From Bacteroidales bacterium (GTDB taxonomy: Bacteria > Bacteroidota > Bacteroidia > Bacteroidales > JAIPAP01), in contig JAIPAP010000017.1 in the NCBI GenBank assembly GCA_021740045.1, positions 1-45,567 on the forward strand: a stretch of DNA of 45,567 nt, in the 5' to 3' direction. Made by a program: the position numbers and the translations under genes. Position 1 is the stretch's first letter, and each line of letters starts with the position of its first letter. The notes under the pieces were generated by a model. It did no database searches and was not told the DNA's origin. It saw only the letters and a program-made list of their open reading frames with translations. Of this stretch, positions 1 through 45,567 are shown one piece after another.

Positions 1-1218
<1,218 letters not shown>

Positions 1219-1872
1219 TTAGGGATTTTGATCACTTATAGGTGCTTCTACTTGCTGTTCGTTGATATGCGTTGATGATTTCCGGAAAAACCGGCGCTGA
1301 AAAATGATAAGGGTAAAAACGCCTATGGTAATGGATGAATCGGCAATGTTAAATACAGGCCGGAAAAAAACAATATGCTGACCGCCCCAAATTGGAAACC
1401 ATTCGGGTAATACATTGGCATACACTGGAAAGTAGAGCATATCGACCACCTTGCCATGAAGCAATGTACTATAACCTCCATTTTCGGGAAGAAACGAAGC
1501 AGCATGTGTGTAGGTACTTTCGCTAAAGATCAAGCCATAAAAGGCGCTATCCAGGATATTGCCCATCGCTCCGGCTAATATTAATGACAAGCATACTACT
1601 AAGCCGGGATGTTCTTCGTTTTGAATCACCCGGAATAAATAATACCCGATGGCAAATATGGCAATGATACGAAAGATGCTTAAGGCAAGCTTTCCAAATT
1701 CACCAGCCAGTTCAAGCCCAAAAGCCATTCCATTATTTTCGGTAAAATGGAGCAGGAACCAATCATCAAAAACAGGGATTTCCTGGCCCAATGTCATGGT
1801 AGTTTTTATCCATATCTTGGTCGCTTGATCGAGCAGGAGAACCAGAATTATAATGACCAGTGATCGCTTCAA
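1219..1872 (-). CDS. lspA: Lipoprotein signal peptidase (signal peptidase II)
   Basis: Inner-membrane aspartyl protease that removes signal peptides from diacylglyceryl-modified prolipoproteins. The 217-aa product has a first transmembrane helix (residues 4-15) running into DQATK, and further helices around 62-82, 90-106 and 180-192. The two catalytic aspartates are visible in the family motifs: D144 in GKVVDMLYFP and D178 in FNIADSSITIG. The NNGMAFG and GAMGNILD segments are also typical. It is longer than the usual 160 or so residues because of an insertion between the third and fourth helices (about 112-140) and a charged C-terminal tail; long versions are familiar from Bacteroidota. It is the last gene of the ileS operon, 21 nt after the dksA-like gene. 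The lipoprotein at 8342 is a likely substrate type. Confidence 0.96.
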   Translation of the reverse strand: MKRSLVIIILVLLLDQATKIWIKTTMTLGQEIPVFDDWFLLHFTENNGMAFGLELAGEFGKLALSIFRIIAIFAIGYYLFRVIQNEEHPGLVVCLSLILAGAMGNILDSAFYGLIFSESTYTHAASFLPENGGYSTLLHGKVVDMLYFPVYANVLPEWFPIWGGQHIVFFRPVFNIADSSITIGVFTLIIFQRRFFRKSSTHINEQQVEAPISDQNP

Positions 1873-1893
1873 AACTTTGTTCTAATTTCTGTT

Positions 1894-2337
1894 CTATTGA
1901 TTTTTCGTATTATAACTAGCTTGATTGCCAGGTTTGTTCTGGTTTAATTTCGCTTCAATACTCAAAGTGGCATGAGGCACCAACCGTAGTCGTTCTTTTG
2001 CGATCAACTTACCGGTAACACGGCAAATTCCATAGGTTTTATTTTCGATGCGGATCAAAGCATTTTCAAGATTTTTTATAAATCGTTGCTGGCGCGCTGC
2101 CAGTCGGCTATTTTCCTCTTTTGATAAAACCTGGTATCCCTCCTCCAGTACCTTAAAGGTAGGGGATGTATCATTCGTTCCGTGCTCATCTTTGCCCGTA
2201 TAGGCTTCGGTAAGTAGTTCCAAATCGTGCTGGGCTTTTTCAAGCTTATCGAGGATAATCTGACGGAATTCTTCCAATTCCTGGTCAGAATAACGGGTCT
2301 TTTCCCTTCCTGTGTCATTTCCATTGTCGTTAGCCAT
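1894..2337 (-). CDS. TraR/DksA-family protein lacking the zinc-finger cysteines
   Basis: DksA-family proteins bind in the secondary channel of RNA polymerase and modulate initiation, often with ppGpp. The 147-aa product has the N-terminal coiled-coil region (about 20-60 and 75-105) and the conserved C-terminal segment TYGICRVTGKLI-KERL-VPHATLSIEAK. In canonical DksA this segment carries CxxC and a second cysteine pair. Here only one cysteine remains (GICRVTG), and the second pair reads SIEAK, so no zinc finger can form. This degenerate form is, to my knowledge, typical of Bacteroidota DksA-like proteins. It lies between ileS (20 nt upstream) and lspA (21 nt downstream), evidently in one operon. 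The family is sure; whether it acts as true DksA is inference. Confidence 0.9.
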   Translation of the reverse strand: MANDNGNDTGREKTRYSDQELEEFRQIILDKLEKAQHDLELLTEAYTGKDEHGTNDTSPTFKVLEEGYQVLSKEENSRLAARQQRFIKNLENALIRIENKTYGICRVTGKLIAKERLRLVPHATLSIEAKLNQNKPGNQASYNTKNQ

Positions 2338-2357
2338 ATTCTAAAGGTTTTAGTAGG

Positions 2358-5300
2358 TTATATTCTGTTATCTAAGCGCTTGATGTTAATGTTTATTTTA
2401 ATGTTATCTGCCAACTCCACTTCTTCTCCATCTTTCACCTCATCCACCAAATTTAGTTTTTCTGTCAGCGTTTCAGAACAAATATATGAAAAATTATGAT
2501 CAATAGCCGGTTCTATTTCCTTATTCTTCTCCACATTTAGTTGTATTTTATCGGTCACTTCAAATTGCTTTTCTTTCCGCAAATTTTGTATCCGGTTGAC
2601 CAACTCACGGGCAATTCCTTCGTGCCTCAGGTCCTCAGTAATGGTTATATCGAGGGCTACCGTAACATAGCCGTCATTAGTTACAACCCAACCGGGAATA
2701 TCCTCTGCAATGATCTCAACGTCATTAAGGCCTATTTCAATATTTTCATCGTCGATATTCAGAAAATATTTTCCTTCCTCCTCCAGTTGCCGGATTTCCT
2801 TCTGGCTCATTTGATTAATGCTTGCAGCTATCTTCTTCATCATTTTGCCATAGCGCGGACCAAGCGCTTTAAAATTGGGTTTGATCTTTTTAACAAGGAT
2901 ACCCGAATCATCGGCTACATATTCGAGCTCTTTTACATTTACCTCCGACAAGATCAATGCCTTCACATCTTCCATCTGACGGATAAACTTTTCATCCACA
3001 GCCGGTATCATGATCTTGTTCAGGGGCTGGCGCACCCTGATGTTGGTACGCTTCCTCAGGGACAGAACCATGGACGATATCTTCTGAGCCAATTCCATAC
3101 GCTCTTCCAGGTCGATGTCGATTTGCTTATCATCGGTTACCGGAAATTCACTTAAATGCACCGATTCGGCCTCTTCATTACCGGTTACGTTGTTCAGATC
3201 CTGGTATAACCTATCCATGAAGAAAGGCGCAATGGGCGCCGATAATTTGGCTATGCTTACCAGGCATTTGTAAAGGGTTTGATAAGCCGAAATTTTATCG
3301 CTTGTGTATTCGCCTTTCCAGAAACGACGCCGGGAAAGTCGAACATACCAGTTACTCAAATGTTCGGTTACAAAATCCTGGATCAATCTTCCGGCTCGTG
3401 TCGGCTCATACTCTTTCATATTCTCGTCAACCTCCCTTATCAGGGTGTTGAGTTCCGAAAGTATCCAGCGATCGATCTCCGGCCTTTCGTTATACGGGAT
3501 TTCATCTTCGTTGTATGCAAAACCATCAATATTGGCATACAGCGCAAAGAAGCTATAGGTGTTATAAAGGGTTCCAAAGAATTTCCGTTGTATCTCACCC
3601 AGGCCATCAAGGTCAAATTTGAGGTTATCCCAGGGCTGTGCATTGGTGATCAAATACCAGCGCAAAGCATCAGGGCCGTATTGTTCGATGGTCTCGAATG
3701 GATCGATGGCATTGCCCAGACGTTTCGACATTTTATTACCATTCTTATCCAATACCAGTCCATTGGAAACACAGGTTTTAAACGATACCGAATCGAACAC
3801 CATGGTGGCAATGGCGTGCAAGGTAAAAAACCAACCCCGGGTTTGATCAACGCCTTCGGCTATAAAATCGGCCGGGAAATATTCATTGAGAGTATCTTTA
3901 TTCTCAAACGGATAATGAAACTGGGCATACGGCATCGCACCCGAATCGAACCATACATCGATCAAATCGGGCTCGCGGAACATTTTCCTGCCGCTTTCCG
4001 AAACCAGCACAATATTATCAACATAGGGACGGTGAAGATCAAAAGTTTCGTAATTCTCATCCGTTTTATCATCGGGATTGAAATCGGCCAGCGGATTCTT
4101 TTCCATAAAACCTGCTTTGACCGATTTATCAATTTCTTCCTTAAGATGCTTTGCTGATCCTATGCAAATCTGCTCTTCACGATCGTCGGTTGTCCAAATG
4201 GGTATGGGCGTGCCCCAGAATCGGGAACGCGAAAGGTTCCAATCAACCAGGTTTTCCAGCCAGTTACCGAAACGCCCGATTCCGGTTGATTGTGGCTTCC
4301 AATTGATGGTCTTGTTTAAATCGATCAAACGATCTTTAACCGCCGTGGTTTTGATAAACCATGAATCGAGAGGATAATATAATATGGGTTTATCGGTACG
4401 CCAGCAATGCGGATAGGAGTGTTCGTATTTTTCGGTCTTAAAGGCCTTGTTTTCTTTTTTCAGCTTAACAATAAGGTCAATATCAACCGGTGTATCATTG
4501 TTGGGATCGAAATTGGGATCATACTCAGGCTTTACAAAACGTCCGGCAAATTCGCCCATTTCATCCACAAACTGTCCTTTCTTGTTTACCATGGTAAGGG
4601 CGCCAAGTCCATGTTCGCGTGCCATCTGGAAGTCGTCGGCACCAAAGCTGGGCGCTATGTGAACGATACCGGTACCCTCATCGGTGGTCACAAAATCGCC
4701 GGTAACCACTTTAAATGCGTCGCCGTCTTCGGGTTGAGCATAGGGGAGGAGTTGCTCGTAACGGATACCTTCCAGGTCTTTCCCTTCAAATTCTTCCACT
4801 ATTTCAAAAGGGACACTCTTGCTACCCGGTTCATAATCTTCCAGTCTAAGGTCTTTATTCTTTTCGGAGAAATATTTACTGATGGTATCCTTTCCTAAAA
4901 TCACCGTGATGGGCTTAGCGGTGTACTGATTAAAGGTTTTAACCTTTACATATTTCACCTTGGGACCAACGGCTAATGCGGTATTGGATGGAAGGGTCCA
5001 GGGAGTGGTGGTCCAGGCCAGGAAAAATACATCGCCATGGGTATTCTTATACAGGAATTCGGCGTTTTCATCCCTTACCACTTTCATCTGGGCAACCACC
5101 GTGTTATCCTTCACATTGCGGTAACAACCCGGCTGATTCAATTCATGCGTGCTAAGTCCGGTACCGGCAGCGGGAGAATAGGGCTGAATGGTGTACCCCT
5201 TGTATAACATCCCTTGCTTATAAAGCTCAGAAAGCAAATACCACAGTGTTTCGATGTATTTATTATCAAAGGTGATATAGGGGTCATCCAAGTTTACCCA

Positions 5301-5726
5301 GTAACCCATGTCGATGGTCAGCCTATCCCAAAGGTCTTTATATTTCATCACTTCCTTACGGCAGGCTGCATTGTATTCTTCAACGGAGATCTTTTTTCCG
5401 ATATCTTCCTTGGTAATACCCAGGGTTTTTTCTACGCTAATTTCAACGGGCAGTCCATGGGTGTCCCATCCGGCTTTTCGCTTTACATAATAACCCTTTT
5501 GGGTTTTATACCGGCAAAATAAGTCCTTGATAGCCCTTGACATAACATGATGAATGCCGGGTTTACCATTGGCCGATGGCGGGCCTTCGTAAAAAATAAA
5601 AGGCTCTCCATCCTTGGTTTTTTCCAGGCTTTTCCAAAAAACACCTTCATGTTGCCAGTAGGCTTTTACTTCTTCAGCTATTGTAGTCAGGCTCAGTTTT
5701 CTGTACTCTTTATACTTCCGCTCCAT
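2358..5726 (-). CDS. ileS: Isoleucine-tRNA ligase
   Basis: Class I aminoacyl-tRNA synthetase that charges tRNA-Ile and hydrolyses mis-activated valine in an editing domain. The 1122-aa product carries the HIGH-type signature GIHH at residues 57-60 and KMSKR at 665-669. Between them lie the editing (CP1) domain, with AWTTTPWTLPSNTAL and GTGIVHIAPSFGADD, and the FWGTPIPIW and DVWFDSG stretches. It is longer than the roughly 940-aa enterobacterial enzyme, and I see no C-terminal zinc-binding cysteine cluster. This points to the eukaryote-like (IleS2) subtype, a class often less sensitive to mupirocin (family knowledge, not tested here). It is first in the ileS-dksA-lspA operon. A putative -7 box lies about 78 nt upstream. 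No T-box leader is evident. Confidence 0.98.
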   Translation of the reverse strand: MERKYKEYRKLSLTTIAEEVKAYWQHEGVFWKSLEKTKDGEPFIFYEGPPSANGKPGIHHVMSRAIKDLFCRYKTQKGYYVKRKAGWDTHGLPVEISVEKTLGITKEDIGKKISVEEYNAACRKEVMKYKDLWDRLTIDMGYWVNLDDPYITFDNKYIETLWYLLSELYKQGMLYKGYTIQPYSPAAGTGLSTHELNQPGCYRNVKDNTVVAQMKVVRDENAEFLYKNTHGDVFFLAWTTTPWTLPSNTALAVGPKVKYVKVKTFNQYTAKPITVILGKDTISKYFSEKNKDLRLEDYEPGSKSVPFEIVEEFEGKDLEGIRYEQLLPYAQPEDGDAFKVVTGDFVTTDEGTGIVHIAPSFGADDFQMAREHGLGALTMVNKKGQFVDEMGEFAGRFVKPEYDPNFDPNNDTPVDIDLIVKLKKENKAFKTEKYEHSYPHCWRTDKPILYYPLDSWFIKTTAVKDRLIDLNKTINWKPQSTGIGRFGNWLENLVDWNLSRSRFWGTPIPIWTTDDREEQICIGSAKHLKEEIDKSVKAGFMEKNPLADFNPDDKTDENYETFDLHRPYVDNIVLVSESGRKMFREPDLIDVWFDSGAMPYAQFHYPFENKDTLNEYFPADFIAEGVDQTRGWFFTLHAIATMVFDSVSFKTCVSNGLVLDKNGNKMSKRLGNAIDPFETIEQYGPDALRWYLITNAQPWDNLKFDLDGLGEIQRKFFGTLYNTYSFFALYANIDGFAYNEDEIPYNERPEIDRWILSELNTLIREVDENMKEYEPTRAGRLIQDFVTEHLSNWYVRLSRRRFWKGEYTSDKISAYQTLYKCLVSIAKLSAPIAPFFMDRLYQDLNNVTGNEEAESVHLSEFPVTDDKQIDIDLEERMELAQKISSMVLSLRKRTNIRVRQPLNKIMIPAVDEKFIRQMEDVKALILSEVNVKELEYVADDSGILVKKIKPNFKALGPRYGKMMKKIAASINQMSQKEIRQLEEEGKYFLNIDDENIEIGLNDVEIIAEDIPGWVVTNDGYVTVALDITITEDLRHEGIARELVNRIQNLRKEKQFEVTDKIQLNVEKNKEIEPAIDHNFSYICSETLTEKLNLVDEVKDGEEVELADNIKININIKRLDNRI

Positions 5727-5803
5727 TAGCCTTTGCTCCTTTTCAAATTATTTTCGCTGTGTTCGCTATCCTATCTTGTACTTCTTAACGTAAAAAAGAA
5801 GTG

Positions 5804-5811
5804 CAAAAGTA
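5804..5811 (-). promoter_or_regulatory. Putative -7 box (TACTTTTG) of the ileS operon
   Basis: TACTTTTG on the minus strand matches TAnnTTTG and lies 78 nt upstream of the ileS ATG, giving a leader of about 70 nt. That leader would contain a small inverted repeat (5780-5786 with 5796-5802). No clear -33 box was found. Confidence 0.4.
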
Positions 5812-5900
5812 AAAAAATTGGGAAAACCCCATTTTAATAATTCATTAAAAAGATTTAATATGAGTTTCTTACGTTGATAAAGACAATAAACAACCGATTA

Positions 5901-5931
5901 TTGCTTTAGCAGTATGGTTTAACTACCTTTG
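5901..5931 (+). promoter_or_regulatory. Promoter of the radical SAM gene (TTG-N20-TACCTTTG)
   Basis: A TTG at 5901-5903 lies 20 nt before TACCTTTG at 5924-5931, matching the Bacteroidota -33/-7 promoter pattern. The start codon at 5945 is 13 nt downstream of the -7 box, leaving a very short leader. Confidence 0.55.
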
Positions 5932-5944
5932 TTTTGAAAGGGAT

Positions 5945-6955
5945 ATGAAAATCAAACATGTAACCATACCAGTATTCATACCGGAGCTAGCTTGCCCGCA
6001 CCGTTGCATATTTTGTGATCAGGAAAAAATTACGGGTCATACCATGCCTCCAATGGAAAAAGTCAGGGCGGTAATCGACCGGTATTTTTCAACCATCAAT
6101 CCTAGTAAAACCCATGTGGAAATCGGTTTTTTCGGGGGAAATTTTACCGGAATTCCCAGAGAGGATCAAAAGGCCTATCTGAAGATTGCCCAAGAATACA
6201 TGCAAGAGAATATAATTGATGGCATAAGACTTTCCACCAGGCCTGATTATATCAACAACGATATTCTTGAGCTTCTTAAAGATAAAGGAGTCACCACCAT
6301 CGAACTCGGTGCTCAAAGCATGGATGATGAAGTTTTGCAGCGGTCGGGCAGGGGACATACGGCAAATGATACGCGGAAGGCTTCCAATCTTATCAGGCAA
6401 AAAGGTTTTGATCTGGGTCTTCAAATGATGATCGGTCTGCCCGGTGATACCTTGGATAAAGCCATAAATACGGCTGAACAAGTTGTTGAGCTGGGGGCTT
6501 CCAATACCCGTATTTATCCGACCCTGGTCATTAAAAATACACCGCTGGCCGATTTGTGGAAGCAAGATAAATTTAAACCGCTTACCCTGAAAGAGGCTAT
6601 TGAATGGTCGGCTGCCCTGGTACCCATATTTGAAGCAGGCAAGGTGAATATCATCCGAATGGGACTTCATCCATCCGAAGGAATACTAAATGGAAAGGAC
6701 TTTCTCGACGGTCCGTTTCATCCTTCCCTCAGGGAATTGGTGATGACGGAACTCTGGAAAAATATTTTGTCGAAAGCCATTAGTGAGCATAATGGAAAAA
6801 ATATTGAAGAAATTCAGGTATCTCCAGTGCAGATCAATGTTGCCATTGGCTACAAATCAATTAACCGCAAAATGTTAAACGATTTGATAGGAGATGTGAA
6901 ATTTGTTTCTAACCAAAAACTGGAAGGAAGGGAATATTATGTTGTGTCTGGCTGA
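5945..6955 (+). CDS. Radical SAM protein (Elp3-like domain, no acetyltransferase domain)
   Basis: The 336-aa protein carries the radical SAM iron-sulfur motif CPHRCIFC: cysteines 17, 21 and 24 in a CX3CX2C pattern that would hold the 4Fe-4S cluster used to cleave S-adenosylmethionine. Further signs are GFFGGNFTGIP after the cluster, STRPDYIN, TIELGAQSMDDEVL, and MIGLPGDT in the barrel. These resemble the Elp3/TIGR01212-like group (COG1243 type). The GNAT acetyltransferase domain of true Elp3 is absent; the remaining C-terminus (GLHPSEGILNGKDFLDGPFHP...) matches short Elp3-like proteins. The substrate is unknown to me. It overlaps the start of the next gene by 17 nt, suggesting translational coupling. 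Confidence 0.88.
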   Translation: MKIKHVTIPVFIPELACPHRCIFCDQEKITGHTMPPMEKVRAVIDRYFSTINPSKTHVEIGFFGGNFTGIPREDQKAYLKIAQEYMQENIIDGIRLSTRPDYINNDILELLKDKGVTTIELGAQSMDDEVLQRSGRGHTANDTRKASNLIRQKGFDLGLQMMIGLPGDTLDKAINTAEQVVELGASNTRIYPTLVIKNTPLADLWKQDKFKPLTLKEAIEWSAALVPIFEAGKVNIIRMGLHPSEGILNGKDFLDGPFHPSLRELVMTELWKNILSKAISEHNGKNIEEIQVSPVQINVAIGYKSINRKMLNDLIGDVKFVSNQKLEGREYYVVSG

Positions 6956-7625
6956 TTATAGGTTCCCTTCCGAGGTATTGGGAAAGCTTGGGGATTATGA
7001 GCGGGTGATCCCTTTTCAAACAAGCGGTTTGGTTTACGATGCAATTTCAGGGCATCCCGATATTTTTTTCTGTCAAACCCCGGGAGGTCTGGTCCATGCT
7101 CCCAATACTCCTCATCATTATCTTCAATTCCTGAATCAATACAAGATAAAGCTTTTTAAAGGCAATCGCAAGGTAGGAAAGCAATACCCGGCAACTGCAG
7201 TTTATAATGCTGTGGCAACCGATCAGTATTTAATCCACAATCTCAAGCATACCGATGAGTTAATACTTGCTGCCGGAAAAGGATTGAAAAAAATAAACGT
7301 TGACCAAGGCTATGTACGCTGTAATTTGATGCCTTTACCAAACAACAGTTTTATTACTTCCGATAAAGGGATCGAAAAAACTCTCTTATCATATGGCTTA
7401 CATGTTTTGTATGTTGATCCCACCCCGATTAGGTTAGCAGGTTTTGCCCATGGTTTTTTCGGTGGCTGTTGCGGAACCGATCGGGAAAAGTTCTTTATCA
7501 GTGGTGGTTTATCGCACTTTTCCAATGCATCCGTATTACGGGCATTTATAGAGAAAAGTGATCTCGAAGTTATCGAGCTTTATCAAGGACCTCCAATCGA
7601 TGGAGGGAGCCTGCTGTTTAGCTGA
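6939..7625 (+). CDS. DUF6873-like (GME-fold) protein
   Basis: The product is 228 aa from the ATG at 6939. I prefer this to the upstream TTG at 6903 because GGAAGGAAGGGAA sits directly before it. The gene starts inside the end of the radical SAM gene. The segments QGYVRCNLMPLPNNSFITSD, GLHVLYVDPTPIRLAGFAHG, FFGGCCGTD and a C-terminal YQGPPIDGGSLL resemble what I recall of DUF6873 proteins, which are assigned to the guanidine-modifying-enzyme (GME) fold. I see no clear deiminase catalytic triad, so no reaction can be named. There is no signal peptide or membrane helix. The strict coupling to the radical SAM gene suggests the two act together. Confidence 0.7.
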   Translation: MLCLADYRFPSEVLGKLGDYERVIPFQTSGLVYDAISGHPDIFFCQTPGGLVHAPNTPHHYLQFLNQYKIKLFKGNRKVGKQYPATAVYNAVATDQYLIHNLKHTDELILAAGKGLKKINVDQGYVRCNLMPLPNNSFITSDKGIEKTLLSYGLHVLYVDPTPIRLAGFAHGFFGGCCGTDREKFFISGGLSHFSNASVLRAFIEKSDLEVIELYQGPPIDGGSLLFS

Positions 7626-7704
7626 TTTTACAATACGTAAGCTGAATATTAGGGTATTACGGTTGTGTTTTAGAGCAGGAGGAAGGTAATTGAAGCATTA
7701 AGAT

Positions 7705-8229
7705 TTAATCCAGCTTACTTCTTAAATCCTGATGGCTCAGCACGGCAGCAAGGATGGCTGCAGATGAATCGAGACCATAACCGGTGAGCTTTTCCATGAT
7801 CAGCTTTTTGCGCTCTTCCTGTTCATTGGTTTCGTTAATGATGCGTTTTAGTTCCTTGAATTGAGATCCTTTAAGTTCGTCTTCCATAGCTTCGATAAGA
7901 ATATGAATATCGATGGCATTTTCGCCCGCCTTATCCTTCTCGGGCAATCCGAAATTTTGAAGCTCTGCAATGGAAGCTTCCAGGATCTCACGTCCCAGCT
8001 TTTTACACATATCCAGGTTGGAGGAAGCCCCTGTGGAATCGCGCAGCGACCAGCTGCTGTAATCATATTCAATGTTATTGATCTGCTTTATCTTTTGGGT
8101 GTTCTCCCCGAAAATACGACCTAAAATGATATTGGTATAGTTCTTCCAGGCTTTCAAATCAAAATCCTTACTACCCAGTTTATCGATCTGTTGCTGCAAT
8201 AATTCTATTTCCCGCTCTGCTTTAGCCAT
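7705..8229 (-). CDS. Hypothetical protein with coiled-coil N-terminus
   Basis: I do not recognise this 174-aa protein. It opens with a charged heptad-like helix (residues 1-20, AEREIELLQQQIDKLG), is soluble and acidic, has no signal peptide or membrane segment, and ends in helical segments rich in Glu, Lys and Leu. It is convergent with the DUF6873-like gene and divergent from the lipoprotein gene, so it is a single-gene unit. Codon use matches its neighbours, and the opposite frames are short, so it is probably a real gene. Confidence 0.7.
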   Translation of the reverse strand: MAKAEREIELLQQQIDKLGSKDFDLKAWKNYTNIILGRIFGENTQKIKQINNIEYDYSSWSLRDSTGASSNLDMCKKLGREILEASIAELQNFGLPEKDKAGENAIDIHILIEAMEDELKGSQFKELKRIINETNEQEERKKLIMEKLTGYGLDSSAAILAAVLSHQDLRSKLD

Positions 8230-8298
8230 TATTTTTATGTTTTAAATCATGAGCTAAATTAATCTTTTTACCCTGAAGGCAGAATCATGAACAAAATG

Positions 8299-8306
8299 TA
8301 TTTTTG
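8299..8306 (+). promoter_or_regulatory. Putative -7 box (TATTTTTG) of the lipoprotein gene
   Basis: TATTTTTG matches TAnnTTTG 35 nt upstream of the lipoprotein ATG. No -33 box is obvious. Confidence 0.35.
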
Positions 8307-8341
8307 CTGATGATCGTTTATTTAGATAAAAATCAACAACC

Positions 8342-8773
8342 ATGAAACATCCAGCTTTTACTTATTTTGTTATCATCACCCTGATGTTGAGCCTAAGCTT
8401 TGCATCCTGTGAAAAAGAGGAAAATAATACCATTGTGACCCTTATCGATAACCAGGAATTGGAATCGGGCGTTCATGAGGTGGAATGGGATCAAACCAAT
8501 GAAAACGGAAAGCAGGTCAACATAGGTACCTATAAAGCTATTCTTGATGTAAAACTATCAAGCGACAAAGAATTTGTTTTTGAGATCATGCCCGGTGGTA
8601 AATCCAACATTTTGAAAAGCACCAGCGACGATCCGGATGGTAATGATGATGATCCCACCCTGTATAGTATTGAAGCCGACAAGGAGGAATATGAAACCGG
8701 CGAAATAGTCCTCCTCACTTTTAATGTAGTAAACCCGCAGGAAGTTAGTGTATATATTGAGGAGGGAGAATAG
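8342..8773 (+). CDS. Small lipoprotein with FlgD/T9SS-type Ig-like segment
   Basis: The 143-aa product begins with a lipoprotein signal peptide: a hydrophobic stretch at residues 8-22, then the lipobox SFASC with the acylated cysteine at 23. It would be cleaved by signal peptidase II. Residues 43-60 (GVHEVEWDQTNENGKQVNIG) fit the pattern seen in FlgD-type Ig-like and type IX secretion C-terminal domains. The second half is acidic, with a DDPDGNDDDP run. Its function is unknown. It is a monocistronic gene ahead of the tRNA-Ala terminator, which reads the other way. Confidence 0.75.
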   Translation: MKHPAFTYFVIITLMLSLSFASCEKEENNTIVTLIDNQELESGVHEVEWDQTNENGKQVNIGTYKAILDVKLSSDKEFVFEIMPGGKSNILKSTSDDPDGNDDDPTLYSIEADKEEYETGEIVLLTFNVVNPQEVSVYIEEGE

Positions 8774-8845
8774 ATCATTGGTCTGTCCGTAATAATACCG
8801 GTCCAGTTTTGCAGAATATAATATGTAGACATAATAGCTCATACG

Positions 8846-8878
8846 AAAAAAGGGAAGCCTGATCTAATCAGACTTCCC
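8846..8878 (-). terminator. Rho-independent terminator of tRNA-Ala
   Basis: On the minus strand an 11-pair stem with one mismatch (GGGAAGTCTGAT pairing with ATCAGGCTTCCC) is followed by TTTTTT. It lies just past the 3' end of the tRNA gene. Confidence 0.75.
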
Positions 8879-8890
8879 CCTGGTGGTTCG

Positions 8891-8964
8891 TGGAGAATAC
8901 CGGGCTCGAACCGGTGACCTCTTGACTGCCAGTCAAACGCTCTAGCCAACTGAGCTAATTCCCC
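8891..8964 (-). tRNA. tRNA-Ala (anticodon GGC)
   Basis: A full 74-nt cloverleaf can be drawn on the minus strand: acceptor GGGGAAT with ATTCTCC, a D arm in TAGCTCAGTTGGCTAGAGC, anticodon stem TTTGA/TCAAG with loop CTGGCAG (anticodon GGC), and a T arm with GGTTCGAGCC. The G3:U70 acceptor pair, the alanine identity element, is present. Position 73 is A and the CCA end is not encoded. A collapsed copy lies 75 nt upstream (9039-9104). Confidence 0.97.
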
Positions 8965-9038
8965 ATCATTCATTAATATTATCATAAAACACTCTGGTCC
9001 CGAAAATTAAAAGTAAAATTATCAACTTATAATTTTCG

Positions 9039-9104
9039 TGGATGCTCGAAAAACAATAAAATCGGAGATTTTTGGTTTTTCGGCACCAACTGAGCTAATT
9101 CCCC
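9039..9104 (-). pseudogene. tRNA-Ala pseudogene with its core replaced by a hairpin
   Basis: The first 19 nt of the intact tRNA-Ala gene recur exactly at 9086-9104, and the 3' portion recurs in part: TTCGAGC, then TCCACGAA across and beyond the discriminator. The anticodon arm and variable region are gone. In their place is an AT-rich imperfect palindrome, arms 9047-9062 and 9067-9082, which would fold into a hairpin. The remnant is 66 nt instead of 74 and cannot give a functional tRNA. It sits between a promoter and the intact gene, so it is probably transcribed as part of the tRNA-Ala leader. Confidence 0.75.
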
Positions 9105-9147
9105 TATGTAAAGAACAATTTAGGATTTAATCCCGATCTTGAGCGTG

Positions 9148-9155
9148 CAAATATA
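9148..9155 (-). promoter_or_regulatory. Putative -7 box (TATATTTG) for the tRNA-Ala transcript
   Basis: A perfect TAnnTTTG on the minus strand has a TTTG about 23 nt upstream of it. It lies 44 nt before the 5' end of the pseudo-tRNA. It would drive a transcript through the pseudo-tRNA into the intact tRNA-Ala. Confidence 0.5.
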
Positions 9156-9228
9156 AAGATTATTGTAATTTTAATCCACAAAAATTTCAGAAGAAAACTC
9201 GTTTATTCATTAATAATTAGTCGTTGTT

Positions 9229-9792
9229 ATGTCGAAACGCTTATTTGCAGCCATAAAGATCAAACCTGAGCCGGAGTTCCTGGACATCCTCAGTCAATTG
9301 CAGCGTGCTTTAAAACTGGATAAGATCAAATGGGTAGACCCGGAGAATGTTCATCTTACCTTAAAGTTTTTTGGTGAAACCAACGAAGACCTTATTCCCG
9401 ATATCATCGAGCAATTGGATGATGCTGCACAATTGGCTTCGCCGTTTTCTTTGCATATTCATGATGTGGGTATCTTTGGAAGTTCTTACAAACCCCGGGT
9501 TATTTGGTTTAACATTGAAGAGGAGGAGCAATTACAAGCCCTGGCCAAGAATATACAAGATAATTTGAAAACTTTGGGTTATGAACCCGACCGTCAGAAT
9601 TTCGTACCCCATCTTACCATCGGGCGTATTAAGCATTTAAAAGACCGGCATTTTTTTCAGAAAAGAATCGATGAGCACAAAGAAAAATCCATTCAACATG
9701 TTGATGTGAATGAATTTTACCTGATGGAGAGCATCCTCCGGTCACAAGGACCTTTATATAAAGTAGTGGAGAAATTTACATTAGGCACATAA
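9229..9792 (+). CDS. thpR: RNA 2',3'-cyclic phosphodiesterase (2'-5' RNA ligase family)
   Basis: The 187-aa cytoplasmic enzyme belongs to the 2H phosphoesterase superfamily, which opens 2',3'-cyclic phosphates on RNA ends. The two catalytic HxT motifs are clear: HLTL at residues 42-45 and HLTI at 128-131. The protein opens with KRLFAAIKI, also typical. The length fits the family (175-190 aa). It is a single gene, convergent with the DUF6249 gene. It lies next to the tRNA-Ala locus, but I see no reason to link them functionally. Confidence 0.93.
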   Translation: MSKRLFAAIKIKPEPEFLDILSQLQRALKLDKIKWVDPENVHLTLKFFGETNEDLIPDIIEQLDDAAQLASPFSLHIHDVGIFGSSYKPRVIWFNIEEEEQLQALAKNIQDNLKTLGYEPDRQNFVPHLTIGRIKHLKDRHFFQKRIDEHKEKSIQHVDVNEFYLMESILRSQGPLYKVVEKFTLGT

Positions 9793-9794
9793 AA

Positions 9795-9825
9795 AATGCC
9801 TGCCCGGCATACCGGACAGACATCT
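9795..9825. terminator. Possible bidirectional hairpin between convergent genes
   Basis: The GC-rich imperfect palindrome TGCCTGCCCGGCATACCGG followed by ACAGACA sits 2 nt after the thpR stop, ahead of the end of the convergent DUF6249 gene. No long T-tract follows, so its role as a terminator is only likely. It resembles the short GC-rich palindromes scattered in Bacteroidota genomes. Confidence 0.4.
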
Positions 9826-9843
9826 TAATAAAGTTCAGCAGCT

Positions 9844-10203
9844 TTATTCCTCACTTCCCTGTTGCATTTGCTCTTCGCGGTCTTCAAGTTTATGTTTGCG
9901 ATCAATAAAATGACTGATCAGTAAAGCGATGCCTCCGAGCAGGAAGATCATCGAGAAGTAGGCGGCTTCTTCACTCATTACATAATTGGCCACCAGAATA
10001 TTGCCGGCAATAATGCCCAGGCCAACTCCAACCAATAGCAAACCCCACTTAAGTGATCCATTGCCAGAGCTTTTGCGGTCGAAAACGGTGGCATCAAGGC
10101 CACGTTCTATTAACATTTGTCGTTCTTTCTTTCGCACATTCAGATAAACTATTCCGAATATCATTGCGAAAAATGCAATCGGTATGACCATTCCTTCTTC
10201 CAT
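9844..10203 (-). CDS. DUF6249-like membrane protein
   Basis: The product is 119 aa from the ATG at 10203, or 132 aa from 10242. It opens MEEGMVIPIAFFAMIFGIVY, the pattern I associate with DUF6249: one N-terminal helix, then VRKKERQMLIERGLDATVF, then two more helices (roughly residues 52-72 and 80-96 of the shorter form) and a charged tail. I chose the shorter start because a start at 10242 would leave only a few nt after the promoter-like site at 10246-10274. It is divergent from an ECF sigma gene with a shared, symmetric promoter region, which suggests that it belongs to that regulon. Its function is unknown. Confidence 0.8.
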   Translation of the reverse strand: MEEGMVIPIAFFAMIFGIVYLNVRKKERQMLIERGLDATVFDRKSSGNGSLKWGLLLVGVGLGIIAGNILVANYVMSEEAAYFSMIFLLGGIALLISHFIDRKHKLEDREEQMQQGSEE

Positions 10204-10245
10204 AATATTCAATTTTTTAGGGTTTTCTTTCTCATTTTTCACTTC

Positions 10246-10347
10246 TTTGACGCAAAGTTTAATTTCCGGTTACAAAAACAAATATCCTATTCATCAATTC
10301 ATTTAAATTTGTTATTTTGTAACCTGTAAGAAAAATCTTTGTCTAAA
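10246..10347. promoter_or_regulatory. Divergent ECF-type promoter pair and inverted repeat
   Basis: On the plus strand TGTAACC (10318-10324) is followed after exactly 16 nt by GTCTAAA (10341-10347), pointing at the sigma gene. On the minus strand TGTAACC (10274-10268) is followed after exactly 16 nt by GTCAAA (10251-10246), pointing at the DUF6249 gene. The two -35-like halves also form an imperfect inverted repeat (10268-10283 with 10307-10324). A housekeeping-type -7 box TAAATTTG lies at 10304-10311. The layout suggests an autoregulated ECF sigma locus. Confidence 0.5.
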
Positions 10348-10354
10348 TAGCAAA

Positions 10355-10927
10355 ATGAAATACCACGACGACTCTGTATATATTGAGCAGATCTTAGATG
10401 GCAATTCACAGGCTTATGCTTATCTTGTGAATAAGCACAAGGATATGGCCTATACCATTGCCATTAAGATTGTAAAAAATGCAGAAGATGCTGAAGAGAT
10501 CGCACAGGATGCATTTGTAAAAGCATACAGGTCGCTTGGTAGTTTCAGAAAAAAGTCAAAATTTTCAACATGGTTGTATAGAATCGTGTATAATACAGCC
10601 ATATCAAAAGTTAGAAAGAAACAAATAGAATTTGCACCTGTTGATGATTACATTACCGATAATTATTCGGAAGACGAGATCAACCCGGATGTGAACAAAT
10701 TATCGGACGAAGAACAGGAAACCCTGGTGAATAAAGCACTGGATGTGCTCCCGGAAGAAGAAAGCCTGTTAATAACCATGTTTTATAAAAACGATAACTC
10801 TATTGATGAGATAAGTGAAATAACCGGGCTTTCGGTTTCGAATGTAAAAGTGAAACTACACCGGATAAGGAAAAAATTGCATGATGAAATTGAAATGTTG
10901 TTTCAAAATAAGTTTAGCTATAGATAA
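10355..10927 (+). CDS. ECF-family RNA polymerase sigma factor
   Basis: A 190-aa sigma-70 family member of the extracytoplasmic-function type. Region 2 spans about residues 20-95, with the core-binding and -10 recognition helix NAEDAEEIAQDAFVKAYRSL and KFSTWLYRIVYNTAISKVRK. Region 4 spans about 125-180, with an HTH around SIDEISEITGLSVSNVKVKL followed by HRIRKKL. The ATG at 10355 fits family alignments, but if the ECF-type promoter is used the mRNA would be nearly leaderless. It is followed 15 nt later by a small membrane protein that may be its anti-sigma partner. Its inducing signal is unknown. Confidence 0.93.
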   Translation: MKYHDDSVYIEQILDGNSQAYAYLVNKHKDMAYTIAIKIVKNAEDAEEIAQDAFVKAYRSLGSFRKKSKFSTWLYRIVYNTAISKVRKKQIEFAPVDDYITDNYSEDEINPDVNKLSDEEQETLVNKALDVLPEEESLLITMFYKNDNSIDEISEITGLSVSNVKVKLHRIRKKLHDEIEMLFQNKFSYR

Positions 10928-10942
10928 AAAAATTTACACTAT

Positions 10943-11386
10943 ATGAATACCGGGCATAACCATATTAAAGATCCGCTAAGGAAGCTGATGCAAAAAGCAA
11001 AGCTTCAAAAGCCATCGGATAATTTTACCGATAATATCATGAATCAAATCGGTCATGAGCCGGTACCTTCAACCACCGAATCACCGGCCTTGATGAACAG
11101 CATCCGTTGGGCAGGAGCTATGCTTGCTGCGGCTGCAGTAATTTATCTTATCTTTTTCTTCGACTGGAGCTTTCTTTCACCTTCGTTTCAGCCCGAAGAG
11201 GTTAGCCTGCCCCAGATACAACAGTTTTTAACATCAATGACCACAGCCTTTAACCAGATTGTTGAGTTGCTCGGTTTCTTCAATCAATCATCGGTTGGCG
11301 CCATTGCAATTGTATCTGTTGCAGGCCTTTATCTTATTGACAGGGCATTGAAGAAATTTTCCTATAATAATGGCTACTTGCTTTAA
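10943..11386 (+). CDS. Small two-helix membrane protein, possible anti-sigma factor
   Basis: The 147-aa product has a cytoplasmic N-terminus including KPSDNFTDNIMNQI, a stretch I recall from short Bacteroidota proteins encoded after ECF sigma genes. Helices follow at about 50-70 (WAGAMLAAAAVIYLIFFF) and 113-133 (SVGAIAIVSVAGLYLID), with a periplasmic loop between. No zinc-binding HxxxCxxC anti-sigma motif is present. The gene lies 15 nt after the sigma gene, so the two are co-transcribed. The anti-sigma role is inference from position and topology. Confidence 0.7.
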   Translation: MNTGHNHIKDPLRKLMQKAKLQKPSDNFTDNIMNQIGHEPVPSTTESPALMNSIRWAGAMLAAAAVIYLIFFFDWSFLSPSFQPEEVSLPQIQQFLTSMTTAFNQIVELLGFFNQSSVGAIAIVSVAGLYLIDRALKKFSYNNGYLL

Positions 11387-11397
11387 AATTATATCGC

Positions 11398-11529
11398 ATG
11401 CTTCCTGATCATATTCGTAAAGAAGCGGAACATTTCATTAGTAATAAAACAGATATTGAGGAGATTTTAGCTATCACTCAAAATGATTCAATAATTATAT
11501 TGCTTCTTTTTCATATAAAAATCACATAA
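11398..11529 (+). CDS. Possible 43-aa ORF (doubtful)
   Basis: An ATG 11 nt after the preceding gene opens a 43-codon frame beginning MLPDHIRKEAEHFISNKTDI and ending in a hydrophobic LLLFHIKIT. It is the only notable open frame in this gap. No homologue is recognised and no strong ribosome site is seen. It may be chance or a degraded gene end. Confidence 0.25.
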   Translation: MLPDHIRKEAEHFISNKTDIEEILAITQNDSIIILLLFHIKIT

Positions 11530-11570
11530 AACTAAAGAAGTTATTGGCTGTTTTGAGTGAATCATCACCA

Positions 11571-12020
11571 TTAACCTTTCTTCGATATTTTTTCTACTCG
11601 CCTTTGATGCCTTCCTCCTTCAAACCCGGTATTCATAAATTTTTTAACAGCTTCAACTGCTTCACTTCCATCGATGAATCTTCCGGGTAAAGCAATTACA
11701 TTAGCATCGTTATGCCGGCGCGATAGTTCTGCTTGCTCTGCATTCCAGCATAGAGCACCCCTAACATTCTCATATTTGTTCACAGTCATGCTTACTCCCT
11801 GACCACTGCCGCACATAACGATTCCCCGCTTATATACTCCATCATTAACCGCTTTTCCCAGTTTATGGGCAAAATCAGGATAATCCACACTTTCTTCACT
11901 TACCGTACCCATATCGTCAAATTGATATCCATCCTTTTCAAGTTGTTGCTTTACCTTTTCTTTCAACTCATAACCGGCATGATCACTGGCAATCACTATT
12001 TTATCCTTCTTGTCAATCAT
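11571..12020 (-). CDS. rpiB: Ribose-5-phosphate isomerase B
   Basis: The 149-aa enzyme interconverts ribose-5-phosphate and ribulose-5-phosphate in the pentose phosphate pathway. Family residues are visible: ASDHAGYELK with D13-H14 near the substrate phosphate, the catalytic cysteine C70 in IVMCGSGQGVSM, VRGALCW and RRHNDANVIALPGR. The length is normal. It stands alone on the minus strand, with a -7 box (TAATTTTG) upstream. Confidence 0.96.
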   Translation of the reverse strand: MIDKKDKIVIASDHAGYELKEKVKQQLEKDGYQFDDMGTVSEESVDYPDFAHKLGKAVNDGVYKRGIVMCGSGQGVSMTVNKYENVRGALCWNAEQAELSRRHNDANVIALPGRFIDGSEAVEAVKKFMNTGFEGGRHQRRVEKISKKG

Positions 12021-12055
12021 TGTTAATAAATTTATTTTCTTGTTATTTCACCACG

Positions 12056-12063
12056 CAAAATTA
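12056..12063 (-). promoter_or_regulatory. Putative -7 box (TAATTTTG) of rpiB
   Basis: TAATTTTG on the minus strand matches TAnnTTTG 36 nt upstream of the rpiB ATG. No -33 box is clear. Confidence 0.4.
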
Positions 12064-12546
12064 TATCCTTTATTATAAGTTCGTTAGCATTTCATAGGTT
12101 ATTATGAACTAATTTGCATATCATTCGTTTTCAATTCCGTAAATTTTTTAACAATATTTGTGTTCAATTTTGGGTTAAACTGTTACTAAGTATGCAAAAC
12201 TAATTAGGGTTATTAACAAAATGGAGTTTGGCATCGAAAACGATCGATTTGAACTGAACTTTTAAGTTTTTTTTCATCTGAAATGAACAATTCATGTGCA
12301 TTATGAAAGTAAAAGTTATTAGTTGAAAACCTTATGAACACATTGTTAATATTCGATTAAGTGATTTGCTTACAAAATTTTAAAAAGTGAATAAATGTTT
12401 ATTGTATGTTAGCGGGATTTTAATTATTTAAGATGCAAGTTTTCGGCTAAGAAAATTTAAACACAATTAACAGGATATATAATAGTGGTATTTTTACTTT
12501 AACTTAAAATATATTTAATATAGTATATATAACAACTCAACCAACA
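12064..12546. other. Long AT-rich intergenic region before nadA
   Basis: About 480 nt of very AT-rich sequence lie between the divergent rpiB and nadA genes. I find no RNA gene, no credible ORF (only a 14-codon frame at 12222) and no perfect TAnnTTTG box oriented to nadA. Its length and composition suggest regulatory DNA, but nothing in it can be named. Confidence 0.5.
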
Positions 12547-13506
12547 ATGGAAACACTAACGGCTAAAATAAATTTAACGGAAGAGATTAACAGACTGCGC
12601 AGGGAAAAGAATGCTGTAATCCTTGCACATTATTATCAGGTATCAGAAATTCAGGATATAGCCGATTATGTAGGCGATAGTTTGGGTTTAGCTCAAAGAG
12701 CTGCTGAAACAGAAGCCGATATGATCGTTTTTGCTGGCGTGCACTTTATGGCTGAAACCGCAAAAATTCTTAACCCCAATAAAAAAGTGGTATTGCCTGA
12801 TTTAAATGCAGGTTGTTCATTGGCTGAATCAGCGCCGGCTGAAGATTTTAGAAAGTTTAAAGAAAACTACCCCGATCATAAAGTTGTTTCCTATGTTAAT
12901 TCCACGGCAGCTGTGAAAACCATGACCGATGTAGTTTGTACATCGAGTAATGCCAAAGATATAGTTGAATCGTTTCCCCAAGATCAGCCATTGATCTTTG
13001 CGCCTGATAAAAATTTGGGTGGCTATATCAACAGCATTACAGGCAGGAATATGGTTCTTTGGGAAGGTACTTGCGAAGTGCATGATGTGCTTTCAACGGA
13101 AAAGGTCATGCAAATGGCTGCCGAAAATCCCGATGCCAAGGTTATAGCGCATCCCGAATGTAAAGGTCCTGTTCTTGAATTAGCTGATTTTGTGGGTTCA
13201 ACAGCTCAAATGTTGAAATTTGTTAAAACCGACGAGTCCAAAAAATATATAGTGGCTACCGAAACAGGGTTGCTTTACCAGATGCAAAAAGATAACCCTG
13301 AAAAGGAATTTTTGGTGGTACCAACAGATGAAACTTGTGCATGCAATGATTGTCCTTATATGAAAATGAATACTATGGATAAGCTCTATCGTTGCATGAG
13401 GGATGAAACTCCCGAAATAGAGCTTTCGAAAGAGACTATCGAAAAAGCAAAAAAGCCTATAATCAAGATGTTGGATTTATCTCGAAAAATCAAGGTGAAT
13501 AAATAA
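12547..13506 (+). CDS. nadA: Quinolinate synthase
   Basis: A 319-aa 4Fe-4S enzyme that condenses iminoaspartate with dihydroxyacetone phosphate to quinolinate in de novo NAD synthesis. Family motifs are AHYYQVSEIQDIADYVGDSL, AGVHFMAETAKIL and VNSTAAVK. The cluster ligands are expected at C90 (NAGCSLA), C176 (EGTCEVH) and one of C264/C266/C269 (ETCACNDC). nadB and nadC are not adjacent. A MORN-repeat gene follows after 27 nt and may share the transcript, though no functional link is evident. Confidence 0.97.
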   Translation: METLTAKINLTEEINRLRREKNAVILAHYYQVSEIQDIADYVGDSLGLAQRAAETEADMIVFAGVHFMAETAKILNPNKKVVLPDLNAGCSLAESAPAEDFRKFKENYPDHKVVSYVNSTAAVKTMTDVVCTSSNAKDIVESFPQDQPLIFAPDKNLGGYINSITGRNMVLWEGTCEVHDVLSTEKVMQMAAENPDAKVIAHPECKGPVLELADFVGSTAQMLKFVKTDESKKYIVATETGLLYQMQKDNPEKEFLVVPTDETCACNDCPYMKMNTMDKLYRCMRDETPEIELSKETIEKAKKPIIKMLDLSRKIKVNK

Positions 13507-13533
13507 TAGAGCGTTAAGAATAGAATTACTGTT

Positions 13534-15102
13534 ATGAATTATCGTGATTTGCACCGGTTCAGGTTAAAATATTTGTATTTCATAACCGTGATGATGATCT
13601 TCTTTTTGTTTTCAAAAACTTCATGGTCGCAGATTAAAAAGGATACTAACCAGGTAAATCCAAATGGTTACAATGTGTTTTATCACGAAAACGGCCAAAA
13701 ATCGAGCGAAGGCCTGATGCGTAACGGGAAACCCGATGGCTACTGGAAAACTTATTATAAAAACGGGGTATTGAAATCGGAAGGTAACCGGGATAATTTC
13801 AAGCTCGATAGTACTTGGAAGTTTTATAGCGAAAATGGCGAGCTGATCCTTAAAATCAATTATGAAGATGGAAAAAAGAATGGCTTGCGAACAGCTTACA
13901 GTGAGGAGGAAATTATTGAAGAGCCTTTTGTAAACGATGTCAAGCAGGGTACTGCCCGTTATTATTACCCGGATGGAACCTTGAAAAAGACCATTTTTTA
14001 TGCCGATGGATTGGCCGATGGATTTTCAAAAGTTTATGAAAAGGATGGGCGGGTTATTACCCTGATTGAATATAAAAAAGGATACATCGTAAGCCGCAAG
14101 CGTATTAACCGGTACGATCGTCAAAATAGGCGCAACGGAAGTTGGAAATGGTTTTACGATGAAGGAACCCTTCGAATGGAAGGGATTTATTCACATGGTC
14201 TGAAAGACGGTTATTTTAAACAATATGATCGGGATGGTAATCTGCAGAAAGTAGAAAAATATGTAAATGGTGAATTGCAGGAAGATGCCCAGGAAGTAGT
14301 CGACCTGGAGATTATCACCGATTATTACCCCGATGGTTCGGTGAAAACGGTAGGAACATATAAAGATGGCGTTCCCCAAGGAATAAGGCGAGAATATGAC
14401 AAAGAAGGAAACATCTCCCAAGCTTATATCTTTAAAAACGGACAGATAATAGGGGAGGGGATCATTAAAGAAAATGGTAAGAAAAACGGTTCCTGGGTTT
14501 CTTACTATCAAAATGGAAAAATAAAAGCCCGGGGAACCTATGATGATAATGTTAAGGTAGGTAAATGGACTTACTATTATCCCAATGGGCAGGTGGAGCA
14601 AACCGGTCGTTATAATAATAAAGGAAAACCTGATGGTGATTGGACCTGGTATTATCAGTCGGGCAATGTGCTAAGAGAAGAAAGCTTTTATAATGGCTTG
14701 AAAGAAGGCCTGATGACTGAATATAGCGAAAGTGGAAACGTAATAATACAGGGTGAATACATTGCGGGAACCAAAAATGGTTTCTGGAATTATAATTATG
14801 GCGATCATCGCGAGGAAGGAAGCTATTCAAACGATCTTCGAAGCGGCGAATGGAAATATTTTTACCCTGATAGTACACTTCATTTCAAAGGCAGTTACAT
14901 CGATGGCAATCCCAACGGAAAGCACATTTATTACTGGGATAATGGAAACCGGAAGATTGAGGGCCATTACATTATGGGTCGCAAACACAAGCAATGGATT
15001 AAATACAACCGTAAGGGTGAACCCTATTTGATCATTACGTATCAGAATGGTGTGGAAAAAAGTTATGATGGTGTTCAGATAAAGCCACCTATGATGCAAT
15101 AG
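13534..15102 (+). CDS. Secreted MORN-variant (YwqK-like) repeat protein
   Basis: The 522-aa product has an N-terminal signal peptide (hydrophobic residues about 14-28, likely cleaved near SWSQ) and then roughly sixteen copies of a 20-24 residue unit of the form YYxNGxxKxxGxYxxGxxxGxW. These match the MORN_2 / YwqK-like repeat and fill the whole protein. Such repeats are often labelled as toxin-antitoxin YwqK antitoxin, but there is no toxin gene nearby and the protein is exported, so I do not use that name. It is probably periplasmic or surface-exposed. Its role is unknown. Confidence 0.85.
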   Translation: MNYRDLHRFRLKYLYFITVMMIFFLFSKTSWSQIKKDTNQVNPNGYNVFYHENGQKSSEGLMRNGKPDGYWKTYYKNGVLKSEGNRDNFKLDSTWKFYSENGELILKINYEDGKKNGLRTAYSEEEIIEEPFVNDVKQGTARYYYPDGTLKKTIFYADGLADGFSKVYEKDGRVITLIEYKKGYIVSRKRINRYDRQNRRNGSWKWFYDEGTLRMEGIYSHGLKDGYFKQYDRDGNLQKVEKYVNGELQEDAQEVVDLEIITDYYPDGSVKTVGTYKDGVPQGIRREYDKEGNISQAYIFKNGQIIGEGIIKENGKKNGSWVSYYQNGKIKARGTYDDNVKVGKWTYYYPNGQVEQTGRYNNKGKPDGDWTWYYQSGNVLREESFYNGLKEGLMTEYSESGNVIIQGEYIAGTKNGFWNYNYGDHREEGSYSNDLRSGEWKYFYPDSTLHFKGSYIDGNPNGKHIYYWDNGNRKIEGHYIMGRKHKQWIKYNRKGEPYLIITYQNGVEKSYDGVQIKPPMMQ

Positions 15103-15125
15103 GAAGTGGTATTTGAACTTTTAGT

Positions 15126-15261
15126 TCAATGTCGTTTAGTTAACGCTGTCAAGTCTTTAGACGTTGACAGGTTAGTAGTATGGCAGACTTGTCAGCGTGC
15201 AAAGCTCCTGACAACGTCAAGCTAATATTGATGCAATATTTACTTAACTAAACGACATTGA
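15126..15261. repeat. 136-bp palindromic element with 18-bp terminal inverted repeats
   Basis: The ends are a perfect 18-bp inverted repeat: TCAATGTCGTTTAGTTAA at 15126-15143 and its complement at 15244-15261. Inside are three further hairpins. One is CTGTCAAGTCT with AGACGTTGACAG (2-nt loop, one bulge), the second pairs GACTTGTCAG with CTGACAACGTC, and the third is AATATTG-ATG-CAATATT. The arms of the first two are themselves related. The element fills most of the gap between the MORN gene and the histidine kinase gene. It resembles a MITE or complex REP element; no ORF is present and no target duplication is obvious. Confidence 0.7.
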
Positions 15262-15325
15262 CTTCAAGTTGCTGTTGGTTTTTGTTTTACGTATTCGTAT
15301 TTTTACAGATGTTTAAATCATTTCT

Positions 15326-17482
15326 ATGAAATCATCGATAAAGTCTTTTTTATCTGTATCGAATTGGAACTACAGAATTCTATATTTCCTGCTAAGCCCT
15401 GCCTTTTTGGCACTTATTCTGGCTTCAATCATCATTCTTTTTTTACCCGATTTTTTTAATAAATACCAGGCTGATATTAACCTGGAAAAGCGATATGATA
15501 GAGATGGCCCGGCAATCTTCACCGATCTGGATAGCGACGGAATAAGTGAAAGCATTGACTATACCCGCAATTCGATCGGAAATCCGTGTATTAAGATAAA
15601 CCGTCAACTTAGTTCGGCTATTGAGCAATACAATTTCAGGGGTGAATATTTGACTGATAATATACTTCAAAAAAGATTCAGCCTGGGAGATTTTGATCAA
15701 GATGGAAATCAAGAAGTTTATGTTTTGATTGCCCGCAACGACAGCATTTTCCTGCAGGTGATGGAACCCTTTGGAAAAGGGTATTTTATTAAAGATCGCT
15801 TTGTGGACACGATCTTTCAAAAGATGAATAGATACGATATAAGATTTGGTGACCGGGCCACACTGGAGGATATCAATGGTGGAAACAAGGAATTTATTTT
15901 TTTACTTAGTGCTGGATTTTCGCTGCATCCAAGACGTATTTATGCATATGACCTTGATAAAGATACCTTATTAAAAACACCCCTTACCGGAGCTGCCCTG
16001 ACAAAAATGGATATGGCTGACATTGACCATGATGGCAAAAAAGAGATTATTGCCTCGTCAATTGCTTATGATAACATTCACGAAAACCTGGAAGTGCCTT
16101 ATAAAGACAGTTGCTCTTGGTTAATGATTTATGATCATCATCTGCAATACCAATACAAACCCATTCCATTTACCGGAAAATATGGCAACATCCGGGCAAC
16201 TGTTTTCAACGATTCCAGTATTATGACTCATCAAACAAAAAAGATTGATAGGGGAAGAAAATCCATTTTGCATTGGTACCAAGTGAATGATGGTAAGTTG
16301 TTAAAGACCAAAGAAGAAGTTTCGAAAATCAATATGCCTTTGATCTTCAAAAAATTTGACCGGTATTTCCTGATCAAAAAGCAAGACCCAGTTGCTATGT
16401 TATATGAGGTTGACGGACAGCTTAACAAGCTCGATAGCATCCGGATTCCTGTATTTAGTAATGCTGAATCAATGAAAAGCTTCGATATTAACAAAGACGG
16501 AATAAACGAGTTGATTCTGTGTTTCAGGGAAAATATCATTATTATGGATGAAAATCTGAATCATCCCATTAATATTGATTTAACTGAGTATGAGAAAAGC
16601 ATTGAGAACAACAACGAAAACTTTTATGTAAGCTTATACAAAAAAGGTTCAGGAAAACCCAATGTTCTGATATCGTCCAATTACCGGAACGTGGCTTTTA
16701 TCAAATACACCGTTAACCCGCTATATGGTGCTCAGTACCTTATTTACCTGGGCATATTCCTCGGTCTTTTTCTGTTCATCTGGATGATACGAAGGCTCTT
16801 TCAGTTCGAGATGAATCGTCGAAATGCCATTCAACGGGAACTGGCTGAAACAAAAGCGCTTTTATTCCAAAGTCAAATGGATCCTCATTTTGTTCATAAT
16901 ACACTTAATGCGGTTGCTGCTTCCATTTTAAAGGAGGATAAACACACAGCTTATAATAATTTATTGAAGTTTTCACGACTGTCGCGATTAATCCTTGAGA
17001 AAAGCGATTTGGCCAGTCATACCCTTGAGCAGGAAATAGATTTTGTTAATCAGTATCTCGAAATTCAAAAATTCAGATTTAGCAACCAGTTTGATTACAG
17101 CGTGGTGGTAAATCATAATGTGGATAAGTATCAACAGGTGCCTAAAATGGTGATCCATACCTACGTTGAAAACTCCATCAGGCATGGATTGCGCGCGAAA
17201 AAGGGCCAGGGAATGCTCAAGGTAACTGTTACTGATCATAGTAATGATTTGAAAATTTTTGTGGAAGATGATGGAATTGGCCGTGTGAAATCATCGGAAT
17301 TCATAAAAAACACTACAGGAAGGGGTTTGAAAACTATCAATAGCCTGTATGATCTGTTTAATAAAGCCAATGAACGGAACATTACTGAACATTTTGAAGA
17401 CATTATTGATGAACATGGGGAAATCATTGGAACACGTGTAGAAATTTGTATTCCAAAAGGTTATCGCTTCACGCTTCCATAA
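15326..17482 (+). CDS. LytS/YehU-type sensor histidine kinase with periplasmic repeat domain
   Basis: The 718-aa product has a first membrane helix at about 27-45, a periplasmic region of some 420 residues, a second helix at about 472-492, then a cytoplasmic kinase. The periplasmic part carries repeated Asp-rich turns of FG-GAP/VCBS type (DLDSDGISE, DFDQDGNQE, DIDHDGKKE, DINKDGINE) that probably bind calcium in a propeller-like fold. The kinase belongs to the His_kinase (PF06580) family. The H box is QSQMDPHFVHNTLNAV with H521, a variant of the usual NPHFLFNSLN. The N box is YVENSIRHG with N616. No LytTR response regulator is adjacent, so it is an orphan here. Confidence 0.88.
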   Translation: MKSSIKSFLSVSNWNYRILYFLLSPAFLALILASIIILFLPDFFNKYQADINLEKRYDRDGPAIFTDLDSDGISESIDYTRNSIGNPCIKINRQLSSAIEQYNFRGEYLTDNILQKRFSLGDFDQDGNQEVYVLIARNDSIFLQVMEPFGKGYFIKDRFVDTIFQKMNRYDIRFGDRATLEDINGGNKEFIFLLSAGFSLHPRRIYAYDLDKDTLLKTPLTGAALTKMDMADIDHDGKKEIIASSIAYDNIHENLEVPYKDSCSWLMIYDHHLQYQYKPIPFTGKYGNIRATVFNDSSIMTHQTKKIDRGRKSILHWYQVNDGKLLKTKEEVSKINMPLIFKKFDRYFLIKKQDPVAMLYEVDGQLNKLDSIRIPVFSNAESMKSFDINKDGINELILCFRENIIIMDENLNHPINIDLTEYEKSIENNNENFYVSLYKKGSGKPNVLISSNYRNVAFIKYTVNPLYGAQYLIYLGIFLGLFLFIWMIRRLFQFEMNRRNAIQRELAETKALLFQSQMDPHFVHNTLNAVAASILKEDKHTAYNNLLKFSRLSRLILEKSDLASHTLEQEIDFVNQYLEIQKFRFSNQFDYSVVVNHNVDKYQQVPKMVIHTYVENSIRHGLRAKKGQGMLKVTVTDHSNDLKIFVEDDGIGRVKSSEFIKNTTGRGLKTINSLYDLFNKANERNITEHFEDIIDEHGEIIGTRVEICIPKGYRFTLP

Positions 17483-17564
17483 ACACGAAAAAGCTGATGT
17501 AAAGATTTTGGTTTAATGGTTCGATTTTTGCGCAAGGAATAGCTTACAAAAAATGGAGGAAATT

Positions 17565-18023
17565 ATGGCATTGAAGATTACAAGTAACGCATTTGAACAG
17601 GAACAAATGATACCCGATAAGTACACCTGTGATGGTGAAGATATTTCTCCCCAACTGAGTTTTGAAAATGTTCCGGAAGGGACAAAAAGTCTGGCGCTGA
17701 TTTGTGATGACCCTGATGCGCCTATGGGAACTTTTGTACATTGGGTATTGTTTAACATTCCTCCGGATACCAAAGAATTACCGGAAGGAACGCCCATGCA
17801 GCAGGAACTGGAAAATGGAGCACGGCACGGAAAAACAAATTTTGGCCATGTAGGTTATGGCGGACCGTGCCCTCCGAGTGGAGTGCACCGCTATTATTTT
17901 AAATTATATGCATTGGACAGAACGGTAGACCTGGAACCAGGTGCATCCAAACAGGATTTGCTTGGGGCTATGGACACTCACATTATCGAAAAAGCTGAGA
18001 TGATGGCTAAATATGAACGATAA
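17565..18023 (+). CDS. YbhB/YbcL family (PEBP-like) protein
   Basis: The product is 152 aa from the ATG at 17565, which follows GGAGGAAAT at ideal spacing; the ATG at 17553 lies upstream of that site and is less likely. The phosphatidylethanolamine-binding-protein fold is shown by CDGEDISPQLSFENVPEGTK, CDDPDAPMGTFVHWVLFNIP, GYGGPCPPSGVHRYYFKLYALD and the C-terminal helix. No signal peptide is seen, so it is cytoplasmic. Its biochemical role in bacteria is unsettled. It is monocistronic with a clear terminator after it. Confidence 0.93.
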   Translation: MALKITSNAFEQEQMIPDKYTCDGEDISPQLSFENVPEGTKSLALICDDPDAPMGTFVHWVLFNIPPDTKELPEGTPMQQELENGARHGKTNFGHVGYGGPCPPSGVHRYYFKLYALDRTVDLEPGASKQDLLGAMDTHIIEKAEMMAKYER

Positions 18024-18052
18024 TAACCCGTTCAATTATCGTACGTTCTATA

Positions 18053-18088
18053 AATCCGTCAATAACAAATGTTTATTGGCGGATTTTT
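18053..18088 (+). terminator. Rho-independent terminator after the YbhB-like gene
   Basis: A 13-pair stem (AATCCGTCAATAA with TTATTGGCGGATT, one G-T pair) closes a 7-nt loop and runs into a short T-tract, 30 nt after the stop codon. Confidence 0.8.
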
Positions 18089-18209
18089 CACGTGGAACAA
18101 TGGGTAAGTTGCAGATTTTATGTATCAAGAGAAAATAAATCTTTATCTTAACAGCGAAATTTTAGTTTTAAGCAATTAAACTGATTATTAAATAGAAAGG
18201 CTTATTGCA

Positions 18210-18794
18210 TTGAACAAAATAGTTTTGCATATCAAAAATATGGTGTGTCCCCGTTGTATAATGGCCGTGGATGAGCTTTTGAAAAAATTGGGATATGATG
18301 TGGTTAAGGTTGAACTGGGTGAAGCTGTCGTAAATGCCCATGAGGGTGATGTGAATTTCGCAGAACTCAAACATGAATTGGAAAAGCTGGGTTTTGAGTT
18401 ATTGGAAGATAAATCGGTTCAGGTCATTGAAAAGATCAAAAATGAGATTGTAGGTATTATTCATCATGGCAACGAAATACCTTATAACATCAACTTCTCC
18501 GATTACCTGGTTAAGCAAATCGGACGAGATTACCACTACTTAAGCTCGTTGTTTTCACAAAAAGAAGGCATCACCATCGAAAAATACATCATCCTTCAAA
18601 AAATTGAAAAAGCCAAGGAATTGATTGCTTATGCTGAGCTTTCCTTATCGCAAATTGCCTATAAACTAAATTACAGCTCTCCTGCCCATCTTACAAGACA
18701 GTTCAAACAAGTAACCGGAATGACCCCTTCCACGTTCAGAAAAATGAATCAGCCCCAGCGAAAAAACCTCGATGAAATAAATGGGAATAAGTAA
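18210..18794 (+). CDS. HMA-domain / AraC-type fusion regulator, likely copper-responsive
   Basis: The 194-aa protein joins an N-terminal heavy-metal-associated domain (residues 1-70, metal motif MVCPRC with C13 and C16) to a C-terminal AraC-type DNA-binding domain (about 95-180). The latter has two helix-turn-helix units, including LSLSQIAYKLNYSSPAHLTRQFKQ and the GMTPSTFRK signature. The start is a TTG at 18210 after GAAAGG; there is no ATG, and a stop lies 7 codons upstream. It lies 149 nt before copA in the same orientation, so direct sensing of Cu(I) by the HMA domain and control of copA is a natural inference. AraC-HMA fusions next to copper ATPases occur in Bacteroidota as I recall. Confidence 0.88.
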   Translation: MNKIVLHIKNMVCPRCIMAVDELLKKLGYDVVKVELGEAVVNAHEGDVNFAELKHELEKLGFELLEDKSVQVIEKIKNEIVGIIHHGNEIPYNINFSDYLVKQIGRDYHYLSSLFSQKEGITIEKYIILQKIEKAKELIAYAELSLSQIAYKLNYSSPAHLTRQFKQVTGMTPSTFRKMNQPQRKNLDEINGNK

Positions 18795-18943
18795 ACTAAC
18801 AATAATTAGGTAATTCCAGCATTACTCCACATCACTGCATCGCCACATGGTCATTTCTTTAAAATCATGCAATTCTTTCACAAAATTGTATAAAACCAGC
18901 AAGCGGTTATGGTTGTATTATTGTTGAATATTTTGAAATAATT

Positions 18944-21178
18944 ATGAGTGAAGTTAATACAAAAACATTGAAAAAGCGGATTTTTTCAGCCTCAGGGATG
19001 ACTTGCGCTTCCTGTGCGGTGAGCATTGAAAGTATGCTCAAGTCACAGGAAGGGGTTGAAAATGCCACGGTAAATTATTCCAATCAATCGGTATATGTGG
19101 AATATGATCCGGAAACCATTGGCGAGCCACAAATGGAAAAGGCAGTTAAGGATATCGGCTATGAATTAATAACCGATGGAACGGAAGAAAGCCGTAAAAA
19201 CAAGCTGGAAGAGCTGGAGACAAAGCGTTTTAAGGAATTAAAAACTAAGTTGATAGGAGCAGTCATATTAACTCTTCCGGTTTTTATATTGTCGATGTTC
19301 TTTCCCCATGCACTACCGGCACAAGAATGGATATTGACGGCGCTTTCACTTCCGGTGCTGGCCTGGAGTGGTTCGGAGTTTTTCATTAATGCCTTTAAGC
19401 AAACCACCCATTTAAGGGCAAACATGGACACCCTGGTTGCATTGGGAACTGGTATGGCTTTTATTTTCAGCTTGTTCAATACCATGAATCCTGAATTCTT
19501 TTTGTCACGAGGATTAGAGCCGCACGTTTATTATGAGTCGGCTACGGTCATCATTACATTTATTCTATTGGGTCGATTTCTGGAAGAACGTTCCCGATCA
19601 AGGGCATCTTCGGCGATCAAAAAATTAATGGGGCTGCAACCGAAAAGCTTAACCGTTATCCGGGATAATGAAGAAATGAAGATCCCGGTTGATGCTGTTG
19701 AGCTGGGCGATATAGTTGTGATCAAGCCCGGCGAAAAAATGCCGGTTGACGGAACGGTGATACAAGGTGAAACCCATGTAGACGAAAGTATGATCACCGG
19801 AGAACCTTTACCGGGACGCAAAAAGCAGGATGATAAGGTGTTTACAGGTACCATTAACCAACAAGGTGCCATTCGCATAAGGGCCGAAAAGGTAGGAAGC
19901 CAAACAGTGCTTTCGCGCATTATTGAAATGGTCCAGCAAGCCCAGGCTAGTAAGCCACCGGTGCAGAAACTGGTCGACAAGATTGCCGGCATTTTTGTTC
20001 CCGTGGTGATTACCCTGGCACTAATAACCTTTGGTGTCTGGTATTTCGCCGGTCCCGAGCCGGCAACAACATATGCTTTCCTCACCATGATTAGTGTATT
20101 GATCATTGCCTGTCCCTGTGCCCTTGGATTGGCAACACCCACAGCCTTAATGGTTGGAATAGGTAAGGGCGCTCAAAAAGGCGTGTTGATACGTAATGCC
20201 GATAGCCTCGAAATGGCTAAAGATATTGATGCTATTGTTTTTGACAAAACCGGCACCATCACTAAAGGCAGACCCGAGGTTACAGAAATGGCCTGGAAGG
20301 ATGAATCATCGTTTTTAAAACAGATACTGAAATTAATTGAGCAACAATCAGAACATCCCTTAGCCAATGCTGTGGTCAATAGCCTGGAGGATGTGAAAAA
20401 TAACGGTATCCAGGTAAGCAATTTCGAAAGCATTACCGGAAGAGGTGTTAAGGCTAAACTTGAGGGAAATGATTTTTTTGTTGGTAACCGGGAAATGATC
20501 ACTGAGCAACAGATCCATATCGATCAAAACCTGGAGGATAAAGCAAACCGCTTGGCCGATCAGGGAAATACCGTGGTATTTTTTGCCGATAAAAATTCAG
20601 TACTGGCAATTATTGGCATTGCCGACCAGATTAAAGAAAACTCCTTGGAAGCAATAAAGGAGTTCCAGAAGATGGGCATCGAAGTGTATATGCTAACCGG
20701 CGATAATGAAAAAACGGCAGCTAAGGTAGCCAGCCAGGTTGGCGTTAAGCACTTTAAAGCAGGCGTTCTTCCGGATGAAAAGATCGATTTCATTAAAGAA
20801 CTGCAACGTAAAGGAATGAAAGTAGCTATGGCCGGCGATGGTATTAATGATTCAGGCGCTCTGGCCCAGGCCGATCTTGGTTTAGCTATGGCCAGTGGTT
20901 CCGACATTGCCATGGAAAGCGCCGGGATCACCTTGATGAAATCAGATTTGAATCACGCCCTGTCGGCTATTAAGCTTTCATCGGCAACACATAAAAAGAT
21001 CAGGCAAAACCTGTTTTGGGCTTTCTTTTATAATGTGATTGCCATACCGGTTGCAGCAGGAGCCCTTTTCCCGGCATTTGGATTTCTCTTAAATCCCATG
21101 ATAGCCGGAGCTGCCATGGCCATGAGCTCAGTGTCGGTGGTAACCAACAGCTTAAGATTGAAGAAAATTAAGATTTAA
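18944..21178 (+). CDS. copA: Copper-exporting P1B-type ATPase
   Basis: Inner-membrane ATPase that pumps Cu(I) out of the cytoplasm. The 744-aa product has one N-terminal HMA domain (GMTCASC, C21 and C24), then eight predicted helices. The CPC metal site is C390-P-C392 in IACPCALGLATPTAL. The phosphorylated D434 is in DKTGTITKG, and HPLANAVV (the HP motif), MLTGDNEKTA and AGDGINDSGALAQADLGLAM follow. Length and motif order are normal for the Cu(I) class (P1B-1). The regulator lies upstream and a CopZ-like chaperone gene lies 88 nt downstream. Confidence 0.97.
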   Translation: MSEVNTKTLKKRIFSASGMTCASCAVSIESMLKSQEGVENATVNYSNQSVYVEYDPETIGEPQMEKAVKDIGYELITDGTEESRKNKLEELETKRFKELKTKLIGAVILTLPVFILSMFFPHALPAQEWILTALSLPVLAWSGSEFFINAFKQTTHLRANMDTLVALGTGMAFIFSLFNTMNPEFFLSRGLEPHVYYESATVIITFILLGRFLEERSRSRASSAIKKLMGLQPKSLTVIRDNEEMKIPVDAVELGDIVVIKPGEKMPVDGTVIQGETHVDESMITGEPLPGRKKQDDKVFTGTINQQGAIRIRAEKVGSQTVLSRIIEMVQQAQASKPPVQKLVDKIAGIFVPVVITLALITFGVWYFAGPEPATTYAFLTMISVLIIACPCALGLATPTALMVGIGKGAQKGVLIRNADSLEMAKDIDAIVFDKTGTITKGRPEVTEMAWKDESSFLKQILKLIEQQSEHPLANAVVNSLEDVKNNGIQVSNFESITGRGVKAKLEGNDFFVGNREMITEQQIHIDQNLEDKANRLADQGNTVVFFADKNSVLAIIGIADQIKENSLEAIKEFQKMGIEVYMLTGDNEKTAAKVASQVGVKHFKAGVLPDEKIDFIKELQRKGMKVAMAGDGINDSGALAQADLGLAMASGSDIAMESAGITLMKSDLNHALSAIKLSSATHKKIRQNLFWAFFYNVIAIPVAAGALFPAFGFLLNPMIAGAAMAMSSVSVVTNSLRLKKIKI

Positions 21179-21266
21179 TTTTCCAATTTTCGGGACTTGA
21201 AACTTAGAACTTGTATATGAACATTATACATCTTAATTGTATTGATATATAAAACGGAGAATAGCT

Positions 21267-21506
21267 ATGCAAACACTAAAATTTAAAACCAATATGAAAT
21301 GCGAAGGCTGTGTAAAAATGGTTAATGCCAGCCTTGAACAACTGCAGGGTATCAACAACATCGAAACCGATCTTGATTCAAAAGATCGCACCTTGGTCGT
21401 TGAAGCAGACGACAAGTTAAGCGAGAAAGATATCATTAATAAAGTTCAGCAAGCCGGATATACCGCCGAACCCAAAAAAGGATTAATGGGTAAAATATTC
21501 GGCTGA
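21267..21506 (+). CDS. HMA-domain copper chaperone (CopZ-like)
   Basis: The 79-aa cytosolic protein is a single heavy-metal-associated domain. The metal motif is MKCEGC (two cysteines near residues 12 and 15), followed by VKMVNASLEQLQGI and VQQAGYTAEP, as in CopZ/Atx1-type chaperones, and a short basic tail KKGLMGKIFG. It starts after CGGAGAATAGCT. It sits directly after copA and would deliver Cu(I) to it. The methionine before the first cysteine is in MKC order rather than the usual MxC. Confidence 0.9.
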   Translation: MQTLKFKTNMKCEGCVKMVNASLEQLQGINNIETDLDSKDRTLVVEADDKLSEKDIINKVQQAGYTAEPKKGLMGKIFG

Positions 21507-21558
21507 TTACGGCAATTTATTAGTATACATGCAAGTTATATAAATAGATATAAATATT

Positions 21559-21635
21559 ACCAACCCCATTGGAGATGATGCCTTTCTCATAAGCCACAAG
21601 CGTTCATAACTCGATCCGGTGGGGTTGGTTTTTAA
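21559..21635 (+). ncRNA. Structured RNA or long-loop terminator after the copper genes
   Basis: A 15-pair stem is formed by 21559-21573 (ACCAACCCCATTGGA) and 21615-21629 (TCCGGTGGGGTTGGT). Two of the pairs are G-U only if the plus strand is the RNA. A T-tract follows (21629-21634). The loop of about 41 nt is far longer than in a normal terminator. It may be the terminator of copA-copZ or a small RNA. No family is recognised. Confidence 0.5.
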
Positions 21636-21832
21636 TTTCCGGGAAACTATAAAGTAATTGCCCTGTAACGACCATGCTCCTGCACCATGCTGTATTTGCA
21701 ATTTAACATTGTAAGACTTAGGCTATAATACCGGCATTTATATAACCCCAATATATCCCCCCACTATTAAGAAACAATAAAAATTATTTCAAATCCCTGT
21801 GCTATTAATAGGATTATTAAACCTTAATTACC
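21636..21832. other. Intergenic sequence between the copper module and narK
   Basis: AT-rich sequence with no credible gene; the minus-strand frame over 21507-21701 is a by-product of the structured element. The whole 391-nt gap between copZ and narK holds the stem-loop at 21559, this stretch, and the narK promoter-like region. Confidence 0.4.
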
Positions 21833-21840
21833 TATATTTG
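21833..21840 (+). promoter_or_regulatory. Putative -7 box (TATATTTG) of narK
   Basis: TATATTTG matches TAnnTTTG 57 nt before the narK ATG. Between the two lies GTACATAATTA (21860-21870), which recurs ahead of the second nar cluster. No -33 box is seen, which could mean that an activator is needed. Confidence 0.45.
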
Positions 21841-21897
21841 TTCTTAAATATGTAAAGCTGTACATAATTATATATTATAGGAACCAAATAAAGGCAG

Positions 21898-23166
21898 ATG
21901 AAACTTAAAGGCACACCAAGGCAGGGATTAACAGGAACCACCCTCGGTTTCTTCTTCGGATTTGCGGCCGTATCCTTATACGGTCCAACAGCAGTACATT
22001 TCAAGGAAGCATTAAACCTTTCACCGGCATTACTGGGCTTGTTAGTAGCAATACCATCCTTATCGGGCTCTTTGTTGCGAATACCGTTCGGAGCCTGGGT
22101 GGATACCACCGGCGGGAAAAAACCATTCTTTATTCTGATGTTGCTATCAGTGATAGGACTTGGCGGTGTTACCTTATTGCTAAACACTTCTTATCCGGAT
22201 GGTATGGACGGAACATACGGCCTGATATTGTTTTTCGGCTTTTTAAGCGGTTGTGGCATCGCAACTTTTTCTGTGGGTATCGGGCAAACTTCCTATTGGT
22301 TTCCGCAAAAAAAGCAAGGCATGGCCCTGGGAACCTATGCAGGACTGGGAAATCTGGCCCCGGGCTTATTTTCTTTGATCCTGCCGGTTTACCTGGAACA
22401 TTACGGTTTTATTTCGGCCTATTTTGCCTGGTTTTTATTCCTGTTAATAGGAACGGTTATTTTCGGGATTATCGGTTATAATGCCTATTATTTTCAATAT
22501 CGCAAGGCCGGTTATTCCACCAACGAAGCAAAAGAAAAATCAAAGGAAAAGGGTCAGGAGATTTTCCCGTCAGGGGGTGTAAAAGACAGCCTGATGAATT
22601 CGGCAAAGGTAAAAAACACCTGGGCGCTGGTGGTGCTTTATTTTACGACATTCGGTGGCTTTATTGCCTTAACAGCATGGTTTCCCACCTATTGGAGCGA
22701 GTTTCAGGCATTTTCGCCGGTTAAAGCAGGTGCATTTACCGCAATATTTTCTTTGCTGGCTTCGGCCATACGTGTTCCCGGAGGTTCATTCGCCGATAAA
22801 CTTGGCGGTGAAAAAGTGGCCATGCTTTCAATCTCCTTGGTATTAATTGCTGCCATTATTTTATTTTTTACCCATACTATTATTCTGGGAATAACTGCTG
22901 CAGTTCTACTTGCTATAGGTATGGGCGTAAATAATGCAGCAGTGTTTAAGCTGGTGCCCATTTTTGTACCCAAGTCAGTAGGTGGAGCTGCCGGATGGGT
23001 TGGTGGCCTTGGTGCATTTGGCGGTTTCGCCATTCCGCCAATCATGGGCGCCATTGCCGATCTATATGGAAAAGTAGGATACGCAAAAGGATTTATTGTT
23101 TTTGCTATACTGGCCGTGATCGATTTGGCTATTGTGTATGCATTGTTGCAAAAGAGAAAGCGGTAA
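21898..23166 (+). CDS. narK: Nitrate/nitrite transporter, NarK-type MFS
   Basis: A 422-aa major facilitator with twelve predicted helices. The two nitrate-signature regions of the NNP family are recognisable: GIGQTSYWFPQKKQGMALG followed by AGLGNLAPG in the first half, and GMGVNNAAVFKLVPIFVPK followed by VGGLGAFGGF in the second. The expected arginine in helix 2 is present in SLLRIPFGAW. It would import nitrate or exchange nitrate and nitrite for the cytoplasmic reductases encoded downstream. It precedes narG1 by 106 nt and is probably part of the same regulated unit. Confidence 0.93.
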   Translation: MKLKGTPRQGLTGTTLGFFFGFAAVSLYGPTAVHFKEALNLSPALLGLLVAIPSLSGSLLRIPFGAWVDTTGGKKPFFILMLLSVIGLGGVTLLLNTSYPDGMDGTYGLILFFGFLSGCGIATFSVGIGQTSYWFPQKKQGMALGTYAGLGNLAPGLFSLILPVYLEHYGFISAYFAWFLFLLIGTVIFGIIGYNAYYFQYRKAGYSTNEAKEKSKEKGQEIFPSGGVKDSLMNSAKVKNTWALVVLYFTTFGGFIALTAWFPTYWSEFQAFSPVKAGAFTAIFSLLASAIRVPGGSFADKLGGEKVAMLSISLVLIAAIILFFTHTIILGITAAVLLAIGMGVNNAAVFKLVPIFVPKSVGGAAGWVGGLGAFGGFAIPPIMGAIADLYGKVGYAKGFIVFAILAVIDLAIVYALLQKRKR

Positions 23167-23272
23167 ATGATTAACTGAGGTAATAAAGGACATAATTGCA
23201 TTATGACTTGCTTTTATGTATCTTAGGAAATTATTATAAAATCGCTATCTAAATCATAATAAATTACAGGAT

Positions 23273-26200
23273 ATGAGCCTTTTAAACCGATTATTCTATT
23301 TCAGTAAAAATGTCACCAAAACCCGTGATGGTCATGTTGCCACTACCGAAGAAAAGCGCGACTGGGAAAAGTTTTACCGGGACCGATGGCAGCATGATAA
23401 GGTGGTGAGGTCAACACACGGGGTAAATTGTACCGGCTCATGTTCTTGGAAGATCTACGTGAAAAACGGCCTGGTAACCTGGGAAATGCAGCAAACCGAT
23501 TATCCCGAAACCAGGCCGGAACTGCCCAACCATGAACCAAGAGGATGCCCACGTGGTGCAAGCTATTCATGGTATTTATACAGTGCCAACCGGGTAAAGC
23601 ATCCCATGATCAGGGGCTCGCTTGTTAAAGCCTATCGCAATGCCAAAACATCGTTGGAAGATCCGGTGAAGGCTTGGGAAAGCATTATGAATGACCCTGA
23701 GATTTCCAAAGCCTACAAGGCCGATCGCGGCTTGGGTGGTTTCATCAGGATTGACTGGGACGAAGTGAATGAGATCATTACAGCAGCCAATATTTACACC
23801 ATTAAAAAATATGGTCCCGACCGTCTTGCCGGTTTCACTCCCATACCGGCTATGTCGATGGTTTCATATGCTTCTGGTACCCGTTATTTAAGCCTCCTTG
23901 GTGGAACTGTGCTGAGTTTTTATGATTTTTATTGTGATTTACCCCCGGCCTCGCCACAAACTTGGGGTGAGCAAACCGATGTTCCCGAAAGTGCCGATTG
24001 GTATAACTCCTCTTTTCTAATGCTATGGGGTTCAAACGTTCCGCTTACCAGAACTCCTGATGCACCCTTTTATACCCAGGTGCGCTACAAAGGAACCAAA
24101 ACGATCAATATTTCTCCCGATTACAACGATGCCGCCAAATTCGCCGACCTGTGGATGAAGCCAAAACAAGGCACCGATGCTGCGTTGGGGATGGCTATGG
24201 GACACGTGATCCTAAAAGAATTCTACCTGGATAAAAAAACACCCTATTTTGAAGAATATGCCCGGCAATACACTGATTTACCTTTTCTGGTAAAGATAGA
24301 AAAGATGAATGACCGGTTTGTACCTGGCAATGTGGTCCGGGCAAATGATTTCAAGAATGATTTAAATGTTGAGAAAAGCCCGGAATGGAAACCTGTACTT
24401 TTTGATGAAAACTCTGCTGGATTCGCCATACCTAATGGAACCATCGGTTCAAGATGGGACAAAAGCAGTAAATGGAATCTTGAATTGAAAGATGTACGCT
24501 CCGGTAAGGAAATAGCTCCACAACTATCGGTAATTGATGATTATGATGAACTTGCTGAAGTAAGCTTTCCGTATTTTGGCGGAGGCACGTACAAGCATAC
24601 TCATTTCAATGCAACTGATCACGAAGATATTATCACCCGGAAAATTCCGGTAAGAAAAACCAGGGGCCAGGCAAACGATTTTTATTATTGTACGGTATTC
24701 GATCTTTTGGTGGCTAATTATGGGATCCATCGCGGATTGGAGGATGAAAATGCCGCTAAAGCTTATGAAGATGATCTTCCCTATACTCCGGCCTGGCAAG
24801 AAAGGATTACAGGAGTACCGGCAGCGCATATCATCTCTACAGCCCGGCAATTTGCCGATAATGCAGCAAAGACCAACGGCAAGTCGATGATCATTATAGG
24901 GGCGGGGGTAAACCACTGGTTTCATACCGATATGATCTATCGCAGCGCCATCAACATGCTGGTATTATGTGGGTGTGTGGGCAAATCAGGTGGCGGATGG
25001 GCCCACTATGTGGGACAGGAAAAGGTGAGACCACAAACAGGATGGCTACCCCTGGCGTTCGCCTTGGATTGGAACCGGCCTCCCCGGCAAATGAATACCA
25101 CCTCCTATTTTTACATGCATACCGATCAATGGCGATATGAAAAAGTCGGTTTGTCGGAATTGATATCACCGCTTGCCGACAAAAAGAAGTGGGGCAGCCA
25201 ATCGATGATCGATTGCAATGTGAAGGCCGAACGCATGGGTTGGCTGCCCTCTTCGCCGCAACTGAGCGAAAATCCTCTGCACCTTGCCAACGAAGCTGAA
25301 AAAGAAGGCAAGGAACCGGCCGAATTTATCACGGAAAAGCTGAAAAGTGGAGAAATCGCTATCGCAAGCGAAGACCCCGATAATCCAAAAAATTTTCCGC
25401 GTAACCTGTTTGTATGGCGCTCCAATTTGCTGGGATCAAGTTCCAAAGGGATGGAATATTTCATGCGGCACCTTATGGGAGCACAGAATAGTGTTTTAGG
25501 ACCTGATCTGAAAGAGACCGGCCAACCATTGCCTGCCGAGGTTAAATGGCATGATAAGGCCCCGGAAGGCAAGCTCGATTTACTGGTAACCCTTGATTTC
25601 CGCATGTCAACCACGGCCCTTCATTCTGATATTGTGCTGCCGGCTGCATCATGGTATGAAAAAAATGATTTGAGCACATCCGACATGCACCCCTTCATTC
25701 ATCCTTTTGCCAAAGCTGTGGATCCGGTATGGGGCTCCCGAACCGACTGGGAGATTTTTAAAGGACTGGCTAAAAAGTTTTCCGAACTGGTCCCCGGTCA
25801 TCTTGGAACAGAAAAGGATATCGTGCTCTTACCCTTACAGCATGATTCTCCCATGGAAACCTCCGAAACAGCGCTGGCCGAAGATTGGAAGGAGAAAGAC
25901 CTGGAATTGAAACCGGGCAAGAATATGGCTAAGATCATCGGCCTGGAGCGTAATTATCCTGAAACATACAATCGCTTTACTTCTTTGGGACCTATGATGG
26001 ATAAAGCCGGAAATGGCGCCAAGGGCATAAGTTGGAATACCAAAGAGGAAGTAGAGTTTCTTACGAAATTGAATCTTTCATCTAAAAACTCCGGTGAAAG
26101 CAACGGAAGGCCAAGGATAGAAACCGATATTAATGCGGCCGAAGTCATCCTTTCATTAGCCCCGGAAACCAATGGCAATGTAGCACACAAAGCTTGGCGG

Positions 26201-27007
26201 GCACTGGAGAAAAACACAGGCCGAAAACACACCCACCTTGTGGAAGGTCGTACCGAGGAAAAGATCAGATACAAAGACCTGGTCTCCCAACCGCGGAAGA
26301 TCATTACTTCCCCTATTTGGAGCGGCATTGATTCGGAGGAAGTATCCTATAATGCCGGCTATACCAATGTACACGAGCTGATCCCCTGGCGCACCCTCAC
26401 CGGCCGGCAAACCCTTTACCAGGATCATCCCTGGATGCAGGCATTTGGTGAAAACCTGGTGTGTTATAAACCGCCCATTAACACCAAATCGGTACAGCAT
26501 ATTATGGATAAAGCCGATGGAGGTGAAAAATACCTGGTGATCAATGTGATGACCCCTCATAACAAATGGACCATCCATTCATCATGGAGTGATAACTTGC
26601 TAATGCTCACCCTTGGCCGGGGCGGCCCGGTGGTTTGGATGAGCGAAAAAGATGCAGTCAAAATCGATCTCAAGGACAATGACTGGGTGGAGGTTTTCAA
26701 CAGTAACGGGGCTTCTGCCGCACGGCTTATCGTATCGCAACGAATACCCGAAGGTGCTTTGATCATGTATCATAACCAGGAACGAACGGTGAATATGCCG
26801 GTGAACCAGGTGACAGGCAACCGGGGCGGTGTGCATAACTCCATTGAACGCATGAGCCTGAAACCTACCCATATGATAGGGGGTTATGCTCATCTGAGTT
26901 ACGGCTTTAATTATTACGGAACCATTGGTGCGAACCGGGATGAGTTCGCCGTGGTTCGAAAAATGAACAAAGTGGAATGGAAAGACGGGGAGTCCGTGGA
27001 ATCATAA
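23273..27007 (+). CDS. narG: Respiratory nitrate reductase alpha subunit (copy 1)
   Basis: The 1244-aa catalytic subunit holds the Mo-bisMGD cofactor and the FS0 4Fe-4S cluster and reduces nitrate to nitrite on the cytoplasmic side. The FS0 ligands are H49, C53, C57 ([12 protein letters not shown]) and C92 (EPRGCPRG). The Mo ligand is D222 in YCDLPPASPQTWGEQTDVPE. Both the numbering and the flanking sequence match E. coli NarG very closely. There is no twin-arginine signal, consistent with a cytoplasmic enzyme. The C-terminal molybdopterin-dinucleotide-binding domain ends near 1230 (HLSYGFNYYG...NRDEFAVVRKM). It heads narGHJI, with narH 13 nt after it. Confidence 0.98.
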   Translation: MSLLNRLFYFSKNVTKTRDGHVATTEEKRDWEKFYRDRWQHDKVVRSTHGVNCTGSCSWKIYVKNGLVTWEMQQTDYPETRPELPNHEPRGCPRGASYSWYLYSANRVKHPMIRGSLVKAYRNAKTSLEDPVKAWESIMNDPEISKAYKADRGLGGFIRIDWDEVNEIITAANIYTIKKYGPDRLAGFTPIPAMSMVSYASGTRYLSLLGGTVLSFYDFYCDLPPASPQTWGEQTDVPESADWYNSSFLMLWGSNVPLTRTPDAPFYTQVRYKGTKTINISPDYNDAAKFADLWMKPKQGTDAALGMAMGHVILKEFYLDKKTPYFEEYARQYTDLPFLVKIEKMNDRFVPGNVVRANDFKNDLNVEKSPEWKPVLFDENSAGFAIPNGTIGSRWDKSSKWNLELKDVRSGKEIAPQLSVIDDYDELAEVSFPYFGGGTYKHTHFNATDHEDIITRKIPVRKTRGQANDFYYCTVFDLLVANYGIHRGLEDENAAKAYEDDLPYTPAWQERITGVPAAHIISTARQFADNAAKTNGKSMIIIGAGVNHWFHTDMIYRSAINMLVLCGCVGKSGGGWAHYVGQEKVRPQTGWLPLAFALDWNRPPRQMNTTSYFYMHTDQWRYEKVGLSELISPLADKKKWGSQSMIDCNVKAERMGWLPSSPQLSENPLHLANEAEKEGKEPAEFITEKLKSGEIAIASEDPDNPKNFPRNLFVWRSNLLGSSSKGMEYFMRHLMGAQNSVLGPDLKETGQPLPAEVKWHDKAPEGKLDLLVTLDFRMSTTALHSDIVLPAASWYEKNDLSTSDMHPFIHPFAKAVDPVWGSRTDWEIFKGLAKKFSELVPGHLGTEKDIVLLPLQHDSPMETSETALAEDWKEKDLELKPGKNMAKIIGLERNYPETYNRFTSLGPMMDKAGNGAKGISWNTKEEVEFLTKLNLSSKNSGESNGRPRIETDINAAEVILSLAPETNGNVAHKAWRALEKNTGRKHTHLVEGRTEEKIRYKDLVSQPRKIITSPIWSGIDSEEVSYNAGYTNVHELIPWRTLTGRQTLYQDHPWMQAFGENLVCYKPPINTKSVQHIMDKADGGEKYLVINVMTPHNKWTIHSSWSDNLLMLTLGRGGPVVWMSEKDAVKIDLKDNDWVEVFNSNGASAARLIVSQRIPEGALIMYHNQERTVNMPVNQVTGNRGGVHNSIERMSLKPTHMIGGYAHLSYGFNYYGTIGANRDEFAVVRKMNKVEWKDGESVES

Positions 27008-27020
27008 AAATATAAGCATC

Positions 27021-28505
27021 ATGCAGATACGTGCACAAATAGGAATGGTGTTGAATCTCGATAAATGCATTGGTTGCCACACTTGTTCGGTAACCTGCAA
27101 AAACGTGTGGACTTCACGCAAAGGGATGGAATATGCCTGGTTCAACAATGTGGAGACTAAGCCGGGTCTCGGCTATCCGGTCGACTGGGAGAACCAGGAA
27201 CACTGGAAAGGAGGCTGGGAGATCAGGAAAAATGACCTGCACCCCAAAATGGGCAATAAAAAAGGCATTGTGAAAAATATCTTTAATAATCCTTACATGC
27301 CCCGAATAGATGATTATTACGAGCCTTTTACCTTCAATTATTCCATTCTGCATAAAAGCTCGAAGTTCAAAACCCCGCCATCGGCAAGGCCTTATTCCAT
27401 GATCACGGGTAAGAAGATGGAAAAGATCGAATATGGTCCTAACTGGGAAGACAACCTGGGTGGAACTTATGAATCGCGGAGCCGGGAAAAGAATTTCGAC
27501 GAAATACAAAAAGAGATCTACGGGGAGTTTGAAAATTCCTTTATGATGTATTTGCCGCGCCTATGCGAGCATTGCATCAATCCTACTTGCCTGGCGGCCT
27601 GCCCTTCGGGGGCTATTTACAAAAGGGAAGAAGACGGCATTGTACTGATCGATCAGGATCGTTGCCGGGGATGGCGGCAATGTGTAAGCGCCTGTCCGTA
27701 TAAAAAGATCTATTTTAACTGGCAAACCAAGAAATCGGAGAAATGCACCTTGTGTTATCCCAAAATTGAGGCCGGCGAACCAACGCTTTGTTCCGAATCA
27801 TGCGTGGGCAGGTTAAGGTACATCGGGGTAATGTTGTATGATGCCGAAAAGATAAAGGCCGCCGCATCCAAAGAAAATGAACAGGAGCTTTACCAGGCTC
27901 ATCTCGATGTTTTTCTCGATCCCCATGATCCCGATGTTATAAGGGAGGCCCGTGAACAGGGCATACCCGATAATTTTCTGGATGCGGCTAAAAATTCACC
28001 GGTTTACAAAATGGCCATGGACTGGAGGGTGGCTTTCCCCCTGCATCCTGAATACCGCACCCTGCCGATGGTTTGGTATGTGCCTCCGCTATCCCCCATT
28101 CAATCGGCTGCCGATAGTGGCAAGATTGGGCATAACGGCATAATACCCGATGTGGATTCCATGCGCATTCCGGTAAAATACCTGGCCAATATGTTTACGG
28201 CCGGTGATGAAGAACCCGTTAAAAATGCATTGAAAAAAATGCTGGCCATGCGGGCATACATGCGTACCAAAACCGTGGAAAATGAAGTCAATGAAGAAGC
28301 ACTTAAGGATATCGACCTCACCGCTGGCCAGGTGGAGGAAATGTATCGCTACATGGCGATCGCCGATTATAAAGACCGCTTTGTCATTCCAACTTCTCAC
28401 AAGGAATACGCAGAGGATGCCTTTGGCGATAAATCGGCTTGTGGGTTTACGGACGATGAAGGCTGTGGTACCGGAAAATTCAAAAATTTATTTGGAGGAT
28501 TATGA
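27021..28505 (+). CDS. narH: Respiratory nitrate reductase beta subunit (copy 1)
   Basis: The 494-aa iron-sulfur subunit transfers electrons from the NarI hemes to NarG. The first cysteine group is C16-x2-C19-x2-C22-x3-C26 (CIGCHTCSVTCKN). The later groups are CEHCINPTCLAACP, CRGWRQCVSACP and CTLCYPKIEAG...CSESC. The tryptophan in CRGWRQC replaces a cysteine, as expected for the 3Fe-4S cluster of NarH. MQIRAQIGMVLNLDKCIGC at the start fits the family exactly. narJ follows after 120 nt containing two hairpins. A rather acidic, cysteine-containing tail (CGFTDDEGCGTG) ends the protein. Confidence 0.97.
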   Translation: MQIRAQIGMVLNLDKCIGCHTCSVTCKNVWTSRKGMEYAWFNNVETKPGLGYPVDWENQEHWKGGWEIRKNDLHPKMGNKKGIVKNIFNNPYMPRIDDYYEPFTFNYSILHKSSKFKTPPSARPYSMITGKKMEKIEYGPNWEDNLGGTYESRSREKNFDEIQKEIYGEFENSFMMYLPRLCEHCINPTCLAACPSGAIYKREEDGIVLIDQDRCRGWRQCVSACPYKKIYFNWQTKKSEKCTLCYPKIEAGEPTLCSESCVGRLRYIGVMLYDAEKIKAAASKENEQELYQAHLDVFLDPHDPDVIREAREQGIPDNFLDAAKNSPVYKMAMDWRVAFPLHPEYRTLPMVWYVPPLSPIQSAADSGKIGHNGIIPDVDSMRIPVKYLANMFTAGDEEPVKNALKKMLAMRAYMRTKTVENEVNEEALKDIDLTAGQVEEMYRYMAIADYKDRFVIPTSHKEYAEDAFGDKSACGFTDDEGCGTGKFKNLFGGL

Positions 28506-28516
28506 TGAAACGAAGC

Positions 28517-28564
28517 ATGACTAAATAATTATTAAGACACAAACGACAATGATTATTTAGTCAT
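28517..28564. repeat. 13-bp inverted repeat between narH and narJ
   Basis: ATGACTAAATAAT at 28517-28529 and its exact complement at 28552-28564 enclose a 22-nt loop, starting 11 nt after the narH stop. No T-tract follows, so it is more likely an mRNA stability or attenuation hairpin than a terminator. Confidence 0.6.
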
Positions 28565-28573
28565 ACGTAGTTC

Positions 28574-28593
28574 CCTGTCTGCCAACAGGCAGG
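28574..28593. repeat. GC-rich REP-like palindrome (CCTGTCTG / CAGGCAGG)
   Basis: An 8-pair stem with a CCAA loop lies between narH and narJ. Its minus-strand translation reads CLPVGRQG, the hallmark peptide of a short palindrome widely dispersed in Bacteroidota and sometimes miscalled as protein. It is probably a dispersed repeat that inserted in the operon. Confidence 0.6.
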
Positions 28594-28625
28594 CATCCGA
28601 CCATTAAAAAATAAAAAATAAACGG

Positions 28626-29249
28626 ATGAAAACTTACAAAATACTGTCGCTCTTGCTTTCCTATCCTTCTGAAGAAATACAGGATTTTTTGGGAGAAGTG
28701 GACAGTGAACTCAAAAATGAAAACCTGCTCCCCCCTGATGCGATAGAAGGAATAAAGCAATTTACGGATCATTTTGCCAATGAGGATATCACCGACTGGC
28801 AAGCACACTATGTGCAGTTGTTCGATTATTCAAGGGCGGCTTCATTGCATCTTTTTGAACATGTTAAAGGCGATTCCAAAGACCGGGGTCAGGCTATGGT
28901 TGACCTGATCAACTTTTACCGCGAAAATGGAATGGAATTAGCTACCAATGAGTTGCCGGATCATCTGCCTGTATTTCTTGAATTTTTGTCAACACAGGAA
29001 CCGGAGAAAGCGGCCAAACTTCTTTCGGAGCCGGTTAATGTAATTGCCCGGATTTTTGAAAAACTGCATGAAAAGGAAAACCAGTATCAACATATCCTTG
29101 CGGCTATCCTGGAGCTATCGGAGCGAAAGCCTGAGCAATCAACCGTTGAAAAGATCATCAATAGTCAAAAACCAATGGATTTGGACGAGGAGTATGAAGA
29201 AAAGCCGGTGACATTCGGTGGAAATAACGATTGTACCGGTTGTTATTAA
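28626..29249 (+). CDS. narJ: Nitrate reductase assembly chaperone (copy 1)
   Basis: The 207-aa cytoplasmic chaperone helps insert the molybdenum cofactor and assemble NarGH before membrane attachment. The TorD/NarJ-type all-helical fold is indicated by YKILSLLLSYPSEEI at the start, AHYVQLFDYSRAASLHLFEHVKGDSKDRGQAM (about 60-90) and ELPDHLPVFLEFLS (about 118-131). The C-terminus ends in DCTGCY, a cysteine pair that the second copy lacks. Position between narH and narI is canonical. Confidence 0.95.
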   Translation: MKTYKILSLLLSYPSEEIQDFLGEVDSELKNENLLPPDAIEGIKQFTDHFANEDITDWQAHYVQLFDYSRAASLHLFEHVKGDSKDRGQAMVDLINFYRENGMELATNELPDHLPVFLEFLSTQEPEKAAKLLSEPVNVIARIFEKLHEKENQYQHILAAILELSERKPEQSTVEKIINSQKPMDLDEEYEEKPVTFGGNNDCTGCY

Positions 29250-29261
29250 AAATAATGAACT

Positions 29262-29951
29262 ATGGAACATTATATTAACAATCTGCTGTTTACTTATTTC
29301 CCGCATATTGCCATGGCGGTGTTTTGGTTTGGGTTGATCACCCGCTTGGTGAAAACCAATAAAACCGTACAGGCTCAATCCACTCAATTTTTAGCCGACC
29401 GTAAAATCCGCATTGGGAGCAATTTATTTCATGTGGGCATCATCATGGTATTTTTCGGGCATTTTACGGGACTGTTCACACCCGAAACGGTATACCATAT
29501 GGTAATCTCCACCGAAACCAAACGCATAATTGCCATCACACTTGGAAGTGTTTTCGGCACCATGACCTTTGTGGGTATGATCATCCTGATCACCCGCCGT
29601 TTAAAGGATGACCGGATACGAATCAACAGCACTTTTCAAGACTATTTCCTGCTTTTTTTGTTGTTAATCGAAGTAGGATTGGGATTGGCATCAATATCAA
29701 CTACAGCTACTGCATCGGTTGAGCATTATGCTTCGCTGGGTGTATGGGCGCAAAAGGTCATCACTTTTCAACCCGATGCAGGTGCAGTGATAGCCGGGCA
29801 TAATCTTATTTATAAGCTGCACATTGTAGTTGGGTTGTTCATTTTTATTATTTTTCCATACACCAAACTAATGCACATGTTGACTATCCCGATAGCTTAT
29901 TTTTTCAGGTCGGGATATCAACTTGTAAGAAAAGGGTTGCATTGGAAATAA
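29262..29951 (+). CDS. narI: Respiratory nitrate reductase gamma subunit, cytochrome b (copy 1)
   Basis: The 229-aa membrane subunit oxidises quinol and carries two b hemes. Five helices can be placed at about 5-25, 48-68, 86-106, 125-145 and 178-200. The heme-ligand histidines occur as the expected pairs: FHVGIIMVFFGH in helix 2, and H of AGHNLIYKLH and of KLMH in the last. It starts 12 nt after narJ and is followed 9 nt later by a dihydroorotate-dehydrogenase-like gene. Confidence 0.96.
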   Translation: MEHYINNLLFTYFPHIAMAVFWFGLITRLVKTNKTVQAQSTQFLADRKIRIGSNLFHVGIIMVFFGHFTGLFTPETVYHMVISTETKRIIAITLGSVFGTMTFVGMIILITRRLKDDRIRINSTFQDYFLLFLLLIEVGLGLASISTTATASVEHYASLGVWAQKVITFQPDAGAVIAGHNLIYKLHIVVGLFIFIIFPYTKLMHMLTIPIAYFFRSGYQLVRKGLHWK

Positions 29952-29960
29952 TTAAAATTA

Positions 29961-30926
29961 ATGCTTATGTTGGAAACAAATTACCTTGGTATAAAACTTA
30001 AAAATCCGATCATTATCGGTAGTAGCGGATTAACCGGAAAAGAAAGTTCTATTCTCGAACTTGAAAAACACGGTGCCGGCGCTATCGTGTTGAAATCATT
30101 ATTTGAAGAAGACATTTACACCGATTTTACGCGCGAGGCCGGAAAAGGCAAGCGTTCGGATGAGGAACTCGATTACCTGGATGTAAAGGTTAAGCAACAA
30201 CATCTTGCAGAATATACGGACTTGATCAGGAGTGTAAAATCAAAACTTGAGATACCGGTCATGGCTAGCATTAATTGCACGACCAGCCATGAATGGGGCT
30301 ATTTTGCCGGTGAGATCAATAGAGCCGGCGCCGATGCCCTGGAGTTGAATATATATGAAGTCCCGGAAATAAAGCAATCCGGTAAGGATATTGAACAACG
30401 GCATTTTGAGATCATTCGTAATGTTTTACGAAAGATAAATATCCCGCTGACGGTTAAAATTAGTCCTTATCATAGTTCACCGGGTTATTTTTGCTCTGAA
30501 CTTAAAAAGATGGGTGTATCCGGTGTAACCCTGTTCAATCGCTTTTTAGGGCCCAATTTTAATCCCCAAACCTTTGAATTTGAAAAAAACAATCTGTACA
30601 GCTCCCCGGATGAATATTTCAATACCCTGAGATGGATCGGTATTCTTGATGAAAAAATCAAGATTCACCTTTGTGCCTCCACCGGAATACATGACAGCAC
30701 AACCATAATGAAAATGCTGGCAGCAGGAGCTTCGGCGGTACAGCTTGTGAGTGTGGTCTACAAACATGGACCTGAGATCATTTCCAGGATGGAAGCAGAG
30801 ATAAAAGAATTCTTGAAATCAGCAGGTTTCGAATCAATTAAAGCTTATCGAAAAGAAGCTGATAAGCAGTTGAAGCGGGAAAACTTCACGCGGTCGCAGT
30901 TCCTGCGATTAAAAAAGTTTACTTAG
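29961..30926 (+). CDS. Dihydroorotate dehydrogenase-like flavoprotein in the nar operon
   Basis: The 321-aa TIM-barrel protein is of the class 1 dihydroorotate dehydrogenase-like family, expected to bind FMN. The start (LETNYLGIKLKNPIIIGSSG) is typical, and SINCTTSHEWGYFA, ADALELNIYEVP, PLTVKISPYHS and GASAVQLVSVVYKHG mark the barrel. It differs from genuine PyrD: I cannot place the normal catalytic loop with confidence, and no pyrimidine genes are near. The start could also be the ATG at 29967. It begins 9 nt after narI, so it is very likely co-transcribed with narGHJI. The substrate is unknown; a redox role linked to nitrate respiration is only inference. Confidence 0.85.
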   Translation: MLMLETNYLGIKLKNPIIIGSSGLTGKESSILELEKHGAGAIVLKSLFEEDIYTDFTREAGKGKRSDEELDYLDVKVKQQHLAEYTDLIRSVKSKLEIPVMASINCTTSHEWGYFAGEINRAGADALELNIYEVPEIKQSGKDIEQRHFEIIRNVLRKINIPLTVKISPYHSSPGYFCSELKKMGVSGVTLFNRFLGPNFNPQTFEFEKNNLYSSPDEYFNTLRWIGILDEKIKIHLCASTGIHDSTTIMKMLAAGASAVQLVSVVYKHGPEIISRMEAEIKEFLKSAGFESIKAYRKEADKQLKRENFTRSQFLRLKKFT

Positions 30927-31081
30927 CTGTGTTGTTTCATTTCTATCGTTTTATTCGTTAACATTTCATTAACAAAATATTTTATCCATAAATGTCTAAA
31001 AAACAATTGGATGATAATTTTATTCGCTTTATTATATAAAATCGTACATAATTACTTGCATTTACTGCCTTTCCAAATTAA

Positions 31082-31173
31082 CTTTGCTATAAATAATTAG
31101 ATATGAGCTATTTAAGTATTGTTAATGCATAATTAACCCAATAAGATATCTAACACTATGTGCTATAGCAAAG
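31082..31173. promoter_or_regulatory. 92-bp imperfect palindrome upstream of the cytochrome/narG2 unit
   Basis: Four nested inverted-repeat segments share one centre: CTTTGCTATA (31082-31091) with TATAGCAAAG (31164-31173), TTAGATAT with ATATCTAA, TATT with AATA, and GTTAAT-GCATA-ATTAAC in the middle. The palindrome ends 22 nt before the cytochrome ATG, so it lies in the promoter/leader region. It could be stacked operator sites, a leader hairpin or a small mobile palindrome. Confidence 0.6.
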
Positions 31174-31195
31174 GCAGAAACGAAAAAACAAGCCC

Positions 31196-32050
31196 ATGAA
31201 AATCATCATCTTGAAAATATCAGTTTTAATCCTGATCTGTCTGCCCATCAGTGACGGATTAACACAAACATCAGGTAAACAAGTTTTTCGCAACAAGGGC
31301 TGTGCAGGTTGCCATACTATTAACGAAGGAAAATTAATCGGACCCGACCTTGCCAACATCACTGAAAAGCGGAATCGTAAGTGGTTGATCAATTTCATAC
31401 GCTCACCCAAAAAGATGATCGACAATGGCGATACTCTTGCCGTAAGATTATACAATAAATACAACAAAGTGATGATGCCCGCTAATGATATGACCGATGA
31501 AGAAATAAAAAACCTGCTGGATTTTATAGCCCAAAAAAGCTCCGAAAAGACTAATCAACAAAACACTAAACAGAAATCAACGGCAACAGCATATAATGCC
31601 AATAACTTTTCAACCGGTAAACAGCTGTTTACAGGAGAATTACTTTTTATGAACTATGGCCCTTCCTGCATATCCTGTCATGATATTAAAAATATGTCGT
31701 CTTTACATGGCGGAATGCTCGCCAAAGATCTTTCAACAACCTATAAACGCTTGGGCGATAGGGGCATTAGAGCTTTGCTTAAGAATCCTGCATTTCCGGT
31801 GATGAAGGAAGCTTACCGCAACAAACCGCTCACAAAAGCGGAAATCCATAATCTCACGGCTTTTCTGAAAAAGGCGGCACAGAAAAAACCCGGAAAACAA
31901 ACTGCCGGAGTGAAATTCGAAAGCCAATTTATTATCGTCGGCCTGTTGGGAGCCGGTATTTTCATCCTCGTTATTTCATTGATCTGGCTGAGAAGGAAGA
32001 AGCATAGTGTGAATGATGAAATATACGAACGTCAGCTTAGAACTGAATAA
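31196..32050 (+). CDS. Membrane-anchored diheme cytochrome c (NarC-like position)
   Basis: The 284-aa product has a signal peptide (hydrophobic residues 3-17), two c-type heme sites (CAGCH at about 39-43 and CISCH at about 158-162) with candidate distal methionines in VMMPANDM and FPVMKEA, and a C-terminal membrane helix (about 243-265) followed by a basic tail RRKK. It would thus be a periplasmic diheme cytochrome held by its tail. It lies 20 nt before narG2 and so heads the second cluster, as narC heads the Thermus nar operon. It may pass electrons between the bc-type pool or periplasmic donors and the second reductase. The alternative is an unrelated diheme protein of the same operon. Confidence 0.85.
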   Translation: MKIIILKISVLILICLPISDGLTQTSGKQVFRNKGCAGCHTINEGKLIGPDLANITEKRNRKWLINFIRSPKKMIDNGDTLAVRLYNKYNKVMMPANDMTDEEIKNLLDFIAQKSSEKTNQQNTKQKSTATAYNANNFSTGKQLFTGELLFMNYGPSCISCHDIKNMSSLHGGMLAKDLSTTYKRLGDRGIRALLKNPAFPVMKEAYRNKPLTKAEIHNLTAFLKKAAQKKPGKQTAGVKFESQFIIVGLLGAGIFILVISLIWLRRKKHSVNDEIYERQLRTE

Positions 32051-32070
32051 ATAACTGAAAATAAGCACAT

Positions 32071-35000
32071 ATGAGTTGGATACAAGACCTTATATCTCCG
32101 AATACCCGCAAATGGGAACAATTTTACCGCAATCGTTTTCAGCATGACCGTGTATACAGGAGCACTCATGGGGTCAATTGTACCGGTGGATGTTCCTGGC
32201 AAATACATGTAAAAGACGGTATTGTGGTGTGGGAAACCCAGCAACTGGACTACCCATTGCTGGATGATAAGCTACCGCCGTATGAACCGCGCGGTTGCCA
32301 GCGCGGGATATCATTCTCGTGGTACCTTTACAGCCCCTTACGAATCAAGTATCCACTCATCCGTGGGAAATTATTGGATGCCTATCGTGAAATAAGAGAA
32401 AAGTCCAATGACCCGGTGGAAGCCTGGAAAAAACTTCAGGAAGATGCACCCAAACGAAGCGAATATCAAAAAGCACGCGGTAAAGGCGGTTTCCGACGGG
32501 CAAGCTGGGAGGAACTGCTCGAGATCATTGCTGCCTCCAACATCTATACGGCCCAGAAGCATGGCCCCGACCGGGTTATCGGGTTTTCTCCCATTCCGGC
32601 CATGTCGATGCTCAGCTATGCCGGTGGAAGCCGTTTTCTGCAACTTTTCGGAGGGGTGAACCTTAGTTTTTACGATTGGTACTGCGACTTGCCAAACGCC
32701 TCACCCGAAATCTGGGGCGAACAAACCGATGTGGCCGAAAGTGCCGATTGGTACAACTCCAAATTCATTGCTGTAATGGGTGCAAACCTGAACATGACCC
32801 GTACACCCGATACGCACTTTTTTGCCGAGGCCCGATACAACGGAACTAAAACCGTGGTATTTTCCCCCGACTTCAGCCAGGTGGCCAAATATTCTGACCA
32901 ATGGGTTCCCATTCATGCCGGCAGCGATGGCGCCTTCTGGATGGGCGTAACACATGTCATCTTGCAGGAATTTCATCATAAAAAGCAGGTGCCCTATTTC
33001 CTTAATTATGCAAAGCAATATACCGACAGCCCTTATCTTGTTGAACTATCGGAAGACGATAGCCGGTATAAACCTGGAAAATTGCTACGGGCAAACCGCA
33101 TTGAGCAATACAAAGATATAGAGAACGGCGATTGGAAATTCCTTAACATCAATGAGTCCACCGGCAAGCTGGTTGTTCCCAATGGAAATATCGGGCACCG
33201 CTGGGATAGCGAAGAAGGCAACTGGAATTTGAAATTGAAGGATAACACCGGGAATGAGCCTATTGACCCCTTACTTAGCTTAATTGATCATGCCGATGAA
33301 ATTCTTCAGGTTGAATTCAGGGACTTTGGCCTGGATAATCGCTATGAAAGAGGAGTCCCCGTTCAGTGGATCAAAACCGTTGATGGTGAAAAGGTACCGG
33401 TTACCACTGTTTATGACCTTACGATGGCTCAGTACGGCGTTAGCCGGGGCTTGGATGGTCATTATCCTGATTCGGACGATTATCATAACAAAGACATGGC
33501 TTTTACACCGGCCTGGCAGGAGATCTTCTCAGGCACCGATGCCAATACCGTAATTCAATTTGCGCGTGAATGGGCTAAAACGGCCGAGGCTACCAACGGA
33601 AAATGCTCCATCATCATAGGAGCAGGAGTAAATCATTGGTATCAGAATAACCTGATGTACCGGGCAGGAATAATGACCCTGATGTTATGTGGATGTGTTG
33701 GTGTGAACGGTGGTGGGCTGAATCATTACGTGGGTCAGGAAAAACTGGCTCCAATCGATTCATGGGGAACCATCGCCTTTGCCAAGGACTGGGTGGATGC
33801 AGCGCGTTTGCAGCAAGCTCCCATTTGGCATTACATCAATACTTCCCAGTATCGCTATGACGGTTTTTCATCGGAATACAACATTGCCCCGGAAAATGAA
33901 TATACCAACATGCATAATGCCGATCTTATCCTTAAATCCATAAGAATGGGATGGATGCCATACTATCCGCAATTCAATAAAAATCCTTTGGATTTATGTA
34001 AGGAAGCCTTGGAAAACGGAGCCTCTACCGATGATGAGATCAAGGATTACATTTTACAAAAACTTAAATCGGGTGAATTGGGTTATTCTGCCGCCGATCC
34101 TGAAGCGGAAGAGAATTTTCCCCGTGTTTGGTACATCTGGAGGGGTAATGCCATTTCGGGTAGCATGAAAGGCCATGAATATCTGCTTAAGCATTACCTG
34201 GGAACACATTCAAATGTTATAGCTACCGAAAGGGAAGAACAAAAAACCGAAGAAGTTAAATGGCATGAAGTGGCGCCGGAGGGTAAGATGGACCTGGTGG
34301 TGGATTTGAATTTCCGTATGGATTCCTCGGCCCTGTATTCCGATATTGTACTACCGGCGGCATCATGGTATGAAAAGGATGACCTGAACAGCACTGATTT
34401 ACACTCCTTCATTCATCCCTTAACCGCTGCTGTGGCCCCTGTATGGGAATCAAAGACCGATTGGGATATTTTTAAACAGATTGCCCGTAAGACAAGTGAA
34501 CTGGCAAAACAACATTTTTCCAGCCCTGTTAAAGATGTTGTCACAGCGCCACTGGCGCATGATACGCCGGATGAAATTACTCAACCGGAAGTGAAAGACT
34601 GGGCTCACGGCGAATGTGAAGCCATACCCGGAAAAACCATGCATAAGCTCAAGATCGTGGAACGGGATTATACCCGGCTATATGAAAAGTTTATAAGCCT
34701 TGGCGATAAAGTAAGAAGTAAAGGCCTTGGAGCGCATGGTAATGCTTATGCCTGTGAAGATGTATATGATGAAATAAGCCAATCAGCACATTTTGCCCGC
34801 GAGAAACTGGATAACAAAATGTATCCCTCACTAAAGGAAGCGGAATCGGCCGCCAATGTCATCATGCAATTATCAACACTGACCAATGGTAAGTTAACTT
34901 CGAGGGCATATAAAAATGCCGAAAAGAAAACCGGCCTCAAGCTAACCGACATTTCCGAAGGGAATGAGCATACCAGGGTGAGCTTTTCCAATTTAAAAGC

Positions 35001-35697
35001 ACAGCCTCACCGATACAATAGTTCACCCATATGGTCGGGCCTGATGAATGCAGGACGAGCCTATGCGGCTTTTACTTATAATGTGGAACGTCTTGTGCCG
35101 TGGCGTACATTAACCGGCCGCCAGCATTTATACCTCGACCATCCCATGTACATCGCTTATGGTGAAAACCTGCCTACCTATAAGCCTTCTCCAAAATGGG
35201 AGCTGTACGGCGATTTGCGTGAAACCCTTAAAAACGGGGAGGCCAAGGTGTTGAACTGTTTAACACCACATGGCAAATGGCATATCCATTCCACGTATAT
35301 GGATAACATTCGTATGCTCACTTTATCCCGCGGTATTGAACCTTGCTGGCTCAGCGAAGCCGATGCCGAAGAGCTCGGTATCAAAGATAATGATTGGGTG
35401 GAGGTACACAACGATCACGGTGTGTTTAGCACGCGTGCCGTAGTGAGTAACCGCATTCCAAAAGGAGTTTGCATTGTTTATCACGCCTCGGAAAGGACTA
35501 TTAGTGTTCCTAAATCACAAGTGCGTAACGGTAAACGAGCCGGTGGCAATAATAGCTTTACCCGGGTGCACCTCAAGCCTAATTTGCTTGCAGGTGGTTA
35601 CGGGCAGTTTTCATATCACTTTAACTACTGGGGCCCTACCGCACCTAATCGTGATACGCATGTGATTGTAAAGAAAATGACCAAGGTTGAATTTTAA
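32071..35697 (+). CDS. narG: Nitrate reductase alpha subunit, diverged copy 2
   Basis: The 1208-aa molybdopterin enzyme is related to NarG1 throughout but strongly diverged, mostly in the middle (about 330-480 and 600-720). The FS0 ligands H33, C37, C41 ([12 protein letters not shown]) and C76 (EPRGCQRG) and the Mo ligand D206 ([20 protein letters not shown]) are all kept, so it should be active. GGC for GSC and NASPEI for PASPQT are shared-site changes near the cofactors. No twin-arginine signal is present. The substrate is probably nitrate; other oxyanions such as chlorate, or the reverse reaction, cannot be excluded from sequence alone. It is preceded by the diheme cytochrome and overlapped or closely followed by narH2. 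Confidence 0.95.
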
Positions 35698-35707
35698 GAT
35701 AGATGCT

Positions 35708-37231
<1,524 letters not shown>

Positions 37232-37291
37232 TAGGACTTTGAAACAAAGTATGAAACAATTAATATGAGATCAATCAAAACCGCTGAAACT

Positions 37292-37945
37292 ATGGCTATC
37301 AACTTAAAACACTATACCTTATTTGCCGGGGCGCTCGAATATCCTGATAAGGATTATAGGAAGGAAGTGCATGAACTTGCGCAACTGCTAACTTCCGATT
37401 TTGCGGAAGCCGCTAAGGAGTTTGCGCATTTTAGCCGGGTCATATCCCATGCTGATCTCAGGCAACTCGAGGAACTGTATACCCGAACATTTGACGTACA
37501 GGCCCTGACAACGCTTGATATTGGTTACCTGTTATTTGGCGAGGATTATAAACGGGGTAAGTTCCTGGTAAACCTGAACAATGAAATGCGCGAAGCCGGG
37601 ATTGATTGCAAGGGGCAACTATCGGATTATCTGCCTAATGTGTTACGGTTGATCAATCGCATGGAGAAAGAAAATTTGCGCGATGAACTAGTGGTAATGA
37701 TCATGATTCCCTCAATAAACAAGATCCTTAACGATTTCACACCCGAACGGATAAAGATGAAGCAAAAGATCTACAAAAAGCATCAAAAAACACTGCTTGA
37801 AAATCCTACTGACTACCCCCTTATTTACTACTTTTTGTTTTCTACCTTAAAAAGGGTCTTAATAGAAGATTTTAATAGTGAAGCGAAAAAGGCGGTTGAA
37901 CATGAATATGAAAAAGATATTAATCAGGAACTGAAAAATGGTTAA
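37292..37945 (+). CDS. narJ: Nitrate reductase assembly chaperone, copy 2
   Basis: The product is 217 aa from the ATG at 37292 (MAINLKHYTLFAGALEYPD), which fits NarJ better than the 226-aa form from 37265. NarJ-type features are LEELYTRTFDVQALTTLDIGYLLFGEDYKRG (about 60-90) and QLSDYLPNVLRLINRM. It is less similar to NarJ1 than the structural subunits are to theirs, and lacks its C-terminal cysteine pair. It is located canonically between narH2 and narI2 and presumably serves NarG2 specifically. Confidence 0.88.
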   Translation: MAINLKHYTLFAGALEYPDKDYRKEVHELAQLLTSDFAEAAKEFAHFSRVISHADLRQLEELYTRTFDVQALTTLDIGYLLFGEDYKRGKFLVNLNNEMREAGIDCKGQLSDYLPNVLRLINRMEKENLRDELVVMIMIPSINKILNDFTPERIKMKQKIYKKHQKTLLENPTDYPLIYYFLFSTLKRVLIEDFNSEAKKAVEHEYEKDINQELKNG

Positions 37946-37948
37946 GCT

Positions 37949-38638
37949 ATGAACTTTTTGAACACATTTCTATTTATTGTCCTGCCCTACATTTCGCTGG
38001 CGGTATTTTTGACCGGTACCCTTTACCGGTACAAGAATGCAAAATACAGTTATACATCATTATCGTCGCAATTCCTGGAGAATAAAAAGCTTTTCTGGGG
38101 ATCGCAGGCTTTTCACTGGGGGATTGTTTTTCTGTTTTTCGGTCATTTGGTGGGCTTTCTGTTCCCAAAAACGGTTATTGCCTTCAATAATCAACCGGTG
38201 CGAATAATGATAATTGAAGGCGCCGCCTTTATTGCGGGATTACTCACCTTATTCGGGATCCTTGTGTTGATTATACGCAGATTAACCGATGCCCGGCTAC
38301 GTAAAGTGACCACGAAAATGGACTGGACTATTGAGGGCATTCTGTTGCTTGAAATTGTCCTTGGTATTTTCATCGCCCTCTCATACCGGTGGGGCTCCAG
38401 TTGGTTTGCCTCCGTATTATCGCCCTATTTGAAATCGATCTTTACCTTGAATCCCCAAATACAAGCTATAAATGCCGCTCCCTTGATGTTGAAACTCCAT
38501 ATTGCGGGTTTTTTTCTTCTGCTTATTTTAATTCCTTTTTCAAGGCTGGGGCACTTGTTGCTTTATCCCATACGGTATGCCTGGAGGCCCTATCAGCGAG
38601 TGATTTGGTACAGTAATCGCAAAAAAATTTTGAAATAA
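37949..38638 (+). CDS. narI: Nitrate reductase gamma subunit, cytochrome b, copy 2
   Basis: The 229-aa membrane protein has five predicted helices. The heme histidines are kept: FHWGIVFLFFGH in helix 2, and the pair KLH and LGH in the last helix (LMLKLHIAGFFLL...FSRLGH). In the fourth loop it differs from copy 1 (WGSSWFASVLSPYLKSIF). It starts 3 nt after narJ2. Because both clusters have their own NarI, each enzyme can be supplied by quinol, and the cytochrome c of cluster 2 is additional. Confidence 0.94.
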   Translation: MNFLNTFLFIVLPYISLAVFLTGTLYRYKNAKYSYTSLSSQFLENKKLFWGSQAFHWGIVFLFFGHLVGFLFPKTVIAFNNQPVRIMIIEGAAFIAGLLTLFGILVLIIRRLTDARLRKVTTKMDWTIEGILLLEIVLGIFIALSYRWGSSWFASVLSPYLKSIFTLNPQIQAINAAPLMLKLHIAGFFLLLILIPFSRLGHLLLYPIRYAWRPYQRVIWYSNRKKILK

Positions 38639-38693
38639 GAATATCAACCAAATAATTGTTTAAATTTAAAAATCAATATTCAAAAAATAGTCT

Positions 38694-38858
38694 ATGAAAA
38701 CACCATCTTATTCCCCATGGGCCGATGCCCGCTTGACGGAGCCAAAACAAAACGATTTGCTAAAGGATTTTGAAAAACTTGAAACAGATGTGATTGGTGA
38801 AGGCAAACATGAGGAACTGCACCGGTTGCTCGGGACTATAAAGGGAAAGTATTTGTAG
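38694..38858 (+). CDS. Small 54-aa protein between narI2 and the AraC-type regulator
   Basis: A 54-codon frame starts MKTPSYSPWADARLTEPKQN and ends HRLLGTIKGKYL. The ATG follows narI2 by 55 nt and the stop is 6 nt before the regulator ATG, the tight spacing of a translated gene. The product is soluble, charged and probably helical. No family is recognised. It may be a small regulator or modulator of the second nar cluster or of the adjacent membrane regulator. Confidence 0.6.
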   Translation: MKTPSYSPWADARLTEPKQNDLLKDFEKLETDVIGEGKHEELHRLLGTIKGKYL

Positions 38859-38864
38859 TAACAG

Positions 38865-39995
38865 ATGACAACAATTTTTTTAATTGCGGCATTCAATGCC
38901 CTCTTCTTCACCTTTTTACTCCTGCAGAAAAAACCCAAAGGAGTCCATGACCGGGTTTTAATTATCTGGCTCCTGTACCTGGGTCTTTATACAGGGGCTT
39001 ATGCTTTGCTTTTTGACAAGCTATATGACCAATATCCCTTGTGGACGGGTAGCTTTATTTCGTTACTCACACTCCACGGCCCGTTCCTTTTTTTGTATCT
39101 TTCTTCTCTGACCAGGATTTCACACAAAATCCGCCGCATAGACTTTTTACATTTTCTACCTTTCCTGTTATTCAACATATTTCTGCTGGTTGCCACATTT
39201 ATTCCGGATTATTCCACCCGAATCAGAATGGATTACATTGATACCCATATCCATCCACCCTTTCTGTTTCTGATGTTTTTAGCCATAACTGCGCTTTCTG
39301 GTCCGGTATATTTTGCTTACGCTTTGCGGCTGCTCAAAAATTTGGATATTACGATATACAACAACTTCTCTTATTCAGAGTCCATTAACCTCGAATGGCT
39401 TAAAAAATTGATCTTTATTTTCGGAACCGTATGGACCATCTTGATTGGAGTAACCTCTCTTCATCATGTATTTCATCTTTTTTCCATGCATTTTTGTACC
39501 GATGGGCTTTTCCTCTCTTTAGCCATATTCATCATCCTGGCAGGTTATTTTGGATTAAAACAACAGGAAATATTCAGATCACATAGCCCGGAAAAATTCA
39601 TAACTGAGCAGAAAAAGAAAAAATATTCAGGCTCGCCACTCTCAGAAGCAGAAGCGAAACAAATTGCAGAAAAACTCTCCGGCTACATGAACCGGGAAAA
39701 GCCTTACCTTAATCCTGACCTCAATCTGCCCCGGTTAGCTGAAGAGTTGGGGATCAAATCACACCATTTATCGCAGGTGATAAATGACAAACTGGAAACG
39801 AATTTTTTCGAATATATCAATCACTACAGGGTTGAAGAAGTAAAAGCGAATATTAACAATCCGGACTATTCCAATTATTCTATTTTGGGCATTGCCTTTG
39901 AATCGGGTTTCAATTCGAAGTCAGCGTTCAACAGAGTGTTTAAAAACATAACAGGTGATACCCCGACACAATATAAAAAAGCACATTTTGGATAA
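38865..39995 (+). CDS. Membrane-bound AraC-family transcriptional regulator (seven-helix sensor)
   Basis: The 376-aa protein has an N-terminal membrane part with about seven helices (residues 1-235), then a linker and a C-terminal AraC-type DNA-binding domain (about 262-374). The domain has the two HTH motifs LNLPRLAEELGIKSHHLSQVIND and YSILGIAFESGFNSKSAFNRVFK, with GDTPTQYKK at the end. This layout is common in Bacteroidota, where the membrane part is thought to sense an extracellular or membrane signal. It follows the second nar cluster and the 54-aa gene in the same direction, so it may control nar genes (inference). Confidence 0.9.
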   Translation: MTTIFLIAAFNALFFTFLLLQKKPKGVHDRVLIIWLLYLGLYTGAYALLFDKLYDQYPLWTGSFISLLTLHGPFLFLYLSSLTRISHKIRRIDFLHFLPFLLFNIFLLVATFIPDYSTRIRMDYIDTHIHPPFLFLMFLAITALSGPVYFAYALRLLKNLDITIYNNFSYSESINLEWLKKLIFIFGTVWTILIGVTSLHHVFHLFSMHFCTDGLFLSLAIFIILAGYFGLKQQEIFRSHSPEKFITEQKKKKYSGSPLSEAEAKQIAEKLSGYMNREKPYLNPDLNLPRLAEELGIKSHHLSQVINDKLETNFFEYINHYRVEEVKANINNPDYSNYSILGIAFESGFNSKSAFNRVFKNITGDTPTQYKKAHFG

Positions 39996-40098
39996 GTGAC
40001 TGCATTTGCCAAGGTGTTATTTTATAATCCGGGACATTTTATTGCCAAAAAATAAGTCCCACTTTAGCAGGTAGGTCGCACACATGATATCCCAAGGC

Positions 40099-40106
40099 TA
40101 ATTTTG
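40099..40106 (+). promoter_or_regulatory. Putative -7 box (TAATTTTG) of the DUF6448-like gene
   Basis: TAATTTTG matches TAnnTTTG 43 nt before the ATG at 40149. A GGGAC/GTCCC hairpin without T-tract (40031-40060) lies upstream. No clear -33 box is visible. Confidence 0.35.
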
Positions 40107-40148
40107 TTTCAAATTCAAGTCGAATATAAACGTTAAAAGATCGAAACT

Positions 40149-40784
40149 ATGAAAAAGTCAGAAGCAAAGCTCGCAGAAAAGAGCAGGAAGAAAACAACTA
40201 TTATGAAAATGGCCGGTAGCCTGGTAATGGTGTTGATGTTTATCGCATTCACCTCACAGCAAACGTATGCCCATTGCGACCGGAAAAACGGTCCCGTTGC
40301 CGTTGATGCAAAAGAAGCCCTGAGAACCGGGAATTTTAGCAAAGTTGCCATATGGATCGGCGAAGAGCAGGAAGAAGAGCTGAGGGATAAATTCCGGCAA
40401 AGTTTGAGTGTTTACCAAAAAGGTGGTGATTCAAAAGAGCTTGCAACGGAATATTTTATGAGTAACACGGTTAGGTTGCACCGTGCAGCGGAAGGCATGC
40501 CTTTCACCGGCCTGAAACCGGCACAAGCTGCAGCAAAAGACATTCAGGTTGCAGAAAAAGCGCTGAAAACAGGTAATCTTGACCCTGTGATGGATATGTT
40601 TTCAAGCAAAATGGAGGATGAAGCCCAAAAATGGTTTCAAAAAGCGCTGGAAGCCAAAAAGAATAAGGATGAAAGCGTAGAAGCAGGACGTGAATGGGCC
40701 GACAAGTACGTGAAATACATCATTTATCTTCACAAACTTTATCAAAAGATAGAAGCCGGTCCACCCCATGGCGTGGGAGAATAG
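40149..40784 (+). CDS. Exported DUF6448-like protein
   Basis: The 211-aa product (193 aa if started at the ATG at 40203) carries a signal peptide: KMAGSLVMVLMFIAFTSQQTYA, with cleavage likely before HCDRKNGPV. The mature part begins with AHCD..GPV and has two repeats of the type A.K.AL.TGN....IW/MF, features I recall for DUF6448. The body is helical with conserved histidines (RLHRAAEG, YLHKLYQ). No catalytic site is known to me. It is a single gene with a good terminator. Confidence 0.75.
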   Translation: MKKSEAKLAEKSRKKTTIMKMAGSLVMVLMFIAFTSQQTYAHCDRKNGPVAVDAKEALRTGNFSKVAIWIGEEQEEELRDKFRQSLSVYQKGGDSKELATEYFMSNTVRLHRAAEGMPFTGLKPAQAAAKDIQVAEKALKTGNLDPVMDMFSSKMEDEAQKWFQKALEAKKNKDESVEAGREWADKYVKYIIYLHKLYQKIEAGPPHGVGE

Positions 40785-40815
40785 TAAAGGCACCCCCAAC
40801 CCCATGTTTGTATAG

Positions 40816-40849
40816 GTCCCCAATTGTAAAACAAGTTGGGGACTTTTTT
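40816..40849 (+). terminator. Rho-independent terminator after the DUF6448-like gene
   Basis: GTCCCCAATTGT pairs with ACAAGTTGGGGAC (one bulge, 3-nt loop) and is followed by TTTTTT, 32 nt after the stop. Confidence 0.85.
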
Positions 40850-40915
40850 ATTCTTAATCAAGAATAGCGAATACTTTTAATTAGTTAAGTCAGTAAGCAT
40901 TGATTAATAATTATT

Positions 40916-40923
40916 TACATTTG
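40916..40923 (+). promoter_or_regulatory. Putative -7 box (TACATTTG) of the first TetR gene
   Basis: TACATTTG matches TAnnTTTG and lies 16 nt before the ATG at 40939, which supports that start over the in-frame codon at 40900 that lies upstream of the box. Confidence 0.45.
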
Positions 40924-40938
40924 TACCAAAAATCTATT

Positions 40939-41520
40939 ATGTCAGAATTAACAACCAGGCAACAGGAAATCGTATGGAGCGCCATTAGCTTAATAGACGA
41001 AAAAGGCATTCAAGGTCTAACGATAAAAAACCTGGCTGCCCGGATGAAATTTACCGAAGCGGCCATATACCGTCATTTTAAAAGTAAAGGACAAATACTG
41101 GCAGCTATCATTGATCTATTCAAAAGCCAAACGCAAAGCATTCTCACTGAAAAAAAACAGTCTACCAAAACAACCCCTGAACTCCTGGAAGACGTACTTA
41201 TTACCTACACTAAAATGTTTGAAGAGAACCCTGCTATTGTATCTGTCATTTTTGCCGAGGAGATATTTCAAAATGAAAGCGCTTTAAAAAATAGCCTTAT
41301 GGATATTATAGAATCAAATGAAAAGTTTTTTAATCACATCATCAATCAAGGACAAAAAAAAGGGGAAATAAGAAATGACTTTGATTCGATGCTGGCTGCA
41401 ACAAGTATTCTTGGCACTTTTCGCTTAACAGTGAAAAAATGGAAACTTAATGGATTTAAATACTCGTTATTAAACGAAACCAAGCGATTGCTCGTCTATT
41501 TCCGTGTTATCTTTAGCTGA
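40939..41520 (+). CDS. TetR-family regulator (copy 1)
   Basis: The product is 193 aa from the ATG at 40939 (MSELTTRQQEIVWSAISLID). The N-terminal HTH is clear: GLTIKNLAARMKFTEAAIYRHFKSKGQIL (about 27-55). The C-terminal ligand domain resembles that of the second TetR protein at 42909, with matching segments NPAIVSVIFAEEIF and GTFRLTVKKWKL. The two are therefore paralogues. The likely target is itself and nearby genes (the 92-aa ORF and the VIT1-like transporter), but no obvious palindromic operator was found here. Confidence 0.9.
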   Translation: MSELTTRQQEIVWSAISLIDEKGIQGLTIKNLAARMKFTEAAIYRHFKSKGQILAAIIDLFKSQTQSILTEKKQSTKTTPELLEDVLITYTKMFEENPAIVSVIFAEEIFQNESALKNSLMDIIESNEKFFNHIINQGQKKGEIRNDFDSMLAATSILGTFRLTVKKWKLNGFKYSLLNETKRLLVYFRVIFS

Positions 41521-41642
41521 TAAAATATCCTTCCTTCCTCACCGGAAGTAGACCATAAAAAAGAGAATTTTGGATTTCAGGTAAACATTCAAATGATGTA
41601 TGTGTTTACTTACTTACAGAATTAATTGATAAAATACAGACT

Positions 41643-41921
41643 ATGCAAAGAAATACATCCAACAAATTAATGAAGCCCAAATTGAGACCCATAATGGTTA
41701 TTTTAGTGTTGGGGATAATCACAACTTTTATCGCGAGTTTCAGTATGATTGATAAAAAAAAGGAGGCTTTGAAAATACGGTTGTGCGCCACACAAAACTC
41801 CAATTTGCATTCGCAAACACCAGACACACTGCCTTTGCTCTCAATAATGACAAAGCTGGAACGCGATGTTAATAAGATTAGTGCGGGGATGTATCTCTTG
41901 TCACGTAGATCACAGAAATAA
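41643..41921 (+). CDS. Hypothetical 92-aa protein with one membrane helix
   Basis: I do not recognise this product. It has a basic N-terminus (QRNTSNKLMKPKLRP), one hydrophobic segment at 17-35 (IMVILVLGIITTFIASFSM) that could be a signal anchor, then a polar part ending KLERDVNKISAGMYLLSRRSQK. It sits between the first TetR gene and the VIT1-like transporter, same direction, 122 nt after and 53 nt before. Coding status is likely but not certain. A GTAAACA/TGTTTAC inverted repeat lies just upstream (41581-41609). Confidence 0.5.
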   Translation: MQRNTSNKLMKPKLRPIMVILVLGIITTFIASFSMIDKKKEALKIRLCATQNSNLHSQTPDTLPLLSIMTKLERDVNKISAGMYLLSRRSQK

Positions 41922-41974
41922 AATAATTTCCAGCGATAACTGGCAAGAATTATAGCAAATCAAAACCAAATACA

Positions 41975-42763
41975 ATGATATCAAGAAATCTGGACAAAGC
42001 GAGAGAGGCCTACAAAAAAAAAGACGTTGAAGCCGCCAAAGAAGCACATGCAGGCCACGTGCATTCAGAGCCTCACAAACAAGAGTCCGGCCAGTATATT
42101 GGAAGTGCCGTATATGGCGGTCTCGATGGAATCATTACCACGTTTGCCGTAGTAGCCGGGGTAGCCGGGGCACAACTTAGCGCCGGTGTAGTACTTATCC
42201 TGGGCTTTGCCAATCTTTTCGCCGATGGCATTTCAATGGCAGTAGGCGATTTTCTGAGCACAAAAGCTGAGCAGGAGTACAACACATCCGAAAAAAACCG
42301 CGAGAGCTGGGAAGTAGATATCTACCCTGAAGGAGAAAAACAAGAGCTTGTTGATTTATACACCGGCAAAGGCTATTCTAAAGAAGATGCCCAACAAATG
42401 GTGGATATCATTGCCAAAAATAAGGAGGGGTGGGTCGATATCATGATGAAGGAAGAATTGGAAATCATCGAAGATAATTCCTCGCCCCTTAAAAATTCAC
42501 TGGTTACATTCAGCAGTTTTGCTTTATTCGGCTTTATCCCGCTCATTGCCTTCACCATAGCCCAACTTTATCAATCCCTTCAGGACAGCACCTTTTTGAT
42601 TGCTTCGGTAATGACCGGGGCCACACTGTTTTTCCTGGGCGCATTGAAGGTACGTATCACCAACCAAAAGTGGTATCGCGCCGGATTGGAAATGCTGCTT
42701 GTTGGAGGTAGTGCTGCCACCGCTGCATATGTGGTTGGAGTGTTGTTAAAAGGTGTGGTGTAA
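41975..42763 (+). CDS. VIT1/CCC1-family metal (iron/manganese) transporter
   Basis: The 262-aa membrane protein has an N-terminal amphipathic region with a His-containing stretch (AHAGHVHSEPHK). The family's first helices follow: YIGSAVYGGLDGIITTFAVVAG and LGFANLFADGISMAVGDFLSTKAEQEY (about 48-106). A cytoplasmic metal-binding region rich in Glu lies at 107-165, and three C-terminal helices complete the protein. The family moves Fe(II) or Mn(II) out of the cytosol. Context next to TetR regulators and an RND pump suggests stress or metal efflux, but the metal cannot be told from sequence. Confidence 0.92.
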   Translation: MISRNLDKAREAYKKKDVEAAKEAHAGHVHSEPHKQESGQYIGSAVYGGLDGIITTFAVVAGVAGAQLSAGVVLILGFANLFADGISMAVGDFLSTKAEQEYNTSEKNRESWEVDIYPEGEKQELVDLYTGKGYSKEDAQQMVDIIAKNKEGWVDIMMKEELEIIEDNSSPLKNSLVTFSSFALFGFIPLIAFTIAQLYQSLQDSTFLIASVMTGATLFFLGALKVRITNQKWYRAGLEMLLVGGSAATAAYVVGVLLKGVV

Positions 42764-42858
42764 TAAGTGCCTAAAAATTAATCCAAAAAAAGAATTGTTA
42801 TGAAGTGTTTTCATAGCGAGCCTTTTCTTGTTTTAAGAAAAAAAATTTCAAAAAATAC

Positions 42859-42896
42859 TTGCGTTGACTTTTAAATTGAATTACTTTTGTAAGTAA
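42859..42896 (+). promoter_or_regulatory. Promoter and overlapping palindromic operator of the second TetR gene
   Basis: TTG (42859-42861), a 20-nt spacer and TACTTTTG (42882-42889) make a full Bacteroidota promoter. Lying over the -7 box is the palindrome TTACTT-TTGT-AAGTAA (42881-42896), a natural TetR operator for autorepression. The ATG at 42909 follows 12 nt later. Confidence 0.65.
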
Positions 42897-42908
42897 ATAT
42901 TCACATAC

Positions 42909-43502
42909 ATGCAAATAAGCAGAAAAAAGCAAATAATGCAGGAAGCCGTGGAGATTGTGAGTGAGAAAGGACTCAATGCACTGACAATGTCCACTTTATC
43001 GGCTAAAGTTGGAGTAACCGAAGGCGCTTTATACCGCCACTTTAGTTCGAAAAACGAACTCATTATGGACATCTTAAACGACATATTCCTTGAAACTACG
43101 AGCCAGATCAGTGAGGCAACCAGCCGGAAGCAATCGAATGCTGCCAAGCTTCAACAAATTATGGAGAATCAACTATTTCTGTTCAAGCAGCGACCGGCAA
43201 TAGCCAATCTTCTTTTTGCCGAGGAATATTTCCTCACCAACCATGACATAAAAATTTTGATTTATTCCATTATTAACACCATTCAACTGTATATCCAGGA
43301 AATATTTGAAAACGGAAAAAACAGTAACGAATTCAAACACAACTTAAATCCAAGGCATATCTCGATGATGTTTCTGGGAACGATAAGAATGCTGGTTATG
43401 AACTGGAAATTATCAGATTATCAATGGGATTTGCCCGCGCAGGGAAAAGTATTCTATCATAGTTTTCTTGAAATTATAGAGGAAAAAAATTTAAATCAAT
43501 AG
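42909..43502 (+). CDS. TetR-family regulator (copy 2) beside an RND exporter
   Basis: The 197-aa protein has the TetR HTH GLNALTMSTLSAKVGVTEGALYRHFSSKNEL (about 21-52) and a ligand domain with RPAIANLLFAEEYF and GTIRMLVMNWKL, shared with copy 1. It lies 17 nt before the RND/MMPL gene in the same direction, so the two form an operon. Its own promoter carries a palindrome likely to be its binding site. It is probably a repressor relieved by a substrate of the pump. Confidence 0.92.
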   Translation: MQISRKKQIMQEAVEIVSEKGLNALTMSTLSAKVGVTEGALYRHFSSKNELIMDILNDIFLETTSQISEATSRKQSNAAKLQQIMENQLFLFKQRPAIANLLFAEEYFLTNHDIKILIYSIINTIQLYIQEIFENGKNSNEFKHNLNPRHISMMFLGTIRMLVMNWKLSDYQWDLPAQGKVFYHSFLEIIEEKNLNQ

Positions 43503-43519
43503 TTAGTAAATAATTACTT

Positions 43520-45567
43520 ATGAAAATGTTTATCAATTTCATCACAAAGTATCCCTGGCCAATTCTACTTGGTATATTGGCTGTGACTGTTTTCCTTTTT
43601 ATCGAAATGTCGGCCAACAGCAGGATGGAAACCGACCTGGATGAATACATGCCCCAGGACCACCCAGCCTTTGTTTATAGTGACTCTGCTGAGGCAATGT
43701 TCAATATCAAGGATGGAATCATTATCGCCATTGAAAATAAAAATGGGATTTACAATCCCCAAACACTGGGGAAGATCAAGAAACTGACCAAAGATTTGCA
43801 GCAAATGAAGCAAATTGAAAAAGGAGATGTTACTTCCCTTTATACCGCCGACAATATCATCGGTACGGAAACCGGACTGGATGTGACCTCCTTTTATGAA
43901 GAAGTACCTGAATCTTCCGACAAGCTGCAAAGCATCCGGCAAAGCGTCAGAACTAATGAGATGGTTTATGAGCGGATCGTATCCGAAGATGAAACCGTCT
44001 CCGTGGTTATTGCAGAAATCAATGACGACGTTTTTTCCATGGAGTTCTACCATGAAATCCTTGACCTGGCCGATTCTTATGAAAATGACAATCATACCCT
44101 TTATGTGGCTGGCACCCCTATCGTAGAAGGAACGATGGCTTACCTGGGTCCGAAAGACATGAAGAAAATGGTGCCTATCGTCATCCTGGTCATTATCATT
44201 GTGCTGTATGTTACCCTGCGGAATACGAAAACCACCATTCTCACGCTGCTAGTAGTTATTCTCAGTGTTATATGGGCTTTCGGACTAATGGCATGGCTTG
44301 GCATTTCCATATATGCGGTTACCACGATGATGCCTGTGATGCTTATTGCCATCGGGGTGGCCGACGGTATCCACCTGTTTAACCATATGTATTTATACTT
44401 ACAGGAGCATCCCGAAGCTTCCCGGAAAGACGCTATCAGTGATATGGTAAGAAACATGTGGAAACCGGTAGCCATGACCTCGGTTACCACTTCCGTGGGA
44501 TTTGTTTCACTGCTGGCCTCGGAGGTTTATCCGATTAAATATTTCGGATTATTCACAGCTTTTGGCGTAATGGCAGCCATGTTTTTCTCGCTGGTGTTTA
44601 TTCCGGTGGGTCTTATGATATTCAACAAACCCAAAAATGTGAAAGCCAGGGGAGAAAGCGAAAAACATCATCCGCTGGCTCACAAAATTTCCAAATGGGT
44701 ATTGCAACATAAAGTACTGGTGCTGGTCCTTAGTGTCCTTACAATAGGTATAGGGATCTACGGAACCCAGAAAGTATGGATCAATTCGAGTTTCCTCGAT
44801 AAGTTTGAAGATGACAGCGATATTGTCCAGACGGATAACTTCATCAATAAAAAGTTCGGAGGAACCACTACCCTGAATGTTATCCTCTCGGCTGAAAGGA
44901 ACGACGCCTTCAAGGAGCCGGAAGTATTGAAACTCATGAGTAAAATGCAGAATGACGTTGTGGGGTCTGTAAAGGAGGCAGGCAATTCTTTCTCGCTGGC
45001 CGATTACCTCGAACGCATGAACAAGGTGATGCATGCCGATAAGGAGGAATATAACCGCATCCCCAATTCCCATAACCTGAATGCCCAGTATCTTTTACTG
45101 TATGAGATGTCCGGCGACCCGGATAACTTATGGGAAGTAGTGAACTATGACTATAACAAGGCCAATCTGAACATTCAAATCAAGGAGGATGATTCGAAGT
45201 CGCTCAAGGCGGTGCTTGATGAAGTAAGAAGTTATAAGGACGACTTCAGTGACCTGAATGTGGATATAAATTTTGCCGGTTCGGGGTATACCGCATTGGT
45301 ATTTACAGACCTCATTCTGGAGGGTCAAATTAAAAGCCTGATTATTACCCTTATAATTATTATCGTGCTTCTGTCCCTGATGTTCCGCCAGGTAAGTATT
45401 GGGTTTATTGGCGCTGTTCCTATCTCCATTACAGCAGTTTTAAGTTTTGGAGTTATGGGCTTGCTCAATATTCCGTTGAGTACAACAACCGCCTTACTGG
45501 CCTCCATAGCTATCGGTATTGGTATTGATTATGCCGTGCACTTTATTGAAAGATACCGGATTAGTCA
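43520..45567 (+). CDS. RND/MMPL-family exporter (5' part, runs off the window)
   Basis: From the ATG at 43520 an open frame of 682 codons reaches the window end. It opens with MKMFINFITKYPWPILLGIL and a first helix, then a periplasmic loop (about 35-215), then a bundle of helices including KKMVPIVILVIIIVLYVTL, MMPVMLIAIGVADGIHLFNH and GFVSLLASEVYPIKYFGLF. A second repeat begins near 395 with another helix, loop and bundle (IAIGIGIDYAVHFIERYR). This internal duplication and the G-GxD motif in the transmembrane bundle define the RND superfamily, MMPL type. The substrate is unknown (lipid or hydrophobic compound). Only the last helices are missing. Confidence 0.94.
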   Translation, partial: MKMFINFITKYPWPILLGILAVTVFLFIEMSANSRMETDLDEYMPQDHPAFVYSDSAEAMFNIKDGIIIAIENKNGIYNPQTLGKIKKLTKDLQQMKQIEKGDVTSLYTADNIIGTETGLDVTSFYEEVPESSDKLQSIRQSVRTNEMVYERIVSEDETVSVVIAEINDDVFSMEFYHEILDLADSYENDNHTLYVAGTPIVEGTMAYLGPKDMKKMVPIVILVIIIVLYVTLRNTKTTILTLLVVILSVIWAFGLMAWLGISIYAVTTMMPVMLIAIGVADGIHLFNHMYLYLQEHPEASRKDAISDMVRNMWKPVAMTSVTTSVGFVSLLASEVYPIKYFGLFTAFGVMAAMFFSLVFIPVGLMIFNKPKNVKARGESEKHHPLAHKISKWVLQHKVLVLVLSVLTIGIGIYGTQKVWINSSFLDKFEDDSDIVQTDNFINKKFGGTTTLNVILSAERNDAFKEPEVLKLMSKMQNDVVGSVKEAGNSFSLADYLERMNKVMHADKEEYNRIPNSHNLNAQYLLLYEMSGDPDNLWEVVNYDYNKANLNIQIKEDDSKSLKAVLDEVRSYKDDFSDLNVDINFAGSGYTALVFTDLILEGQIKSLIITLIIIIVLLSLMFRQVSIGFIGAVPISITAVLSFGVMGLLNIPLSTTTALLASIAIGIGIDYAVHFIERYRIS

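What the first reader, a model, noticed from the sequence alone, without database searches (positions are those of the whole stretch)
21898..38638. Two complete, diverged narGHJI clusters in tandem with different accessory genes
Cluster 1 (narK-narGHJI plus a flavoprotein gene) has an enterobacterial-like NarG. Cluster 2 (cytochrome c-narGHJI) has a strongly diverged NarG that still keeps all visible FS0 and molybdenum ligands (H33, C37, C41, C76, D206). Each cluster has its own chaperone and cytochrome b, and the differences are not those of a fresh duplication. This points to two specialised enzymes, for example high versus low nitrate or redox level, or a different oxyanion or direction for the second.
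Basis: partly seen in the sequence, partly recalled or inferred. Interest (0 to 1): 0.6.

Follow-up and report, generated by a model that had tools for sequence, protein, structure and literature searches.

The report
Two unrelated nitrate reductases, side by side
A Bacteroidales bacterium carries two complete nitrate-respiration enzymes next to each other, one of the kind known from E. coli and one of the kind known from Thermus with an extra cytochrome; both kinds are known, but their pairing in one locus is uncommon and arose more than once.

Summary
Cluster 1 is narK-narGHJI (21898-29951); cluster 2 is cytochrome c-narGHJI (31196-38638). They are not duplicates. All four Nar subunits of cluster 1 are nearer to E. 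coli (NarG 61%); all four of cluster 2 are nearer to Thermus thermophilus (NarG 60%, against 46% to E. coli). In a 62-row tree NarG2 joins Thermus and other Bacteroidota, and NarG1 the proteobacterial side. The cytochrome matches Thermus NarC; such an ORF lies upstream of narG in 43 of 43 Thermus-type loci and 0 of 46 E. coli-type loci. Cluster 2 is thus a narCGHJI operon, the usual Nar of the phylum sample: 24 of 395 genomes. Seven of 26 genomes chosen for type 1 carry both, including the isolate Gaoshiqia sediminis, in tandem. The pairing arose at least twice (AU p 4.9e-6). The flavoprotein gene is not a conserved nar gene. Most likely both enzymes reduce nitrate, cluster 2 with an added periplasmic outlet for electrons. 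Another oxyanion or nitrite oxidation has no direct support here but is not excluded. New pairing of two known kinds; modest interest.

The parts
21898..23166 (+). narK: nitrate/nitrite MFS transporter of cluster 1
   Evidence: TIGR00886 174 bits, below its cut-off of 311.7; precedes narG1 in most type-1 loci of Bacteroidota with upstream sequence, not in all
23273..27007 (+). narG1: catalytic subunit, E. coli type
   Evidence: TIGR01580 2004.6 bits; 61% to E. coli NarG, 49% to Thermus; on the proteobacterial side of the tree
27021..28505 (+). narH1: iron-sulfur subunit
   Evidence: TIGR01660 893.5 bits; 67% to E. coli, 47% to Thermus
28626..29249 (+). narJ1: chaperone
   Evidence: TIGR00684 112.6 bits; 35% to E. 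coli, 24% to Thermus
29262..29951 (+). narI1: diheme cytochrome b
   Evidence: TIGR00351 191.1 bits; four heme histidines align with E. coli
29961..30926 (+). dihydroorotate-dehydrogenase-like flavoprotein; a neighbour, probably not part of the nar system
   Evidence: NF005741 330.8 bits; no homologue in the nar loci of other genomes; 28-42% homologues elsewhere, on contigs other than the nar ones, in 14 of 14 genomes
31196..32050 (+). narC (named here): membrane-anchored diheme cytochrome c of cluster 2
   Evidence: PF00034 67.6 bits; 30% over 201 aa to the Thermus cytochrome beside narG, E 1.5e-26; two CxxCH, a Met invariant in the alignment (FPxM stretch), a C-terminal hydrophobic segment by eye
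32071..35697 (+). narG2: catalytic subunit, Thermus type
   Evidence: TIGR01580 1497.1 bits; 60% to Thermus, 46% to E. coli; clade with Thermus, support 100; ligands H33 C37 C41 C76 D206
35708..37231 (+). narH2: iron-sulfur subunit
   Evidence: TIGR01660 663.4 bits; 59% to Thermus, 52% to E. coli
37265..37945 (+). narJ2: chaperone
   Evidence: TIGR00684 56.0 bits, cut-off 59.35; 34% to the Thermus chaperone, E 1e-20
37949..38638 (+). narI2: diheme cytochrome b
   Evidence: TIGR00351 144.2 bits; 42% to Thermus, 34% to E. coli; four heme histidines kept
38865..40784 (+). AraC-type regulator and DUF6448 protein; neighbours also found within about 6 kb of type-1 nar clusters in five other loci
   Evidence: L041, L047, L048, L058, L064, with varied strand and order

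Best explanation
Two respiratory nitrate reductases of different ancestry stand side by side. Cluster 1 encodes a standard NarGHI with its transporter: quinol is oxidised at NarI, and nitrate is reduced at NarG on the cytoplasmic side. Cluster 2 encodes a four-subunit NarCGHI of the Thermus type: the same quinol-to-nitrate path, plus a membrane-anchored periplasmic diheme cytochrome NarC next to NarI. By analogy with Thermus, NarC is needed for assembly and membrane attachment and can pass electrons to c-type acceptors when nitrate is scarce. Cluster 2 was most likely gained from another Bacteroidota lineage beside a resident cluster 1. In this host the nitrite probably goes to ammonium through NrfA. 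Shown: gene content, ancestry, ligands, NarC homology, recurrence of the pairing. Inferred: activity, direction, role of NarC, order of arrival, expression.
For: All four Nar subunits sort coherently: cluster 1 to E. coli, cluster 2 to Thermus. The tree puts NarG2 with Thermus (100*) and NarG1 on the proteobacterial side (100*). A c-type cytochrome ORF lies upstream of narG in 43 of 43 type-2 loci (41 with two CxxCH, 2 with one), and in 0 of 46 type-1, 0 of 14 named proteobacterial, 0 of 29 best-scoring sampled Pseudomonadota and 0 of 21 actinobacterial loci; loci with short upstream sequence were set aside: 2 type-2, 5 type-1, 7 actinobacterial. Ligands are kept. The same tandem occurs in Tobar18m-G3 (L041, cluster 2 cut by the contig end) and in the isolate Gaoshiqia sediminis, so it is no assembly artefact. 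AU tests reject one clade for the NarG2 of six dual genomes (p 4.9e-6) and reject the window's NarG2 with the other Bacteroidales (p 0.001). AraC-DUF6448 lies near type-1 clusters in L047, L048, L058 and L064, after cluster 2 in the window and between the clusters in L041, which fits a later arrival of cluster 2. NrfA is present in the own genome. NarC role in Thermus: PMC7694296 (passages).
Against: No expression or activity data. NarC is only 30% identical to its Thermus counterpart and evolves fast (49% to L041, where NarG2 is 89%). The own genome has no hit to NirK or NosZ, so the nitrite-reductase partner that NarC serves in Thermus was not found; NirS gave no hit, but its control was silent too. 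Window NarG2 has Gln 525 where 20 of 22 type-2 rows have His; only Tobar18m-G1 shares it, and its effect is unknown. The AU groups were named after the tree had been seen. The order of arrival rests on few loci, and with losses the number of pairings is a minimum.
Confidence: 0.74

Rival explanations
1. Cluster 2 works mainly in reverse, as a cytoplasmic nitrite oxidoreductase: nitrite is oxidised at NarG2 and electrons leave through NarI2 and NarC to cytochrome c and the oxidase.
For: PMC7694296 (passages) notes a very similar gene cluster in Nitrobacter, where the enzyme oxidises nitrite and electrons leave through the NarC homologue. All 36 type-2-only genomes given to the search have a heme-copper oxidase by my 250-bit line, against 8 of 19 type-1-only genomes.
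Against: The nearest characterised relative found is the Thermus nitrate reductase (60%). No gene stands between narG2 and narH2 (10-base gap), where I recall nxrX in Nitrobacter. The host has NrfA, which consumes nitrite. Nitrobacter NxrA itself could not be fetched, so its place in the tree was not tested.
Confidence: 0.06
2. The two enzymes do the same job and one is a redundant, recently gained copy on its way out.
For: Only 7 of 26 type-1 genomes carry both, and their NarG2 proteins are not a clade, so the pair comes and goes.
Against: narK, both narGHJI sets and narC are open and metal ligands are kept; the pairing recurs in separate branches, on one contig in 4 of the 7 dual genomes.
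Confidence: 0.15
3. Cluster 2 acts on another oxyanion (chlorate, selenate) in vivo.
For: Seventeen positions separate the two clades.
Against: Thermus follows the type-2 letter at 15 of these 17 and the window at 16, so they mark the clade and not the window's enzyme. NarG2 scores 1228 bits against the E. [quoted passage not shown] By eye its N-terminus has no Tat-type signal.
Confidence: 0.03
4. The tandem is an assembly or binning artefact.
For: The genome is a 161-contig draft with 2.77% estimated contamination.
Against: The window is one continuous contig, and the same tandem is found in Tobar18m-G3 and in the isolate Gaoshiqia sediminis.
Confidence: 0.01

Closest known systems
Thermus thermophilus narCGHJI(KT) nitrate reductase (L152; PMC7694296)
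   Same: Gene order cytochrome c-G-H-J-I; 60% (G), 59% (H), 42% (I), 34% (J) and 30% (C) identity; diheme NarC with C-terminal anchor
   Different: Window cluster 2 has no transporter after narI2; the host also holds an E. coli-type Nar; the Thermus regulators (dnrST, drpAB) and nrcDEFN were not searched for
E. coli narK-narGHJI (Nar A, L151) and narUZYWV (Nar Z, L153)
   Same: Cluster 1 has the same order and 61% NarG identity
   Different: The two E. coli enzymes are sisters in the tree (99*); the window's two are not. No narX homologue was searched for; a LytS-like histidine kinase, so judged by eye, lies at 15326-17482, and whether it serves the nar genes is unknown
Two Nar systems of Methylophaga nitratireducenticrescens JAM1 (PMC4689864, abstract)
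   Same: Two Nar enzymes in one genome with unequal roles
   Different: Their ancestry and gene content were not looked up here
Nar loci of Prolixibacter denitrificans (L063) and Gaoshiqia sediminis (L049, L192, L193)
   Same: Type-1 clusters 78% and 81% identical in NarG; Gaoshiqia also has type 2 on the same strand, its narC starting about 4.6 kb after narI1
   Different: Gaoshiqia NarG2 belongs to a different type-2 branch from the window's; Prolixibacter showed one NarG only

Membership tests
Respiratory nitrate reductase NarGHI (both clusters) | NarG, NarH, NarI above curated model cut-offs | tested here: met
Respiratory nitrate reductase NarGHI (both clusters) | FS0 ligands His-Cys-Cys-Cys and the Asp molybdenum ligand | tested here: met
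   in all 63 aligned rows, the two window proteins included
Respiratory nitrate reductase NarGHI (cluster 1) | Dedicated NarJ chaperone | tested here: met
   NarJ1 112.6 bits, cut-off 59.35
Respiratory nitrate reductase NarGHI (cluster 2) | Dedicated NarJ chaperone | tested here: inconclusive
   NarJ2 56.0 bits against 59.35, no Pfam match, but 34% to the Thermus chaperone, E 1e-20, and in the right place
Respiratory nitrate reductase NarGHI (both clusters) | Quinol-dependent nitrate reduction | not testable with these tools
   needs enzyme assay
Thermus-type NarCGHI (cluster 2) | c-type cytochrome gene directly upstream of narG | tested here: met
Thermus-type NarCGHI (cluster 2) | Cytochrome with two hemes and a membrane anchor, homologous to NarC | tested here: met
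   E 1.5e-26; anchor by eye
Thermus-type NarCGHI (cluster 2) | NarG in one clade with Thermus NarG | tested here: met
   support 100; one Thermus row only
Thermus-type NarCGHI (cluster 2) | NarC required for maturation and attachment; electron bridge | not testable with these tools
   reported for Thermus in PMC7694296 (passages)
Thermus-type NarCGHI (cluster 2) | Linked regulators dnrST and drpAB | not tested
   not searched for
Cytoplasmic nitrite oxidoreductase (Nitrobacter type) | NarG2 groups with NxrA | not tested
   no NxrA of this type could be fetched; in a 398-genome Pseudomonadota sample no full-length hit exceeded 50% identity to NarG2 (one partial piece 54%)
Cytoplasmic nitrite oxidoreductase (Nitrobacter type) | nxrX between the alpha and beta genes (recalled) | tested here: not met
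   narG2 and narH2 are 10 bases apart
Periplasmic nitrite oxidoreductase / type II DMSO reductase | Closest to periplasmic NxrA or other type II enzymes | tested here: not met
   113 bits (NxrA, 7b04) and 451 bits (5e7o) against 1228 for E. coli NarG

The most novel reading that the evidence does not exclude
Cluster 2 is a switchable junction rather than a second copy of the same pump: NarC lets it move electrons between the quinol pool, nitrate and periplasmic c-type cytochromes, as a stand-in for complex III or even as a nitrite oxidase in oxygen. Bacteria that already own a plain NarGHI pick it up repeatedly and place it next door for that purpose.
Probability: 0.2. Interest if true: 0.65.

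Novelty: new member of a known kind. Interest (0 to 1): 0.36.

Why it matters
[quoted passage not shown] Here narC-type operons are the usual Nar of sampled Bacteroidota, which I take to be mostly mesophiles. The word narCGHJI occurs in 7 papers of the library (listing only), each with Thermus in its title or abstract; the one paper holding NarC, NarG, Bacteroidota and nitrate reductase as words uses narC for an assimilatory gene (PMC11443553, passages). In the listings I saw no title on two Nar types in Bacteroidota; those papers were not read, apart from the abstract of PMC4689864. Dual-type strains, above all the isolate Gaoshiqia sediminis, would let one ask in a single cell what the fourth subunit adds to a nitrate reductase. 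If the pairing is a real division of labour, counts of narG in metagenomes mix two different enzymes.

Tried and rejected
Fresh duplication: rejected by 45.5% identity and by the tree. Flavoprotein as a nar accessory: rejected, since no homologue stood in the nar loci of other genomes, while homologues of 28-42% identity occur on other contigs in 14 of 14 genomes. NrfA did not separate the types: 12 of 19 type-1-only, 23 of 36 type-2-only, 5 of 7 dual genomes. Denitrification partners as the reason for type 2: weak. NosZ rang in 11 of 36 type-2-only, 1 of 19 type-1-only and 1 of 7 dual genomes (13 of 62). NirK rang in 4, 2 and 3 of these (9 of 62; one of the type-1 hits is below the cut-off). 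Neither rang in the own genome; Gaoshiqia and two other dual genomes do have NirK, which leaves the electron-bridge idea open for them. NirS rang nowhere, nor in its controls, so that result is empty. Shared regulatory site: nothing clear. Upstream of narK (31 loci) and narC (32 loci) the commonest gapped palindromes stood in 2 and 5 loci (one shuffle: 2 and 3); the promoter word TTG-N17-23-TANNTTTG stood in 0 of 31 and 3 of 32 (shuffles 0.5 and 0.8), one of the three being the window's at 31056. Foreign composition: GC3 of the nar genes is 0.43-0.53 and of the other genes measured 0.35-0.49, so there is no clear break. mis-sorted loci by type and is replaced. Structure prediction was not used: at 46-61% identity to a solved enzyme I judged that it would add little.

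Rows left out: of the type-2-only genomes, G075, G309 and G462 were not given to (36 of 39 were). The type-1 set there came from 25 of the 80 named loci plus the own genome, chosen by me for named Bacteroidota with good context. The truncated NarG2 of Tobar18m-G3 was left out of the trees. The 250-bit line that separates oxidases from NorZ-like proteins was set after seeing the scores, and the completeness of genomes reached through named loci is not told. Of the seven dual genomes 4 have such an oxidase and 3 (draft genomes) do not. In one search at most two candidates per genome were scored.
Full report
What is there. The window is one whole contig of a 3.9 Mb, 161-contig genome. On the plus strand lie narK, narG1, narH1, narJ1, narI1, a dihydroorotate-dehydrogenase-like gene, a cytochrome c gene, narG2, narH2, narJ2 and narI2, all open. 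Curated models recognise every Nar subunit above cut-off except NarJ2, slightly under; NarK is also under its own model's cut-off. The host is very probably a Bacteroidales bacterium: a genome that the tool calls 'same order' (G013) has the same contig coordinates and size as the named genome Tobar18m-G1. That is an inference.

Two ancestries. Pairwise identities sort all four subunits the same way. Cluster 1: NarG 61% to E. coli and 49% to Thermus; NarH 67/47; NarJ 35/24; NarI 36/29. Cluster 2: NarG 46% to E. coli and 60% to Thermus; NarH 52/59; NarJ 24/34; NarI 34/42. Among 174 plasmid records with a match to NarG2, 60 of them listed, the listed Thermus records are the best (59-60%) and the next best full-length match listed is 48%; two partial matches, over 35% and 20% of the query, reach 54% and 62%. 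In a 62-row tree (quick IQ-TREE, SH-aLRT only), Thermus and 20 Bacteroidota type-2 proteins form one clade, and a 25-row type-1 clade (Bacteroidota plus Mesosutterella and Dakarella) is sister to a mainly proteobacterial group. In 398 Pseudomonadota genomes 68 held a match, and no full-length one was more than 50% identical to NarG2.

The cytochrome is NarC. It is 30% identical to the Thermus cytochrome encoded in front of narG (E 1.5e-26), with two CxxCH motifs, a methionine invariant in the alignment (FPxM stretch) and a C-terminal hydrophobic segment. A c-type cytochrome ORF lies within 1.5 kb upstream of narG in 43 of 43 type-2 loci with enough upstream sequence (41 with two CxxCH), and in 0 of 46 type-1 (nearly all Bacteroidota), 0 of 14 named proteobacterial, 0 of 29 best-scoring sampled Pseudomonadota and 0 of 21 actinobacterial loci. 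In Thermus the protein is required for a mature, membrane-bound enzyme and is thought to bridge electrons to nitrite and nitric oxide reductases (PMC7694296, passages seen). Cluster 2 is therefore a narCGHJI operon by anatomy and descent; that it works in the same way is inference.

Which copy is the odd one. NarG2-type proteins occur in 24 of 395 sampled genomes of the phylum (56-77% identity apart from the own copy), and only the own genome also showed the E. coli type. Within the order, 30 of 393 genomes have a NarG. By score, and for three incomplete ones, 14 have type 1 and 19 have type 2, three of them both. In the named scan, which kept the best 80 of 128, the matches of 64% and more are Bacteroidota by title (one is called a Sphingobacteriia bacterium).

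The pairing recurs. Of 26 genomes chosen because they hold type 1, seven hold both: the own genome, two bins named Tobar18m, Gaoshiqia sediminis, and three further metagenome bins (G788, G790, G805). They share a contig in four (G000, G782, G787, G788). In Tobar18m-G3 and Gaoshiqia they stand on one strand, type 1 first, as in the window; in G788 they converge; in G790, G805 and Tobar18m-G1 they are on different contigs. The NarG2 proteins of six dual genomes are not one clade (AU p 4.9e-6). The window's NarG2, with that of Tobar18m-G1, sits among proteins from genomes labelled 'same phylum' only, rather than with the other Bacteroidales (AU p 0.001); both groups were named after the first tree was seen. 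Together this means at least two separate pairings and, for the window, a likely transfer of cluster 2 from another Bacteroidota lineage. AraC and DUF6448 genes lie within about 6 kb of type-1 clusters in L047, L048, L058 and L064, on varied strands; in the window they follow cluster 2, and in L041 they precede it. That fits cluster 2 arriving beside an existing type-1 locus.

Active site and quinol side. The FS0 and molybdenum ligands are the same in all 63 aligned rows. Seventeen positions separate the clades; Thermus follows the type-2 letter at 15 and the window at 16. No position invariant in the other 62 rows is changed in either window protein. Window NarG2 has Gln 525 in a His-Trp-Tyr-His stretch, shared only with Tobar18m-G1 among 22 type-2 rows; its meaning is unknown. 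Both NarI proteins keep the four heme histidines. At E. coli NarI Lys86, which I recall as a quinol-site residue, NarI1 has Lys while NarI2 and Thermus have Arg (read off). None of this points clearly to a new substrate.

Host context. The own genome has NrfA, one protein that looks like an aa3-type oxidase and one NorZ-like protein by score and length, and no hit to NirK or NosZ. All 36 type-2-only genomes given to one search have an oxidase scoring above 250 bits, against 8 of 19 type-1-only and 4 of 7 dual genomes (36 against 19: Fisher 6e-7; within the order 15 of 15 against 8 of 19, p 4.7e-4). Lineages are not independent and the score line was set afterwards, so this is only a hint that NarC-type reductases live in cells with a cytochrome oxidase chain.

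Verdict. No evidence supports another oxyanion; the reverse direction rests on analogy alone and could not be tested against Nitrobacter. The two-Nar situation has precedent in E. coli and Methylophaga.

Noticed in passing
18210-18794: A small regulator that joins an N-terminal heavy-metal-binding domain (CopZ-like, weak match 26.6 bits) to an AraC-type DNA-binding domain, directly before a copper P-type ATPase (18944-21178) and a short ORF that looks CopZ-like by eye (21267-21506): a possible one-piece copper sensor.
   Followed up: no
L076 and L085 (Mesosutterella porci, Dakarella massiliensis): Their NarG proteins nest inside the Bacteroidales type-1 clade (support 100) although the hosts are Burkholderiales (recalled), suggesting transfer between phyla.
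   Followed up: no
L047 and L048 (Prolixibacteraceae isolate STCSWMC_58): One genome with two close type-1 nar clusters: possibly a recent duplication, unlike the window.
   Followed up: no
L088 (Lutibacter sp. isolate clean449): A type-1 cluster 77% identical to the window's in NarG, in a genome named Lutibacter; transfer or mis-binning.
   Followed up: no
40149-40784: DUF6448 protein with an AraC regulator, found near several type-1 nar clusters (L041, L047, L048, L058, L064); its role in nitrate respiration is unknown.
   Followed up: partly
L041 15398-15943 and L192 16763-17801: ORFs that look hemerythrin-like by eye (no family search) sit next to the nar clusters of Tobar18m-G3 and Gaoshiqia; in the window the dihydroorotate-dehydrogenase-like gene stands there instead.
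   Followed up: no
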